From Alphaproteobacteria bacterium (GTDB lineage: Bacteria > Pseudomonadota > Alphaproteobacteria > Micavibrionales > Micavibrionaceae), in contig JAJFGV010000084.1 in the NCBI GenBank assembly GCA_021775965.1, forward strand, positions 1-64,000: DNA of 64,000 nucleotides, in the 5' to 3' direction. Below, piece by piece: positions 1-64,000 of this stretch (within the stretch, counting starts at the first letter, position 1; each line of letters begins with the position of its first letter). The notes beneath the pieces were generated by a model that was not told where the DNA came from, did no database searches, and saw only the letters and a list, made by a program, of their open reading frames with translations. Made by a program: the position numbers and the translations under genes.

Positions 1-41
1 TTATAGGTAAAGCTGTCATAATTATCGATAAGCACAATCAT
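1..41 (-). CDS. trpG: Anthranilate synthase glutamine amidotransferase subunit, N-terminal fragment
   Basis: The minus strand starts with ATG at 41 and reads MIVLIDNYDSFTY before leaving the window, which is the well-known N-terminus of TrpG/PabA class I glutamine amidotransferases. TrpG supplies ammonia from glutamine to TrpE for anthranilate synthesis. A GGAG ribosome-binding site lies just upstream of the ATG. Only 13 codons are visible, so the remainder cannot be judged. It has the same orientation as trpE (1308-2822), but a gene on the opposite strand separates the two. Confidence 0.85.
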   Translation of the reverse strand, partial: MIVLIDNYDSFTY

Positions 42-136
42 GGCTCCGTTATCGCTCGAACAGGCCCCAAAATGCAAGGGGATAAAGGCTTTTGCACGGG
101 ATGACAGTAAAAAGAAACATCTGTATGCTGTAGAGC

Positions 137-1351
137 ATGAAACGCTATGCCAATCCCCGCGGAACCCTCATTCTAATCTTGATTGCCGTCCCATTAATGA
201 TCCTCATTGATATGATGGTTTTCGAGGGACGGACGCCGTTTTTATTTTCAAATATTGGAAAGCCTCAGGAAGAGCCTGTGAAGCCAGTAATTGTTGAAGC
301 AACGATTGTGGAAGAGGGCTTGGAATTTGAAGCCGGCGCATTGGATACACCGGAGGCGGTTTATTTGCCGCAGCCTGAGCCAGTGGTGAATGAGGTCAAA
401 GAATCTTCTCTAGAGCCAAAGAAAATAAAAATTGATCCGTATCCGAAAGAGTCTCTTAAGAAAAAATCTTCACCACCGAAAAAAGCAGAGCAAGTGAAGA
501 CAAAACAATATGACTGGAAAAGACATGCGCCACCCGCTCCCGAAGGCGCTGCGGGTAAAGTCGTCATCATGATCGATGATATGGGGATGGGGAGCAGCAC
601 CAAAAAACTAATTTCATTGCCGGGGCCTTTGACACTGTCTTATTTACCATACGCAAAAAACCTATCCGAGCAAACGCAGCGCGCCCGTCAGGGTGGGCAT
701 GAATTGATGCTCCACATGCCGATGCAGCCGTCAAACGGTCATGAAAACCCCGGCCCCGATGTTTTGACAACAAATATGGGTGAGACGGAATTAAAGGCGG
801 CCCTAAATACGGCGCTAGATAGCTTTAGCGGCTATGGCGGCATTAACAATCACATGGGCAGCAAGCTGACCAGCAACGAAGAAGCGATGGGCTGGGTGAT
901 GGAGATACTAAAAGAGCGGGGGCTGTTTTTTGTTGATTCAAAAACCATTGGCTCTTCGGTTGGAACACGGAAAGCGGCAGAGGTAGGCTTGCGTTTTGCT
1001 GAGCGCGATGTGTTTCTTGATCATCATACGGATATTGCCTCGGTGCGCGCCGCATTGAGAAAGCTTGAAAAGATTGCATGGTCGCAAGGGGTGGCGATTG
1101 CCATCGGTCATCCCAAGCCCGCGACAATTCAGGCGCTAAAAGAATGGTTACCAACCTTAGAGAGTAGGAATTTAACTCTGGTTCCAGCCAGTGCGGTTGT
1201 TGTGCGACGTTCCGCTCCGGTTTCGCGGGCTATCATATCAAATGAAACGCCTGCTGAGATTTCTGAAGAAATGCCATCTTTTTCTATGTCTTTGCCGGAA
1301 GATTTTTCTAATCCCGGGCCTGACCAAGCGCCAGTTCTGCTGCTCGAATAA
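137..1351 (+). CDS. Divergent polysaccharide deacetylase family protein (YibQ-like)
   Basis: 404 residues. There is one N-terminal membrane anchor (about residues 9-29), a Pro/Glu/Lys-rich linker to about residue 135, then a divergent polysaccharide deacetylase domain (DUF610/YibQ family). Motifs seen are IMIDDMGMG, LMLHMPMQP, NNHMGS, FFVDSKT and AIGHPKP, in the order expected for the family. The likely location is the periplasmic face of the inner membrane. Homologues often sit next to envelope peptidases and envC-like genes, and the exact substrate is unknown. The 3' end overlaps the convergent trpE by 44 bp, and the start faces trpG across about 95 bp. The ribosome-binding site is weak. 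Confidence 0.85.
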   Translation: MKRYANPRGTLILILIAVPLMILIDMMVFEGRTPFLFSNIGKPQEEPVKPVIVEATIVEEGLEFEAGALDTPEAVYLPQPEPVVNEVKESSLEPKKIKIDPYPKESLKKKSSPPKKAEQVKTKQYDWKRHAPPAPEGAAGKVVIMIDDMGMGSSTKKLISLPGPLTLSYLPYAKNLSEQTQRARQGGHELMLHMPMQPSNGHENPGPDVLTTNMGETELKAALNTALDSFSGYGGINNHMGSKLTSNEEAMGWVMEILKERGLFFVDSKTIGSSVGTRKAAEVGLRFAERDVFLDHHTDIASVRAALRKLEKIAWSQGVAIAIGHPKPATIQALKEWLPTLESRNLTLVPASAVVVRRSAPVSRAIISNETPAEISEEMPSFSMSLPEDFSNPGPDQAPVLLLE

Positions 1352-2822
1352 CTGCGCGGGCCTTGTTACAGCTTTCCTGATACTCATATTCAGGATCGCT
1401 ATCGGCCACCACGCCGCCGCCAGCCTGAACATATAGCTGGCCGTCTTTAATCAGCGCGGTGCGCAGAGCGATGCAGCTGTCCATCTCACCATTGCCGGAA
1501 AAATAACCGATGCCGCCAGCGTAACTACCGCGTCTACTTTTTTCCAGCTCATCAATAATTTCCATGGCACGGACTTTTGGCGCACCGCTGACAGTTCCGG
1601 CTGGAAAGCCTGCAAACAACGCATCAATAATATCGAGATCATCACGCAGCTTGCCCTTTACATTCGAAACGATATGCATGACATGAGAATAATGTTCGAT
1701 GGTAAATTGATCCGTGACTTTAACGCTGCCAATCTCGGCGACACGCCCAACATCGTTGCGGCCAAGATCAAGAAGCATCAAATGCTCGGCGCATTCTTTG
1801 GGATCGCCCAGCAAATCATCAGCGTGTTTTTTATCTTCTTCTGCGTTCTCACCACGTGGGCGGGTGCCGGCAATCGGGCGGATGGTAACGGTTCCATCGC
1901 GCACGCGCACCAGGATTTCCGGGCTGGAGCCCACCAGTGAAAAACCTTTGAAGGCCAAGTGAAACATAAATGGCGAAGGGTTCAGACTACGTAAGCTCCG
2001 GTAAAGCGCAAAAGATGGCAAATCGAACGGTGTTGAAAAGCGCTGCGAAGGCACCACCTGAAAAATTTCACCTTCCTGGATATATTCAACCGCCTTTTTG
2101 ACCATGTCGTGATATTCCTCTTGTGAGGTATTCGAGGCGACTATTAATGGCGTTGAAAGTTTTGTTTTTTGTGCATCTATTTTGGAATCCAGTGACGATT
2201 TTAATTTCTTCATGACACCATCAAGACGCGCAGATGCCTGCTTATAAACATCCTCAGGTTTTTGTTTTGATCTTTCCGCATGCTGATAAACTGGCGTCAC
2301 CAGACAGATTTTATTCTTAACATTGTCAAAAATTGCCAAAATTGTCGGGCGGATCAAAACGCTTTCCGGAATGTCGAGATCGTTCGGATTATCATCGGGG
2401 ATGTCTTCAATTTGCCGCACCATATCATAGCCGATATAGCCAAATAGACCGGATACAGCCATTGGTGGGATGTCAGGGTCAGTAATATCAATGTGAGAAT
2501 CTGCCAGTAACTTACGCAAAGATTTCAACGGCGGCGCATTATCAAGTTCCGTGCTGCCGTAATCATTCCAGATGGAAACTTCGTCATCGATACATTCCCA
2601 GATGGTGTCTGGGCTCAACCCAATAATTGAATACCGTCCCAAAACTGCGCCACCCTCGACGGATTCCAAAAGGAAAGAGTAATCTTCATTCTCACAGAGT
2701 TTTAGGTAAGCCGAAACCGGTGTTTCAAGATCGGCGCCAGCCCAACGCCAGACAAGCTGAGTTTTGCCACTATCGTAATTATTTTTAAAATCCGCTTCGG
2801 AAGGAAAAATGCTCTCGGCCAT
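1308..2822 (-). CDS. trpE: Anthranilate synthase component I
   Basis: 504 residues, normal length. It converts chorismate plus ammonia (from TrpG) to anthranilate, the first committed step of tryptophan synthesis. Conserved chorismate-binding signatures are visible: the IAGTRPRG region, LDLGRNDVGRV, PAGTVSGAPK and GGGVVADSDPEYE. The ATG directly abuts the TAA of ppiD upstream (TAAATG), so the two are probably cotranscribed and translationally coupled. The 3' end overlaps the opposite-strand deacetylase gene by 44 bp. Confidence 0.96.
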   Translation of the reverse strand: MAESIFPSEADFKNNYDSGKTQLVWRWAGADLETPVSAYLKLCENEDYSFLLESVEGGAVLGRYSIIGLSPDTIWECIDDEVSIWNDYGSTELDNAPPLKSLRKLLADSHIDITDPDIPPMAVSGLFGYIGYDMVRQIEDIPDDNPNDLDIPESVLIRPTILAIFDNVKNKICLVTPVYQHAERSKQKPEDVYKQASARLDGVMKKLKSSLDSKIDAQKTKLSTPLIVASNTSQEEYHDMVKKAVEYIQEGEIFQVVPSQRFSTPFDLPSFALYRSLRSLNPSPFMFHLAFKGFSLVGSSPEILVRVRDGTVTIRPIAGTRPRGENAEEDKKHADDLLGDPKECAEHLMLLDLGRNDVGRVAEIGSVKVTDQFTIEHYSHVMHIVSNVKGKLRDDLDIIDALFAGFPAGTVSGAPKVRAMEIIDELEKSRRGSYAGGIGYFSGNGEMDSCIALRTALIKDGQLYVQAGGGVVADSDPEYEYQESCNKARAVIRAAELALGQARD

Positions 2823-4730
2823 TTAGAATGACTCGCGGCCGGGGCCGTATATATTGCTCAGTAAATCGCGGTTCACCACGACCCCGTAATCCTTTTGCTT
2901 GCTGTTTAGGTAAAGCAAAGCCGATTCATTTTGTCCCGCGCGTGTGAGGGTTTCTTGCATACTATCCAGATCCTTTTCTTTTTGTTCTTTGGGCAAAGAG
3001 AAGGCCGTGATTTGAGCGATAGCGCTGCCTTCCGCGGTGTCTACAAATGCGTAGCCGTCAATCGCGCTCGCAAAAATAATGTTAAGCGCACGCTGGGTCA
3101 GAGGTTTTTGCGGTTCATCCTGACGCTTGATGTTTTTGTATTTCTTGATGCTTTTGCCTTTTTCGCGGGCAAAGTCTTTCAGTGGTTTTTTTGTGGTTTC
3201 AATTTCACTGAGGAAAGCAGCAACGCGCATTTTATTTTCAATGCGGCGCTGGTCATTGGTCCATCTTTTCCTGACCTCACTTTCAACCTCTTTAAACGGC
3301 GTATAGCTTTTGGGTTGAATGCTGGTGATATGGATCGCCATAAATCCGCCATTTGATGTTTCCATCACCGGGGATGTTTCACCTTCCAGAAGTTTATAAG
3401 AAGTTTCAAGAATAAGCGTGCGGCGGTCTTCATACTCCGTCAGCGCATCCTTGCTGTCCTTCCCCTGACCGTAACTGTTAAAAGGCTTGAGGGTTTTGGT
3501 GTCGATATCAATTTTCTGTTTGACCTCTTCGAGCGTGGCGCCGCCAGCCAGAAGATCGTCAACCGTATTGGCCAGTTCGTAAAGCTGATCGGCCAGGCGC
3601 ACCTGTTTGAGCTCTTCTTCCAGCTCTTTGTGGGCGCTTTGAAAGGATTGTTTTGTTGGGTTGATGATGTCCTTTACAACGAGAACATGCCAGCCCAAAG
3701 CGGTTTGGATGGGGTCAATTTGACCACCTTTTTTGGCCGCAAAAGCCTGGTCACTGATTTCAGGCAGCAATCCATCTTTTTCAAATGCCTGTGGATCGAG
3801 ATAGGCAGTTTCTTCGCCGGTCACTTTTTTAACAGCGGCTTTTAATGTACCTCCGGCTTTAAGGACTTCCGAAATTTTATTGGCTTCTTCTTCCGAATTT
3901 AATATGGCCTGTTCAATGCTGCGTTGTTGCGGCGACGTATAGGCGTCAATATTTTGATCATAAGCGGCGCGGATGTCTTCCTCGGAAATATCAATCGTCT
4001 TTTTCAGTTTTTTATCGTCGATCATCACCAGCGTCACGGTTCTGGTTTCGGCCTGGGCATAATTTTCTTTCATGGCTTCATACAAAGCGGCAAGCTGCGC
4101 CCCTGAAGGTTTTTTAATGCTCTTGAGCTCACTGTCTGGAAAAAGAATAACATCAACGTTGCGTTGCTCATTTTGAAAGGCGTGAAGATCAGCGGCCATG
4201 TTCGACGATGTAACGCTAGAGCCGTTCTGGATCGCGCCATTTAGAAGGCTGGCGCCGACTTCGCGGCCAATACTACGAACAAATTCAGATTCTGACATGC
4301 CCTGGGACATTAAAACCTGATCGAGAACCTGTTGTGGTGTACTGCCATCTGTCACCATCGGCTCAACGATAGCTCTGACTTTATTGGCGGTATGATCTTT
4401 GCCAACGCGTATGCCAAGCTTGAGCGCCGCCTGATTCATCAGTGAGCTTCTGATTTCATTGTTCAGCAATTCATCAATATAGCCGAGCTTAAAGGCTTCT
4501 TCGGGCGCGATACCGATGCGGCCCAAAGTGCGGCGCACGGTGCGGTCAAAAGCAGAGATATTAATTTTCTCTTTGCCGACCTTGCCGATATCTGTGCCTG
4601 AGATACCGCCACGGAAAAATCCGCCAACATCGGTCATCACAAGACCACCTGCGGCAAAAACCAGCAAGCCGAGGAGGAAGTATTTGAGTAATCCGGTTGA
4701 TGCGCCTTTGCGCAAAGATTGCATGGCCAT
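2823..4730 (-). CDS. ppiD: Peptidyl-prolyl cis-trans isomerase PpiD/SurA-type, membrane anchored
   Basis: About 635 residues from the ATG at 4730. The reading frame stays open to an upstream ATG at 4808, but those 26 residues look like 5' leader, and the preferred start is directly followed by the membrane anchor. Layout: short cytosolic N-terminus, one membrane helix (about residues 15-33), SurA_N-like helical domain, a parvulin-type PPIC domain near residues 260-370 (with ALGWHVLVVKDI at its end), then a long C-terminal periplasmic domain. It is a periplasmic chaperone for outer-membrane and secreted proteins. It lies divergent to tpiA and upstream of trpE, an arrangement common in alphaproteobacteria. 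Confidence 0.9.
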   Translation of the reverse strand: MAMQSLRKGASTGLLKYFLLGLLVFAAGGLVMTDVGGFFRGGISGTDIGKVGKEKINISAFDRTVRRTLGRIGIAPEEAFKLGYIDELLNNEIRSSLMNQAALKLGIRVGKDHTANKVRAIVEPMVTDGSTPQQVLDQVLMSQGMSESEFVRSIGREVGASLLNGAIQNGSSVTSSNMAADLHAFQNEQRNVDVILFPDSELKSIKKPSGAQLAALYEAMKENYAQAETRTVTLVMIDDKKLKKTIDISEEDIRAAYDQNIDAYTSPQQRSIEQAILNSEEEANKISEVLKAGGTLKAAVKKVTGEETAYLDPQAFEKDGLLPEISDQAFAAKKGGQIDPIQTALGWHVLVVKDIINPTKQSFQSAHKELEEELKQVRLADQLYELANTVDDLLAGGATLEEVKQKIDIDTKTLKPFNSYGQGKDSKDALTEYEDRRTLILETSYKLLEGETSPVMETSNGGFMAIHITSIQPKSYTPFKEVESEVRKRWTNDQRRIENKMRVAAFLSEIETTKKPLKDFAREKGKSIKKYKNIKRQDEPQKPLTQRALNIIFASAIDGYAFVDTAEGSAIAQITAFSLPKEQKEKDLDSMQETLTRAGQNESALLYLNSKQKDYGVVVNRDLLSNIYGPGRESF

Positions 4731-4831
4731 AATAAAACTTACTTTCCTGTATTCGTAACGATGAGTATTCCCAAAAGGCTTTCGATCATGCACTATAAGA
4801 ACCTGCATTCAAAGGAGCAAGAGGAGAAGCT

Positions 4832-5587
4832 ATGAAAAAGCTTATCGCCGGTAACTGGAAAATGAATGGCTCATGGGCCGAGACCAGAAACCTGACAGAA
4901 AATATTTTACAGGGCGCGCAGGGCATTCCTGAGCTATCAGATAAATGCGATCTGGTAATTTTTCCGCCTTTTATCCATATCGGCGTGGCCAAGGAAATGC
5001 TGACCGAGGCGGATTCGCCGCTGACTTACGGGGCTCAGGATTGCTCTTTTAACCCGAACGGGGCTTATACGGGTGATATTTCAGCAGCCATGTTGCAGGA
5101 TTTTGGTTGCGAATATGTAATTTTGGGCCATTCCGAGCGCCGCCAATATCACGGTGAGACCAACGAAACCGTCAAAAGCAAGGGGGCGGCGGCTCATGCC
5201 GAGGGTCTAAAGACGATTATTTGCATTGGTGAGCAGGAATCCGAGCGCGAATCTGGCGCTGAAAAAGATGTTGTTGGCACTCAATTGCTCGAATCTTTGC
5301 CGGAAAGCGCCACGGTTTTGAATACGGTGATTGCCTATGAGCCGGTCTGGGCCATTGGCACCGGCAAAACGGCGACCCCCGAAGACGTCAAAGACATGCA
5401 TGAATTTATTCGTAAGAAACTCCTGGAACGCATTGAAATTGCTGAAAATATGCGTATTTTGTATGGCGGTTCAATGAAGCCCGACAATGCAAAAGATTTG
5501 CTGGCGACACCGAATGTTGATGGCGGGCTCATCGGCGGCGCCAGCCTTGATGCGGAAGCCTTTTTAGCTATTGCAAGGGCTGCCTAA
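4832..5587 (+). CDS. tpiA: Triosephosphate isomerase
   Basis: 251 residues, full length. It interconverts dihydroxyacetone phosphate and glyceraldehyde 3-phosphate in glycolysis and gluconeogenesis. Active-site signatures are present: AGNWKMNGS (Asn/Lys), ILGHSERR (electrophilic His) and AYEPVWAIGTGK (catalytic Glu), plus the phosphate-binding GGSMKPDN and GGLIGGASL segments. Two purine-rich ribosome-binding stretches (AAGGAG and AGAGGAGAA) precede the ATG. It is followed 20 bp later by secG. Confidence 0.98.
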   Translation: MKKLIAGNWKMNGSWAETRNLTENILQGAQGIPELSDKCDLVIFPPFIHIGVAKEMLTEADSPLTYGAQDCSFNPNGAYTGDISAAMLQDFGCEYVILGHSERRQYHGETNETVKSKGAAAHAEGLKTIICIGEQESERESGAEKDVVGTQLLESLPESATVLNTVIAYEPVWAIGTGKTATPEDVKDMHEFIRKKLLERIEIAENMRILYGGSMKPDNAKDLLATPNVDGGLIGGASLDAEAFLAIARAA

Positions 5588-5607
5588 ACAGAATAGAAAG
5601 TAGGCCC

Positions 5608-5997
5608 ATGGAGTCAGTAGTTCTCGTTATTCATCTGTTTTTAGCCCTCGCCATAATCGGGTTGGTTCTGCTTCAGCGCTCTGAAGGGGGCGGTCTGGGT
5701 ATTGGCGGTGGAAGTGGCGGCCTTGGTGGTTTGGCTTCGGCCAAAGGCACAGCCAATATATTGTCCCGCGCCACAGGCATTTGCGCTTTTGCTTTCTTTT
5801 CGACCAGTTTGCTGTTGGGTATTCTGGCTGGCACGCATAGCCGTGATCGGGAGGGAATTTTGGAAGGTTTGGAAGTGCCTGTTGCCGAAGAAATGGCCGA
5901 AGAAAAGCCAAAAGCTAAAAAGGCGGGTAAGACTGGAAAAGTAAAAGTGGGTAAAGATGGTGCGATCACCATTCCTGATGTGCCTATCGCCGAATAG
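5608..5997 (+). CDS. secG: Preprotein translocase subunit SecG
   Basis: 129 residues. SecG is the small accessory subunit of the SecYEG channel. Two membrane helices (about residues 4-21 and 52-72) flank a Gly-rich loop containing RSEGGGLG. The LLQRSEG motif is the SecG family hallmark. The C-terminal tail is charged and Lys/Glu-rich, as in other alphaproteobacterial SecG proteins. It sits between tpiA and pyrG, the usual alphaproteobacterial neighbours. Confidence 0.95.
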   Translation: MESVVLVIHLFLALAIIGLVLLQRSEGGGLGIGGGSGGLGGLASAKGTANILSRATGICAFAFFSTSLLLGILAGTHSRDREGILEGLEVPVAEEMAEEKPKAKKAGKTGKVKVGKDGAITIPDVPIAE

Positions 5998-7969
<1,972 letters not shown>

Positions 7970-8055
7970 GGCTTCTCCTTTTTGCGGACAGTAACATTAT
8001 GGCAACTTATAGATCAAGCTTTTTATTTTGATATAAACGGGCTATATCCAAGAGC

Positions 8056-8880
8056 ATGAAAACAGTAATCGTTCAAAACATCGAAATCGCCAACAACCGG
8101 CCGTTCACGTTGATTGCCGGGCCGTGCCAGATGGAGAGCAGGGATCACGCCTTTGATATGTGCGGTGCGCTGGCCGAGCTCACCAAAAAACTTGGGATTG
8201 GCTTTATCTATAAGACATCTTTTGATAAGGCCAATCGCACCTCGATCAAGACCCAGCGCGGGCTCGGTCTCGAAAAAGCGCTGCCGATATTTGCGGATAT
8301 CAAAAAAGAATTCGACGTATCGACTATTACAGATGTGCATCTGCCCGAGCATTGCGCTGAAGTCGGTGATGCCATTGATGTGCTGCAAATCCCGGCCTTT
8401 CTTTGCCGTCAGACGGACCTCCTTATCGCCGCTGCCAAAACCGGCAAAGCCATTAACGTCAAAAAAGGTCAGTTCCTCGCCCCATGGGACATGGAAAACG
8501 TCGCGGCCAAAATTTCCGACAGCGGCAATGACAATATTATGCTCTGCGAGCGCGGCGCGAGCTTCGGCTATAACACGCTGGTGTCCGATATGCGTTCGAT
8601 CCCAATCATGCAAAAAACCGGCTATCCGGTGATTTTTGATGCCACCCATTCGGTGCAACAACCGGGTGGACAGGGCACAACTTCGGGCGGTGATCGTGAA
8701 ATGGTCCCTGTTTTAGCCCGCGCCGCTATCGCCGTGGGCGTCGCTGGCGTCTTCATGGAGACCCATCAGGACCCCGATAATGCGCCTTCGGACGGCCCAA
8801 ATATGGTAAAATTGCAGGATATGGGGGCTCTTTTGGCGGAATTGATAGAAATAGACACAATCGCCAAAAAAAGGGTATAA
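8056..8880 (+). CDS. kdsA: 2-dehydro-3-deoxyphosphooctonate aldolase (Kdo-8-P synthase)
   Basis: 274 residues. It condenses phosphoenolpyruvate with arabinose 5-phosphate to Kdo-8-phosphate for the LPS inner core in the cytosol. Visible signatures: [46 protein letters not shown] and [16 protein letters not shown]. The Cys in AGPC, where the metal-independent E. coli-type enzyme has Asn, suggests the metal-dependent class (inference from family knowledge). It is followed by a small unknown gene and, further on, eno. Confidence 0.96.
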
Positions 8881-8908
8881 TAGAGGTATAAGCAAAGGAG
8901 TTGCTGAA

Positions 8909-9289
8909 TTGAGAGTTGCAGGAGCATCACAGTTTTTAAACGCCTCGACCCTGGCCAACAGCCGGGGTATTGCGCCATCTGCGCCAACCGTCCTCAGCCA
9001 AAATGGATCAACCGCCAGCCTTCTGGAATCTGGCCGTAATGCTCTGCGTGTGCCGGGGTATGGCTTTGGTGTTTCCTCGGGCGCCAGAGCGCTCAATGCC
9101 CAATATCTCAGTCAGTCTGAATCCCTCGGTAACCAGATACTATCACTGGGTGTTGGTGCCTCCGCCACTTTGGAAGGGGCGCAGCAACAGATACTGGCCC
9201 TGCGCTCTCGCTATTCTGATGATCAGCTTGCGCCGTTCCTGCGGACTGAAGAGAGTTCGAATGGCTCGATTGTAGACGAAGAAGCCTAG
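8909..9289 (+). CDS. Hypothetical protein, 126 aa (TTG start)
   Basis: Not recognised. The TTG start at 8909 is supported by an AAGGAG ribosome-binding site 8 bp upstream, and no better start exists in frame. The protein is Ser/Ala/Gly/Asn/Gln-rich with few charges until the acidic tail (EESSNGSIVDEEA). That composition resembles low-complexity secreted or filament-associated proteins, but no classical signal peptide is seen. It lies 28 bp downstream of kdsA and is probably cotranscribed with it. Function unknown. Confidence 0.65.
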   Translation: MRVAGASQFLNASTLANSRGIAPSAPTVLSQNGSTASLLESGRNALRVPGYGFGVSSGARALNAQYLSQSESLGNQILSLGVGASATLEGAQQQILALRSRYSDDQLAPFLRTEESSNGSIVDEEA

Positions 9290-9348
9290 AATTTCCCAAT
9301 AAGCTATGCTAGTAAGACCTCAGATTTACTAAATCGGGGGAGAGCCGC

Positions 9349-11300
<1,952 letters not shown>

Positions 11301-11316
11301 TTAAGGAGAGTACAAA

Positions 11317-11940
11317 ATGCCGCTCAAAAAACTAAAACACACACCTAGACAGGCGCGTTATCTTCTCTTCTTTGCAGCCTTGCTCATCGCCTTACCCAGC
11401 ATCGCTAGTCTTTACAAAGGCCACGAAGGCAAATTCATCGTGGCAACAGGTGCGATCGAAGGATCTCCTTTTGAGGAAACGGTAATCTATCTCAGTCGGC
11501 ATGATTTTTGGGGTGCGCACGGCGTGATTATCAACAAGCCCATTCGCAAGGCAAGAGTCGATCATGATTTTCCGGAGAAGAAATGGCATGTCCATCTTTA
11601 CGAAGGCGGGCCGGTAAAAGCAGCGGAGCATAATGCGATGCTACTCAAGGCCGAAGAATTGCCGCAGGGTTTTGTGGTGACATCCATAGAGGATATGCGT
11701 AAAGCAGCCCCGGATTTTATTGCGTTGCTTGAGAAGAACCAAAACAAAAACCCTTTACGATTGTTCATGGGCTATTCAGGCTGGGGCGTTTGGCAACTCA
11801 ACCGCGAGATCGCCCGCGGTGCCTGGGGCGTGATTGATTACGATGAAACCCTGATGTTCAGAACCTATTCTAAAAAGGTCTGGAAAAAGGCGATGGAGCG
11901 CGTGCTTAAAGATAACCCAGCGGAGAGTGGCGGGGTTTAG
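11317..11940 (+). CDS. YqgE/AlgH family protein with N-terminal membrane segment
   Basis: 207 residues. Family features are visible: GKFIVATGAIEGSPFEETVIYL near residues 38-57, GVIINKPI, EGGPV, and GYSGWGVWQLNREIARGAW (one long conserved block). Unlike most YqgE proteins, which start directly at the domain, this one has a basic N-terminus and a hydrophobic segment (about residues 16-31), so it may be membrane anchored or exported. The biochemical role of the family is not established. A good AAGGAGAG ribosome-binding site precedes the ATG. It is 16 bp downstream of eno. Confidence 0.8.
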   Translation: MPLKKLKHTPRQARYLLFFAALLIALPSIASLYKGHEGKFIVATGAIEGSPFEETVIYLSRHDFWGAHGVIINKPIRKARVDHDFPEKKWHVHLYEGGPVKAAEHNAMLLKAEELPQGFVVTSIEDMRKAAPDFIALLEKNQNKNPLRLFMGYSGWGVWQLNREIARGAWGVIDYDETLMFRTYSKKVWKKAMERVLKDNPAESGGV

Positions 11941-11964
11941 AAAAAAATCAGGTCAGGATTTCCT

Positions 11965-12076
11965 GAGTCAAAAGAGTCACTTAGCGTATTTCGTTCTTGG
12001 TATGTACTCATTAAACCATTGAATTAATTGTATTTTTTGGCTTGTCCACAGGACTCAAATGTGATTCTATAGAGTC
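11965..12076. promoter_or_regulatory. Cluster of five GANTC (CcrM-type methylation) sites upstream of the ftsB-like gene
   Basis: GANTC pentamers occur at 11965-11969, 11974-11978, 12052-12056, 12063-12067 and 12072-12076, the last touching the start codon of the ftsB-like gene. In alphaproteobacteria the cell-cycle methylase CcrM modifies GANTC, and methylation state influences some cell-division promoters. Five sites in 112 bp is about ten times the chance expectation (one per 256 bp). A regulatory role is inference. Confidence 0.45.
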
Positions 12077-12388
12077 ATGAACGCGCTATACCAACAACGC
12101 TATGTTATTCGGCAAAATCTGATCTTCCTGATTGGCATATGCCTCACCGTTTATTTTTCCTACCACACGATTCAGGGCAATCGTAGCTATTTGCGTTTAA
12201 TGTCGCTAAACAGCAGCATTTCAAAAACTGCCGATGAATACAAAATCCTCGAATCCGAACGCGTAACCATCGAAGAAAAAGTGGTGATGATGCGCCCCGG
12301 TACCATCGACCGCGATCTGCTGGAAGAAAGGGCACGCCTTGTTTTGGGCTATCGCCACCCCGACGAAAAGACGATCCTCACTGAATAA
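12077..12388 (+). CDS. Septum formation initiator FtsB/DivIC-like protein
   Basis: 103 residues. One membrane helix (about residues 14-32) is followed by a coiled-coil stretch (about 40-72) and the characteristic MRPGTIDRDLLEERAR segment, typical of alphaproteobacterial FtsB/DivIC. It is expected to join the FtsQLB divisome subcomplex in the inner membrane with the coiled coil in the periplasm. It sits between eno and pdhA, the standard position in alphaproteobacteria. The upstream region is dense in GANTC sites. Confidence 0.88.
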   Translation: MNALYQQRYVIRQNLIFLIGICLTVYFSYHTIQGNRSYLRLMSLNSSISKTADEYKILESERVTIEEKVVMMRPGTIDRDLLEERARLVLGYRHPDEKTILTE

Positions 12389-12503
12389 TTTTCTTTAAAT
12401 ATCAATATTTTGCAGTGCAATAAAACCCCGTTTTATCTGGAGCAGGGCAATCAAATGTTGTAGCTATTTCTTAGGTTCTTCTACACATTCCACGGAGAAA
12501 ACA

Positions 12504-13520
12504 TTGGCCGCTGCCCCCAAAAAGAAAACCAAAGCCAAAGCAAAAAAATCTGATGGCGCTCCAAGCCAGGACGATCTCAAAAAGCTCTACCGCGATATGT
12601 TGCTGATCCGCCGCTTTGAAGAAAAAGCCGGGCAGCTTTACGGCATGGGCTTTATTGGCGGCTTTTGCCACCTCTATATAGGGCAGGAAGCCGTCGTCAC
12701 CGGCATTTCATCCGTGCAGAAAAAACAGGATACGGTTGTCACATCCTACCGCGACCACGCGCATATGCTCGCCTGTGGGATGGAGCCGCGCGGCATCATG
12801 GCCGAGCTCACCGGGCGCGTTACAGGATACTCACGCGGCAAAGGCGGCTCGATGCATATGTTCAGCCGCGACGAAGGTTTTTTTGGCGGAAACGGAATTG
12901 TTGGCGCGTCGACGTCTATCGGCACCGGCCTCGGCTTTGCGCATAAATACAAAAAGGACAAAGGTGTGGCTGCTGCCTATATGGGTGATGGCGCCGCCAA
13001 TCAGGGCCAGGTCGCTGAATGCTACAATATGGCAGCTTTGTGGGATTTGCCTGTGCTATTCGTGATCGAGAACAACCAATACGGTATGGGCACGTCTGTG
13101 CATCGCGCCGCCGCCGGGCAGCTCTACAAACGCGGCGAAGGCTACGGCATTCCCGGCGAACAGGTTGACGGCATGGATGTGTTCGAAGTGCAAAAAGCAG
13201 CCAAACAAGCGTTGGATTATATTCGCTCGGGCAACGGGCCATATATTCTCGAGGTCATGACGTACAGATATCGCGGCCATTCAATGTCTGACCCGGCCAA
13301 ATACCGTACGAAAGAAGAGGTCAACAGCTTCAAGGAAGAGCGCGACCCGGTAATGCACCTCAAAGAAACGCTTTTGGCAGCCAAAGTGTCGGAAGATGAG
13401 ATCAAAGACATCGATAAAGAGATCAAAGAGATTGTGGCTGAGGCGGCTCAGTTCGCGCAAGAATCCCCTGAGCCCGATCCGCACGAATTATGGACCGATG
13501 TATTGGTGGAGGTGGAATAA
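12504..13520 (+). CDS. pdhA: Pyruvate dehydrogenase E1 component, alpha subunit
   Basis: 338 residues from a TTG start with GGAG upstream. With PdhB it forms the thiamine-diphosphate-dependent E1 that decarboxylates pyruvate and acetylates the lipoyl group of E2. The N-terminus is a Lys/Ala-rich tail. The ThDP-binding motif GDGAANQGQ to ENNQYGMG (GDG-X-NN type) and the YRGHSMSDP loop are present. The stop codon overlaps the pdhB ATG (TAATG), implying coupled translation and a fixed subunit ratio. Confidence 0.97.
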
Positions 13521-14938
13521 TGCCAACACCAATATTAATGCCAGCACTATCTCCGACCATGACCGAAGGCAATTTGGCCAAATGGCATAAGGGCGAGGGC
13601 GATAAAGTCGAAGCGGGCGACGTCATTGCCGAGATCGAAACTGACAAGGCCACCATGGAAGTCGAGGCGGTTGATGAAGGTGTTCTTGGTAAAATTCTCA
13701 TCACTGAAGGCACGGAAGGCGTGGCGGTGAATACGCCGATTGCGATGCTGGTGGAGGAGGGCGAAGATGCCAGTAACATTGACGTGCCAGACGCACCTGC
13801 ACCGGCCATGCAGCAGGAAGCGCAAGCAGCGCCGATGACCGCCACCCAAATTTCTGCACAGCCCGAAGGCGCGCACATAGAAAACCGCGACATCCTCTAT
13901 GCCCAAGGCCACATTATCGAACCGCCGGCGTTTGACGAGGCAAGTTTCACTGACACACAAGAACTCACCGTTCGTGACTCCTTACGCGATGCCATGGCCG
14001 AGGAAATGCGCCGCGAAAAAGATGTCTACCTCATGGGTGAAGAAGTCGCTGAATATCAGGGTGCTTATAAAGTCTCGCAGGGTCTGCTTGATGAATTTGG
14101 TGCCGACCGTGTGATTGATACACCCATCACCGAACACGGCTTTGCCGGTATTGCTGTTGGTTCGGCGATGAATGGCCTGCGCCCGATTGTCGAATTTATG
14201 ACCTGGAATTTCGGGATGCAGGCGATGGATCATATTATCAACTCCGCTGCCAAAACGCTTTACATGGCGGGTGGGAAACTTGGTTGTCCGATTGTTTTTC
14301 GTGGTCCCAATGGTGCCGCCTCTCGCGTTGGCGCCCAACATTCGCAATGCTACGCTAGCTGGTATGCGCATGTGCCCGGACTGAAAGTGGTTGCGCCCTG
14401 GTCGGGCGCAGATGCTAAAGGATTACTCAAAGCCGCGATCCGCGATCCCAATCCGGTGATATTTTTAGAAAACGAAATGCTCTACGGCCAGAGCTTTGAA
14501 GTACCAACAAGTGATGAATTTGTGATCCCGCTCGGCCGCGCCAAAATTGAACGCGAGGGTAGTGATGTTACCATCGTTGCTTACTCAATCATGGTCGGCA
14601 AAGCACTAGAAGCCGCCGAAGAACTGGCCGGGCAGGGGATTGATGCAGAAGTCATTAATCTCAGAACCATTCGCCCGCTTGATCGCCACACCATCTTAGA
14701 GAGCGTTAAAAAAACCAATCGCATCGTCACCGTAGAAGAAAGCTGGCCGTTCGCCGGCATTGGTTCAGAAATTGCCGCACTGTGTGGCGAGCATGCATTC
14801 GATTATCTCGATGCGCCCGTGACCCGTGTTTGCGCCGCCGATGTACCACTGCCTTATGCCGCCAATATCGAGGCGCTGGCATTGCCACAGCCTTCGCATA
14901 TTGTAACGGCGGCGAGGAAGGTTTGTTATGCGGATTAA
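13520..14938 (+). CDS. pdhB: Pyruvate dehydrogenase E1 component, beta subunit with N-terminal lipoyl domain
   Basis: 472 residues from the ATG at 13520, which overlaps the pdhA stop. The frame is open 10 codons further upstream, but the internal [14 protein letters not shown] start is the family start. A lipoyl domain (residues 2-78, lipoyl Lys43 in ETDKATM) is followed by a linker and the E1-beta catalytic and transketolase-C domains from about residue 145. The lipoyl-bearing E1 beta is an alphaproteobacterial hallmark. The lipoyl domain is nearly the same sequence as that of pdhC downstream. Confidence 0.96.
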
Positions 14939-14944
14939 AGAAAA

Positions 14945-15091
14945 TTATAAGCTAAGGTCTGGTATTATAGCGCTGGGGTCAAAATCTTCTGCGCCATGTA
15001 CTAGATATTCTTCAAGCTCATATTTTGCCGCGATAATAGCAAATGCGCCAGCAACAACAGGAACTTTATCTTTTTTGCGTGGTTTGTTCAT
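14945..15091 (-). CDS. Possible small protein, 48 aa, antisense between pdhB and pdhC
   Basis: A short minus-strand frame starts at ATG 15091 and ends at TAA 14945. It encodes a basic N-terminus (MNKPRKKDK), an Ala/Ile-rich middle (VAGAFAIIAAKYELEEY) and an acidic tail. Its composition looks protein-like, and better than the overlapping plus-strand frame at 14928-15149. No strong ribosome-binding site is visible, so this is tentative. It occupies most of the 214-bp gap that separates pdhB from pdhC. Confidence 0.35.
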   Translation of the reverse strand: MNKPRKKDKVPVVAGAFAIIAAKYELEEYLVHGAEDFDPSAIIPDLSL

Positions 15092-15152
15092 GAGTTCACT
15101 TATACATTATTTACATAAATTATACAAGAAAAAGCGTTCAGGATACTAATAA

Positions 15153-16412
15153 ATGCCGATTAACATTACCATGCCGGCACTTTCGCCCACCATGACCGAG
15201 GGAAACCTCGCCAAATGGCACAAGGCTGAGGGCGACAAAATCGAAGCTGGCGACGTGATTGCCGAGATCGAAACCGACAAAGCAACGATGGAGGTTGAGG
15301 CGGTTGATGAGGGTGTTTTGGGCAAGATTATTGTCGCCGAAGGCACTGAAAATGTACCTGTGAATGACGTGATTGCTGTCTTGCTGGAGGAGGGCGAAAG
15401 CGCCTCTGATGCCGTTGCGCAGCAGCCTGCGAAAGCGCCGCCCTCTACGAAGCCTGAAGCATCAAAAGCAGCGCCTACACCTCAAAAACCTGCGCCCGTT
15501 CCACAAGCCCCATCAGGCAATCGTGTCTTCGTTTCCCCCCTGGCCAGAAGATTGGCAGCAGAAAAGAGCATCGATCTTTCAACCGTAAAAGGCTCCGGTT
15601 CACACGGCCGTATCGTCAAAGCCGACATTGGAAGCGCACCGTCAAGGGGAGCAACGCCAGCACCGGCATCCTCTCCGACCGTCGCCCCAGCCATTGATAC
15701 AAAAGCCATGGCTGATGCGCTCGGCATGACCTACACCGAAATTCCCAACAACAACATCAAGAAAATCACAGCCCAGCGGCTTGTCGAATCCAAACAAACC
15801 GTCCCGCATTTCTATCTCACCATTGATTGCGAGATCGATAATCTTCTTGAAACCCGCAAAGAGGTCAACGATAAGGCTGGTGGTAAATACAAACTCTCAG
15901 TCAATGATTTCATCATCAAGGCTTGCGCGATGGCGCTGAAAGCCTACCCCGCCGCCAATGTCTCCTGGAGCGACCAGGCGATCCTGCAATATGAATCGGC
16001 TGATATTTCTGTCGCGGTTTCAACGCCGAACGGCCTCATCACGCCCATTGTACGCAAGGCTGATGACAAAGGAATGCGCGAAATATCGGATGAAGTAAAA
16101 GATCTCGCCACCCGCGCCCGCGAAGGAAAATTAAAGCCAGAAGAATTCCAGGGCGGTACCTTTACTGTTTCCAATCTTGGTATGTTCGGCATTAAAGAAT
16201 TCGCCGCGATCATCAACCCACCCCAGGCTTGCATCCTTGCCGTCGGAGCGGGTGAGCAACGCCCTGTTGTTGATAATGGCGAAATAAAAATCAAAACTGT
16301 GATGAGCTGCACGCTTTCCACCGATCATAGAGCGGTTGACGGTGCGGTTGGCGCTGAGTTCCTGCAAATCCTGAAAGAATACATTGAAAACCCGGTTAAC
16401 ATGCTGGTGTAA
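15153..16412 (+). CDS. pdhC: Pyruvate dehydrogenase E2 component (dihydrolipoyllysine acetyltransferase)
   Basis: 419 residues. It transfers acetyl from lipoate to CoA and forms the core of the pyruvate dehydrogenase complex. Domains: lipoyl 2-78 (lipoyl Lys43), Pro/Ala-rich linker, E1/E3-binding domain about 126-160 ([22 protein letters not shown]), second linker, and catalytic domain from about 190, with the [16 protein letters not shown] active-site His/Asp motif near the C-terminus. There is one lipoyl domain, as in other alphaproteobacteria that carry a second one on E1 beta. Confidence 0.97.
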
Positions 16413-16424
16413 GGAGAACAAAAA

Positions 16425-16958
16425 ATGATGAACAGATATCCAATTGTCGGCGTTATGGGGTCCCATGAAAATGAGTGGGAAGAATATGCGGACCCGGTTG
16501 GGGATTTACTGGCGCGGCGCGGGTTTAATCTTTTGACGGGCGCTGGCGGCGGGGTCATGACCACCGTGGCCCGCTCTTTTACCCTGGTGGAGGAGCGCAA
16601 AGGTGTTTCCATCGGCATTCTCCCGGCGGTTGATTACAAGGGCCAAAAACTTGATAAGGAGGAATATCCCAATCCCCATATTGAAATTCCAATGATCACG
16701 CCCTTAAGTGCGAAGGCACAAAGTGACGCCATGCCGTTCAGCCGCAACCTGGTGAATGTCATGACCAGCAAGGCACTGATCGTTTTACCCGGCTCACACG
16801 GCACAAAAACCGAGGTGTCATTGGGGATTCACTACGATAAACCAATGATATTGTTCGGCCCCGATGATGCGTTTGATAAATTCCCGGAAGAGCCCTTGCG
16901 CGCCTCAGATATATCGCAGGTTTCGCAGTTCCTCGATGATGTGTTTGGAGAGGCATAA
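16425..16958 (+). CDS. SLOG/LOG-like Rossmann nucleotide-binding protein
   Basis: 177 residues. It resembles the lysine-decarboxylase-like/TIGR00725 group of SLOG Rossmann proteins: VGVMGSHE at the N-terminus, GAGGGVMTTV (nucleotide loop), and PGSHGTKTEVSLGIHY in the position of the LOG PGGxGTxxE motif, with the second Gly replaced by Ser. Relatives include cytokinin-activating phosphoribohydrolases and nucleotide sensors, but the substrate here cannot be told. It sits inside the PDH operon, 12 bp after pdhC and 2 bp before lpdA, with a strong AAGGAGAA ribosome-binding site. Confidence 0.75.
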   Translation: MMNRYPIVGVMGSHENEWEEYADPVGDLLARRGFNLLTGAGGGVMTTVARSFTLVEERKGVSIGILPAVDYKGQKLDKEEYPNPHIEIPMITPLSAKAQSDAMPFSRNLVNVMTSKALIVLPGSHGTKTEVSLGIHYDKPMILFGPDDAFDKFPEEPLRASDISQVSQFLDDVFGEA

Positions 16959-16960
16959 GC

Positions 16961-18346
16961 ATGGCGGCGAACACTTTTGATCTCATTGTTATTGGTGGCG
17001 GGCCTGGCGGTTATGTCGCGGCGATCCGGGCATCACAGCTCGGCATGAAAGTTGCGCTGGTAGAAAGCCAGCATCTCGGCGGTATTTGCCTCAACTGGGG
17101 ATGCATCCCGACCAAAGCATTGCTACGCTCCAGTGAAATCCATCACTTGCTCCAGCATGCAGACGAATTTGGCTTTAAAATCAAAGATATATCGTTTGAC
17201 TTTAAGAAGATAGTTGAACGCTCCCGTGGCGTGGCGAAACAACTTTCCGGCGGCATCGGTCACCTGATGAAAAAGAATAAAGTCACCGTGATTGATGGCC
17301 ATGCCAAACTCGAAGGCAAAGGCAAAATTTCAGTTGGAAAAGACAGTTACAGCGCTAAAAACATCATCATCGCCACCGGTGCGCGGGCGCGTGAATTACC
17401 GGGGTTAGAGCCCGACGGCAAACTCGTCTGGACCTATAAAGAAGCTATGGTGCCGGACAAAATGCCAAAATCCCTGCTAGTTGTTGGTTCTGGCGCGATC
17501 GGCATTGAATTCGCCAGCTTCTACCGCCTGATGGGCGCGGAGGTCACGGTTGTTGAGGTCATGGATCGTATTCTTCCTGTCGAAGACGAGGAAATCTCCG
17601 CCCATGCCCATAAGCAATTCGAAAAACAGGGTATGAAGATCATAACGTCCGCGCAGGTGACAAAGCTCGACAAAGGCAAAACCAACGTCACGGTCACTGT
17701 GGAGAAGGGCGGCAAGAAAGAACAAATTACCGTCGATAACGTCATTATGGCGGTTGGCATTGTTGGCAACACCGAAAATATTGGCCTCGAGAAAACCAAG
17801 GCTAAAGTCGATCGCGGCCACATTGTCACTGATCAGTGGTTGGCCACAAATGAGCCAAACGTCTATGCCATCGGCGATGTCACCGGCCCACCATGGCTGG
17901 CGCATAAGGCGAGCCATGAAGGTGTCATTTGCGTTGAAAAGATCGCCGGGCAAAAGGACGTTCACCCGATGAACAAGCTAAACATTCCCGGCTGCACCTA
18001 TTGTACACCGCAAGTGGCCAGTGTCGGCCTAACCGAAAAAGCCGCGAAGGAAGCCGGGCACAAAGTCAAAGTCGGACGCTTCCCGTTCATGGGCAATGGC
18101 AAGGCGATTGCGATGGGCGAGGCCGAAGGGCTGGTCAAAACCATATTCGATGAAAAAACCGGAGAGCTTCTGGGTGCGCATATGATTGGCGCCGAAGTGA
18201 CCGAGATGATCCAGGGCTACGTTGTCGCCAAAACGCTGGAAACGACAGAGGCCGAGCTGATGCACACCATCTTCCCGCACCCAACCCTAAGCGAGATGAT
18301 GCATGAATCCGTGCTGGATGCGTACGGGAAGGTTATTCATTTTTAG
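16961..18346 (+). CDS. lpdA: Dihydrolipoyl dehydrogenase (E3)
   Basis: 461 residues. This FAD-dependent disulfide reductase reoxidises the dihydrolipoyl groups of the pyruvate dehydrogenase complex. FAD-binding VIGGGPGGYVAAIRA, redox-active CLNWGC, NAD-binding VVGSGAIGIEFASF, the second FAD motif AIGDVTG, and the C-terminal His-Glu region HTIFPHPTLSE are all present. There is no N-terminal lipoyl domain. It is the last enzyme of the PDH block before a lineage-specific insertion that separates it from lipA. Confidence 0.97.
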   Translation: MAANTFDLIVIGGGPGGYVAAIRASQLGMKVALVESQHLGGICLNWGCIPTKALLRSSEIHHLLQHADEFGFKIKDISFDFKKIVERSRGVAKQLSGGIGHLMKKNKVTVIDGHAKLEGKGKISVGKDSYSAKNIIIATGARARELPGLEPDGKLVWTYKEAMVPDKMPKSLLVVGSGAIGIEFASFYRLMGAEVTVVEVMDRILPVEDEEISAHAHKQFEKQGMKIITSAQVTKLDKGKTNVTVTVEKGGKKEQITVDNVIMAVGIVGNTENIGLEKTKAKVDRGHIVTDQWLATNEPNVYAIGDVTGPPWLAHKASHEGVICVEKIAGQKDVHPMNKLNIPGCTYCTPQVASVGLTEKAAKEAGHKVKVGRFPFMGNGKAIAMGEAEGLVKTIFDEKTGELLGAHMIGAEVTEMIQGYVVAKTLETTEAELMHTIFPHPTLSEMMHESVLDAYGKVIHF

Positions 18347-18376
18347 TTGACATATTGGCAACGCTGCGCGCTAATA
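18347..18376 (+). promoter_or_regulatory. Candidate promoter upstream of the 18411 gene
   Basis: A perfect -35 TTGACA (18347-18352) lies immediately after the lpdA stop codon. The best -10 (CTAATA/TAATAA near 18371-18377) is 18-19 bp away, longer than ideal. It would give the small gene at 18411 its own start of transcription. Tentative. Confidence 0.35.
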
Positions 18377-18410
18377 AAGGCAGCAATAGTAACCAACGAA
18401 GAGAGTTAAA

Positions 18411-18737
18411 ATGAAATTACAAAAATTACAAAGTGGCCTTAACCTTACAGAGGCATTAAATGCCGCCAGAGACATTGGGTATGCGCATGTTATGCAAGTC
18501 AGAAGTCCCAACAGTGTACTAAGTAGAGAAGGCGAGCAGGAGAAAAGCCTGCAGGACCTTGGATACAATGGTTTTTTTGCTGTTGGCGGTCTTGAGTTAA
18601 CAAAAGTCACTAAGGATGATTTGGGATTGGAAGTTCGTCAGATTGTGCCTGGGCCCACTGTTTATGTCGGGCCAGTTTATTCTACCGCTGATGAAAGCGA
18701 AGTTGAGTTAGAAACCAAAGTACCGACGCTCGCCTAA
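18411..18737 (+). CDS. Hypothetical protein, 108 aa
   Basis: Not recognised. A GAAGAGAG stretch precedes the ATG. The protein has no signal peptide or membrane segment and is moderately charged. It alternates short helical (LTEALNAARDIGYAHV) and strand-like segments (GFFAVGGLELTKV, PGPTVYVGPVYS) and ends in an acidic tail. It lies between lpdA and lipA, genes that are normally adjacent in alphaproteobacteria, so it is probably part of an insertion. Confidence 0.65.
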   Translation: MKLQKLQSGLNLTEALNAARDIGYAHVMQVRSPNSVLSREGEQEKSLQDLGYNGFFAVGGLELTKVTKDDLGLEVRQIVPGPTVYVGPVYSTADESEVELETKVPTLA

Positions 18738-18761
18738 TTTTTTACCCAGGATTTAATTTAT

Positions 18762-18799
18762 ATAGCATTTTATTAGGATTATTATCCTTTTTATGCTAT
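18762..18799. repeat. 38-nt AT-rich inverted repeat / possible terminator
   Basis: An outer 7-bp stem (ATAGCAT 18762-18768 with ATGCTAT 18793-18799) encloses an inner 5-bp stem (AGGAT 18775-18779 with ATCCT 18784-18788, loop TATT). The inner hairpin is followed by a short T-run (18788-18792), so it could terminate transcription of the 18411 gene. It is weak as a terminator because the stem is short and AT-rich. Confidence 0.4.
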
Positions 18800-18908
18800 G
18801 GTTGCGGTTGGGTCAAAAACGTTTATATATTAAGAAAGGAGCAGGGCGGGGCCACCCCCCTAAAAAACGTGGAACGAACTGACGAAGCTGGATCAGCAAT
18901 ATGAATCA

Positions 18909-18950
18909 ATGACTTGCGACCCAAAAATTCTAAAAAAGGCGACGATATGA
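18909..18950 (+). repeat. Partial duplicate of the lipA start (direct repeat, 13-codon relic frame)
   Basis: The first 18 bases (ATGACTTGCGACCCAAAA) match the first 18 bases of lipA at 19495 in 17 of 18 positions. In translation MTCDPKILKKA mirrors [11 protein letters not shown] of LipA. The copy then drifts and ends at TGA 18948-18950, which overlaps the ATG of the next gene (ATGA). It looks like the remnant of the original lipA start, left behind when the 18947-19495 gene was inserted. It may now serve as a short translated leader. Confidence 0.7.
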
Positions 18951-19495
18951 GACTCGTATTATTAATAGCGTTTTTTCTTTTGCAGCCAGCAAGTGTCATG
19001 GCTGACGAATTGACAGAACGAAAAGTTAAGAGCTTTTATAAAACGCAAGGCAAGATCGCTTCGGGTAAAATGCTTAACACCAATAAAAATGTTTCTTTTT
19101 GGCAAAAGCACGCCACAGAAGATTCTATATTTAGCGTAGCTATGGGCGCGGACGATCTAGAAAAACCTATGGTGCAAAACCTGAATAAAAAACAATTGAT
19201 AGAAATGCTAAGCGAGACATATAAAGATATTCGGGATGCGAAATCTAAGGCTGAAATAATCGAGATCAATATAAATGAAAACAAGCAAGAAGCCGTCGTA
19301 AAATATAAATTTATTCATAAATCCATGAGGTTAAAAGCGTTACCAGATGGTGGTGGGCTTAGTAAAATACCCTATGAATCATCGTCGGATTGTATTGATC
19401 GCGTCGTGTTACAAAACACAATTGTCCAAACACAAAACTCAGACTGTAATTCAAGTTTTGTTTATGGTGAGCCGGAGATAGTCGAAAAAGAATAA
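18947..19495 (+). CDS. Hypothetical secreted protein, 182 aa
   Basis: Not recognised. The preferred ATG at 18947 has an AAAAAAGG stretch upstream, and an in-frame TTG at 18914 is less likely. A clear Sec signal peptide ([19 protein letters not shown]) is followed by a charged mature domain of about 160 residues. Its alternating helix and strand pattern is compatible with a small NTF2-like or cystatin-like fold (speculative). Two Cys (in SSDCID and NSDCNS) could form a disulfide. The stop overlaps the lipA ATG (TAATG), and the gene is flanked by the duplicated lipA start. Confidence 0.7.
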
Positions 19496-20460
19496 TGACT
19501 TACGACCCAAAACTCCTCGATAAAGCCAAACGCCACCCGGAAAAGCAAAAAAATCCGGACCGTCCCGCTGGCCGCAAGCCCGACTGGATCCGTGTGAAAG
19601 CGCCGCAGGGCAAGCTTTATCAGGAAACCCGTGATATCGTTCGCAAACACAAGCTCACCACCGTATGCGAGGAAGCAGGTTGCCCCAATATCGGCGAATG
19701 CTGGCAGCAAAAACACGCCACGTTCATGATTATGGGGGAGGTATGCACAAGGGCTTGCGCGTTTTGCAATGTCGCGACCGGGAAACCCAATGCGCTCGAT
19801 AAGCTCGAGCCGCTCCGTGTTGGTGTTGCGGTGCTCCAAATGGGCCTCAAACATGTCGTGGTGACATCGGTTGATCGTGATGACCTTGACGATTCCGGCG
19901 CCGATCATTTTGTTAAAACCATTCAGGCGATCCGTATGAAATCGCCCGGAACAACCGTCGAAATTCTGCCCGGTGATTTTCGCGGCGATATGGAGGCCAT
20001 CGACAGCGTCATTTACGCCCGTCCCGATGTGTTTAATCATAATCTTGAAACCGTACCGCGGCTTTACCCGACCATTCGTCCCGGCGCGCGTTACTTCCGT
20101 AGCCTTCGGCTTCTACAACGCGTCAAAGATGTTGATCCGCAACAGTTCACCAAATCCGGTCTGATGGTTGGACTTGGAGAAACCAAAGAAGAGATCGCAC
20201 AGGTGATGGATGATTTGCGCGCTGCCAATGTTGATTTTATGACGATTGGTCAATATCTCCAGCCAACACCCAAACACGCGCCGGTGGATCGGTTCTGGCA
20301 TCCAGATGAGTTTGCCGCGCTCGAAAAAATGGCACGGAGAAAAGGGTTTCTGATGGTTTCGGCAACGCCGCTCACCCGTTCGTCCCATCACGCTGGCGAA
20401 GATTTCAAAAAACTTAAAGAAGCCCGCGAAAAACAACTCACCAAACAGGCGGCGGAATAA
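19495..20460 (+). CDS. lipA: Lipoyl synthase
   Basis: 321 residues. This radical-SAM enzyme inserts two sulfurs into octanoyl chains on lipoyl domains such as those of PdhB and PdhC. The auxiliary-cluster cysteines lie in [12 protein letters not shown] and the radical-SAM CxxxCxxC in CTRACAFC, and the C-terminal RSSHHAG serine motif is present. Translation is coupled to the upstream secreted-protein gene through TAATG, which is unusual for lipA and reflects the insertion just upstream. Confidence 0.97.
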
Positions 20461-20464
20461 GGCT

Positions 20465-20905
20465 GTGCCAACCCATAGCGAAAAACGAACGCTTCCCTAT
20501 AGCGCCGAACAGCTTTTTGAGCTGGTCGCAGACGTTGAAAAATATTCTGCATTTTTGCCCTGGTGCCAAGCCTGCCGCATTAGCAAACGCGAAGAAAACA
20601 TGATTTATGCCGATCTCATTATCGGTTATAAAATGGTGCAGGAAAAATTTACATCGAAAGTTACGCTCACCAAGCCCGATGAAATTCATGTTGAATATAT
20701 CAAAGGGCCTATGAAGCATCTATCCAATCATTGGAAATTCATTCCTGAACCGGATAATTCATGCACAATTGATTTCTTTCTTGATTTTGAGTTTAAGAAC
20801 AAAATATTTCAAAATCTTATCGGTGTGTTTTTTGAAAAAGCTTTGCGCAAAATGGTTTCTGCCTTTGAAGCACGTGCCAAAGATTTGTATGGAGACCAGA
20901 CATGA
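20465..20905 (+). CDS. Coq10/RatA-type START-domain protein
   Basis: 146 residues from a GTG start. This type II START/polyketide-cyclase-like domain is related to yeast Coq10 (ubiquinone binding) and bacterial RatA. Typical parts are seen: an N-terminal YSAEQLFELVADVEKYSAFLPW-type stretch (about residues 12-33), FTSKVTL, GPMKHLSNHWKF, and a long C-terminal helix (KALRKMVSAFEARAKDLYG). In alphaproteobacteria it commonly follows lipA, as here (4 bp gap), and probably helps ubiquinone function in respiration. Confidence 0.88.
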   Translation: MPTHSEKRTLPYSAEQLFELVADVEKYSAFLPWCQACRISKREENMIYADLIIGYKMVQEKFTSKVTLTKPDEIHVEYIKGPMKHLSNHWKFIPEPDNSCTIDFFLDFEFKNKIFQNLIGVFFEKALRKMVSAFEARAKDLYGDQT

Positions 20906-21852
20906 AAACCCCGGAAACCATGCTGATTTACACGGAAGGCGAGATGATCGGTGACGGGATCATTATCCTGCCTTTCATTGCGGCGCTTAAAAAAGCGTTG
21001 CCTGACCTGCATCTTACCTGGCTATGTGAGCGCAACAGTGTTTATACCGGCGCTTTGTCGGAGCTGGCGGAGCCATTAATCGATGAAATTATTGAGCTGG
21101 CCCCAGAGACTTTAACCTGGTCGGGTGGGCGTGCTGTGACGAACAACAGGAAGTTTGATGTCATCATTGATACACAACGCCGCGTGAAAAGAACCTTGTG
21201 CCTTAAGCACATTCCACACAGGCGGTTTATTTCTTCGTCAGCATATTATTTTCTTTCCAGCGCTCGCCCACATAGAAGACAAAAGAGATTAATCGACAAT
21301 ATGTTCACATGGGGGCGACTGGCGACCGGCATATATTTAGAGCCGGGACCGATCATATTGCCTGATGAAAAATGGGATAAAGAAGCGACGGTATTGTTAC
21401 CGCCTGGCCGTGAGTATATCGGTTTTGTACCGGGGGCGGGGCAGGCGCATAAAAAATGGAAATTAGAAAATTTTATTGCCCTAGCACAGCATTGCATGAA
21501 CAAGCGCAGAGCGCCTGTCTTTTTCCTGGGGCCGATGGAAACGGAGCTAAAAGACAGGCTGGAAGGGGAATTGCCCAAGGTAATCTTTCCCGATTTAAAA
21601 AGCCCTTATTTAACGATTGCGTTAGGGCGGCGACTAAAAGCGGCTGTAGGCAATGACAGCGGCGGCGGGCATTTGTTGGCAGCTGGTGGCGCGCCGATGG
21701 TGACATTATTTCGTGGCAATGGTGTCAGGCGCAAATTTTTACCGACGGCACCGCATGTGGAAGCCTTAACACCGGAAGATTTTAACGTGTCATCCATGGA
21801 ACAAATTCCACAAGATGCCGTCACAAAAGCACTGGAGAAAATTTTATGCTAG
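20902..21852 (+). CDS. Glycosyltransferase family 9-like (heptosyltransferase-type) protein
   Basis: 316 residues; its ATG overlaps the coq10-like stop by 4 bp. The GT9 GT-B pattern is visible: an N-terminal Rossmann half (GDGIIILPFIAALKKALP) and a C-terminal nucleotide-sugar half (FVPGAGQAHKKWKLENF, then GNDSGGGHLLAAGGAP). Family members transfer ADP-heptose or similar donors to lipid A core in the cytosol. The donor and acceptor here are not determined. The 3' end overlaps convergent pncC by 4 bp. Confidence 0.8.
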   Translation: MKTPETMLIYTEGEMIGDGIIILPFIAALKKALPDLHLTWLCERNSVYTGALSELAEPLIDEIIELAPETLTWSGGRAVTNNRKFDVIIDTQRRVKRTLCLKHIPHRRFISSSAYYFLSSARPHRRQKRLIDNMFTWGRLATGIYLEPGPIILPDEKWDKEATVLLPPGREYIGFVPGAGQAHKKWKLENFIALAQHCMNKRRAPVFFLGPMETELKDRLEGELPKVIFPDLKSPYLTIALGRRLKAAVGNDSGGGHLLAAGGAPMVTLFRGNGVRRKFLPTAPHVEALTPEDFNVSSMEQIPQDAVTKALEKILC

Positions 21853-22322
21853 GAAAGTATCTTGATTAGAAGGGACAAAGCCACCTTAGTGGCCTGCCGT
21901 CTGATATCATCACGGTTTCCTTCAAATACATGATGGGCGCTTTCCACTTCACCATCTTTGATAGCATGACCAAAATAAACTGTACCGACAGGTTTTTCGG
22001 CGCTGCCGCCATCGGGGCCGGCAATGCCGGTAATCGAGATGGCTATATCGGCCCTAGAATTACCAAGTGCGCCTTTGGCCATAGCTTCGGCGACTTGCGC
22101 GCTGACAGCTCCGTTCGCTGTTATCATCTGCTCCGACACATTCAAAAGCTCCATCTTGGCTTCGTTAGAATAGGTAATAAAACCGCGTTCAAAAATCTCT
22201 GATGATCCCGGTAGTTCTGTCATCGCTGCCGCCAGAAATCCACCAGTGCAGGATTCAGCTGTCACCAGTTTCATGTTTTTATCACGGAGCAGGGCGGAGA
22301 GTTTCTTAGATAAGTCCTGCAT
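21849..22322 (-). CDS. pncC: Nicotinamide-nucleotide amidohydrolase (CinA C-terminal family)
   Basis: 157 residues, a stand-alone CinA C-terminal domain. It deamidates nicotinamide mononucleotide to nicotinic acid mononucleotide in pyridine-nucleotide recycling. Signatures: AESCTGG (catalytic Ser region), RGFITYSNEAK, NGAVSAQVAEAMA and ITGIAGPDGG. It overlaps pgpA by 17 bp and belongs to the minus-strand unit ispDF-pgpA-pncC. Confidence 0.93.
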   Translation of the reverse strand: MQDLSKKLSALLRDKNMKLVTAESCTGGFLAAAMTELPGSSEIFERGFITYSNEAKMELLNVSEQMITANGAVSAQVAEAMAKGALGNSRADIAISITGIAGPDGGSAEKPVGTVYFGHAIKDGEVESAHHVFEGNRDDIRRQATKVALSLLIKILS

Positions 22323-22791
22323 AGATTATGACCTCCAAACAAATCATCGCCATAATCCCGGCGATGATATCATCGCCCATCACACCCAAAGGCCCTTCAA
22401 TGTTTTTGTCAAAATGTGAAGCTGGCCAAGGCTTGATGATATCAAACAAGCGGAATAGCCCAAAAGCAAGTAGCGTCAAAACAGGGTTCAGTCCGCTTGC
22501 GGTTAAAACAGGAATTAACGCAATCCATTGACCTGCCACTTCGTCGATGACGATCATTTTGGAATCCTTCGTGCCTTGTGCTTCGTCAAATTTCTTTGAT
22601 GCCCAAAAACCCAGAGCGGTAACAACAACGATACCAGCAGTCAAAGCGGGAATACCGCCGAACATAAGCAGAAGCAATCCAGGCGGAATGGCCATGGCGC
22701 TGCCCCAGGTTCCCGGTGCTTTCGGGATGCAGCCAAAGCCGAACCATGTGGCCAACAAAACATAAGGCTGTTTGAAATCTATTTTAGGCAC
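22306..22791 (-). CDS. pgpA: Phosphatidylglycerophosphatase A
   Basis: 161 residues, membrane enzyme. It dephosphorylates phosphatidylglycerol phosphate to phosphatidylglycerol. Family hallmarks: [14 protein letters not shown] near the N-terminus, VIDEVAGQW, and [16 protein letters not shown], plus several hydrophobic segments. It overlaps ispDF by 8 bp and pncC by 17 bp, so all three are probably cotranscribed. Confidence 0.94.
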
Positions 22792-23977
22792 GCGGCAACC
22801 TCACAGTGGCAATTGCCTGCGCGGCGATGCCTTCACCACGACCAGTAAAGCCGAGCTTCTCTGATGTCGTTGCCTTAACGCTCACACGGCTTGGGTCGAT
22901 TGCGATGATTTCAGCAATACGCTGTTCCATCGCTTCGCGGTGTGGGCCGATTTTTGGCTCCTCACAAATTAGCGTGATATCAAGGTTTAAAACGCTGCCG
23001 CCTTTTTCGTTAAGTAGCTCCATCGCCTTACTGAGGAAAATGGCGCTGTCCATATCCTTGTAATTATCATTGCTTGGCGGAAAATGCTGACCAATATCGC
23101 CAGCGGCAATGCTGCCGAGTATTGCATCAGTCAGCGCATGCAAGCCAACATCAGCATCGGAATGCCCGGCAAGGGGGCGCTCATGCGGCACCGAAACGCC
23201 GCAAAGCCTAACCGTCTTATCGCCCGTATCAGCAAAAGCATGGACATCAAAACCCATGCCTGTCCGCGTTTCATCGGGGCCAAGTAGTTTCTCCGCCATT
23301 TCCCAGTCATCCTCTGTGGTGATCTTAAAATTGCTTTTATGGCCTGGCACCAGCTTTATAGCAACGCCAAGCGCCGACACAAGGCCAGTGTCATCGGTAT
23401 ATTCCTTATCAGGATCAGCTTGCTCATGGGCTTTTTTGATGACGCCATAATGAAACCCTTGCGGTGTTTGTAGGGCATGAAGACCGTTTCGATCAATGGG
23501 CGAGCCATCATGTTCATATCTAAGGGTGTCGGCAATCGGTGTGGCCAGGCTCGTGGCTTCATTTTCAGCCAGGGCATCAACCACAGCCATGATATCCACG
23601 CCCTGAACCAGTGGTCTTGCTGCATCCTGGATCAGGACAATATCTTCATTTGTTAGATTAGAAAAGCTTTTTAATCCATTGAATATACTATTTTTTCTTG
23701 AATTAGAGCCTGACACAAAATCGGGCAGATCAAGTCCTTTAACAGCCTCATGATACAAATCTGCATGCTCCGGGTCGATAATGACCCGAATATCGTCCAA
23801 TCCAGGCAAACCCAAAAACGCCTCAACCGTATGGCGGAGCAAGGATTTCCCTGCTAAAATACGGTATTGTTTGGGTACGAAGCCGCCGCAGCGCGTGCCT
23901 TGCCCGGCAGCAGCGATTAAAACGCTGAAATTCTGTGTTTTTTCTATTTTCCTTGTGTGAGGCACAAACTTTTCCAT
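22784..23977 (-). CDS. ispDF: Bifunctional IspD/IspF (MEP isoprenoid pathway)
   Basis: 397 residues, fusing two MEP-pathway enzymes. The N-terminal IspD domain (about 15-235) has [17 protein letters not shown] and [11 protein letters not shown] and transfers CMP to methylerythritol phosphate. The C-terminal IspF domain (about 238-395) has [26 protein letters not shown] and [14 protein letters not shown] and makes the cyclodiphosphate. IspDF fusion is typical of alphaproteobacteria. It is divergent from ntrY across about 118 bp. Confidence 0.97.
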
Positions 23978-24095
23978 AGTTGATTTTTTGGGCTTAAAAG
24001 TGTAGAAAGCCTCAAGTTGTGTATATCTGTGTGGATATTCTTATTTTGATCGGAGCGTGACGTCAATCGCCATGTTCCAAACGTAAGGAGCGATT

Positions 24096-26417
24096 TTGAG
24101 CTTCATCTCTGAGCATATGCTCTTCAAACTTCCGTTTTTTGTTCGCAAGCGGATGAAAAGCCGCGGCCGTCGCAGCCGTGTCTGGCAAACTCGTCTGGCT
24201 ATCGCACTGGCATTGGCGGCGGTTGTCAGTGGCTTTGCTACTTATGCTGCTTTAACAAATACGCCCCCGTTTGGTGACGACCCGGGCATTGTGATCTGGC
24301 TGCTCAATATTGATCTGATTATTTTGTTGTCTCTGGTGGGGCTTATCGCCAAACGCCTGGTGAGTTTGTGGAGTGGGCGGAAGCGAAAACTGGCTGGCTC
24401 TCGTCTTCATGTCAGGCTGGTTTATACCTTTAGTGTGATGGCGGCAGTACCGGTTATTATCATGACGGTGTTTTCCGCCTTCTTCTTTCACTTCGGTGTT
24501 CAGACATGGTTCAGCAATCGGGTCCAGACAGCCGTCAATGAATCGCAGGCCGTTGCGCAGGCCTATCTGGAGGAACATCAACAGGTGATCCGAGCCGATA
24601 CGCTGGCGATGGCCAATGACCTTGATCGTCAAGCCACTCTGATTATCAGCAACGACAAGGCGTTTGAACAAATTATGCAGACGCAATCGGTGTTGCGGAA
24701 TTTATCGGAAGCCATCGTTTTTAATGCAGAGGGCCGCGTTATGGCGCGTGCAGGACTAAGCTTTATGCTTGAATTTGAAGAGGCACCTTCCTATGCCATT
24801 GGAGAAGCGGCTGGTGGTGAAGTGGTTTTGATGACCGGCGGCAATGACGACCGCATTCGGGCATTGGTTAAGCTCCGTAATTTCGCTGATACTTATTTGT
24901 TCGTTGGCCGCACCGTGGACCCGCAAGTGCTTTCGCATTTGGCCGCGACCCGTAAGGCGGTTGAGGATTATGCCGATCTCCAGACACGCTATTCGGGGTT
25001 GCAGATTACAGTCACGATGATTTTTGTGGTGGTGGGGTTGCTGCTTTTGCTGGCCGCCATCTGGTATGGGCTTATTCTGGCGCGTAAGCTTGTGACGCCG
25101 ATCAGTACATTGATTACCGTTTCTGACCGCGTGCGAGCAGGGGATTTAACAGCGCGCGTGCCTGAGCATGAAATGCTTGAGGAATTTGATTATCTGGCCC
25201 GCAGCTTCAACCGTATGACCAAACAAATTCAGGGGCAGCAGGGCGAATTGATCCAGGCCAACCGCCAGTTGGACCAGCGCCGCCGCTTTACCGAGACGGT
25301 TCTGGCTGGCGTATCTTCAGGCGTTTTGGGCGTTGATGAAAAGAATAACATTAACGTAGCCAATAACTCGGCGGCTGAACTTTTGGCGCGCGATGTCAAT
25401 GAGCTAACCGGAAAAGATATTGTTGAAATTATGCCGGAGTTCAAAGCCATCTTGAAAAAAGCCCATAGCCGCGCTCTTAGTCATCCGGGAAAAATCACCC
25501 AGGCTGAAATTACCGCCGGAGAAAAAGAGGGCGTAAAGCGATCTTTGCTAGTGCGCGTGGCGATTGAGATGATTGGTGAGGAAGACAAAGGCGCGATCAT
25601 TACTTTTGATGATATTACCGAACTGCAATCAGCGCAGCGCAAGGCGGCTTGGGCGGATGTCGCGCGGCGGATTGCGCATGAAATTAAAAACCCGCTGACA
25701 CCTATTCAGTTATCGGCAGAGCGTTTGAAGCGTAAATATCTCAGTCAGATCAAAGACGATCCCGAAACATTCGAACAATGTACAGAGACAATCATTAAGC
25801 ATGTCGGCGATATAGGCCATATGGTCAATGAATTTTCCTCTTTTGCGCGTATGCCCGAACCTGTGATGAAGGAAGATGACCTTGGTGTCCATGTCCGTGA
25901 TGCGTTGGTGTTGCAACAGCAGGCTCATCCGACTATCAAGTTCAAATTGATCGGTACGGAGAAAAATGCCGTATCAACCAGTTTTGATGCACAGCAAATT
26001 AGGCAAGCCGTCACCAATATTGTTCAGAATGCGATTGACTCGATTGAAGCGCGCCTTGAGCAGGAGAAGGAAAAAGGCGTAAAGCCTGCGCCTGGCCATA
26101 TTGATATTTTACTATCGGCCTATGGCGATGACGAAGCAGCAATTGTTATCACAGATAATGGCCTTGGCCTGCCGAAAAATGAAAATGCCGCGCGCCTTAG
26201 CGAGCCTTACGTAACGCACAAGCCAAAAGGGACCGGGCTTGGTCTGGCAATTGTTAAAAAGATCATGGAAGATCATGATGGGCGGCTGGTTTTGAGTGCG
26301 CCGGACTGGCTACAATCGCTGAAAGGCTGGCAGGACAGGGGCGGCGCCAGTGTCGCTTTGGTGCTTCCGCTGAGTCATAGCGGAAAAGCAAAGGGCGGAA
26401 AGGCAAAAGCAGCATGA
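24096..26417 (+). CDS. ntrY: Nitrogen-regulation-type sensor histidine kinase NtrY
   Basis: 773 residues from TTG at 24096, chosen because AAGGAG lies 5 bp upstream. Layout: two or three N-terminal membrane helices (within about 30-125), periplasmic/PAS-like sensor, membrane helix near 305-325, HAMP, cytosolic PAS (about 395-500), HisKA with phospho-acceptor His528 in RRIAHEIKNPLTP, and HATPase (N-box NIVQNAIDSI, DNGLGLP, GTGLGLAI). It is an inner-membrane sensor partnered with NtrX downstream (4-bp overlap). NtrYX has been linked to nitrogen, redox and envelope control in alphaproteobacteria. Confidence 0.95.
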   Translation: MSFISEHMLFKLPFFVRKRMKSRGRRSRVWQTRLAIALALAAVVSGFATYAALTNTPPFGDDPGIVIWLLNIDLIILLSLVGLIAKRLVSLWSGRKRKLAGSRLHVRLVYTFSVMAAVPVIIMTVFSAFFFHFGVQTWFSNRVQTAVNESQAVAQAYLEEHQQVIRADTLAMANDLDRQATLIISNDKAFEQIMQTQSVLRNLSEAIVFNAEGRVMARAGLSFMLEFEEAPSYAIGEAAGGEVVLMTGGNDDRIRALVKLRNFADTYLFVGRTVDPQVLSHLAATRKAVEDYADLQTRYSGLQITVTMIFVVVGLLLLLAAIWYGLILARKLVTPISTLITVSDRVRAGDLTARVPEHEMLEEFDYLARSFNRMTKQIQGQQGELIQANRQLDQRRRFTETVLAGVSSGVLGVDEKNNINVANNSAAELLARDVNELTGKDIVEIMPEFKAILKKAHSRALSHPGKITQAEITAGEKEGVKRSLLVRVAIEMIGEEDKGAIITFDDITELQSAQRKAAWADVARRIAHEIKNPLTPIQLSAERLKRKYLSQIKDDPETFEQCTETIIKHVGDIGHMVNEFSSFARMPEPVMKEDDLGVHVRDALVLQQQAHPTIKFKLIGTEKNAVSTSFDAQQIRQAVTNIVQNAIDSIEARLEQEKEKGVKPAPGHIDILLSAYGDDEAAIVITDNGLGLPKNENAARLSEPYVTHKPKGTGLGLAIVKKIMEDHDGRLVLSAPDWLQSLKGWQDRGGASVALVLPLSHSGKAKGGKAKAA

Positions 26418-27817
26418 GTGCCGATATTTTGATTGTTGATGATGAAGCTGATATCCGAAACCTGATCCAAGGTATTTTGGAGGATGAAGGGTATGCCACA
26501 CGCCTTGCCGCCAACGCACAGGATGCCTATGAGGCGATCGCAGAAAAAGCGCCGGATCTGATTGTTCTCGATATTTGGTTGCGGGGCAGCGAGGATGACG
26601 GCATGGAAATGCTGGAAAAAGTGAAAGCTGATGACTCGACTTTACCTGTGCTGATGATTAGTGGCCACGGTACGATTGAAACGGCTGTCTCGGCGATCAA
26701 GCAGGGTGCTTATGATTTTATTGAGAAGCCATTTAAATCTGACAGATTGCTTCTCATGATTAAGCGAGCGTTAGAAACCGCTGCTTTAAAACGTGAGAAC
26801 GAACAGCTTAGGCAAAAATCTGGAGAATCTCTTGATTTTATCGCAGAGTCACCGCAAATGGAGACTTTCAAGCAAATGCTGGGCCGTGCAGCACCCACGA
26901 ATAGCCGTATTTTACTCACGGGTGAGCCGGGCACCGGTAAGAATCTCATCTCGCGCCTCATTCACAAATCCTCCAGCCGGGCGGACAAGCCTTTTCTGGC
27001 TCTCAACTGTGCAACCTTGCATCCCGATCGTTTTGAGGTTGAGCTTTTTGGTGTTGAAGGCGGCCCGGTTGGGTTGTTGGAACAGGCAGACGGCGGCACG
27101 CTTTTGCTCGATGAAGTGTCTGACATGCCGCTGGAGACACAAGGCAAGATTGTCAGAGTTTTACAGGATCAGAAATTCCAGCGTCCCGGCGGCGATACAT
27201 CTATAGAAGTGGACGTGCGTATTATCGCCTCGACCAACCGCGATCTTGAACAAGCGGTTCAGGATGAAACCTTCCGTCAGGATTTGTATTACCGACTGAA
27301 TGTGGTGCCGATTGCGATCCCGCCACTGCGCGATCATTTGAGCGATATTCCGGCCCTGGCAAACTATTTTACAGGCGCTATTTCAAAGCAATCAGGCCTG
27401 CCAGAGCGTGAATTTTCGAAGAAAGCACTATCTATGATGCAGGGTTATGAATGGCCCGGAAACGTGCGCCAGCTGCGCAATGTCATCGAATGGGTCATGA
27501 TTATGAGCGACTCTGATGTCGGCAAGGATATAGAGCCCGATGATTTGCCCCCGGAGATTAGTAAAATGGACTCTGCTGTGCTAAACTCGGGCCCTGATAA
27601 CAGCTTCACGGACTTGCCGTTGCGCGAGGCCCGCGAGGTGTTTGAGCGTAACTATCTTCTTTCTCAGGTGAACCGTTTCGGCGGTAACATTTCAAAAACA
27701 GCAGAATTTATAGGAATGGAGCGCTCTGCTTTTCACAGGAAGCTTAAATCTCTACAAATTCTAACGACTGAGCGGGAAGAAACGAAACAGGAAAACGATA
27801 AACGCAAGAAGGCTTAA
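26414..27817 (+). CDS. ntrX: Response regulator NtrX (AAA+ / Fis-type DNA-binding)
   Basis: 467 residues. Receiver domain with acidic pocket (VDDE) and phospho-acceptor Asp53, then AAA+ domain with Walker A GEPGTGKN, Walker B GGTLLLDEV and STNRDL, and a C-terminal Fis-type helix-turn-helix (GNISKTAEFIGMERSAFHRKL). The GAFTGA loop that contacts sigma54 is absent between ELFG and the Walker B, as in many NtrX proteins, so it may not act as a classical sigma54 activator. It is cotranscribed with ntrY (ATGA overlap) and followed by trkA. Confidence 0.95.
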   Translation: MSADILIVDDEADIRNLIQGILEDEGYATRLAANAQDAYEAIAEKAPDLIVLDIWLRGSEDDGMEMLEKVKADDSTLPVLMISGHGTIETAVSAIKQGAYDFIEKPFKSDRLLLMIKRALETAALKRENEQLRQKSGESLDFIAESPQMETFKQMLGRAAPTNSRILLTGEPGTGKNLISRLIHKSSSRADKPFLALNCATLHPDRFEVELFGVEGGPVGLLEQADGGTLLLDEVSDMPLETQGKIVRVLQDQKFQRPGGDTSIEVDVRIIASTNRDLEQAVQDETFRQDLYYRLNVVPIAIPPLRDHLSDIPALANYFTGAISKQSGLPEREFSKKALSMMQGYEWPGNVRQLRNVIEWVMIMSDSDVGKDIEPDDLPPEISKMDSAVLNSGPDNSFTDLPLREAREVFERNYLLSQVNRFGGNISKTAEFIGMERSAFHRKLKSLQILTTEREETKQENDKRKKA

Positions 27818-27820
27818 ACA

Positions 27821-29197
27821 ATGCGTGTCATCATCTGTGGTGCCGGTCAGGTCGGATACAACATCGCCAATTATCTTTCGCGCGAAGATAATGACGTGAC
27901 CATCATTGACGTCGATGCCGCTCTTATTGCGCAAATCAATGACGATCTTGATGTCAACGGTGTCGTTGGTTACGCCTCAAACCCTGATACGCTGAAAGCC
28001 GCCGGGGCTAATGATGCAGACATGATTATCGCTGTAACCATGTCCGATGAGGTCAATATGGTGGCCTGCCAAATAGGTCATTCGCTATTCAGCATTCCCA
28101 AGAAAATTGCCCGCATCCGTGAGCAATCCTATCTCGACCCTGCCTGGTCTAACCTGTTTAGCCGTTCGCATATGCCGATTGATGTGATTATTTCACCCGA
28201 GCTTGTGATTGCCAATGATATTTATCAGCGTCTGTCGGTGCCCGGCACCACCTTTGTAAACACACTGGCCGATGGTAAGGCTCATATGGTTGGTGTTATT
28301 TGTCTGGAGGATTGCCCGGTCATCAATACACCGTTGGCGCATTTGTCCAATCTGTTTGCCGACCTCTCTTTTAAGGTCATATCAATCCTGCGCAATAACA
28401 AGCCGATTATTCCTGATGACGATGAACAGCTTGAAGTCGACGATGAGGCTTATTTTGTTGTGGATACAAAACATCTGGAAAGGGTTCTGGCCGCCTTTGG
28501 ACATGAAGAAAAAGAGGCGCGCAATATTGTAATAACCGGCGGCGGTAATATCGGTCTTGGTTTGGCCAATATGCTTCTGGAGAGAAGCCGCGGCGTACAA
28601 ATTAAAATGATTGAAAAAAGCGGTGCTCGCGCACGTTATTTAAGCGAGCAACTTGAGAACATTATCGTTTTAAAAGGAAACGGCCTTGACAAAGAAATTC
28701 TTGAAGAGGCCTCCATTGATCATGTTGAAACTTATGTCGCCGTTACCAATGATGATGAAAGCAATATTTTAGGCTCCCTACTTGCCAAACAATATGGCTG
28801 TAAACGCGTGATCACATTGGTGAACAATGAGGTTTACACTCCGCTCGTCGGACCGCTGGGCATCGATGCTATGGTTTTGCCTAAATCTACAATCGTGGCC
28901 ACGATCATGCAGCATGTCAGGCGCGGTCGTATCAAAGGCCTCCATAATTTGCGTGATGGCTTTGCCGAGGTTATAGAGGCCGAGGTTTCTGAAACATCCA
29001 GCATTGCCAATACATCAATAGAGGAATTAAATTTACCCCGAGACATTATTATCGGCGCCATTATTCGTGAGGATGAGGTTTTAATGCCCGATCCCGAAAT
29101 GGTTATCAAGCCTGATGATCTGGTTGTTATTTTGGCATCCAGAGAGCAAGTTCAACATGTGGAGAAAATGTTCTCTGTGCAGGTTGATTTATTTTAG
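27821..29197 (+). CDS. trkA: Trk potassium uptake regulatory subunit TrkA
   Basis: 458 residues with the duplicated RCK architecture: TrkA-N (about 1-120, GAGQVGYNIA) and TrkA-C, then a second TrkA-N (about 232-350, GGGNIGLGLA) and TrkA-C. It is a cytosolic NAD/ATP-binding gating subunit for TrkH/G K+ channels, whose genes are not in this window. It follows ntrX by 3 bp, the usual alphaproteobacterial order. Confidence 0.96.
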   Translation: MRVIICGAGQVGYNIANYLSREDNDVTIIDVDAALIAQINDDLDVNGVVGYASNPDTLKAAGANDADMIIAVTMSDEVNMVACQIGHSLFSIPKKIARIREQSYLDPAWSNLFSRSHMPIDVIISPELVIANDIYQRLSVPGTTFVNTLADGKAHMVGVICLEDCPVINTPLAHLSNLFADLSFKVISILRNNKPIIPDDDEQLEVDDEAYFVVDTKHLERVLAAFGHEEKEARNIVITGGGNIGLGLANMLLERSRGVQIKMIEKSGARARYLSEQLENIIVLKGNGLDKEILEEASIDHVETYVAVTNDDESNILGSLLAKQYGCKRVITLVNNEVYTPLVGPLGIDAMVLPKSTIVATIMQHVRRGRIKGLHNLRDGFAEVIEAEVSETSSIANTSIEELNLPRDIIIGAIIREDEVLMPDPEMVIKPDDLVVILASREQVQHVEKMFSVQVDLF

Positions 29198-29206
29198 AGG
29201 AAAACA

Positions 29207-30016
29207 ATGAAATTAGGGATATTTGATTCAGGCCTGGGTGGTTTACTGATCGCAAAGGCCATAAAAAACCATATGCCGTCCATTGATATGGTTTACTTAG
29301 GCGACACACTGCATGTTCCCTATGGCAATCGGTCAGACGAAGTCATTTATGATTATTGCTACAAAGGAATAGACTTTTTATTCTCTCAGGACTGTAAGCT
29401 GATTATCATGGCCTGCAATACAGGTAGTGCGGCAGCATTGCGCCGGCTACAACAAGAGTATTTGCCGGGACGTTATCCTGATCGTAGAATATTGGGTGTT
29501 GTGGTGCCCACTCTTGAAAAAGCGGCAGAGCAGAAACACCAGAAAATAGGTCTGATTGCTACGAATTATATTATTCAGTCCAACATCTACAAAGAAGAAC
29601 TTCAAAAAATAAATCCCAAAATTGAGATTTTCTCACAAGCTACGCCTTTGCTTGTGCCTATGATTGAAAATGACGGCATGCACTGGGTTGGGCCCATTCT
29701 TAGAACTTATCTGCAGCCCCTTTTGGATCAAAAAGTTCAATCGGTGATACTAGGATGCACCCATTACCCTATGCTAAAAAGTATTATCAAGAAAGAAATG
29801 GGTGATGATTTGATTTTATTGTCACAGGACGAAATTATTCCAAAGAAACTTGAAGATTATCTCAAGCGCCATCCTGAAATTTCGGAACCAATGGGGAGTT
29901 CGGGCATTCAGGAATTTTATATAACGGACGTAACAGATTCCTATGAACGCAGCGCACATTTTATTTACAACAAAGAAATTGTCATTCAAAAAGCGGATAT
30001 ATGGGACCTACATTAA
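29207..30016 (+). CDS. murI: Glutamate racemase
   Basis: 269 residues. It supplies D-glutamate for peptidoglycan. Asp/Glu racemase signatures are present: GIFDSGLGGL (catalytic Asp/Ser loop), ACNTGSAAALR (first catalytic Cys) and GCTHYPML (second catalytic Cys plus His). ThrSer variation after the first Cys (NTGSA rather than NTASA) is minor. It lies between trkA and a HAD phosphatase (16-bp overlap), an unusual position within the ntrYX-trkA-hfq block. Confidence 0.9.
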   Translation: MKLGIFDSGLGGLLIAKAIKNHMPSIDMVYLGDTLHVPYGNRSDEVIYDYCYKGIDFLFSQDCKLIIMACNTGSAAALRRLQQEYLPGRYPDRRILGVVVPTLEKAAEQKHQKIGLIATNYIIQSNIYKEELQKINPKIEIFSQATPLLVPMIENDGMHWVGPILRTYLQPLLDQKVQSVILGCTHYPMLKSIIKKEMGDDLILLSQDEIIPKKLEDYLKRHPEISEPMGSSGIQEFYITDVTDSYERSAHFIYNKEIVIQKADIWDLH

Positions 30017-30663
30017 AACAACCAAAAGCCGTATTTTTCGACTGGGATGGGACATTGGCAGATAGCTTTGTGTTTCTGCGCGGTGCCCATAGCCATGTCA
30101 GAAACGCTATCGGTCTGCCTGATCTCACACAAGAGCAATTTGATGGCTATTTCGGTATGCCGCGTGAGCTTCTCTACAAGGAAATCTATGGTGATGAAGG
30201 CGAAAAGGCCAAAGCCCTTTTTGAAGCTTATGTCATGGCAAACCATAAACAACTGGAGCCGATGCCGGGTGCAGTAGAGCTTCTGAAGGCTATAACAAAT
30301 ATGAACATTCTTATGGGAGCCGTCAGCAATAAAAAGGGCGACTTTATCCGCGAGGAAATCAAACATTTTGGCTGGCAGGAACATTTTGTTTCAATTGTCG
30401 GGGCTGGGGATGCCGAGAACGACAAGCCCGCCGCGGATCCTCTTTTACTGGCGTTGAAAAAAGGCGGTATTGACCATGATTTAGCTGATATCTGGTATGT
30501 CGGTGATACTGAAACAGACCTAAAATGTGCGCAAGAAGCGGGGTGTCCATCTGTTTTTCTTCAACATAAGGACGATGATGGCGGTTTGATTGAAACTTAT
30601 AATCCCGTCCTGACGATACGAAATTGTCATGAATTGCGCGAGTTTTTGTTGCAAACTACCTAA
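30001..30663 (+). CDS. HAD superfamily hydrolase (phosphoglycolate-phosphatase-like)
   Basis: 220 residues. HAD motifs: FFDWDGTLADS (nucleophile and acid Asp), GAVSNKKGD (motif II), an extended K region (ENDKPAADPLLLALKK) and VGDTETDLKCAQEAGC (motif IV). The cap domain is of the small helical Gph type. It is probably a small-molecule phosphatase, with substrate unknown. Its ATG overlaps the murI 3' end by 16 bp. Confidence 0.88.
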   Translation: MGPTLKQPKAVFFDWDGTLADSFVFLRGAHSHVRNAIGLPDLTQEQFDGYFGMPRELLYKEIYGDEGEKAKALFEAYVMANHKQLEPMPGAVELLKAITNMNILMGAVSNKKGDFIREEIKHFGWQEHFVSIVGAGDAENDKPAADPLLLALKKGGIDHDLADIWYVGDTETDLKCAQEAGCPSVFLQHKDDDGGLIETYNPVLTIRNCHELREFLLQTT

Positions 30664-30718
30664 AATGGAGTAAAACAGGGCAATTAATGGCTTAAATAAA
30701 ATATAAGGAACTTAAAAA

Positions 30719-30988
30719 ATGGCCGATAAAATACAAAATGTACAAGATGTTTTCCTGAATAAAATCCGCAAGGAAAAGATGTCCGTGACAGTTTTTCTTG
30801 TTAATGGTGTCAAGCTGCAGGGTATTGTCACCTGGTTTGATAATTTTTGTCTTCTCCTACGTCGTGAATCGCACGTACAGCTGGTGTACAAGCACGCGAT
30901 TTCAACAATTATGCCGGGCGGTCCGCTGAACCTTTATGATGAAGAAGGTGACGGCAAAACGCCGGGCGGAGAAGAGGCTGCAGATTAA
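30719..30988 (+). CDS. hfq: RNA chaperone Hfq
   Basis: 89 residues. It is a hexameric Sm-like chaperone for sRNA-mRNA pairing. The Sm1 and Sm2 signatures are intact: [20 protein letters not shown] (proximal face), [13 protein letters not shown] and LVYKHAIST. The short acidic tail ([16 protein letters not shown]) is overlapped by the start of hflX. TAAGGA precedes the ATG. Confidence 0.98.
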
Positions 30989-32267
30989 AGCCTGTATTAT
31001 CCATCCCGTTCTCTCTGGCAAAGTCAGCGGAAGACGGGATATCCATGATATCGTGAGTGAGGCCGAAGGGCTGGCGCATGCCATTGATTTGGATGTTGGC
31101 TGGCCGCGGGTGGTCAAGCTTACCAAAATTCAGGCTGGGGCCTTTTTTGGTAAAGGCGTACGGCAGGATATTGCCGACGAAATCAAACAATCAGAGCCCG
31201 ATATCATTATCGTTAATCATACATTATCACCCGTGCAGCAACGCAATCTTGAAAAAGAATGGAACGCCAAGGTCATTGACCGCACGGGCTTGATCCTTGA
31301 GATTTTTGGCGCCCGTGCCCAAACCAAAGAGGGCCGTATCCAGGTCGATCTGGCCGCACTTCAATACCAACGCTCGCGTTTGGTACGGTCATGGACCCAT
31401 TTGGAGCGACAACGTGGCGGCGCAGGGTTCATGGGCGGGCCAGGGGAACGCCAGATCGAGATTGACCGCCGCCAGATCAGTCAAAAGCTTACAAAGCTCA
31501 AGAAAGAGCTGGAAACGGTAAGACGTACACGTGATTTGGGTCGCAAAAGCCGTGAACGTGTGCCGTTTCCTGTTGTGGCGTTGGTTGGCTATACCAATGC
31601 CGGCAAATCAACGCTTTTCAACCATCTCACAGGCGCAAAGGTTTTTACCAAGGATCTATTGTTTGCGACGCTTGACCCGACAATGCGTCAGATGAAACTC
31701 CCCAATGGGCAGAAAGCTATTTTATCGGACACGGTTGGGTTTATCTCCGATCTACCGACGCATTTGATTGAAGCGTTTCAGGCCACGCTGGAACAGGTGC
31801 GTTATGCCGATGTGATTGTCCATGTCATTGATGCGTCCAGGCATGATTACGAGGCACAGCGAGCGGATGTCATCGAAATATTGGAGGATCTGGGCATTGA
31901 ATACGAAGAAAGCGGCCGCATTATCGAGGTTTACAACAAGATTGACCTGCTTGAGGGCGAGCAACAGACGGATGTGATACGAAAAGCTCAGTTTAACAAT
32001 CAAATCGCCGCTATCTCTGCACAAACGGAAGAGGGGGTTGATAGTTTTCTGGCACAAGTCACGCAAGTCCTGAACCGCAACCGCAAACTGGTGTCCTTTA
32101 CCCTCAAACCCACCGACGGCAAAGCACTGTCATGGCTCTACGATCATGCTGAAGTAATTGAGTGCCATGATGGGGAGGAGGGTATAGAGGTGCAGATTAA
32201 TATTGATGCGGCTAACCTTGGTAAATTCACCGAAAGCTACGGTTATGCCTATGTTCCGATTAACTAG
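30936..32267 (+). CDS. hflX: GTPase HflX
   Basis: 443 residues. It is a ribosome-associated GTPase that splits stalled or heat-stressed ribosomes. An N-terminal nucleotide-binding-like domain ([20 protein letters not shown]) is followed by a coiled linker with [11 protein letters not shown], then the G domain: [12 protein letters not shown] (G1), DTVGFI (G3) and NKIDLL (G4). The start is uncertain. ATG 30936 or 30939 lies 53 or 50 bp inside hfq and has no clear ribosome-binding site, which suggests coupling to hfq translation. Confidence 0.94.
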
Positions 32268-32566
32268 CTAGGTTGCGTCAATTGTTCAATAACTATTTGG
32301 GGAACTAAGTGTCCTTCGTTATTTTCTACAGGGTTAAGTTTCAATGAAACTTCAAAACCCCGTTTTTCAGAAAATATGCCCTTCAAACTAGACGCAAGAT
32401 TCACAGGAGTTTCTAGAGTTGGAAAATCTAAGTTTAACCCGTCTGGTGTTTCGTGTTTTGAGTAATGTGTTGATGGTGCAGCTGTCAACACATCTACTAT
32501 AGAGCGAAAATCTGTATCTTCTATCTTTGTCGAGTTTGGGATCGTTATCCTCATCTCTTGGTACAT
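32264..32566 (-). CDS. Hypothetical protein, 100 aa
   Basis: Not recognised. The ATG at 32566 has AAAAAAGG upstream, supporting expression. The product is a soluble, slightly acidic protein with no membrane segment. It overlaps convergent hflX by 4 bp and lies 76 bp downstream of mazG on the same strand, so it could be the distal gene of a mazG transcript. Confidence 0.65.
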   Translation of the reverse strand: MYQEMRITIPNSTKIEDTDFRSIVDVLTAAPSTHYSKHETPDGLNLDFPTLETPVNLASSLKGIFSEKRGFEVSLKLNPVENNEGHLVPQIVIEQLTQPS

Positions 32567-32642
32567 TTTAAGACCTTTTTTGTATTATTGATATCCTAGA
32601 ACCCTACACTAACATATAAAATATGAAAAATAAATTACCTTC

Positions 32643-33422
32643 TTAGTTTTTAGCTTCTTTACGTTTTTGTTCCTGCCACTGTTCTTCCATCTCCTCGAGG
32701 CTAGTATCTTTTAGGTCTTGATTTTTTACTTTAAAATCACTTTCTAATCCTTTGAATCTACGCTCAAATTTATTGTTACAATCCCGCAAAGCTGTCTCAC
32801 CATTCACCCCCAGCATCCGCCCGAAATTCACCAGCAAAAACATCAAATCACCGAGCTCATCGGTTTTCTCCTCAATCGTGCCATCCTGCAGCGCTTCGCG
32901 CATTTCCGCCAGTTCTTCCTCGAATTTATCCAGCACATGTTCAGGCTTTTCCCATTCAAACCCGATTTTTGCGGCCTTATTCAGCAGCTTTTCTGCGCGG
33001 AGCAGGGCGGGCAAACCCAGCGCCACACCATCCAAAACACTGTCTCGAGGCTTCTCCTTGGCCTTCTTCTCATCCCAAATTTTGTCAACGTCTTCAGGGG
33101 TTTGCGCGTCCGTATCACCGAACACATGCGGGTGGCGAGCAATCATCTTGGCCGTCACATCACGAATGACATCCTCAATATCAAACACCCCATTTTCGCT
33201 GGCCATTTGCGCGTGATAGATCGGCTGAAGCAACAAATCGCCCAATTCCTCACGCAAATCAGCCATATCGCCGCGCTCAATCGCATCGGCAACCTCATAG
33301 GCCTCCTCAATCGTATACGGCGCGATAGATTTAAAATCCTGTTCCAAATCCCAGGGACAACCGCCATCAGGATTGCGCAGGGCGGCCATGACCTTGATGA
33401 GTTCTTCGATTGGGTGGGTCAT
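32643..33422 (-). CDS. mazG: Nucleoside triphosphate pyrophosphohydrolase MazG
   Basis: 259 residues from the ATG at 33422 (MTHPIEELIKVMAALR, the usual family start). The frame also opens at a TTG at 33467, giving 15 unlikely extra residues. Two MazG domains are visible: the first with GGCPWDLEQ and EEAYEVADAI plus ELGDLLLQ, the second with EELAEMREAL and DELGDLMFLLVN. It hydrolyses NTPs to NMP plus pyrophosphate as a housekeeping function. The C-terminal tail is rich in Glu, Lys and Gln. Confidence 0.93.
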   Translation of the reverse strand: MTHPIEELIKVMAALRNPDGGCPWDLEQDFKSIAPYTIEEAYEVADAIERGDMADLREELGDLLLQPIYHAQMASENGVFDIEDVIRDVTAKMIARHPHVFGDTDAQTPEDVDKIWDEKKAKEKPRDSVLDGVALGLPALLRAEKLLNKAAKIGFEWEKPEHVLDKFEEELAEMREALQDGTIEEKTDELGDLMFLLVNFGRMLGVNGETALRDCNNKFERRFKGLESDFKVKNQDLKDTSLEEMEEQWQEQKRKEAKN

Positions 33423-33453
33423 TCCATGCTTATAACGGTAAGCTTTTGTTATT

Positions 33454-33600
33454 TCAAATATATTCAAGATGCTTCAGTTCGTTCGTAAATTTTAGGGGTG
33501 GGGGCTCTCTTATCTCCTTGTTTTTGCTGCATTCCGCTCTCAATTCTTTCAGTTTGTTGGTGTTATATAAAATGATATGCCTGCTTGTCCTTTTGATCAT
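33454..33600 (-). CDS. Possible leaderless small protein, 48 aa, upstream of mazG
   Basis: A frame from ATG 33600 to TGA 33454 encodes a basic, mostly hydrophilic peptide (start MIKRTSRHIILYN; end ELKHLEYI). Its ATG lies exactly where transcription from the near-consensus promoter at 33607-33635 is predicted to begin, so any translation would be leaderless. It ends just before the mazG start and could be an upstream peptide for mazG. Coding status is unproven and it may simply be mazG leader RNA. Confidence 0.4.
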   Translation of the reverse strand: MIKRTSRHIILYNTNKLKELRAECSKNKEIREPPPLKFTNELKHLEYI

Positions 33601-33606
33601 AGACAC

Positions 33607-33635
33607 AGTATAGGAAAATAATCACAAAATGTCAA
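33607..33635 (-). promoter_or_regulatory. Near-consensus sigma70-type promoter for the mazG unit
   Basis: On the minus strand TTGACA (33635-33630) and TATACT (33612-33607) are separated by exactly 17 bp. The predicted +1 is at about 33600, the A of an ATG. This is the best housekeeping promoter match I found in the window. It points to mazG and the small gene downstream of it. Confidence 0.65.
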
Positions 33636-33649
33636 GGAAAACGTGCGGG

Positions 33650-34978
33650 CTATGCCAGAACAACTTCGCCTGATGCTATGATGTCACGACCACGTAAGGC
33701 ATTACGGGTATCGACAATCATCCGGCTGTGCCCGGCGATGAGGTTATAATCAATATCATCATGATCGGTGATGATGAGGACGGCATCATAGGCGGGCAGG
33801 GTGTCTGCGCTCAGCGTCACAGATTCTTTACCTGCAAATTCAGGATATTGGCGCGCGGGCAGGATATTTTCTATATGCGGATCATGGAAATCAATTGCGG
33901 CGCCGTCATCCATCAGTTTTTTCATCAGCGGGAAGGCCGGGGTTTCACGTTGATCGGCGACATTCTTTTTATAGGCGACGCCGATAATCAGGAGCTTTGA
34001 GTTTTTTATGGGTTTACCCAGCGCCGGTTTTAATTTGCCAATGATGTAATCGCTCATGGAGAGATTAATTTCACCGGCAAGCTCGATGAATTTTGTGGCC
34101 TGGCCGGATTGCGCGGCCTTCCACGACAGATAAAACGGATCAATCGGAATGCAGTGACCACCAATGCCGGGACCGGGGTAAAAGGGCATATAGCCAAAGG
34201 GTTTGGTTTTGGCGGCGTCGATGACCTCCCAAACATCAATGCCCATTGGGTCGAAAATCATTTTGAGCTCATTGACGAAGGCAATATTGACGGCGCGGAA
34301 GATGTTTTCGGTGATCTTGGCAGCCTCGGCAACCTCCATGGAGGAAACGGGCACGACGTCTTTGATAAAGATCTCGTAAAAGCTTTGGGTGAGGGTGAGG
34401 GCATCAGAGCTGCCCGCGCCGATAATTTTGGGAATGCTGTCGGTGTTAAAGTTTTGATTGCCGGGATCTTCGCGCTCGGGTGAATAGGCGGCATGGAAAT
34501 CTTTGCCGTGGGTGAGGGCGCTCTCTTTTTCAAGAAGGGGAATAACGACATCGCGCATGGTGCCGGGATAGGTGGTGGATTCCAGAATAACCACCTGGTC
34601 GGGCTTTAGGTGCGCGGCAATATTATGCATGGTTTGTTCGACATAGCTAAGATCCGGCTCGTTATTGTCCTTGAGCGGGGTCGGTACGCAGACGACGATG
34701 AAATCGGCTTTGGTTAAGGTAGCGAAATCGGAACTGGGTTCGAATTTTTGATCTTTAAGCGCGGCAGCAATTTTTTGTGGGTCAACGCTGTCGATATAAA
34801 CTTCGCCTTTGGCCAGCATCTCGATCTTGGCCGGGTCAATGTCAAGGCCGATCACGTGCAGCCCCTGCGTCAACATTGCCTGCGCCAGCGGCAAACCAAC
34901 ATAACCAAGGCCAATAATGGCGGCGGTTATATCTTTCCCGGCCAGTTTGTTTTGAAGATTGTTTAAGTCAAAAGCCAT
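33650..34978 (-). CDS. UDP-N-acetylhexosamine 6-dehydrogenase (WbpA/TviB-like)
   Basis: 442 residues, NAD-dependent nucleotide-sugar dehydrogenase. The N-terminal Rossmann IIGLGYVGLPLA, the ESTTYPGT segment, SPEREDPGN, the central helix with KITENIFRAVNIAFVNEL, and the catalytic Cys in GPGIGGHCIPIDP are present. The SPERxDPGN form favours the WbpA group (UDP-GlcNAc to UDP-GlcNAcA) over UDP-glucose dehydrogenase. The product would feed an uronic-acid amino sugar into surface polysaccharide. It is divergent from asnB. Confidence 0.88.
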   Translation of the reverse strand: MAFDLNNLQNKLAGKDITAAIIGLGYVGLPLAQAMLTQGLHVIGLDIDPAKIEMLAKGEVYIDSVDPQKIAAALKDQKFEPSSDFATLTKADFIVVCVPTPLKDNNEPDLSYVEQTMHNIAAHLKPDQVVILESTTYPGTMRDVVIPLLEKESALTHGKDFHAAYSPEREDPGNQNFNTDSIPKIIGAGSSDALTLTQSFYEIFIKDVVPVSSMEVAEAAKITENIFRAVNIAFVNELKMIFDPMGIDVWEVIDAAKTKPFGYMPFYPGPGIGGHCIPIDPFYLSWKAAQSGQATKFIELAGEINLSMSDYIIGKLKPALGKPIKNSKLLIIGVAYKKNVADQRETPAFPLMKKLMDDGAAIDFHDPHIENILPARQYPEFAGKESVTLSADTLPAYDAVLIITDHDDIDYNLIAGHSRMIVDTRNALRGRDIIASGEVVLA

Positions 34979-35015
34979 ATGTGCTACGAAAATAAAGGGT
35001 TTCGGGGTTAGAATG

Positions 35016-35044
35016 TGTATATTCCATACAATCAGGGCTTACAA
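35016..35044 (-). promoter_or_regulatory. Candidate promoter for the UDP-sugar dehydrogenase gene
   Basis: On the minus strand TTGTAA (35044-35039) and TATACA (35021-35016) have a 17-bp spacer, in the divergent interval between the dehydrogenase and asnB genes. It matches 4 of 6 bases at each element. Confidence 0.4.
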
Positions 35045-35114
35045 GATATAAGCAAAACAATTATCATGCCGCTCATGCTAAATTTTACGAAAAACATAAA
35101 GGCTGCCTGACATC

Positions 35115-36989
35115 ATGTGTGGAATTGTGGGTTTTCTCAATAAGGGTGCCAAAGGCTCTGCAGATGAATGTAGGGACATTCTTGGTGCTATGGTCGGTGC
35201 ATTGCGCCATCGTGGGCCGGACGGCGAGGGCTTATGGGTTGATGAGTCTGCGCGGGCCGGGCTGGGTCATACGCGGCTGGCTATTCTCGATTTGAGCGAG
35301 GCGGGCGCACAGCCGATGGAATCTTCGTGCGGGCGCTATGTGATCACGTTTAATGGCGAGATTTATAATTTTCGGGAGATGCGAAAGAAATTAGAGGCTG
35401 GGGGGCGTTCCTTTCGTGGTGCGTCGGATACCGAGACCTTGCTTGAGGCCATCGCGCAGGAAGGAATCGGCAAAGCTCTGGGGCAGGCCAATGGCATGTT
35501 TGCGTTTGCGCTGTGGGATAAGAAGGAGCGGACATTAACACTGGCGCGTGATCGTATTGGGCAGAAGCCGCTTTATTATGGTTGGCTGGGCAAAACGCTT
35601 GTTTTTGCGTCCGAATTGAAAGCCATCCAGAAACACCCGCTTTTTAAAGCCAACATTAATGACAGTATCATCAACAGCTTTATCCATTACGGTTATATTC
35701 CCGAGCCGTATTCGATTTGGCAGGGGGTTTATAAACTGCCGGCCGGTACGATGGCGGTTATTCCTTTTGATGATGATAAGGAAGAGGTGACGCCGCAGCG
35801 CTATTGGTCTGTGGGTACGGATTTGACGGCGCAAGAAAAAATTTCTGAAGGCGGTGCAAAAGATAAACTGAAAGAGCTTTTGCAGCGCTCGGTTTCAGAA
35901 AGCATGGTCTCAGACGTGCCGCTGGGCGGGTTTTTATCGGGTGGTATTGATTCATCGCTCATCATAGCCCTGATGCAGGAACAAAGCGCAGAGAAGGTGC
36001 ATAGTTTTTCGATTGGGTTTGACGATGCAAACTATAACGAGGCGCATCATGCCAAGGCTGTTGCCGCGCATTTAGGGACGGAGCACACGGAATTTTATGT
36101 CCAGCCCAATGATATTTTGGATGTTATTCCGAATTTATCCGATATTTATGACGAGCCTTTTGCTGATATTTCACAGATCCCTACCTATCTCATGTGCAAA
36201 ATGGCGCGCAAGGATGTGACCGTATGTTTGTCTGGCGATGGCGGTGATGAGCTGTTTGGTGGTTATAGCCGCTATGATTGGGCGGAGCATATTGGTTGTT
36301 TGATTAAATATACGCCTTATCATTTAAGGGCGGCATTATGCGGCATGCTTGAGGGTCTGCCATCGTCATGGAGCCGGGGCAAGCTGCAGCGGCTGGCCTA
36401 TATCCTCAAAAATAAAACGCCGCAGCAGGCTTATGAGAGTCTTTTATCGTCATGGCCGTTTGAAACACCTTTGTGGTCTGAAAAACACACAAACTATTTA
36501 TCGGCTGAGTGGCCGCAGGCGGAAGACTTCCGCAAACAAATGCAGATTTTTGATATGGATGTTTATCTGCCTGGCGATATTTTAACCAAGATTGACCGCG
36601 CGAGCATGGCGCATTCTCTGGAGGTACGGGTGCCGCTGCTAGACCATCGGATCATTGAGTTTGTTATGGGCCTGCCAGCGGGTATCCGGAACAAACCACA
36701 AAAAGGGCTGCTGCGGCAAGTTTTGTATGATTATGTGCCGCGCGATCTGATTGACCGGCCGAAAAAGGGGTTTGATATGCCGCTGGATTCTTGGTTGCGC
36801 AAAGATTTACGGGACTGGGCGGGAGACCTACTTGATTTGAAAAAACTCGAGGATAATGGCTTTGCTAATACGGCGACCATTCAAAATACGTGGCAGAAAC
36901 ATTTATCTGGCAAGAGTGATTTTCATTATCCCTTGTGGAATATTCTGGTTTTACAATCCTGGCTGGAAAGCCAAAAGGCGGCAAGATGA
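35115..36989 (+). CDS. asnB: Asparagine synthase (glutamine-hydrolysing), surface-polysaccharide-cluster type
   Basis: 624 residues. N-terminal class II glutaminase begins at MCGIVGFLNKG with catalytic Cys2 after Met removal, and RHRGPDGEG and NGEIYNF follow. The C-terminal synthetase PP-loop is LSGGIDSS, with GDGGDELFGGY further on. Enzymes like this inside polysaccharide loci often amidate sugar uronic acids rather than aspartate. The adjacent UDP-sugar dehydrogenase makes that attractive, but it is inference. Its stop overlaps the next gene (ATGA). Confidence 0.88.
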   Translation: MCGIVGFLNKGAKGSADECRDILGAMVGALRHRGPDGEGLWVDESARAGLGHTRLAILDLSEAGAQPMESSCGRYVITFNGEIYNFREMRKKLEAGGRSFRGASDTETLLEAIAQEGIGKALGQANGMFAFALWDKKERTLTLARDRIGQKPLYYGWLGKTLVFASELKAIQKHPLFKANINDSIINSFIHYGYIPEPYSIWQGVYKLPAGTMAVIPFDDDKEEVTPQRYWSVGTDLTAQEKISEGGAKDKLKELLQRSVSESMVSDVPLGGFLSGGIDSSLIIALMQEQSAEKVHSFSIGFDDANYNEAHHAKAVAAHLGTEHTEFYVQPNDILDVIPNLSDIYDEPFADISQIPTYLMCKMARKDVTVCLSGDGGDELFGGYSRYDWAEHIGCLIKYTPYHLRAALCGMLEGLPSSWSRGKLQRLAYILKNKTPQQAYESLLSSWPFETPLWSEKHTNYLSAEWPQAEDFRKQMQIFDMDVYLPGDILTKIDRASMAHSLEVRVPLLDHRIIEFVMGLPAGIRNKPQKGLLRQVLYDYVPRDLIDRPKKGFDMPLDSWLRKDLRDWAGDLLDLKKLEDNGFANTATIQNTWQKHLSGKSDFHYPLWNILVLQSWLESQKAAR

Positions 36990-38089
36990 AGATAACTTTT
37001 TTTATTCAGGATTTTTCCGGCGGCGGCGCGCAGCATATGATTATCAACAGTGCCAATGAATTTGCACGACGCGGGGATCAGATTGATTTGCTTGTGGTGA
37101 ATGATTACGGCCCTCATAAAGATAAGGTGGAGGAGGGCGTTAACATTGTTGACCTTAACAAAAATCGTAGCCTGGCCGCACTTTGGCAGGTGGCAAGGTA
37201 TTTGCGGGAACAGCAGCCCGATATATTTTTATCGGCCCTGACCCACAGCAATATTCTTTCGGTGTTGGCCAAATTATTGGCGCCATTGTCCCGGACAAAA
37301 ATTATTTTAACCGAGCGAACGTTTTTATCAGAGCATTTAAAGGCAACGCCGCATATGAGCGACAAAGCCTTGTTAATCGGGGTGAAGCTGTTTTACCGTT
37401 TTGCCGATAAAGTCATTGGAATATCCAAAGGCGTTACCAAAGATATTCAAAATCTGGCCGATCTTAGAGATGAACAAGTGGGCTATATTTACAATCCTGT
37501 GATTACGCCCCAAACGCGGGCGCAACTGGAAGAGGATGCTGTTCCTTCTTTGGGAGCGGAAAGTGAAGCCGTTATTATAACATCCGGCCGGTTGTCCTTT
37601 GAAAAAGACCAAGAAACCCTTTTAAAGGCTTTTGCCAAGCTTAGAGAAGGGCAACTGGCGAGGCTGGTGATTTTGGGAGGCGGACCATTACGGGCGGAGC
37701 TTGAAAGCCAGGCAAAAACGCTTAAAATTAGTGAATATGTGGATTTCGTAGGTTTTGTTCCCAATTCTCTGGCCTATATGAAGGCCGCCGATTTATTTGT
37801 AATTTCTTCTTTATATGAAGGGTTCTGTAACACGATTGTTGAGGCTTTGTTTTGTGGGCTATCTGTTGTTTCAACCAATGCACCATCAGGGCCAGAGGAA
37901 ATTCTAAATAATGGAGAGTATGGAATTTTGACGCCAGTCGGCGATGCCGATGCACTGGCTGAGGCGATGAGGCAAACATTGCGACGGCCCTTTGATGCTC
38001 AAAAACAGCAAGAGCGCGCCTTATGTTTTACGGTTGAAAAAATATGCGATGAGTATGAGGCGCTGTTTAAGAGCTTGTTAAAAGACTAG
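36986..38089 (+). CDS. Glycosyltransferase family 4
   Basis: 367 residues from the ATG at 36986, which overlaps the asnB stop. An earlier in-frame ATG at 36935 lies inside asnB and is unlikely. It is a GT-B fold retaining glycosyltransferase: N-terminal IQDFSGGGAQHM, C-terminal SGRLSFEKDQETLLKAF, GGGPLRAEL, and the E-x7-E motif in YEGFCNTIVEAL. It acts on the cytosolic face during polysaccharide or O-antigen assembly, with donor and linkage unknown. The 3' end overlaps the convergent gene by 23 bp. Confidence 0.87.
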   Translation: MKITFFIQDFSGGGAQHMIINSANEFARRGDQIDLLVVNDYGPHKDKVEEGVNIVDLNKNRSLAALWQVARYLREQQPDIFLSALTHSNILSVLAKLLAPLSRTKIILTERTFLSEHLKATPHMSDKALLIGVKLFYRFADKVIGISKGVTKDIQNLADLRDEQVGYIYNPVITPQTRAQLEEDAVPSLGAESEAVIITSGRLSFEKDQETLLKAFAKLREGQLARLVILGGGPLRAELESQAKTLKISEYVDFVGFVPNSLAYMKAADLFVISSLYEGFCNTIVEALFCGLSVVSTNAPSGPEEILNNGEYGILTPVGDADALAEAMRQTLRRPFDAQKQQERALCFTVEKICDEYEALFKSLLKD

Positions 38090-39365
38090 TGTAGGCATCT
38101 TTGATCTCCTGGCGTTTCTGCGCCAGTTCTTCGTCACCGACAAGATACATCGCATCATATTTTCTGAATTTCTGGAGCCAGTCCGACCCAAAAAATTGAT
38201 TAAGCTCAGAAGCAGTTGGTTTTTTATCCTCTTCGAATAGCATCACCGTATTGTCAGCGACCAGGCCGATATCGTCATGGCCGAGCTTATCAAGAGCAGA
38301 GCAATGAACAATCGGGCAGCCCAGTTTCAGCAAATCAATCTGCGCGCCGGTGTTGCCGGCGATCACAAAATCACAGGCATCAGCAAATTGTTCCATAGAC
38401 GGATGGCGCGAGAGCTTGATATTGCCATGAGCGGAATAATCGGGCTTATCGGTTTGGCGGGGATGGCAGCGAACAAAAAACCGTGCGCCGTTATAAAGCT
38501 CGCTTATTCTGCCGATGAGCGCGTGCGTATCGTCATCATAATAATTGGCCAGGCAAACACCGATATATTGAATTTTTTCCGGCACTTGTTTGATGGGTTT
38601 GCTGTCGCCGGGGAAACCTATCAGAACGACGCGGCCGGTTGTCTGCCCCCAGCTCTCATAGGCCTGCAAGGCAGCGTCGCCGTAGAGCAGGGACACATCA
38701 TAATCAAGCGGCGCAAAGAAATTACCACTTTCGGCGGCAGAAATTTGTCCGTGCATCACAAATATTTGCTTGAGGCCGGCATTGTGCGCGGCGTATTTGA
38801 AGGCCAGCGGCACTGGGCTGAAATCATTGGCGCTGATGGCGATTTTATTTTCTTTGTCAAAAATGCCGTCAAAGGCAAAGACAGAAAAAATAAACGAGGC
38901 AACGTTAAGGGCCTGAACCCATCCATGTTTGGACTCAATATTACAAACAATTCGTAGGGTTTTACGCAAGAATCTTCCGTGCTCTTTTTTTGCGAGCTCA
39001 CGGGCAAAGCGCAGAATATTTTGAAGCCGTTTGATACGGCTTTCGTCTTCCTTGAGATAGGTAGGATTTATGGTGTTTTCAGAGAAGTCGCAGACAAATT
39101 CAATGGCGCGGAAATGGCTGGGGACGTTGACGATGGCCACAGATTCACCTTTGAGTGCCGTAAAAACATCAAAGCGCCCGGCGGTGCGAAAGCCGTAAAA
39201 AGCCAGAGAAAAATAACCGATATTGAAGAACTGCAATAATTTATAAAAATAATAATGGAACCTGAGCGTGAGACTGTCTTTAAGGAGATGTTCGTAGACT
39301 GTTAATTGCTGTGGCTGAGAATGGAAATTGATAATCCGCGCAATGTAATGATGAAGAGAGTTCAT
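38067..39365 (-). CDS. Putative GT-B-fold surface-carbohydrate glycosyltransferase
   Basis: 432 residues, only loosely recognised. The C-terminal half resembles GT-B proteins of the polysialyltransferase/CDP-glycerol type: IFVMHGQISAAESG, RCHPRQTDKPDY and a late FVIAGNTGAQIDLLKLGCP with the pattern of a nucleotide-sugar site. The N-terminal half is basic and aromatic-rich, probably membrane associated. Its ATG overlaps the stop of the upstream dioxygenase-like gene by one base (TAATG), so the two form a two-gene unit. The acceptor cannot be told. Confidence 0.6.
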   Translation of the reverse strand: MNSLHHYIARIINFHSQPQQLTVYEHLLKDSLTLRFHYYFYKLLQFFNIGYFSLAFYGFRTAGRFDVFTALKGESVAIVNVPSHFRAIEFVCDFSENTINPTYLKEDESRIKRLQNILRFARELAKKEHGRFLRKTLRIVCNIESKHGWVQALNVASFIFSVFAFDGIFDKENKIAISANDFSPVPLAFKYAAHNAGLKQIFVMHGQISAAESGNFFAPLDYDVSLLYGDAALQAYESWGQTTGRVVLIGFPGDSKPIKQVPEKIQYIGVCLANYYDDDTHALIGRISELYNGARFFVRCHPRQTDKPDYSAHGNIKLSRHPSMEQFADACDFVIAGNTGAQIDLLKLGCPIVHCSALDKLGHDDIGLVADNTVMLFEEDKKPTASELNQFFGSDWLQKFRKYDAMYLVGDEELAQKRQEIKDAYTSLLTSS

Positions 39366-40288
39366 TAGAATTTAGAGGCCACTTTACGCAGGGCCTGATT
39401 AATCACAGGAACGCCCATCCAAAAATTCAACGGCGTATCAAGCGTACGGAAATCAATCAGTAACGCCTCCCTGGCACCAATTTCTTTAAACTTTCCTCTG
39501 GTGTGCATGCCCATAGAATTAAAAATCACCAGGCTATTTTCCTTGCCGCACATATCAGTGGGCTCATAATTAATTTCCTTTAGCAAATCGGTGTCTATTT
39601 TATCCAAAGGTGCGCATTTTATGGCCCGCCTCTTCACAGATTGCTTGATGCTGTCGTAATATTCGAACTTTAAACGTTTTGAATTGTATAGATGTGTTTT
39701 TTTACCGTAGACAAAAGCCGCATTGCTTTCATTACAGGGTTTCAGGTACAAAAAAGCCCGCATGCTGTTAAACGGCACGTCATAATGTAGCTCGTCTGAC
39801 ATTTCAGGAGAGTTACCATTAATTTGCTCTTTGCGATCAGCATAAAATTTTTCAAATGTCATTTTGGGGAAGACATTAATTTTCTTTCTCGCCGTCGCCT
39901 CAATAATTTTATAAAGCCGTTTGTTTTGGAGAATAATATCTGCTGCCTTTTCATCATAAAGGCGCATGGGCGTGCTGATCTGCTTGGAGGCATATTGCGG
40001 AACTTCGGGCTGTTCTGTGTATTTTTCGTTTAATTCTTGCTTTTTATAGACATCCAAAATCTCTTTGAACTGATCTTCAGGCAAGAAGTTTTCGATGACG
40101 ACGACGCCTTCTTCCAAAAGCGTGCCTACAGCCTCATCATCGGCTTTAAAATTGAAGCTCCCTTTAAATTTCCAAAGCTTGTTGTAGAAAAACGCTCTTA
40201 ACGCGTTAAAGCCAAAAGCATTCAAAAGAATGCTGTAATAAGCTCTAGGCGTTGCAGAGTAGAGATAGTTTCTAATGCGGTCTTTCAT
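39365..40288 (-). CDS. PhyH-like Fe(II)/2-oxoglutarate dioxygenase family protein (first of two)
   Basis: 307 residues. A phytanoyl-CoA dioxygenase-like double-stranded beta-helix is suggested by the metal triad: H168-x-D170 in ELHYDVPFN and a distal His262 in MGMHTRGKF, with nearby Arg for 2-oxoglutarate. An N-terminal helical extension (about 45 residues) precedes the domain. Such enzymes hydroxylate or modify small molecules, lipids or sugars. Placement inside a polysaccharide island suggests glycan or lipid-carrier modification (inference). It is first of a two-gene minus-strand unit. Confidence 0.7.
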   Translation of the reverse strand: MKDRIRNYLYSATPRAYYSILLNAFGFNALRAFFYNKLWKFKGSFNFKADDEAVGTLLEEGVVVIENFLPEDQFKEILDVYKKQELNEKYTEQPEVPQYASKQISTPMRLYDEKAADIILQNKRLYKIIEATARKKINVFPKMTFEKFYADRKEQINGNSPEMSDELHYDVPFNSMRAFLYLKPCNESNAAFVYGKKTHLYNSKRLKFEYYDSIKQSVKRRAIKCAPLDKIDTDLLKEINYEPTDMCGKENSLVIFNSMGMHTRGKFKEIGAREALLIDFRTLDTPLNFWMGVPVINQALRKVASKF

Positions 40289-40325
40289 CGGCTACTGCTC
40301 TTTTGTATAAAAAAGGAAATATCAA

Positions 40326-40344
40326 GGAGGCTATATAGGCCTCC
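40326..40344. repeat. GC-rich hairpin in divergent promoter region
   Basis: GGAGGC (40326-40331) and GCCTCC (40339-40344) form a 6-bp stem with a 7-base AT loop, followed on the plus strand by an A/T-rich run. It lies between two divergent genes, where a terminator is not expected, so it may be an operator or an mRNA leader hairpin. Confidence 0.35.
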
Positions 40345-40463
40345 ATTTTATTTTATGACATTCTTTATTCTTGGTTATCTTTAGTGTACATTCACCATAA
40401 ATTCAACAAGACATGATTGTGTCTTTTTATATAATATATATCAATAGGTTAAGAGGGTACAAG

Positions 40464-41672
40464 ATGCTTGCCAAAACATCTCAAAGGGACAAAGGGCTAT
40501 ATTTTTATTTAAACGCGTCAGAGCTAAAGCGCCATGCCCCTGAAGATGTCTTATCAGCCATAGCCCTCTATTTCAGAGAAAGTGACGAAATAGAATTTAT
40601 TATCTTTCCTGACCGCCCTAAGCTTAGAGATGTAATTCAGAATCAAACACAGGAAAACTGGGCTGGCGATATGCCCAAAGTAAATTTTATTGCCGAGTGG
40701 CCAGAAGATTTGGTTGGCAATACAAGCAATGTTGTTGTTTTACATGAACTGCTCAATGAGAAAAATGATGGTCCAGACACTCCCCTGTGGTCCCAATTGT
40801 ATAATGCCTATCAAGGCATAAAAAATCCCCAAAGCATGTATGAAAACGCGCAATTCATAAAAAATTATGATCGATCCAATTTATCGGCACAGGAAGAGGT
40901 CTATAAAATTTTTGAGGCAAGCTATCTAAAGTTTATGGATGATATGAACATTTCATCTGTGATAGATATTGGCTGCGGAGCAGGTGCCTTCTGGCATCTT
41001 ACAACCTTGAGAGAAGGTACTGCGCCAATAAAATATATTGGCTACGACTACTCGCGCGCGCAGATATCCTCTGCCATAAAAATTCATAAAAAGGATTTCT
41101 TCCATGTTCAGGACATATCAAAACTTCCAAAAGAAACTTACGATCAATATCAGGCCGTCCATGCTTGGAGTGTTTTGCCGTTCATGTCTCGGGAGAAACA
41201 AATAGAATCTTTGAAAAATATTTTATCATCAAAAGCGATGGCATTTATGGAGGTTACAATTACCAGGCCCGATAAAGAGTATATGCCCACAAGCTTTCTT
41301 CAAAACTTTTCAGGGCTGGAAAGCGATGGAAAATATATCATGACACCAATCACCTTTTTGTTTGAAGAGGAAATAGATCAGCTTATGGGGCCATATAAAG
41401 ATAAATATAACTATTATATTTCTGATGGTCCAAAAGGTGGGCCTTGCATTAAAAATTCTAAAAACCTCTCTTCAGAGATACTTTACAGAAAATCTACATA
41501 CAAAATAAAAAATCTATCTATGCGCTTTCAAGAAAAAAAGAGATCTTTGCTTTGTACAATCGTTCCCAAAAAATGGGAGGAGGTGGCTGGCCCATATAAG
41601 GACATTCATTCAAACATCTCTAAAGATCCAGGACTCTTTGGTGGCGCCAACCACAAAGAACACCCTTCATGA
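40464..41672 (+). CDS. SAM-dependent methyltransferase with N-terminal extension
   Basis: 402 residues from the ATG at 40464 (AAGAGGG upstream). A longer in-frame ATG at 40413 gives a hydrophobic leader and is less likely. The class I methyltransferase core is near residues 150-265, with VIDIGCGAGAFWHL (motif I) and a following acidic residue in YIGYDYS. An unclassified N-terminal domain of about 130 residues and a C-terminal extension of about 140 residues flank it. It overlaps the ABC transporter gene by 4 bp, and co-location suggests methylation of the exported glycan. Confidence 0.75.
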   Translation: MLAKTSQRDKGLYFYLNASELKRHAPEDVLSAIALYFRESDEIEFIIFPDRPKLRDVIQNQTQENWAGDMPKVNFIAEWPEDLVGNTSNVVVLHELLNEKNDGPDTPLWSQLYNAYQGIKNPQSMYENAQFIKNYDRSNLSAQEEVYKIFEASYLKFMDDMNISSVIDIGCGAGAFWHLTTLREGTAPIKYIGYDYSRAQISSAIKIHKKDFFHVQDISKLPKETYDQYQAVHAWSVLPFMSREKQIESLKNILSSKAMAFMEVTITRPDKEYMPTSFLQNFSGLESDGKYIMTPITFLFEEEIDQLMGPYKDKYNYYISDGPKGGPCIKNSKNLSSEILYRKSTYKIKNLSMRFQEKKRSLLCTIVPKKWEEVAGPYKDIHSNISKDPGLFGGANHKEHPS

Positions 41673-43462
41673 TAAAGACTGTTAAAAAAATACTTTCTTT
41701 ACTTTCTCGTTCCGAGCGAAGAAATTTAAAAATACTCACAGTGTTTATGATATTTAATGCACTGGTCGAGGTTTTGGGCATTGCCTCCATTGCACCTTTA
41801 ATAGCTATTATTGTGAGCCCCGAAAGCATAGAAACATTTCCTATCCTGGTTAAGGTATATAAGCAGTTTGAATTCGAAAACTACCATAATTTTTCAATGT
41901 GTTTGGGTGTTCTAATTTTTTGCATTATTTTATTTAACAATAGTGTCATGCTCGCAACGCACTATCTGTCATTTCGATTTACGAACAATAGAGAGTATTC
42001 AATTGGTTGGTCGCTGCTAAGAACATATATATACCAGCCTTATAGTTTTTTCCTAAAAAGTAATAGTGCCGATTTATTGCACAACATACATATCGAAACT
42101 TCCTTTGTCGTTGCTCACATAATCATGGGCACTTTGAATCTTATGGCCCGCGGCATTTCTGCGTTCATGATTATTGTCTTCATCTTCTTTGTTAACCCAG
42201 CTGTATCTTTAGTCATAGGCATTGTCTTGGGCCTCGCTTACCTCGCGGTCTACCTATCTGTCAAAAACAAATTATTTAATCTTGGAAAAAAGCGCTTAGA
42301 GCTAACCAATGAAAAACTGCGACTTGTTACCGATACAATTAAAATCGCTAAAGATATAAAAATGCTAAATGCAGAGCCCGTTTTTTTAGACAAATATAAA
42401 GAAGCCTCTCGTAATTATGCTAAAATTAGCACCTTCGCAGATATAGTTGCGGTATCTCCGCGCTATATTATTGAAGTTATTGCTGTGTCAGCTCTTGTGT
42501 TTACAGCTATTTATTTGGTTTTTGGGTCTGAGGATCCTAACAGCACTCTTCCTATTTTAGGCATTTACGCCTTTGCAGGCTATCGACTGCTCCCGGCCTT
42601 GCAACAAATTTTTAATGCTTTGGCCAAGATACAATTCTCTTCTCATTCCCTGGATATTGTTACGGGGGAGTTGGAAACTTATCACGACAAGGCCCTTGAG
42701 AACATGAATCAGGACGTATCTACCGTTCCTTATCATAAAGACTTAGCCTTCAAAGATGTTGGGTTTTTCTATCAGAACAGTGAGAAAATTCTTCACGACA
42801 TCAATTTCAACGTTAAAAAAGGTGAGAAGATTGGCATTATCGGCAGTAGCGGTGCCGGTAAAAGCACGTTAATTGATTTGCTCGTGGGTTTAAGCGAACC
42901 AACAGAAGGTGGGCTTTATATCGATGGGAAATTACTTGATCCATCTGATTATGCGGGCTGGCGTCAGAATGTTTCCTACGTCTCTCAAAATGTTTACCTG
43001 CTTGATGATACGGTTGATATGAATATCAGTCTGACGCAAAAGCCGGAAGATGTTGATCAGCAACGACTGCAAAAAGCAAAGGAACAAGCTCTCGTTGATC
43101 AGTTCCTGGCGGAGATGAAGGAAGACTCCAGCCTTATTGTTGGCGAAAACGGGATACGCCTCAGTGGTGGTCAGCGTCAACGCATCGGCATTGCGCGAGC
43201 CCTGTATCACGACAAGGAAGTTCTGGTTCTCGATGAAGCCACCAGCGCGCTTGACCGCCATACAGAAGAAAATATCCTCGAAAATATCACCAAAACAACG
43301 GAGAAAACGCTTATACTGATTACGCACCGCGTGGAAACACTACGCGTTTGCGATGAAATTTATATCCTGTCCGAAGGGGAGATTGTCGATTCAGGGCCCT
43401 ACGAGGAATTGCAAAAAACATCAAAAGAGTTCAAAAAATTATCAAAATCATCTAAAACATAG
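41669..43462 (+). CDS. ABC-type lipid-linked glycan flippase (PglK/MsbA-like)
   Basis: 597 residues, fused membrane and ATPase domains (half-transporter). About six membrane helices lie in residues 20-320, followed by an ATPase domain with Walker A GSSGAGKST (about residue 390), Q-loop VSYVSQNVYLLDD, signature LSGGQRQRIGIARAL and Walker B VLVLDEATSALD. The arrangement matches PglK-type flippases that translocate undecaprenyl-linked oligosaccharides. A lipid A/MsbA-type substrate is also possible. Its location in the glycan island favours the former. Confidence 0.85.
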   Translation: MIKTVKKILSLLSRSERRNLKILTVFMIFNALVEVLGIASIAPLIAIIVSPESIETFPILVKVYKQFEFENYHNFSMCLGVLIFCIILFNNSVMLATHYLSFRFTNNREYSIGWSLLRTYIYQPYSFFLKSNSADLLHNIHIETSFVVAHIIMGTLNLMARGISAFMIIVFIFFVNPAVSLVIGIVLGLAYLAVYLSVKNKLFNLGKKRLELTNEKLRLVTDTIKIAKDIKMLNAEPVFLDKYKEASRNYAKISTFADIVAVSPRYIIEVIAVSALVFTAIYLVFGSEDPNSTLPILGIYAFAGYRLLPALQQIFNALAKIQFSSHSLDIVTGELETYHDKALENMNQDVSTVPYHKDLAFKDVGFFYQNSEKILHDINFNVKKGEKIGIIGSSGAGKSTLIDLLVGLSEPTEGGLYIDGKLLDPSDYAGWRQNVSYVSQNVYLLDDTVDMNISLTQKPEDVDQQRLQKAKEQALVDQFLAEMKEDSSLIVGENGIRLSGGQRQRIGIARALYHDKEVLVLDEATSALDRHTEENILENITKTTEKTLILITHRVETLRVCDEIYILSEGEIVDSGPYEELQKTSKEFKKLSKSSKT

Positions 43463-43464
43463 CC

Positions 43465-44292
43465 ATGGAAAACAGTATTAAAGAGAAAATTAAACATAGC
43501 CCTTTGGCCGCGCCGCTTACCTTGGCGCGCATGGTAGGTGCGGGCTATTGCGGCTATCCAGGGAAATGGGAGGGTGAAGAGCAGCAGGTCCAGGAGACTT
43601 TGAATAGCATCAAGGAAAATGGATATTACATTATTCCTGCATATTATTCAGTAGAGCGTTGTCAGGACCTTCGCGATGAAATCGACAGGCAGTTCGAAGA
43701 AAATAAAGACAAAACGTCCCATGATGATTTGATTGGCGATACGCGTTTGTTTGGCGCAGAAAAGGTGTCCAAATCCATCAATAAGTTTAATCAGGACCCG
43801 CATTTGCAAAAGCTGAGTGATTTATACCATGGCGAGCATGCGCCGGCGCCGTTTACACTGGCCGCGCGGCTTGAGTGTAATGAGATCAACAAAGATAAAG
43901 ATCATGGCTGGCACAGGGATTCTTTGCGCCGCCAGTTCAAGGCCATTATTTATTTAAGCGATGTGTCCGAAGACAACGGTCCGCTACAGTATATTACCGG
44001 ATCGCATCACATGCGTAATATTTTGGCAGATGGGTTGCAGGGAAGAATTCCGTACATGTCGTCGGCCATTGCGCCAGAGTCAGCAGAAAAAATTCTTGCC
44101 AAAAATCCTGCGCGTTTAAAAACCGTTATTGGTGGGGAAGGGACTCTTATTCTGGTTGATACCACGGGCATTCATCGCGGCTCCACCATACAGACCGGCA
44201 AGCGCTATGCGCTAACCAATTATTACATGTTCGAAGATCAAATTGGCCCGAGGCTGAATGAATATTTCGGGCCACTCGCCTATGCAGGCTAA
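43465..44292 (+). CDS. PhyH-like Fe(II)/2-oxoglutarate dioxygenase family protein (second of two)
   Basis: 275 residues. The metal-binding triad is clearer than in the first copy: H150-x-D152 in HGWHRDSLRRQ and His237 in GIHRGS, with Arg247 as candidate 2-oxoglutarate anchor. The segment NGPLQYITGSHH is typical of phytanoyl-CoA dioxygenase-like enzymes. It follows the flippase by 2 bp and precedes a sulfotransferase. It is not a recent duplicate of the 39365-40288 gene, since the two share only the metal motif. Confidence 0.8.
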   Translation: MENSIKEKIKHSPLAAPLTLARMVGAGYCGYPGKWEGEEQQVQETLNSIKENGYYIIPAYYSVERCQDLRDEIDRQFEENKDKTSHDDLIGDTRLFGAEKVSKSINKFNQDPHLQKLSDLYHGEHAPAPFTLAARLECNEINKDKDHGWHRDSLRRQFKAIIYLSDVSEDNGPLQYITGSHHMRNILADGLQGRIPYMSSAIAPESAEKILAKNPARLKTVIGGEGTLILVDTTGIHRGSTIQTGKRYALTNYYMFEDQIGPRLNEYFGPLAYAG

Positions 44293-44296
44293 AATA

Positions 44297-45445
44297 ATGA
44301 CGTATGATCCCGCGAGCATTCTTCAAAAACCTGATTATTTTTTGGACGTTTTGTTCGGGCGTTTGCTGAATTCTTTGCCTTATGAGCAAAGGAAAGCTTT
44401 GCTCTTTTCACCCCTGGTTAATTTTCGGCTGCTATCACAAAACAGAAAGCTGGCGACGTCTATTGCCAAAACCTATCAGGGGGAAATAGATGATGCTGTT
44501 AAAATTTTGATTTCGGCTCTGAATGATGCACCAGAGAATTTACATGCTGCAGAAAATCTTGGCTATATTTTGTTCTATCTCTCTGACAGGAATATTTTGG
44601 AGAGCGCATGGGAGTCTTTAAATCATTATCGGTTGCCCGCCCGCGCTGACGAAACGTCACCAAGATTGCTGATGGTGATCCTGGCGCTGATGCTCAAACT
44701 GGATGTTGAAGGGGCGGCGAAGAATATGGAGAAAGATTATATTGAGAGGGTTGTTTCTCCTAACATCCAAAACAAACCCAAAAGGCCAATTTTTTTCTGG
44801 CATATTCCCAAATGTAGCGGCACATCCGCCAATGACATTTTTTACCGGCATTTTTATAAGCGTCCCGAGGCGGATTTGCTACCTTCCTATGCAAGTTTTC
44901 CGTTGTTACAACATTGCTTGCAACATTACGGTGATGTCTTTCCCTATATCGCCAGCGCCCATTGCGGTGTAGACAAGATCAGCCCACCTGAAAAAGCCTT
45001 TGTTTTTACGGTTTTAAGGGATCCTGTCGAGCGCGTTATTTCGATGTACAAGCAAACGTGCACGGCTTTAACGCATGGTTATATGTTCAGGCAATTGCCC
45101 AGCTATGAATTTTTCTGGGAAAAGTGGAAGGCGAATGACTTTATGCCGTGGATTGATAATTTACCGCCGGCATTGTTACAGCGCCAGTTAACTACTTTTT
45201 CACCCGAAGAAGATGTTGGTAAAGCGGCCAAGACAATTAAAGATATGGATTATTATATGATCCATAAATTCAACCGTGGCAGTTTTGGCGATCTGTTTTC
45301 CCAGTTAAAATTACCGTTAAAAGCGCAAGATATGTCACATAGCCTTAATAAGTCACCCAAGGGACCGTATATTAGCGAAGAAGAAAAACAAATGCTCAAG
45401 GACAAACTTGAAAAAGAGTATACCCTTATTAAGAAGCTCGTTTAG
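44297..45445 (+). CDS. Sulfotransferase family protein
   Basis: 382 residues from the ATG at 44297 (AGG upstream). ATGs at 44258 and 44282 are alternatives inside or overlapping the previous gene. The N-terminal 150 residues are helical and repeat-like (TPR-type). The sulfotransferase domain shows the 5'-phosphosulfate-binding loop HIPKCSGTS (about 169-177) and the 3'-phosphate motif RDPVERVIS (about 241-249) for the PAPS donor. It probably sulfates the glycan handled by the neighbouring flippase (inference). The 3' end overlaps the Pse operon's last gene by 17 bp. Confidence 0.82.
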   Translation: MTYDPASILQKPDYFLDVLFGRLLNSLPYEQRKALLFSPLVNFRLLSQNRKLATSIAKTYQGEIDDAVKILISALNDAPENLHAAENLGYILFYLSDRNILESAWESLNHYRLPARADETSPRLLMVILALMLKLDVEGAAKNMEKDYIERVVSPNIQNKPKRPIFFWHIPKCSGTSANDIFYRHFYKRPEADLLPSYASFPLLQHCLQHYGDVFPYIASAHCGVDKISPPEKAFVFTVLRDPVERVISMYKQTCTALTHGYMFRQLPSYEFFWEKWKANDFMPWIDNLPPALLQRQLTTFSPEEDVGKAAKTIKDMDYYMIHKFNRGSFGDLFSQLKLPLKAQDMSHSLNKSPKGPYISEEEKQMLKDKLEKEYTLIKKLV

Positions 45446-47009
45446 TGGTTTTTGCAGCAGTATTCTCACTAAAAAACTCGTTGAGAGCCTGCGCGTGGCT
45501 TTGCAAAAGATCTTCATAAGGCCTTGAATTATAAGATACATCGCTGGGGGAATGCAAAGTAGAAACCTTCAATTCGTCCTGATAAAAGTGAATGTATTTC
45601 AAAAGATCCAAGCGCACATCTTCTTCGGTTTTTTGTTCCGCAATACTTAGGGCCTTTTTTAATTCATCAGGCGTGCTCACCGTAAAACAACTTTGACAAC
45701 CGCTATACCAGGGATGACCGAACAAAATACAAGGCTTACTCAAATTGAGGCTTTCCCAACCGGCCGTTCCAGTTAAAGTGGCCGTTATTTTGGAGTGTGA
45801 TATCAATTTTTCCGTTGGCTCGCTTTGCGGCACGAGCACAACATTGTCAAAGGCCAGAAATCTTTCAAAATCAAAACATTCTCTATAATGAATGGCCGAT
45901 ACTGTATTGATTGTTGTGTCGAACTGGCGCGGATTTTCTTTTAAATATATTTTCCACCCCTTGGGAAGGGCGGCCAGCAAGAGTTCCAGCGCTAGCAGCT
46001 GTTCTTCGAAAATTCCCGCTTCTGGCTGGCTGGTTAGCTCGGGCTGAAGATGGAAGGGAAAATAAATATACGGCGCGCTATAATCAAGTTCCTGCGTTTG
46101 GCCTTCATAGAACTCTTTAAGCTCTTTGGCTTTGTTCTCGTGGTCTTTGACCGCTTTTGACCACAAAAACGGCGACGCTTTCTTGTCCATAGCCATTGCA
46201 AAATAAAAATTATCTTTTTTAATAGAATCCAAAGCATTGCGAACAAGTTTTTTTACAGCTTGTATATACTTATTGGCATCACTATTTGATTTCTGTGTAT
46301 TCAGAAACTTTTGGTAACGGCTTGTTTCAGCATTGACGCCTATTTGTTTGTGGAAATCATCGTTTTCCATTTTAATGACATTGGTGACGATGCTTTCTGC
46401 TTCAAAATCCTCTAGTAAACTAGGGTCAATGGCAGCCCTGACTTCCTCCAGAGTGTTGGCGCTTAAGTGACCTTCCGGCACTCTTTCAATGGTTTTATAA
46501 TCGGTTCTGAACAGACTACGGTTATTAATTGCCGTATGGGATAGATAACAATAAGGAATATCCAAATATTTACATGCCTGCATCAACACCAGTTCCCAAC
46601 ATGAATGTGGTGTGTAAGGGAAGTAAACACAGTCAATATTTTCTTTCTGAAGATAGCCTGTCCAAAAGCGGGTTAAGTCATAAAAAAGATTTTTGCGCTC
46701 ACGAAACGGAATGGATTTATAATTGGTTCTGTCTGTTAGAACCATAAAATCATGTTCTATATCTTTAAAGAATTCATATTGGTCAGCACCAAAGAAAGAA
46801 AAATAGTCTTTGTATTTTTTATAGATCGCTTTTGAATGGAATAGATCGAAAGAAGGTATGACTTTACACTTTAATCTCTTTGAAATTTTCTTGTGTTCGG
46901 ACTTATCACGCGCGGTCGTCACATGGGAAATGTTATAGCCCTGGCCCTGCATTTTTTGTGCTAAATCAAGGGAGTAGGGGCTTCCTATTTCAACAAAGAA
47001 AAGATTCAT
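45429..47009 (-). CDS. KpsS/capsule-polysaccharide-type glycosyltransferase-like protein
   Basis: 526 residues from the ATG at 47009. The frame extends upstream into the methyltransferase gene but MNLFFVEIG is the natural start. Relationship to the capsule polysaccharide biosynthesis group is suggested by KIYLKENPRQ, ATLTGTAGWESL and KPCILFGHPWYSG, in the order seen in KpsS/LipB-type Kdo transferases. A nonulosonate such as pseudaminic acid would be a plausible donor, since Kdo-type enzymes use CMP-ketosugars (inference). It is the last gene of the minus-strand operon. Confidence 0.6.
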   Translation of the reverse strand: MNLFFVEIGSPYSLDLAQKMQGQGYNISHVTTARDKSEHKKISKRLKCKVIPSFDLFHSKAIYKKYKDYFSFFGADQYEFFKDIEHDFMVLTDRTNYKSIPFRERKNLFYDLTRFWTGYLQKENIDCVYFPYTPHSCWELVLMQACKYLDIPYCYLSHTAINNRSLFRTDYKTIERVPEGHLSANTLEEVRAAIDPSLLEDFEAESIVTNVIKMENDDFHKQIGVNAETSRYQKFLNTQKSNSDANKYIQAVKKLVRNALDSIKKDNFYFAMAMDKKASPFLWSKAVKDHENKAKELKEFYEGQTQELDYSAPYIYFPFHLQPELTSQPEAGIFEEQLLALELLLAALPKGWKIYLKENPRQFDTTINTVSAIHYRECFDFERFLAFDNVVLVPQSEPTEKLISHSKITATLTGTAGWESLNLSKPCILFGHPWYSGCQSCFTVSTPDELKKALSIAEQKTEEDVRLDLLKYIHFYQDELKVSTLHSPSDVSYNSRPYEDLLQSHAQALNEFFSENTAAKTTKRAS

Positions 47010-47016
47010 GTGCGCA

Positions 47017-48045
47017 TCACTTTTTTCTGGCGATGGTCCACATATGAGAAGACAGATTGTTTTCTGCCAAAAAGTCCTGGAACGCATCGCCATCCTGATC
47101 CCAGTTTTCCACCAGGATTTGATACAGGAAAGGGTTCTCTTCCTGTTTTATCTTGCCGGATAAAAACATTTTACGCACCAGTTCTGCGTCCAGCTTACCC
47201 GGCGTCATCACTTCCAGAACTTCAAATCCGTGACGTTCAAACAGCACTTTCATAGAGCCAGGATGAAAATAATTAAGATGCTCAACATCGACAGTGCCCG
47301 AATGTTCTGGCGAAACCACAACATCAAAGCCTTTGCCATTGGGGTTGGTAATGATGGCCAGACCACCTGGCTTCATAATCGCGCCGCATTTTTCAATGAA
47401 ATCAGAAGGCGAGAATAAATGCTCCAGAACCTCAAAAGAACAAATAAGATCAACAGATCCCGGTTCAAAATCTGCCTTTTCTATCGGCGATTCAACCACG
47501 GTTAACCCTTTTTTCCTGCAGGTTTCCGAGAGTGAAGGGGTCGGTTCAACAGCAATCACTTCTTCGATGAAGTCGAGCTTTAAAATTTCCTCACAAAACG
47601 TCCCAAAGCCGGCGCCAACTTCAACCAGTTTTTTGGGTTTCAGTCCCAAGCGATCACAAATCTCCTGCACTTTTACCGCGCGTGGTTTGAATATATTTTC
47701 ACGGCGTGCATCTTCTGTAGCTGGAAATATATGTTTGTTCCAAAAATCATAATTTTGTGAATTTTTGTAAAAATCTGCCAGCTGATCTTCGGTTGGGCGC
47801 GGATTAATATAAAGCGTTTCACATTCTTTACACTGGCGATAATCCAATGTGTATTTCTGAAAGGCCCGATCAGAATTATCCTGATCGCAGGCTGGACAGT
47901 TCACCTGAATAAAATCAGCTTTTGATTTTAGAATATAATCAATATCGGCCATCATCACGGCGTGTTGCTTTTTCATGATATCGTCTGGGCGAATATCGTT
48001 TTCCGTGAAACCATCTGGATTTTTCTTGGCTGCATTCTTTGACAT
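47017..48045 (-). CDS. SAM-dependent methyltransferase with N-terminal zinc ribbon
   Basis: 342 residues. Cys50, Cys53, Cys72 and Cys75 (CPAC and CKEC) form a zinc-ribbon of the type found in sugar C- or O-methyltransferases, followed by ETLYINPRP. The class I core has LVEVGAGFGTF (motif I, about residues 140-150) and SFEVLEHLFSP. Such proteins are common in nucleotide-sugar and surface-glycan clusters. It lies 5 bp after the amidotransferase gene, suggesting it methylates the nonulosonate or the growing glycan. Confidence 0.78.
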   Translation of the reverse strand: MSKNAAKKNPDGFTENDIRPDDIMKKQHAVMMADIDYILKSKADFIQVNCPACDQDNSDRAFQKYTLDYRQCKECETLYINPRPTEDQLADFYKNSQNYDFWNKHIFPATEDARRENIFKPRAVKVQEICDRLGLKPKKLVEVGAGFGTFCEEILKLDFIEEVIAVEPTPSLSETCRKKGLTVVESPIEKADFEPGSVDLICSFEVLEHLFSPSDFIEKCGAIMKPGGLAIITNPNGKGFDVVVSPEHSGTVDVEHLNYFHPGSMKVLFERHGFEVLEVMTPGKLDAELVRKMFLSGKIKQEENPFLYQILVENWDQDGDAFQDFLAENNLSSHMWTIARKK

Positions 48046-48050
48046 GATGA

Positions 48051-49265
48051 TTATCCTACCTTTTTGTTGTTTCTAACATTATTAGTATTATCCTGGTAAA
48101 CTGGGCCATAAGCTGAGGGTTCACCCCATATATTATCCTTTACCCATTCATTGTTTTCAATCCGCCAGACAGCCGGATTGCGAAAACCATCCAGAGTACA
48201 ATCGAATTCTTCTTCGCTCATACCAACATAATCGAGCCATCTTTCCAAATCACGACGCGGTTTGACGGCGTCGTATTTTTTGATCATTTCAATGCCTTCA
48301 TCACGTGTCATTTTGCCGCCGCGAATATCTTTACAAGCATGGTCTGTTGCGCGGCCATAACCAAGCTTAACAAATTTCATATAATCATGGATACCGTTTT
48401 CATGCATATCATCGAGATTTGAGAACGTACGGTATGTGCGCTCAAAAGGCTGGCGGGCTGGTTCCCAACCATATTTTTCTACCATCATCTTTGAATTTTC
48501 TTCACCATTCCAGTTCAGATAGTTACTGAGATATAAGCCGCGCACGCCGACCTCATCAATTTCTTCATCGTTTGGATACTGAGCCCACAAAAGATCCTTG
48601 GATGTAAGGCCTTCCTTTATATCACCCATGCCCAGTTTTTCCAGGCCTTCATCGGTAAAATCATACCAGTCATAACCGCGCAAAGAGTGTTCCAGCCTGT
48701 GTTTAGCGGTAAACTCAACAAAATCGTTGTAGGAGTACATTCCACCCAAATCCATGAAGCCATGCTCTCCCCATAAAATGAGGGGAATTTTGTAACGGAC
48801 GGCGACCTGAATAGGGGTCGTAAAAATTCCACAATGGCCGTGCCAGTTATTATCGCCCTGCACCTTAAAACCAAGACGGTTCATCTTAATCAGTGTATCA
48901 ACACCTGGCCGTACGACAATATGATCAACATCAAAAACTTCGCGCATACGCAGCATGTTTTCTTCGCCCTCGGGCAGGTAATTATTGGCGTGGTAGGTCA
49001 CGAGCAGGGGCTTTAAACCGAGCTCAATTATTTTATGAGTTTGAAAATAACTGTCTTTGCCGCCACTAACAGGAATGAGGATGTCGTAGTTATTGTCAGT
49101 TTTATAACTCTGAACAAGCTCCTTAAATTCTTCCCAGCGCTCATCCCAGTTGAGGTCTGGTTTTTGATCATGCACGCGACAGCCCGTACAGACGCCGTCT
49201 TCATCAAAAGCGGTCGGCACAGCCGAAATATCCGGGCAAACACAACGGGAACAATAAGCAACCAT
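48051..49265 (-). CDS. N-acetyl sugar amidotransferase (PseA/WbpG family)
   Basis: 404 residues. An N-terminal four-Cys cluster (Cys5, Cys8, Cys26, Cys29) precedes a PP-loop ATP pyrophosphatase domain with PVSGGKDS (about 65-72), and GEHGFMD and the NNWHGHCG loop follow. Members convert an N-acetyl group of a sugar into acetamidino (WbpG on UDP-ManNAc3NAcA, PseA/LegG on nonulosonates), using ammonia delivered by HisH/HisF partners. Both partners lie directly upstream. In this operon the likely substrate is a pseudaminic acid precursor or its CMP form. Confidence 0.88.
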   Translation of the reverse strand: MVAYCSRCVCPDISAVPTAFDEDGVCTGCRVHDQKPDLNWDERWEEFKELVQSYKTDNNYDILIPVSGGKDSYFQTHKIIELGLKPLLVTYHANNYLPEGEENMLRMREVFDVDHIVVRPGVDTLIKMNRLGFKVQGDNNWHGHCGIFTTPIQVAVRYKIPLILWGEHGFMDLGGMYSYNDFVEFTAKHRLEHSLRGYDWYDFTDEGLEKLGMGDIKEGLTSKDLLWAQYPNDEEIDEVGVRGLYLSNYLNWNGEENSKMMVEKYGWEPARQPFERTYRTFSNLDDMHENGIHDYMKFVKLGYGRATDHACKDIRGGKMTRDEGIEMIKKYDAVKPRRDLERWLDYVGMSEEEFDCTLDGFRNPAVWRIENNEWVKDNIWGEPSAYGPVYQDNTNNVRNNKKVG

Positions 49266-49266
49266 T

Positions 49267-50055
49267 TTACAACCTTACATTAACGCCAGCGCGCTGTAGC
49301 GCCCGCTTTCCGTTTCTATCAGACAATTCCTTGAAATGCCAGATATTTGCCGCTGCCACAGCCGAAGCGCCGGCATCGACAGCCTTGGCATAGTGCTCAT
49401 AGGTGCCGACGCCGCTACAGGCTATAACCGGGATTTTAACGGCTGCGGACACTGATGAAATTAGATCAATATCATAGCCAGTGCCTTTGCCGTCTTTATG
49501 AATGGCCTGTAGGAGAATTTCGCCAGCGCCCATTGCCTCGAGCTCCTTTGTCCATTTAACAGGATCTTTTCCTTTGGCTGTATCTTTGCCGCCGGTAAAA
49601 ACCTCATAGCGGCCATCATCATGGCGCAGCACATCCACGCTTGCAACGACAGCTTGTGAGCCGTATCTTTTGGCAATTTTATCGACCAGATCAGGTGTTT
49701 CGAACAAAGCATGGTTCAAAGTAATTTTGTCGGCGCCACGGCGAAACCGCTCAGCCGCATCATCAAAAGAACGAATGCGCCCACCCCAGGTCAACGGTAC
49801 AAAACATGTTTTGCTGACCTCATCAAGAATATCAAGCGGACCTTCCAAGCCTTTCGTCTTGTGGTCTGTCCGGCGCTGCAGGCTATATTCACCTTGCGTG
49901 ATGTCAATATAGATGAGTTCATCGACGTTCCATTCATTAAAGCGTTTTACCTCATAGACAGGGTCACCAATAATTTGATGAATGGAAAAATCTTCGCTAC
50001 GAACCAGTTGGCCATTTTTAAGAAGCAAGACGGGAATGAGGCGGGTTTTGAGCAT
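49267..50055 (-). CDS. HisF-like amidotransferase partner (sugar amidination paralogue)
   Basis: 262 residues, HisF TIM-barrel. The canonical catalytic Asp11 of imidazole-glycerol-phosphate synthase is Leu11 here (RLIPVLLLKNG), while the second Asp (SVDVL) is kept. Loss of Asp11 argues against a histidine role and for ammonia channelling to the adjacent PseA/WbpG-like enzyme, as known for HisF2/HisH2 in P. aeruginosa serotypes. Abuts hisH (TAAATG). Confidence 0.88.
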   Translation of the reverse strand: MLKTRLIPVLLLKNGQLVRSEDFSIHQIIGDPVYEVKRFNEWNVDELIYIDITQGEYSLQRRTDHKTKGLEGPLDILDEVSKTCFVPLTWGGRIRSFDDAAERFRRGADKITLNHALFETPDLVDKIAKRYGSQAVVASVDVLRHDDGRYEVFTGGKDTAKGKDPVKWTKELEAMGAGEILLQAIHKDGKGTGYDIDLISSVSAAVKIPVIACSGVGTYEHYAKAVDAGASAVAAANIWHFKELSDRNGKRALQRAGVNVRL

Positions 50056-50679
50056 TTAATCACCCATCTTTAAAAAATTTCTAAGAAAAGTGAGCCCCGC
50101 CGCCTGACTTTTTTCAGGATGAAACTGTGCGCCCCAAATGTTGCCTTGCTCAATACTGGCGGCAAAATCATGGCCGTACTGGCATGTACCGCTGATAACC
50201 GAAGGGTCGGAGGGCTGAAAAACATAGCTATGCACAAAGTAATAATCCTGCGGCATCTCTAAGTCATCATAGCTCTTTGATCCTTCTTGTGCTGTCACAG
50301 CGTTCCATCCAATATGAGGGATGCGGATCGATGGGTCTTCAGGGTTAAATTTAACAACCTTACCCTCAACAAGACCCAAACCTTCAAAGTTTCCGTGTTC
50401 TTCTCCTGTGGAAGCCAAAAGTTGCATACCCAAACAAATGCCAAGAAAGGGTTTTTTGTCTTTCATAGCAATATTTTGAATAGGCTCAACCCAACCATTG
50501 CCTCGAAGGTGCTCCATCCCATCGCCAAAAGCACCAACGCCTGGCAGCACTGTGCAATCCGCAGATTTTAAATCTTGTGGCTTTTCAGCAATGAACGGTT
50601 TGGCGCCGACATATTCAAAGCCGTTATAAACCGAGCGTAAATTCCCCAGCCCGTAATCAATGATCGCGACTGTTTTCAT
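50056..50679 (-). CDS. HisH-like glutaminase partner
   Basis: 207 residues. This class I glutamine amidotransferase releases ammonia from glutamine. Catalytic Cys82 in GICLGMQ and the His-Glu pair in FHPEKSQ are intact, and the N-terminal IDYGLGNLRSV is HisH-like. It partners with the HisF paralogue that follows, and probably feeds the amidotransferase at 48051. No other histidine genes are in the window. The ATG overlaps the pseI stop by 4 bp. Confidence 0.9.
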   Translation of the reverse strand: MKTVAIIDYGLGNLRSVYNGFEYVGAKPFIAEKPQDLKSADCTVLPGVGAFGDGMEHLRGNGWVEPIQNIAMKDKKPFLGICLGMQLLASTGEEHGNFEGLGLVEGKVVKFNPEDPSIRIPHIGWNAVTAQEGSKSYDDLEMPQDYYFVHSYVFQPSDPSVISGTCQYGHDFAASIEQGNIWGAQFHPEKSQAAGLTFLRNFLKMGD

Positions 50680-51854
50680 CCGGCCTCTAGATTAATCATG
50701 TCCCATTGCAGAGGCGTGCCGGCCTCGATGTCGCGACTGGCCTTGTTGGTGTCAATGAGATCAGTATAGCGGATATGAAGACCGCCATTTCCGGGACGAA
50801 TGGAATCAAAATTTCCTTCGCGGCCAGCCGCAAATTTTAACGCCTCGCCTGCCTTGATATTCTCCACAACCCAAAGTGCCGGCCGGGCAGGGCGTGAGGC
50901 AATTTCCCTCTCAGTCGGTTTAAAGCAAACCTGACCGTGCGTGAGGGCGGCCAATTCTTTTTCCTGGTCCGTTTTATAATTCACGTTTCCATCTTTTTCA
51001 TACGTGCGGATCATATCAACCAGCAATTTTAATTCATCTGGTTCCCGTGAAAAGGCCCAGTCATAGCCGCCTTCATCTTTTTCAAAAAGTGCACGCGATT
51101 CATCGCGGCTCATCATCAAATGTAGTTCAATAATTTTGGCGCCGAACTTAACTGATTCAACCGGCGTTATATGTGCGGCCGGTTCCGCCTTATTTTCATG
51201 ATCGGCAAATAATGTGTGATCGGAAAGCCCGGTAACACAATCAAAAAGCTGGCCCAGAACGGGGATAGTTTTTAAATTAACTTCGTTAAAAGCCGCTGGA
51301 TAACCGCTGTTACAGTGCAGGAGCGCGATATCTTTGGCGCCAGCCCCACGCAAGACATCAATGGATTCTTTCATCTCGAGATAATCCGTCATACCATTGG
51401 AAATAATAATCGGCTTACCGGTCTGCGCCATATATTCCATGAGTTTTGTGTCGACCGCTTCAAAAGAAGCTACCTTAAGAACAGGAACATCTTGTTCCAT
51501 CAAAAAATCAACGGCGGTTTCATCAAAAGGAGAAGAAAAAAGCTGCACGCCATTATCATCGGCAACTTTTTTAAGATCCTTATGCCACTTCCATGGCGTA
51601 TGCGCCTTCTCATACAAAGCATGCAAGTCCATACCGGCCCACATTGTGCCTTCGAGCATGCCTTTATAATTTCGCGTGATGGTATCAGCGGTATAAGTTT
51701 GTAGCTTTACTGCATCGGCACCTGCATCGGCTGCCGCTTCGATAATTTTACGGGCCTCATCAAAATCACCGTTATGATTACAGGAAATTTCAGCAATGAT
51801 GTAGCAGGGTGCATCATCACCCACCAGGCGGCCATCAATCTTGAAGCTAGGCAT
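50676..51854 (-). CDS. pseI: Pseudaminic acid synthase-like NeuB family enzyme
   Basis: 392 residues. The NeuB-type TIM barrel starts with the AEISCNHNGDFDEA segment, followed by DAVKLQTYTADTIT, LFSSPFDETAVDFL, ISNGMT and LLHCNSGYPA. A C-terminal antifreeze-like SAF domain starts near residue 325. It condenses phosphoenolpyruvate with the 2,4-diacetamido-2,4,6-trideoxyaltrose released by PseG. The TYTADTIT stretch resembles PseI more than NeuB or LegI. It is some 40 residues longer than typical PseI. Overlaps the PseG-GNAT gene by 8 bp. Confidence 0.87.
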   Translation of the reverse strand: MPSFKIDGRLVGDDAPCYIIAEISCNHNGDFDEARKIIEAAADAGADAVKLQTYTADTITRNYKGMLEGTMWAGMDLHALYEKAHTPWKWHKDLKKVADDNGVQLFSSPFDETAVDFLMEQDVPVLKVASFEAVDTKLMEYMAQTGKPIIISNGMTDYLEMKESIDVLRGAGAKDIALLHCNSGYPAAFNEVNLKTIPVLGQLFDCVTGLSDHTLFADHENKAEPAAHITPVESVKFGAKIIELHLMMSRDESRALFEKDEGGYDWAFSREPDELKLLVDMIRTYEKDGNVNYKTDQEKELAALTHGQVCFKPTEREIASRPARPALWVVENIKAGEALKFAAGREGNFDSIRPGNGGLHIRYTDLIDTNKASRDIEAGTPLQWDMINLEAG

Positions 51855-53361
51855 ATGACTTTTTCCCTTCTAAAACATGTGGATGCGAGGCGTGCCACGT
51901 GGCATTCACGGGCTTATATCCTGCCTTATCGAAGAGTATATGGGAAGCTTTATTCTCGGGCAAAACCTCAGCAATGAGAGCCGCATCGGGCTCATAATCC
52001 CTTAAAAGGGCAAGCGCGGCGAGACCTATGCCTTGTCCGTGCATGGCAGGATCTATTAAAATCGAAACCTCATAAATATTTTCAGCGGATGGGGCAATAT
52101 CTTTCCTTTCCTCTTTATCCTGTTTGTCGAGCCTAACAACACCAGCCGGTTTTTTATCACCCTCGACAATAAAAATTTTCCTGCCTGTGTTGCTCAAACT
52201 TTTTGCAAACCAATGCTGATGATCTTCCCATGAAGGCGGGGCAGGGTTGCGAGCATGCTGGCGAATTTCGGGCATGACCTGCCAATCAAATATCAATTTG
52301 CAATCGTTTTCTCCTGCTACGCGCAACGTAACATTTTCACCTGATTTCGTTTTGCCTTCTTTCATCAGATAGCAGAAAACTCTATCTACGCCATCACCAG
52401 TACATATAGCGCCCGCTTTTTCCGACATCCCCGCAAGCCGCTCAGTGGACCCGATAAATTCAGAAAATATGCCTAAAAACTCTTTTTTATCAATAGTTTC
52501 AATTGGCCCCATGTTTTGGATGGCACCTGCTTTACCAAGGCTTTCGAGAACAAATTTTTGATTATCGGCCAACTCCAAAGTTATGCTCGGCAATTTCAAA
52601 CAGCAACGCTCCCAGCTTGTTGTACCGCCAGCGCCGATACACAAATCAGCCTTTGTCATGAGGGCAGCCATATCTGGCGTATCAAGATGAAGATCAATTG
52701 TATGAAAGGCCATATCCTTTATTTTTTCTACTTCTTTTTTTATCGAGGACAGGCTCTTGGCGCCGCTGCTTGTAACAACATCAATGTGGAGTGATTTATT
52801 TTTATATTTTTCTATCATCGACAGAGCATATTCCGTACTCGATTTTGGATTTACGCCGCCGAAAGAGATAAGAATACGATCAGCATTCGAAAAGTCTCTG
52901 TTCATGCCTTGCCGCAGCTCTGAAAATTCTTCACGTAACAGGGCATATTGCGCGCCCGTTAAAATTTTGCAGCCATCTGGCACTAAGGCCTTGTAATCGG
53001 CTGTTTTCCGTCCATAAGTCTGATCCAGCAAGACATCGCAATCATGGGAACGATCGGCCAAATCATCAATCACCATGATGTTTTTGGTCCAATTTCGGGC
53101 ATTGCTTTCATAAGAAGTATCCAGTCCGTAATGGTCGACAATCAACCAGTCGGCGTATTCCAGTTTTTCTTCATGCTGGACAGAGAACTCGTTGTCTCGA
53201 AGCGCGGGGACTGTCTTTAACGTTTCTTCCGAGCTTAAAAATACAATTTCATATTTTTTTTTGCGCAGGGTTTGCGCTAATGTCAGGCAACGCATCACAT
53301 GGCCGCTGCCAATTTCAGGAGATCCATCACAACGAAAAACAATGAGAGGGGCGCTTGGCAT
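51847..53361 (-). CDS. PseG hydrolase fused to a PseH-like GNAT acetyltransferase
   Basis: 504 residues from ATG 53361 (a GTG at 53370 is an alternative overlapping the SDR gene). The N-terminal part (1-335) is PseG-like, a GT-B-fold UDP-sugar hydrolase: SPEIGSGHVMRCLTLA, VIDDLADR, ISFGGVNP and GAGGTTSWERCCLKLP. The C-terminal part (about 345-504) is a GNAT fold with DWQVMPEIRQ at the start, the acetyl-CoA loop GQGIGLAAL, and a terminal NKASHILFDKAGY helix. The GNAT would be PseH (4-N-acetylation before UDP removal), so one polypeptide would do two consecutive steps. Confidence 0.85.
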   Translation of the reverse strand: MPSAPLIVFRCDGSPEIGSGHVMRCLTLAQTLRKKKYEIVFLSSEETLKTVPALRDNEFSVQHEEKLEYADWLIVDHYGLDTSYESNARNWTKNIMVIDDLADRSHDCDVLLDQTYGRKTADYKALVPDGCKILTGAQYALLREEFSELRQGMNRDFSNADRILISFGGVNPKSSTEYALSMIEKYKNKSLHIDVVTSSGAKSLSSIKKEVEKIKDMAFHTIDLHLDTPDMAALMTKADLCIGAGGTTSWERCCLKLPSITLELADNQKFVLESLGKAGAIQNMGPIETIDKKEFLGIFSEFIGSTERLAGMSEKAGAICTGDGVDRVFCYLMKEGKTKSGENVTLRVAGENDCKLIFDWQVMPEIRQHARNPAPPSWEDHQHWFAKSLSNTGRKIFIVEGDKKPAGVVRLDKQDKEERKDIAPSAENIYEVSILIDPAMHGQGIGLAALALLRDYEPDAALIAEVLPENKASHILFDKAGYKPVNATWHASHPHVLEGKKSYA

Positions 53362-53363
53362 AT

Positions 53364-54155
53364 TTACCACGCAGTCCAGCCACCATCGACCGGTAAATTA
53401 ACGCCGTTGATATAGCTTGAATCAGAACTGAGGAGAAAGTGAACCGCCGCGGCGACTTCTTCTGGTTGGCCGATCCGCTTCATAGGATTTTTACAGCATA
53501 GCTGCTCATGAAAATCAGGATTCTTGCTTGCAATATCTTCAGGGGGGCAGGCACCGGGGCTAATGCTATTGGTGCGAATGCCACGCTCTGTCACATGTCC
53601 GGCAAAATAGCGAGAAAGCTGAATAATTGCGGCTTTTGAGGCGCCATAAAACGGCGGGTTGTTCATACCACTGTCGCCATAAATGGACGGGTCGGGACTG
53701 ACCATGCCATACATCGAGGCGATATTCACAATAGAAGCATAATCGGCGTTTTTATCTTTGCGCTCAAGCAAGGGTAGGCATTGCTGTGTTAAATAAAACA
53801 GCCCTGCAACATTCACAGAAAAACAATTTTGAAAATCTTCATGGCTGGCTTCATCAACCGAACCACCCATCGGAAGGTAGGCATTATTCACCAAACCATC
53901 CAAACGGCCACTTTTGTCTTTAATAATTTTAATACTCTCCTGAACAGCCTCCTGATCGCTAATATCAAAGGGCAAGGGGGTACATTGCGCACCTAAATCT
54001 TCTGCCAGCGTATCAAGCGTTTCTTCTGTGCGACCATTTAAGTAAACAAACGCACCGGCCTCAACCAGCCGCCTTGAAATACTGCTGCCCAAATGGCCGC
54101 CAGCGCCGGTCACTAAAACAACTTTATCTTTCAAATTAAAAAATGTTTTGCTCAT
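53364..54155 (-). CDS. SDR-family oxidoreductase (PtmA-like)
   Basis: 263 residues, classical short-chain dehydrogenase. NAD(P)-binding TGAGGHLGSS, NNAYLPMGG, catalytic Ser in NIASMYG and YGASKAAI (Tyr and Lys) are present, and the ISPGACPP stretch follows. Similar SDRs (PtmA) occur in flagellin-glycan nonulosonate clusters of Campylobacter, where their step is not fully defined. In this operon it is extra to the canonical Pse pathway and may oxidise or epimerise the nonulosonate. Confidence 0.75.
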   Translation of the reverse strand: MSKTFFNLKDKVVLVTGAGGHLGSSISRRLVEAGAFVYLNGRTEETLDTLAEDLGAQCTPLPFDISDQEAVQESIKIIKDKSGRLDGLVNNAYLPMGGSVDEASHEDFQNCFSVNVAGLFYLTQQCLPLLERKDKNADYASIVNIASMYGMVSPDPSIYGDSGMNNPPFYGASKAAIIQLSRYFAGHVTERGIRTNSISPGACPPEDIASKNPDFHEQLCCKNPMKRIGQPEEVAAAVHFLLSSDSSYINGVNLPVDGGWTAW

Positions 54156-54156
54156 T

Positions 54157-55760
54157 TCAGTTCCACTTTGCAGGGTCTAGAAAGTTAATATCAACCCTCG
54201 GTATTCTTTTCTCAACATCTTCAATATTATCCAGCTCTGGCGCATTGAACAATGCAAGATTTTCCTTAAGTTGATCAAGGGTTTCGACTCCGACAACAAT
54301 ACTGTCGATCCAGTTCTGTGATCGGGAATAAGCATAACAAAGATCCTGGACAGATGCGCGCTTATAATCCTGCACCAGAGTTTGAAGGGTTTTTGCAACT
54401 GTTTGTGCTTCTGCCGTGTCCAAAACCGGCCATTGATCAGGCGACAAAAGAAAGACGCCTTGCAATAAGGCACTACGCGTTTGAATATGAATGTCGTGAC
54501 GTTTTTGCCGCACCTCAATAAAACCGCTTTCGCGCCAGCGCCAGTCACAGATATTAAAAGGCAGCTGGATGAACTCTATTTGATGTTCCTGTAGAGCCTC
54601 CAAAGCCTCATCAGGCGATTGAACCGAGGTGCCAAGTTTTTTGATTAGGCCTTCTTCTTTTAAATCTAAAAGCGTTTGCCAAATTTGTCCGTCATCTTGT
54701 CTGTAGTGCTCCCAGCGATGCAGCATCAAACAGGGAAGGGATTTCAACCCCAAACGCTCACATGATTGTTGCACACTGTCCTGGGCCGTATCTTTGGTAA
54801 CGGTAGGAGCAAGCTTTGTGTGAATGCTGATTTCCTGCTTTTTAAACGTATCGAGGCTGACGCCAATAACCTGCTCTGAATCGCCATAAGCTGCCGCCGT
54901 ATCAATCAAATTAACGCCGTGTGCTATGGCTGTTTCGAGGATGTTTTTTGCTTCTTTTACGCCTGGCTGACCACTTTTATTGGCCACGCCATAATTAAGG
55001 CCAAGCTGAACTGTGCCCAGCGCTAGCCGGCTTTCAGCCTTTAAACCCACCTTTTTGTAAGGTATTCTGAATTTTGGTGCGTCTGGTAAGTTTTGCAATT
55101 TTTGAACCAACACCTGCCACGAAACCGTCAGCGGATCTTCGTCCAGATTGTCAAAAATATCCGCCACACGCTCATAATCATCGGGCGTATCAATCGTTGC
55201 GCGCAGATGAGAAAAATCTTTGTCTAAAGGTGAGATAAACAACGCATAATCATTATTTTTGGTTGGATATATGGTGACGTGTTCACGGTCATACGGCGTT
55301 AAATCCATTTGATTAAGCTCCCGCAGCTTGCCCACGCGCATCACTTCCGCGCTGACACCATAAGGTAGCCGGTCAAAAGGCGAAAAGCTGCGTGTGTAAT
55401 CGGTGCCTTCTCTTTGATGAAAAGCAACAATCTCTTTAACAAAATCTCCATCGACAAACGGATTATCGCCGGTCAGACGGACGATTAAATCATCATCATT
55501 CATATCCGCTGTAGCCTTAAGAAAACGAGCCAAAACATCATCTAGGGAGCCACGAACATGGGGAATGCCATGCTCAGCAAGAGATTCGGCCAAAGGATCA
55601 TCCGAATTTTCCAAAGACGTCGCAACGACTATAGAATAGCCCGACGTCATTGCTCTTTTTGCGCATAAAACAACCAGAGGCATGCCCCCGATGGGCAAAA
55701 GCATTTTTCCCGGTAAGCGCGAAGAATTCAATCGGGCCTGTAGAATAATTTTAACGGCGC

Positions 55761-55764
<4 letters not shown>
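54157..55764 (-). CDS. SpsF-type cytidylyltransferase fused to aldo/keto reductase
   Basis: 535 residues from the ATG at 55764 (overlaps the pseC stop by 4 bp). The N-terminal part (1-235) is a nucleotidyltransferase of the SpsF/CMP-sugar type with IILQARLNSSRLPGKML and LTGDNPFVD. The C-terminal part (about 240-525) is an aldo/keto reductase: LGTVQLGLNYG, DTAAAYGDSE (catalytic Tyr region) and KLAP plus LHRWEH (Lys and His). The N-terminal domain probably activates the nonulosonate as the CMP sugar in place of PseF. The role of the reductase is unknown. Confidence 0.82.
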
Positions 55765-57901
<2,137 letters not shown>

Positions 57902-57953
57902 TTAACCTTTTCATCCTAGAAGGCACTATCTTTAGATCATCTGTGGGAGCGCA

Positions 57954-58793
57954 TCAACCATCAACTCTAGCCATAAGGGCCAGGCTGGTGTAATTAGAGC
58001 CCTGTTTTGTGGGCCAGGGCAGGGCGCCGAGAGGGATAGAGCCGATTGAGGGGTTTTCTTTGCGGGCGCGCTCCAGAGCCAAAAAGGGACCCGAAATGAC
58101 CGTATTGTCAGGATATAGGGGCTGAGCCTCAGGGTAGTAATCATGGAGTAAAATAACGCCGCCATCATTCAGAAGCGGCAAAGCGGCGCTAATCTCTTGA
58201 TAAACGGCCGGCGCACGATGATCTCCATCAAGAAAAATCAGGTCATAACGTTCATCGGTTTTCGTCATAAATTGTAGGCTGGTCCTTGTTTGAAAATCTA
58301 TATGATCGCGGCAATCCAATTCACAGGCAAAGCCATCCGGCGATTTATTCATGCCAACATGTTTCCACGCGCCAGTTTCCACATCATTGACATCGGTAAT
58401 ATCAACGCTCGTGATTTTTCCTTTCGCGCCTGATCGTTTTAAAGCGCTGGCCATGTACAAAGTTGACGCGCCAATATGCGTGCCAACCTCCAGAATATTT
58501 TGCGGCTGCAGTGCCATTACAAGATAATACAGCGCACGCCTGTCTCCCGGGTTCACGCCGCCATAACGATCATCATCACCATAAATATTTGTAATCGGGG
58601 GGCTGTCTTTTTGCCATGCTTCTGCAATGTCCTGATCGTTCAACCATGTATCTAAAGAAACATCACCAGCTGCGCGCAAATGCGAGGGATCAAACGCCAT
58701 AGACGGCAGGGCGCCCAGTTGCGCCCGGTCCTTTATACCAACAGCCTGGCTTATGAAGGACCGGGGCAGAGCTGCTTTGAGAAGCTGCTTCAT
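57954..58793 (-). CDS. SAM-dependent methyltransferase (Methyltransf_24-like)
   Basis: 279 residues. Class I fold with ILEVGTHIGASTLYMA (motif I, about residue 95), GKITSVDI (motif II), YDLIFLDGDHRAP and GGVILLHDYYPE. The pattern matches the Methyltransf_24/CmcI-type group found in glycan clusters. It lies 3 bp after the GT4 gene in the same operon. It may methylate the nonulosonate-containing glycan (inference). Confidence 0.78.
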   Translation of the reverse strand: MKQLLKAALPRSFISQAVGIKDRAQLGALPSMAFDPSHLRAAGDVSLDTWLNDQDIAEAWQKDSPPITNIYGDDDRYGGVNPGDRRALYYLVMALQPQNILEVGTHIGASTLYMASALKRSGAKGKITSVDITDVNDVETGAWKHVGMNKSPDGFACELDCRDHIDFQTRTSLQFMTKTDERYDLIFLDGDHRAPAVYQEISAALPLLNDGGVILLHDYYPEAQPLYPDNTVISGPFLALERARKENPSIGSIPLGALPWPTKQGSNYTSLALMARVDG

Positions 58794-58796
58794 AAT

Positions 58797-59891
58797 TTAT
58801 GCGCTTTCTAAAATAATCTTTGTAAATTTCTTAATAACCCGGTCTTTGTAAAAACGCTCAGGAAGCAATGACTCGCGAGGATATGAGCTTTCTTCACCAG
58901 GCTCCAATTTGCGCATTTCTTCTATCATTTTCTCTATTGTCTCCACAATAACCAAATCTCTGCCCTTGGTGTGCTTTGCGATTTCTGCAATGCCACCGGC
59001 CTCTTTCATGGCAATAACAGGGGTTCCACAAGCTAAAGACTCCAACACAACATTGGGCAAACCTTCCCAGCGCGAGGGCAACAGAAAACAATCCGCCTGC
59101 GCCATAGTGGCCCACGGGTTTTCAAGATGCCCCGCCAGAGTAATTTTGCCTTGCAGATTATGGTGTACGATGAGGCTCTCCAGAGCTTGCCGTTCTTCTC
59201 CTTCTCCCAAAATTACAAGCTCCCAGTCGTAATCCGATTTCATCTTAAGTGAGGGCAGGGCGGCAATCAGCCGGTCAAAGCCCTTTTGCGTGCCCAGACG
59301 CCCTGAGCATAAAAACCTTACACAGCGTTCTTTTATTGGCGGAGCCGCTTCTTTTACCTTCTGCCTAATGCGTTCGACATCAACAGGATTTGGGAGCAAC
59401 TCATAATTTTGCACGCCTATAATATCTTGAAGTTCATCAATGATTTTCTGAGAGGGGCTCAGAATGACATCAGCCTTGGGGTATAAAAACCTGTATCCCC
59501 AGTGACTGACGCGTGCTTTCCAGCCACCTTTGTTAAAAAAGAACGATGGCGTAATCGCTTCGCGCACAATAAAGCGCGCGCCTGGTAAAAACCGTTTTAA
59601 CAAAAGCAGCATAAAATTCAGCGGCGCCATGGTTGATACGATGATATCGGGCTGACGCATTTTGAGAATTTGCAACAGCCGAACCTTCTTGCCGCATACG
59701 GAGACAGAAATCTCAGAGTCAACCAATTGACGCAACGGGCCTTCATCACGCAGGACAACCAACTCTTTGTGGAATTGCGTGGCGTCCAGGTCATTCATCA
59801 ACGTAATCAGAACGCGCTCAGCGCCGCCGGCTGTAAAGGACGGCAGCACGAAGACAATGCGGTGGTGTAAGTTCGTATTTTTCTTTGTCAT
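58797..59891 (-). CDS. Glycosyltransferase family 4
   Basis: 364 residues. GT-B fold: N-terminal VLPSFTAGGAERVLITLMND, C-terminal SGRLGTQKGFDRLIAAL, LGEGEERQAL, and E-x7-E in WEGLPNVVLESLACGTP. It is the first gene of the 13-gene minus-strand operon, with its own promoter candidate 39 bp upstream. Donor unknown. Confidence 0.9.
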   Translation of the reverse strand: MTKKNTNLHHRIVFVLPSFTAGGAERVLITLMNDLDATQFHKELVVLRDEGPLRQLVDSEISVSVCGKKVRLLQILKMRQPDIIVSTMAPLNFMLLLLKRFLPGARFIVREAITPSFFFNKGGWKARVSHWGYRFLYPKADVILSPSQKIIDELQDIIGVQNYELLPNPVDVERIRQKVKEAAPPIKERCVRFLCSGRLGTQKGFDRLIAALPSLKMKSDYDWELVILGEGEERQALESLIVHHNLQGKITLAGHLENPWATMAQADCFLLPSRWEGLPNVVLESLACGTPVIAMKEAGGIAEIAKHTKGRDLVIVETIEKMIEEMRKLEPGEESSYPRESLLPERFYKDRVIKKFTKIILESA

Positions 59892-59929
59892 TCAATGACC
59901 TAAAGATCTCAACGTAGATATAGCTCTAG

Positions 59930-59958
59930 AGAATACGAGGTAAGGGGTTATGACTCAA
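59930..59958 (-). promoter_or_regulatory. Candidate promoter for the pseudaminic acid operon
   Basis: On the minus strand TTGAGT (59958-59953) and TATTCT (59935-59930) have a 17-bp spacer, 4 of 6 matches each. It lies upstream of the first gene of the 59891-to-45429 operon, in the only sizeable gap before it. Confidence 0.4.
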
Positions 59959-59990
59959 GTATGTTTGGCCCTGAGCCTTAATACGCCCGA

Positions 59991-60326
59991 TTGTGTGATA
60001 ATGTATATTATGGGAAAAGAAATAGTTTTGTAAGATTCAACCCTTTATACTTCATCTTATTTCAGGTAAGAAAGCCTGTCTTTCGCTATTTTATTGAGGA
60101 TGAGCAGCTGCCTACAGAAAAGAAGAACAGTTTTAAGATTGCCAAAAGAGTTCTTATCGGATTTTGTCTTTTGGTTTTGTATTGTGCGACATCGGTTCCT
60201 ATTGGTTTGTTCCTATATTCCCTCAAATCAGATATGGGAATAGACACCTTTTCAAGGACTGGCTTTCACAGTTACATGAGCTGTTTGGAAGAACAGGTAC
60301 GTTTAATTAAAAGTCCGGAGAAATAG
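59991..60326 (+). CDS. Possible small membrane protein, 111 aa
   Basis: Not recognised. The frame starts at a TTG (59991) without a visible ribosome-binding site, and no ATG or GTG exists upstream of the membrane segment. One membrane helix (about residues 55-77) with a basic cytosolic N-terminal region and a short C-terminal part is predicted. It lies 75 bp before the O-antigen ligase-like gene and could be its small partner. Confidence 0.45.
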   Translation: MCDNVYYGKRNSFVRFNPLYFILFQVRKPVFRYFIEDEQLPTEKKNSFKIAKRVLIGFCLLVLYCATSVPIGLFLYSLKSDMGIDTFSRTGFHSYMSCLEEQVRLIKSPEK

Positions 60327-60401
60327 ACAAGAAAGTTTAGAAAATGGACTTGCTTGAGGAATCTCCCCAAACCGATTTGGGCGAATGGTGGGATTAAAAA
60401 A

Positions 60402-61694
60402 ATGATATTAGAAAAACAAATGAACATTGTAAAAGAGGAACAAGAAAAAGGCAGTAATAAGAACTTTCCGCAAATGCCCGAGCGCAGAGCCATATTCTTT
60501 ATAGCCATTAGTGCCTTAATCATGTCGTTTAGCAGCCTGGTTCCGGTTGTGCCGATTCTGGCTTTTTATGCATTATGGTTCCCACTTATATATTATCGTA
60601 ATGTTTTTATATTGCGATTAACGCCATCATTACTTCCTTTAGGATTGCTGTCGTTCCTTTGTGTCTATTCAACTTTCTGGTCGTATGATCCTGGCAAATC
60701 CATTTATTATGGTTTGGAATTTGCGTCCATGTTGGTCTGTGTCATCATCGCCATGAGAATAGTGCCGAGCAAGTGTTTTTTGAAAGGAATGATAATCGGC
60801 ACAAGCGTTGTTTTGCTGATTAATTTGTTAAGTAATAATTATTCGACTGTTTATGCGACAGGAAAACCGGCCTTAGTCGGTGTTTTTGACCAAAAAAATA
60901 CTGTTGGTATTATCGCTGCCATAGGACTTGTTTTATCTTTTTTGTACTTTTTTTATACTGAAAGCCTAAAAGAGAAAATATGTTTTTCTATTCTGCCTAT
61001 GTTTACAGGAGCTATATGCCTTTATTTAAGTCTTTCCAAAACGTCCCTCCTTGCTGCGCTTGGAACACTGAGCGTATTAGGAGGAATGTATATAGTTACA
61101 AAATTCCCTAGGTGGTTACGAGGGTTTGTGATCCCTCTGGCCATCTTTGGAATATGCACCGTTGCACTCTTTATTTTTGCTTTTGAAATTGATATTTACG
61201 GTTTTGTACTGGAAAAATTAGAAAAAGATCCGACGATGACCGGGAGGACGTGGCTATGGGCCCAAGGAATAGAAAGAGCTTTAGAACGCCCTCTGACGGG
61301 ATACGGCTATAATGCCTTCTGGGTCAGAGGACAACCAGATGCAGAGTTATATTGGAACGTATTTGATTTTGAGAAAGAAAAAGGATTTAGTTTTCATAAT
61401 ATATATATAGAAACATTCGTACAATTAGGCATCGTTGGATTGTCTATAATGATCTTTTTCTTTATTAGCGCTTTTATAAAAACCTTTGTTTCTATCATCC
61501 GGCATGGCATGCATCTAAAAACTGTGCTTTGCCTGAGTATTGTCACATTATTTTTTATAGAATCATTGGCTTCTGTAGAGCTATTAGGCCCGTTTGGAAT
61601 ACAATCTTTTCTGTTCTATTTCGTTTTTCAGACTATTTTAGAGGGTGACAAGAAAAAACCAAATCTTTTGCACAGGCCTACCCCTAAGAATTAG
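60402..61694 (+). CDS. O-antigen ligase/polymerase-like membrane protein (Wzy_C family)
   Basis: 430 residues from the ATG at 60402 (earlier TTG at 60354 is less likely). About ten to twelve membrane helices with a large periplasmic loop. FDQKNTVGIIAAIG, LSKTSLLA, TGRTWLWAQGIERALERPL, GYGYNAFW and SFHNIYIETFVQLG are the expected order for the O-antigen ligase/ExoQ superfamily. It could ligate or polymerise the glycan; the two functions are hard to separate by sequence. The 3' end overlaps the opposite-strand fragment by 11 bp. Confidence 0.82.
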   Translation: MILEKQMNIVKEEQEKGSNKNFPQMPERRAIFFIAISALIMSFSSLVPVVPILAFYALWFPLIYYRNVFILRLTPSLLPLGLLSFLCVYSTFWSYDPGKSIYYGLEFASMLVCVIIAMRIVPSKCFLKGMIIGTSVVLLINLLSNNYSTVYATGKPALVGVFDQKNTVGIIAAIGLVLSFLYFFYTESLKEKICFSILPMFTGAICLYLSLSKTSLLAALGTLSVLGGMYIVTKFPRWLRGFVIPLAIFGICTVALFIFAFEIDIYGFVLEKLEKDPTMTGRTWLWAQGIERALERPLTGYGYNAFWVRGQPDAELYWNVFDFEKEKGFSFHNIYIETFVQLGIVGLSIMIFFFISAFIKTFVSIIRHGMHLKTVLCLSIVTLFFIESLASVELLGPFGIQSFLFYFVFQTILEGDKKKPNLLHRPTPKN

Positions 61695-61975
61695 CCATCA
61701 TTCTTATTTTTAGCCCACCCTTCCCCCATTTTTTATAGGCGGCTTCATACAGCTCCATGATCCGGTGCGCAGAGTGTTGCGAGCCGGGCCATTTGTTGTT
61801 TATTGAATGCAATGTTAATGTCTTCCACTGCTTTATTATATCTGTACACCTTTGGTCTGGGATCGAACTTATCAGCAAAGTGATCAAGAAACACATCCAT
61901 TTCGTCCAAAAATCCGATAAGACTTATACGCTCAAGCGATGATAGAAGCCGCACGACGCGTGGAAACAGCGTCAA
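61684..61975 (-). pseudogene. Probable frameshifted gene fragment
   Basis: Two overlapping minus-strand frames look like one broken gene. The upstream frame starts at a TTG (61975, AGG upstream, 15 bp after the ATPase gene) and gives plausible protein (FLDEMDVFLDHFADKFDP, then KAVEDINIAFNKQQMARL) before ending at 61745. Another frame (stop 61684) continues plausibly (RIMELYEAAYKKWGKGG). A one-base change near 61780-61815 would join them. The family is not recognised. Alternatively the first frame is an intact 76-residue protein. Confidence 0.4.
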
Positions 61976-61989
61976 GAACGCCTATCTTT

Positions 61990-62766
61990 TTATGGAGCGG
62001 TACAGTCGCGGCCTTGTGTCTTGAACAACAATCCATAAAGCCATTGCGGGATGTAGTATTTTCGATTGCTCATAACGCTACCAATAATTTCGCCCCCGCT
62101 ATTCCTAATCGTCTCTACTAATTCTTTGGCCACAGGCGTACGGGTGCGCTCTGCTTGTATAACAAGAAGCGTTCCGTCAGTGAGAGGGGCCAAAGATGCG
62201 GCAACTCCGCTTTTCAAAGACCCTTCAGAGTGAACGATAATAACGTCATAAAAGTTGCGCAGTGTAGAGAAAACCTCTTTTGCAATTTTAGTGTTAAAGG
62301 ACCTATCTTTCTGTTTTCCTTCAGAGAAGAGTACTGCATATGAAAGCTCAGTATTTTTTATATTTATAATCGGTGCCTTGGCTGCATGTGTATTTCCCTC
62401 AAGAGACAGCGCGTATTGATCAAGAGATATTTGAGGGCGCAAACCATACTGTGCGCATATATTCTTTTCATATGGTGCGACATCAACGATCAAAACTTTT
62501 TTTCCTTCCTGCGTGGCCGCGAAAAAAGCGGTTTCCACTGCAATAACATCCGCTGATTCACCACTATAGGTACTGGTGAAATGGACCAACCGGTTTGTTG
62601 TATTCGTTTCTTTCGGCGCGGTCGCGTTTTCTATAGCCCCGAGTATCGCCGCAAGCTCACCAGTTGGGAGAGTTTGTACAAATTCAATATCAGTGATTTG
62701 CACGGGAAGCTTCCCGCCGATAACGGACTCTTTAAAGTTTTGCATATCTTTATTCGTACTGACCAT
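61990..62766 (-). CDS. BY-kinase-like (CpsD/CapB) ATPase with degenerate P-loop
   Basis: 258 residues. The fold is suggested by the paired arrangement with the Wzz-type gene upstream, the KKVLIVDVAPYEKN strand (Walker A'-like), YDVIIVHSEG, LLVIQAERTRTPVAKELVE and the final YYIPQWLYGLLF. The Walker A loop reads TSTYSGESADVI, without the conserved Gly-Lys-Ser/Thr, so ATP binding is doubtful. The C-terminus has only a few Tyr. It may be a catalytically silent partner of the chain-length protein. Confidence 0.7.
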   Translation of the reverse strand: MVSTNKDMQNFKESVIGGKLPVQITDIEFVQTLPTGELAAILGAIENATAPKETNTTNRLVHFTSTYSGESADVIAVETAFFAATQEGKKVLIVDVAPYEKNICAQYGLRPQISLDQYALSLEGNTHAAKAPIINIKNTELSYAVLFSEGKQKDRSFNTKIAKEVFSTLRNFYDVIIVHSEGSLKSGVAASLAPLTDGTLLVIQAERTRTPVAKELVETIRNSGGEIIGSVMSNRKYYIPQWLYGLLFKTQGRDCTAP

Positions 62767-62770
62767 GTTA

Positions 62771-64000
62771 TCAGAGCACCTTCTCAGCTTTACTGAAGGT
62801 TGCCAAAACAGGAACCCCTAGACGCGCACGAATTTGATTGGGGAAACTAAAGCAATCATTCATAAGCTCAAAAGCAATAGTAACAGCCGTTGCCGCAAAA
62901 AGGCCCAGCATTAAAATAGCAATCGCAATAATTTTCTTATTCGGCCCTGTAGGTTGTAGCGGCACACCCGGCGCATCAATAACCGAAATTTGGGTTATAT
63001 CCTGAGCATTCAATAAATAATTAACCCGTGCCTCTTCGGTACGCTGGCGGTAATATTTAAAATTTTCTTCGTCCAGATCAACCTTTTGCTTTAGCTCATT
63101 ATACTGCCCGCGCTGTTCTTCTAACCATGTAATCCGCTTATCAATAGAAGAGGTCTGTTTCGCAAGAGAGTTGTTCCCCAAACTTGTTTGCGCCATATCA
63201 TCTTTGCGCTGACGCAGCTGGTATCTGGCAACGGCGATACCCTCTTGCAGTCTTTTGACAAGAGGACTATCTGGTTTGTACGTTGCTTTCATTGTTGCTT
63301 CCCGGGTCTCCATCTCCGCAAGAATTTCTTGCGCCTTGGCAACGGACTGGTAAGCAATCGCAGACAGTTCATTTTTTTGTTTTAAGAGTTGTTCTATTTC
63401 CTTATCTATTTCGGAAACACCCATCTCTTTTTTGAATACGTTAAAAGTCGACTGACTTTCGCTGAGCTGATCTTTTGTTTTTTTTGTCTGCTCTTCCAAA
63501 AAAGTGATCTGTGGAGGGTTGTAGATCTCAGTATGGCGCTCTTTGTAAGCCTTAATTAAATTATTTATGAAGGCAGAAGAGGATTCTGGAGAACTGTGTC
63601 TGAAAGAAATTTCAATAAGATTGTTTTTAATTCCAGGAACAACCGTTAACTTTTTCTGCGCCTGCCGTACGGCTTTAAGAAGAAGAGTTCTGTCATCATA
63701 GCCCTGATCGCCTAGAGCAGGATATAGCTGCACGGCTTCCATTTTAGACACTACTTTTTTAATGAGATCGGCACTCTCCAGAATACTGACATTGGACGAT
63801 AAAATTTCAGCATTTTCACCATGGGGCGACGGCTTATACCCTTGGGCTCCCTGAAGATTTACTTCCAATCGTGCGTTTTCACCAAACTTCAACAAAAGAC
63901 TGCTTTTGGTTTCATAGTAAGGCTCCATATTCATAACAGCGACCAACCCAAAGGTGAGTATGATTAGAAACGTCAAAAGAAATTTGTTTTTTTGCTTAAA
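62771..64000 (-). CDS. Wzz/Wzc-type polysaccharide chain-length determinant, N-terminus beyond window
   Basis: The visible part covers 410 codons; the frame remains open to the window end, so the start is outside. N-terminal membrane helix (LLTFLIILTFGLVAVMNM), large periplasmic domain with long coiled coils (EEQTKKTKDQLSESQSTF, then ELKQKVDLDEENFKYYRQRT), the GVPLQPTGPNKK motif, and C-terminal membrane helix (IIAIAILMLGLFAATAV). It controls glycan chain length together with the ATPase gene downstream (4-bp gap). Confidence 0.85.
   Translation of the reverse strand, partial: FKQKNKFLLTFLIILTFGLVAVMNMEPYYETKSSLLLKFGENARLEVNLQGAQGYKPSPHGENAEILSSNVSILESADLIKKVVSKMEAVQLYPALGDQGYDDRTLLLKAVRQAQKKLTVVPGIKNNLIEISFRHSSPESSSAFINNLIKAYKERHTEIYNPPQITFLEEQTKKTKDQLSESQSTFNVFKKEMGVSEIDKEIEQLLKQKNELSAIAYQSVAKAQEILAEMETREATMKATYKPDSPLVKRLQEGIAVARYQLRQRKDDMAQTSLGNNSLAKQTSSIDKRITWLEEQRGQYNELKQKVDLDEENFKYYRQRTEEARVNYLLNAQDITQISVIDAPGVPLQPTGPNKKIIAIAILMLGLFAATAVTIAFELMNDCFSFPNQIRARLGVPVLATFSKAEKVL

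Follow-up and report, generated by a model that had tools for sequence, protein, structure and literature searches.

An EpaA/EpaB-like oxidoreductase pair within a pseudaminic acid operon: a candidate route to an acetamidino 8-epipseudaminic acid

Analysis of the window (the whole 64,000-nucleotide stretch of DNA) revealed an operon of thirteen genes (Table 1) that probably specifies every step leading from UDP-GlcNAc to an activated 8-epipseudaminic acid derivative, 8ePse5Ac7Am or its 5-amidino isomer, perhaps methylated; we put this reading, whose reactions, step order and product are all predicted, at a probability of about 0.6. Its observed basis is gene content, gene order, conserved catalytic residues and co-occurrence. 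PseB, PseC, the GNAT half of a PseG fusion, PseG and PseI would produce Pse5Ac7Ac, and C8 would be inverted by redox, with one of two oxidoreductases oxidizing the hydroxyl group at C8 and the second reducing the resulting ketone from the opposite face. These are an aldo-keto reductase (AKR) domain fused to a CMP-transferase, and an adjoining short-chain dehydrogenase (SDR). The CTP-transferase domain of the fusion is predicted to make the CMP-sugar, and the operon therefore needs no separate PseF. HisH, the HisF-like subunit and the WbuX-type enzyme would convert one N-acetyl group into acetamidino (the sequence fits either position), MT2 may add a methyl group, and transfer of the sugar onto a surface polysaccharide may fall to the KpsC-like protein.

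An earlier note on this DNA described thirteen same-strand genes, and all thirteen frames are indeed open on the minus strand between positions 45429 and 59891. The longest frames overlap by 28 and 77 bp at two junctions. The fusion frame is open from TTG 55788 but likely starts at ATG 55764; choosing this codon, and ATG 47009 for the last gene, by hand changes the two junctions to a 4-bp overlap with PseC and a 7-bp gap, respectively. With these starts the junctions span an 8-bp overlap to 7 bp, which bears out the statement that almost every one overlaps or lies within 7 bp; the lone exception is the 61 bp between MT1 and PseB. We infer that the thirteen genes are co-transcribed. Promoter-like and terminator-like sites at 57800–60400 are no commoner than in shuffled sequences.

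Table 1. Genes of the operon, in order of transcription, with the profile matches behind each assignment.
Gene product	Coordinates	Strand	Profile match
GT4 glycosyltransferase, 364 aa, first gene	58797..59891	-	Pfam PF00534
MT1, SAM methyltransferase, Methyltransf_24/CmcI-like, 279 aa	57954..58793	-	Pfam PF13578, PF04989
PseB, UDP-GlcNAc 4,6-dehydratase (inverting)	56897..57892	-	TIGR03589, 534.9 bits (cut-off 407.75)
PseC, aminotransferase	55761..56900	-	TIGR03588, 544.8 bits (cut-off 423.5)
EpaA-like fusion, CTP_transf_3 + Aldo_ket_red, 543 aa	54157..55764	-	Pfam PF02348 + PF00248
EpaB-like SDR, adh_short_C2, 263 aa, 1 bp after fusion	53364..54155	-	Pfam PF13561
PseG hydrolase + GNAT acetyltransferase fusion (putative PseH role)	51847..53370	-	TIGR03590, 286 bits (cut-off 153.55)
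PseI, pseudaminic acid synthase, 392 aa	50676..51854	-	TIGR03586, 334.3 bits (just under cut-off 340.25); NeuB model, 211.9
HisH-type glutaminase	50056..50679	-	TIGR01855 (histidine-synthesis HisH model), 232.3 bits (cut-off 105.4)
HisF/WbuZ-type subunit	49267..50055	-	Best model WbuZ, TIGR03572, 248.5 bits (cut-off 299.7); AglZ/HisF2, 218.5 (cut-off 310)
WbuX/PseA-type N-acetyl sugar amidotransferase	48051..49265	-	TIGR03573, 316.1 bits (cut-off 203.2)
MT2, Methyltransf_23, nonulosonate-associated	47017..48045	-	Pfam PF13489
KpsC/KpsS-like protein, candidate CMP-nonulosonate transferase, likely ATG 47009	45429..47009	-	PF05159 (Capsule_synth), 20.7 bits (borderline; cut-off 20)

The functions that the earlier note had read from motifs agree with the Pfam and TIGR profile matches. 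PseB, PseC and PseG all exceed curated equivalog cut-offs, and the best solved relative of PseI is the pseudaminic acid synthase 8h2c. The GNAT half resembles PseH weakly (TIGR03585, 36.0 bits, far under the cut-off of 93.1), which places it outside the PseH equivalog. The block from PseB through the last gene recurs in identical order in a related genome, G010 (the genome of locus L031), with 48–85% identity per protein or domain; GT4 and MT1 find no match there and lie outside the conserved block.

The view that no known route accommodates the two oxidoreductases is out of date, as an EpaA/EpaB-type pair is reported to make 8-epipseudaminic acid. The available text of a 2025 report describes the conversion of Pse5Ac7Ac into 8-epi-Pse5Ac7Ac by EpaA (542 aa) and EpaB (262 aa) in Acinetobacter, where a Pse5Ac7Ac strain that received a plasmid with epaA and epaB had its capsule sugar shifted to approximately 85% 8ePse5Ac7Ac, as determined by NMR; the proof is by gain of function only, deletion having failed (PMC12053666). 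Common to both systems are a fusion of CTP_transf_3 and Aldo_ket_red of approximately 540 aa, an adjoining adh_short_C2 SDR of approximately 262 aa, and the presence of this pair alongside the Pse pathway. The domains span residues 14–181 and 255–520 of the 543-aa fusion, and 5–192 and 239–525 of EpaA. The A. baumannii genes lie on prophages away from the pse genes and their product is di-N-acetyl (PMC12053666, available text), whereas the pair in the window sits inside a complete pse operon together with an amidotransferase trio, a methyltransferase and a transferase. Kinship with EpaA/EpaB rests on domains, length and order, because no sequence identifiable as either protein was found in phages and plasmids (tblastn, among the matches listed), in viral contigs or in 390 Pseudomonadales genomes. 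A 3.4 Mb genome considered as an Acinetobacter copy (G197) was rejected, since its fusion belongs to a full pse operon that forms part of a polysaccharide locus.

Both oxidoreductases appear intact. The AKR residues D296, Y301, K325 and H357 are invariant across all 39 aligned sequences (alignment A5: the window and 38 of the 40 fused loci described below, leaving out L072 and L102, in neither of which an SDR was detected). In the SDR, Y170 and K174 are present in 36/36 sequences and S147 in 35/36 (alignment A6: the window and 35 SDRs, leaving out the L057 protein, which is 25% identical and encoded on the opposite strand). An AlphaFold model of the fusion (mean pLDDT 94.9) matches the AKR 1ynp (VIA-align Z 28.9, rmsd 2.6, 273 aligned) and the cytidylyltransferase 6oew (Z 28.7, rmsd 2.3, 226 aligned).

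A genome scan for relatives of the fusion, taking the best 80 of 202, gave 79 loci, 40 of which, from several phyla, have a single open frame across both domains. The SDR lies directly beside the fusion, within 178 bp and on the same strand, in 34 of these 40 fused loci and is missing from that position in six; the remaining ~585 kb of fused-locus sequence holds five further SDR matches of comparable score. Co-occurrence with Pse genes, a check suggested in the earlier note, is borne out: at least one of PseB, PseC, PseG and PseI lies near the fusion in 36/40 loci (individually 24, 27, 27 and 29), and these context counts are lower bounds because some contigs end near the fusion. In the other four, the stretch covered contains none of these genes. 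Among viral contigs with a relative of the SDR, 27/31 also have a PseI/NeuB-like frame. An AKR and SDR pair lacking the CTP domain was seen as well: in L180 it adjoins a gene resembling an ordinary CMP-synthetase, and it is present in 24 genomes that were reached through loci with no Pse genes nearby. A NeuB-family gene is present in all 24, which is only consistent with a nonulosonate role because NeuB is common (9/14 control genomes) and the 24 are mostly related. The locus and genome samples overlap, given that G010 is L031 and that G760 and G162 look like the records of L062 and L046.

Two further systems offer comparison. In the nab cluster of Vibrio sp. B9-25K2, described in 2020, PseC, an SpsF-like CMP-transferase/AKR and a dehydrogenase follow in that order (PMC7371886), and the cluster shares with the window PseB, PseC, PseG, a PseH domain, NeuB and a fusion placed after PseC and before a dehydrogenase. 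The main text of that paper does not contain the word 'amidotransferase'. PseAc2 from this strain differs from M. viscosa PseAc2 in retention time and MS/MS; as far as the available text goes, the authors were unable to say which position differs and proposed no role for C8. Epimerization at C8 would offer an explanation for this isomer. The aciABCD/aciE genes of A. baumannii are likewise oxidoreductase-bearing extra genes that adjoin a nonulosonate pathway and set the C7/C8 configuration, but they are built on legionaminic acid genes and not on pse genes (PMC5595891, available text). AciE, an adh_short_C2 SDR of 265 aa, belongs to the same family as the SDR in the window and is 41.5% identical to EpaB, and both accompany D-glycero products at C8. 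For this reason oxidation by the AKR domain and reduction by the SDR appears the most likely division of labor. This assignment of redox direction draws on two cases, EpaB and AciE, and AciE may not act on C8 because Leg, from which its product presumably derives, has the D-glycero configuration from the start.

C8 is the best-supported position of epimerization by analogy with EpaA/EpaB. It is unlikely that the pair acts by redox elsewhere on the pathway, at C7 or C4, or before PseI at C5 of the free 2,4-diacetamido hexose (which becomes C8), yielding either another isomer or the same 8-epimer at an earlier stage. Fusion to a CMP-transferase is no proof of action on the ulosonate, the extra genes of the aci modules, oxidoreductases included, also alter C7 (PMC5595891), and the change in Vibrio PseAc2 was left without a position (PMC7371886); however, EpaA/EpaB in a Pse strain gave ~85% C8 epimer with Pse as the rest, and the available text reports no other epimer (PMC12053666).

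We consider it quite improbable that the two oxidoreductases perform a side task, such as supplying a precursor or N-acyl group, and that the glycan holds plain Pse5Ac7Am. Both families are broad, and SDRs such as Campylobacter PtmA have been linked with providing precursors in loci for legionaminic acid. Relatives of the SDR also occur on viral contigs, of which 0/31 have an AKR match, so that an SDR of the wider group can do without the AKR. A side task accords poorly, however, with the fusion of the AKR to a CMP-transferase, with the directly adjoining SDR in most fused loci across phyla, and with the EpaA/EpaB experiment (PMC12053666). An inactive or remnant pair, leaving standard Pse5Ac7Am, could be suspected in a draft genome of 122 contigs with 3.27% estimated contamination, but it is highly improbable given intact frames, conserved catalytic residues and a block order kept in G010 at the identities given above.

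The non-standard nonulosonate proposed in the earlier note thus stands best as an epimer, at C8 by the EpaA/EpaB analogy, while the reduced form that it also entertained is not needed. The C8-epimer reading assigns a function to two enzymes that seem foreign to pseudaminic acid clusters; it also predicts the C8 epimer, and not pseudaminic acid itself, as the product of fusion-bearing clusters in several phyla. As nonulosonates are surface sugars, a wrong stereochemical assumption would mislead glycan typing. With slightly less than even odds, the product may be an undescribed nonulosonic acid, 8ePse5Ac7Am, possibly methylated and with a dedicated KpsC-like transferase; EpaA/EpaB-type C8 epimerization would then be old and widespread, residing in full pse operons of many phyla that served as the source for Acinetobacter phages. 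Among the papers listed in searches of the open-licence literature, we found no report of 8ePse with an acetamidino group.

The acetamidino step itself is familiar from Campylobacter and Clostridium Pse5Ac7Am loci, which like the window combine the Pse pathway with PseA (PMC13317340, PMC3958885, available text). Those loci have a flagellar setting, and the main text of PMC13317340 contains none of the words 'aldo', 'reductase' and 'dehydrogenase'. The HisF-like subunit lies well under the cut-offs of both models, and the WbuX-type protein shares 85% identity with its relative in L031 and 80% with that in L180. An amidotransferase is rare beside the CMP-transferase/AKR fusion (2/40 fused loci). 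Relatives of MT2 have PseB-, PseC- or PseI-like genes nearby in 7/8 other genomes; MT2 as a strict amidotransferase partner was rejected, since WbuX is near five of the eight other MT2 loci and lacking in three.

The last gene may encode a KpsC-type transferase. In its structure model (mean pLDDT 73.8) KpsC is the top VIA-align match (Z 13.1, rmsd 5.2, 258 aligned; next unrelated match Z 11.7), and KpsC/WbbB make up seven of the first ten at 11–14% identity; Foldseek places UDP-GlcNAc 2-epimerases first and KpsC at ranks 45 and 48. Its borderline Capsule_synth match invites comparison with the KpsC/WbbB Kdo transferases and the GT118 Pse transferase KpsS1 (PMC12887879, available text). By eye, the consensus of alignment A7 holds KENP, perhaps replacing (K/R)XHP, and no clear QXXXD. 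Nonulosonate genes lie near relatives of the last gene in 8/9 other genomes. PF01973, sought as a sign of a flagellar glycan, was not found in the genome, which says little because among 14 controls it matches in just four, all archaea. The genomic setting favours a surface polysaccharide, with a Wzy_C match at 60354–61694, an ABC transporter at 41669–43462 and weak, below-cut-off AAA_31 and GNVR matches at 61990–63976. WbuX, MT2 and the KpsC-like gene are kept together in three genomes.

The operon comprises thirteen ORFs, all on the minus strand and spanning 59891 down to 45429 in our ORF reading of the window. Family searches with the window proteins placed PseB, PseC and PseG over their cut-offs and PseI just under, with a PseI model score of 334.3 bits against a cut-off of 340.25; the NeuB model scored far lower (211.9 bits). 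The GNAT domain fused to PseG showed only a distant likeness to PseH, and the WbuX amidotransferase is accompanied by HisH and a HisF-like subunit. The remaining matches are a CTP_transf_3 and Aldo_ket_red (AKR) fusion, an adh_short_C2 short-chain dehydrogenase (SDR), two methyltransferases and one GT4, along with a borderline Capsule_synth match in one protein. Junction distances, computed from the frames after correcting two start codons by hand to likely ATGs, never exceed 8 bp of overlap or a 7-bp gap, the exception being 61 bp ahead of PseB. The thirteen-gene, same-strand pseudaminic acid (Pse) operon described in the earlier note is real. Both flanks carry genes fitting polysaccharide assembly, and upstream on the contig lie genes that look housekeeping-like from their ORF starts.

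The fusion has 543 residues, or 535 when counted from its likely ATG; CTP_transf_3 spans 14-181 and the AKR 255-520, and the SDR (263 aa) starts 1 bp past the fusion. According to the available text of Sharar et al. (2025, PMC12053666), the Acinetobacter protein EpaA (SBS22546.1, 542 aa) has the same two domains in identical order, and its partner EpaB (SBS22545.1) is an adh_short_C2 SDR of 262 aa with 41.5% identity to AciE. Plasmid-borne epaA and epaB converted the capsule sugar Pse5Ac7Ac into approximately 85% 8ePse5Ac7Ac, as determined by NMR; the authors' attempted deletion of epaA/epaB was unsuccessful (PMC12053666). Within the polymer, the NMR signals of the two sugars differ: H-9 resonates at 1.20 ppm for Pse and 1.10 ppm for 8ePse, and H-8 at 4.18 and 4.35 ppm, respectively. 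The suggestion in the earlier note that the product could be an epimer is thereby supported by a characterized pair from another bacterium, and we predict that the operon makes 8-epi-pseudaminic acid with an acetamidino group (8ePse5Ac7Am) or a methylated form. A similar gene order, PseC, SpsF-like CMP-transferase/AKR protein and dehydrogenase, is described for Vibrio B9-25K2, whose PseAc2 differs from that of M. viscosa in retention time and fragments by LC-MS/MS; its authors consider an epimer or acetyl groups at other positions possible and urge caution on the data (PMC7371886). That the Vibrio isomer and EpaA/EpaB belong together is our own inference, made in neither paper as far as their available text extends.

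A scan of species genomes, using an alignment of four fused proteins as the query, gave 79 loci from the best 80 of 202 relatives, and a single open frame covers both domains in 40 of the 79. By record titles, the loci include Alpha-, Beta- and Gammaproteobacteria, Bacillota, Chlorobium, Lentisphaerae, Elusimicrobia, Raymondbacteria, Actinomycetota and the archaeon Methanospirillum stamsii. A same-strand SDR lies no more than 178 bp from the fusion in 34 of the 40 fused loci; elsewhere in these loci, over approximately 585 kb, there are five more SDR matches of equal score. At least one of PseB (24 loci), PseC (27), PseG (27) and PseI (29) was found in 36 of the 40 stretches examined, and the one-strand order PseB-PseC-fusion-SDR-PseG-PseI recurs in 13. 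Conservation is complete for AKR residues D296, Y301, K325 and H357 (39/39 aligned sequences) and for SDR residues Y170 and K174 (36/36). The fusion is rare: among 385 Alphaproteobacteria, counting the window's own genome, 4 have a protein covering both domains (E up to 1e-100); among 390 Pseudomonadales, counting the centre genome, 6 have one (E up to 1e-60) and one more is cut by a contig end; and of 24 other genomes of the family, one has it (G010). An amidotransferase accompanies it in two of the 40 loci, namely the G010 operon (L031), which has all three trio genes, and a gammaproteobacterial contig of 6390 bases with HisH and WbuX (L036). New here are the presence of the whole pathway within one operon, the combination of that pathway with an amidotransferase trio, and how widely the module occurs. 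Two regions with fusion relatives (L032 and L066) share one Raymondbacteria contig.

A secondary alcohol such as that at C8 can be inverted by oxidation to the ketone followed by re-reduction. In this operon, the AKR and the SDR, with their separate cofactor sites, could carry out these two steps on either the free or the CMP-bound sugar, and the fusion to the CMP-transferase suggests that the predicted redox chemistry at C8 and CMP transfer are coupled. In the A. baumannii aci modules, as far as described in the available text, replacement of AciB by AciE goes with a switch at C8 from L- to D-glycero (PMC5595891), and the AciE-like EpaB likewise accompanies a D-glycero product (PMC12053666). 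By this analogy the AKR may carry out the oxidation and the SDR the reduction, a weak guess because Leg, the presumed precursor in the aci modules, is already D-glycero.

The AKR/SDR pair also occurs apart from the fusion. Genome G752 has at L180 an AKR that is not fused, together with a related SDR whose sequence ends in VDGGWTVW; both adjoin PseB, PseC, PseG and a CMP-synthetase-like gene of the ordinary kind. AKR and SDR stand together in 24 further loci (L074-L088, L090-L093, L095-L098 and L104), mostly from uncultured Alphaproteobacteria and some from Rhizomicrobium; Pse genes were not matched in the stretches examined around them. A NeuB-family gene is present in all 24 genomes, versus 9 of 14 control genomes, which is consistent with a nonulosonate substrate but no proof of one, since the 24 genomes are related. 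Among 31 viral contigs with an SDR relative of 27-37% identity (IMG/VR, L131-L161), 27 also carry a frame resembling PseI/NeuB, and an AKR match occurs in none of the 31, indicating that the wider SDR group accompanies nonulosonate genes, not always with the AKR. Eight other viral contigs (L162-L169) each carry a PseB-like frame and an AKR, beside which a CMP-transferase-like frame lies in L162-L166 and L169; L167 and L168 have no such frame, and their AKR match runs nearly to the end of the stretch examined.

WbuX, the second methyltransferase and the last gene of the operon are kept together in the window's own genome, G010 and G752, with identities of 80-85%, 65-74% and 42-57%, respectively. 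For the predicted fold of the last gene (mean pLDDT 73.8), the best VIA-align match was KpsC (Z 13.1, rmsd 5.2, 258 aligned), and KpsC/WbbB entries fill seven of the first ten rows; Foldseek ranked UDP-GlcNAc 2-epimerases at the top and KpsC at 45 and 48. KpsC and WbbB are listed among CMP-ulosonate transferases, as is the Pse transferase KpsS1, in the available text of PMC12887879, and on these grounds we take the last gene as the operon's candidate transferase. Nonulosonate genes lie in the stretch taken around its relatives in eight of nine other genomes (E up to 1e-10). Relatives of the second methyltransferase have PseB, PseC or PseI-like genes nearby in 7/8 other genomes and WbuX in 5/8.

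CTP_transf_3 occurs at nine places in the window's own genome. By eye, its contig C3 (L026, L027) carries PseB-, PseC-, PseG- and NeuB-like genes and an unfused AKR adjoining an SpsF-like CMP-transferase, while contig C78 (L028) has multiple CTP_transf_3 genes alongside radical-SAM-like genes. The PseC-like aminotransferase on C3 (L027:14481-16100, minus strand) has approximately 140 extra N-terminal residues with, by eye, the look of a PIN domain, a putative fusion or a frame artefact. Two genes next to the operon, one of them a PhyH-type dioxygenase gene, recur beside a Pse cluster elsewhere.

Genes of the window outside the operon
Feature	Position	Strand	Remark
PhyH-type dioxygenase gene	43465-44292	+	63% relative directly past the last operon gene in L031
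Gene beside the cluster	39365-40288	-	49% relative in L180
Asparagine-synthase-type amidotransferase	35115-36989	+	Within the sugar region of the window

L180 opens with a frame that, by eye, resembles the asparagine-synthase-type amidotransferase.
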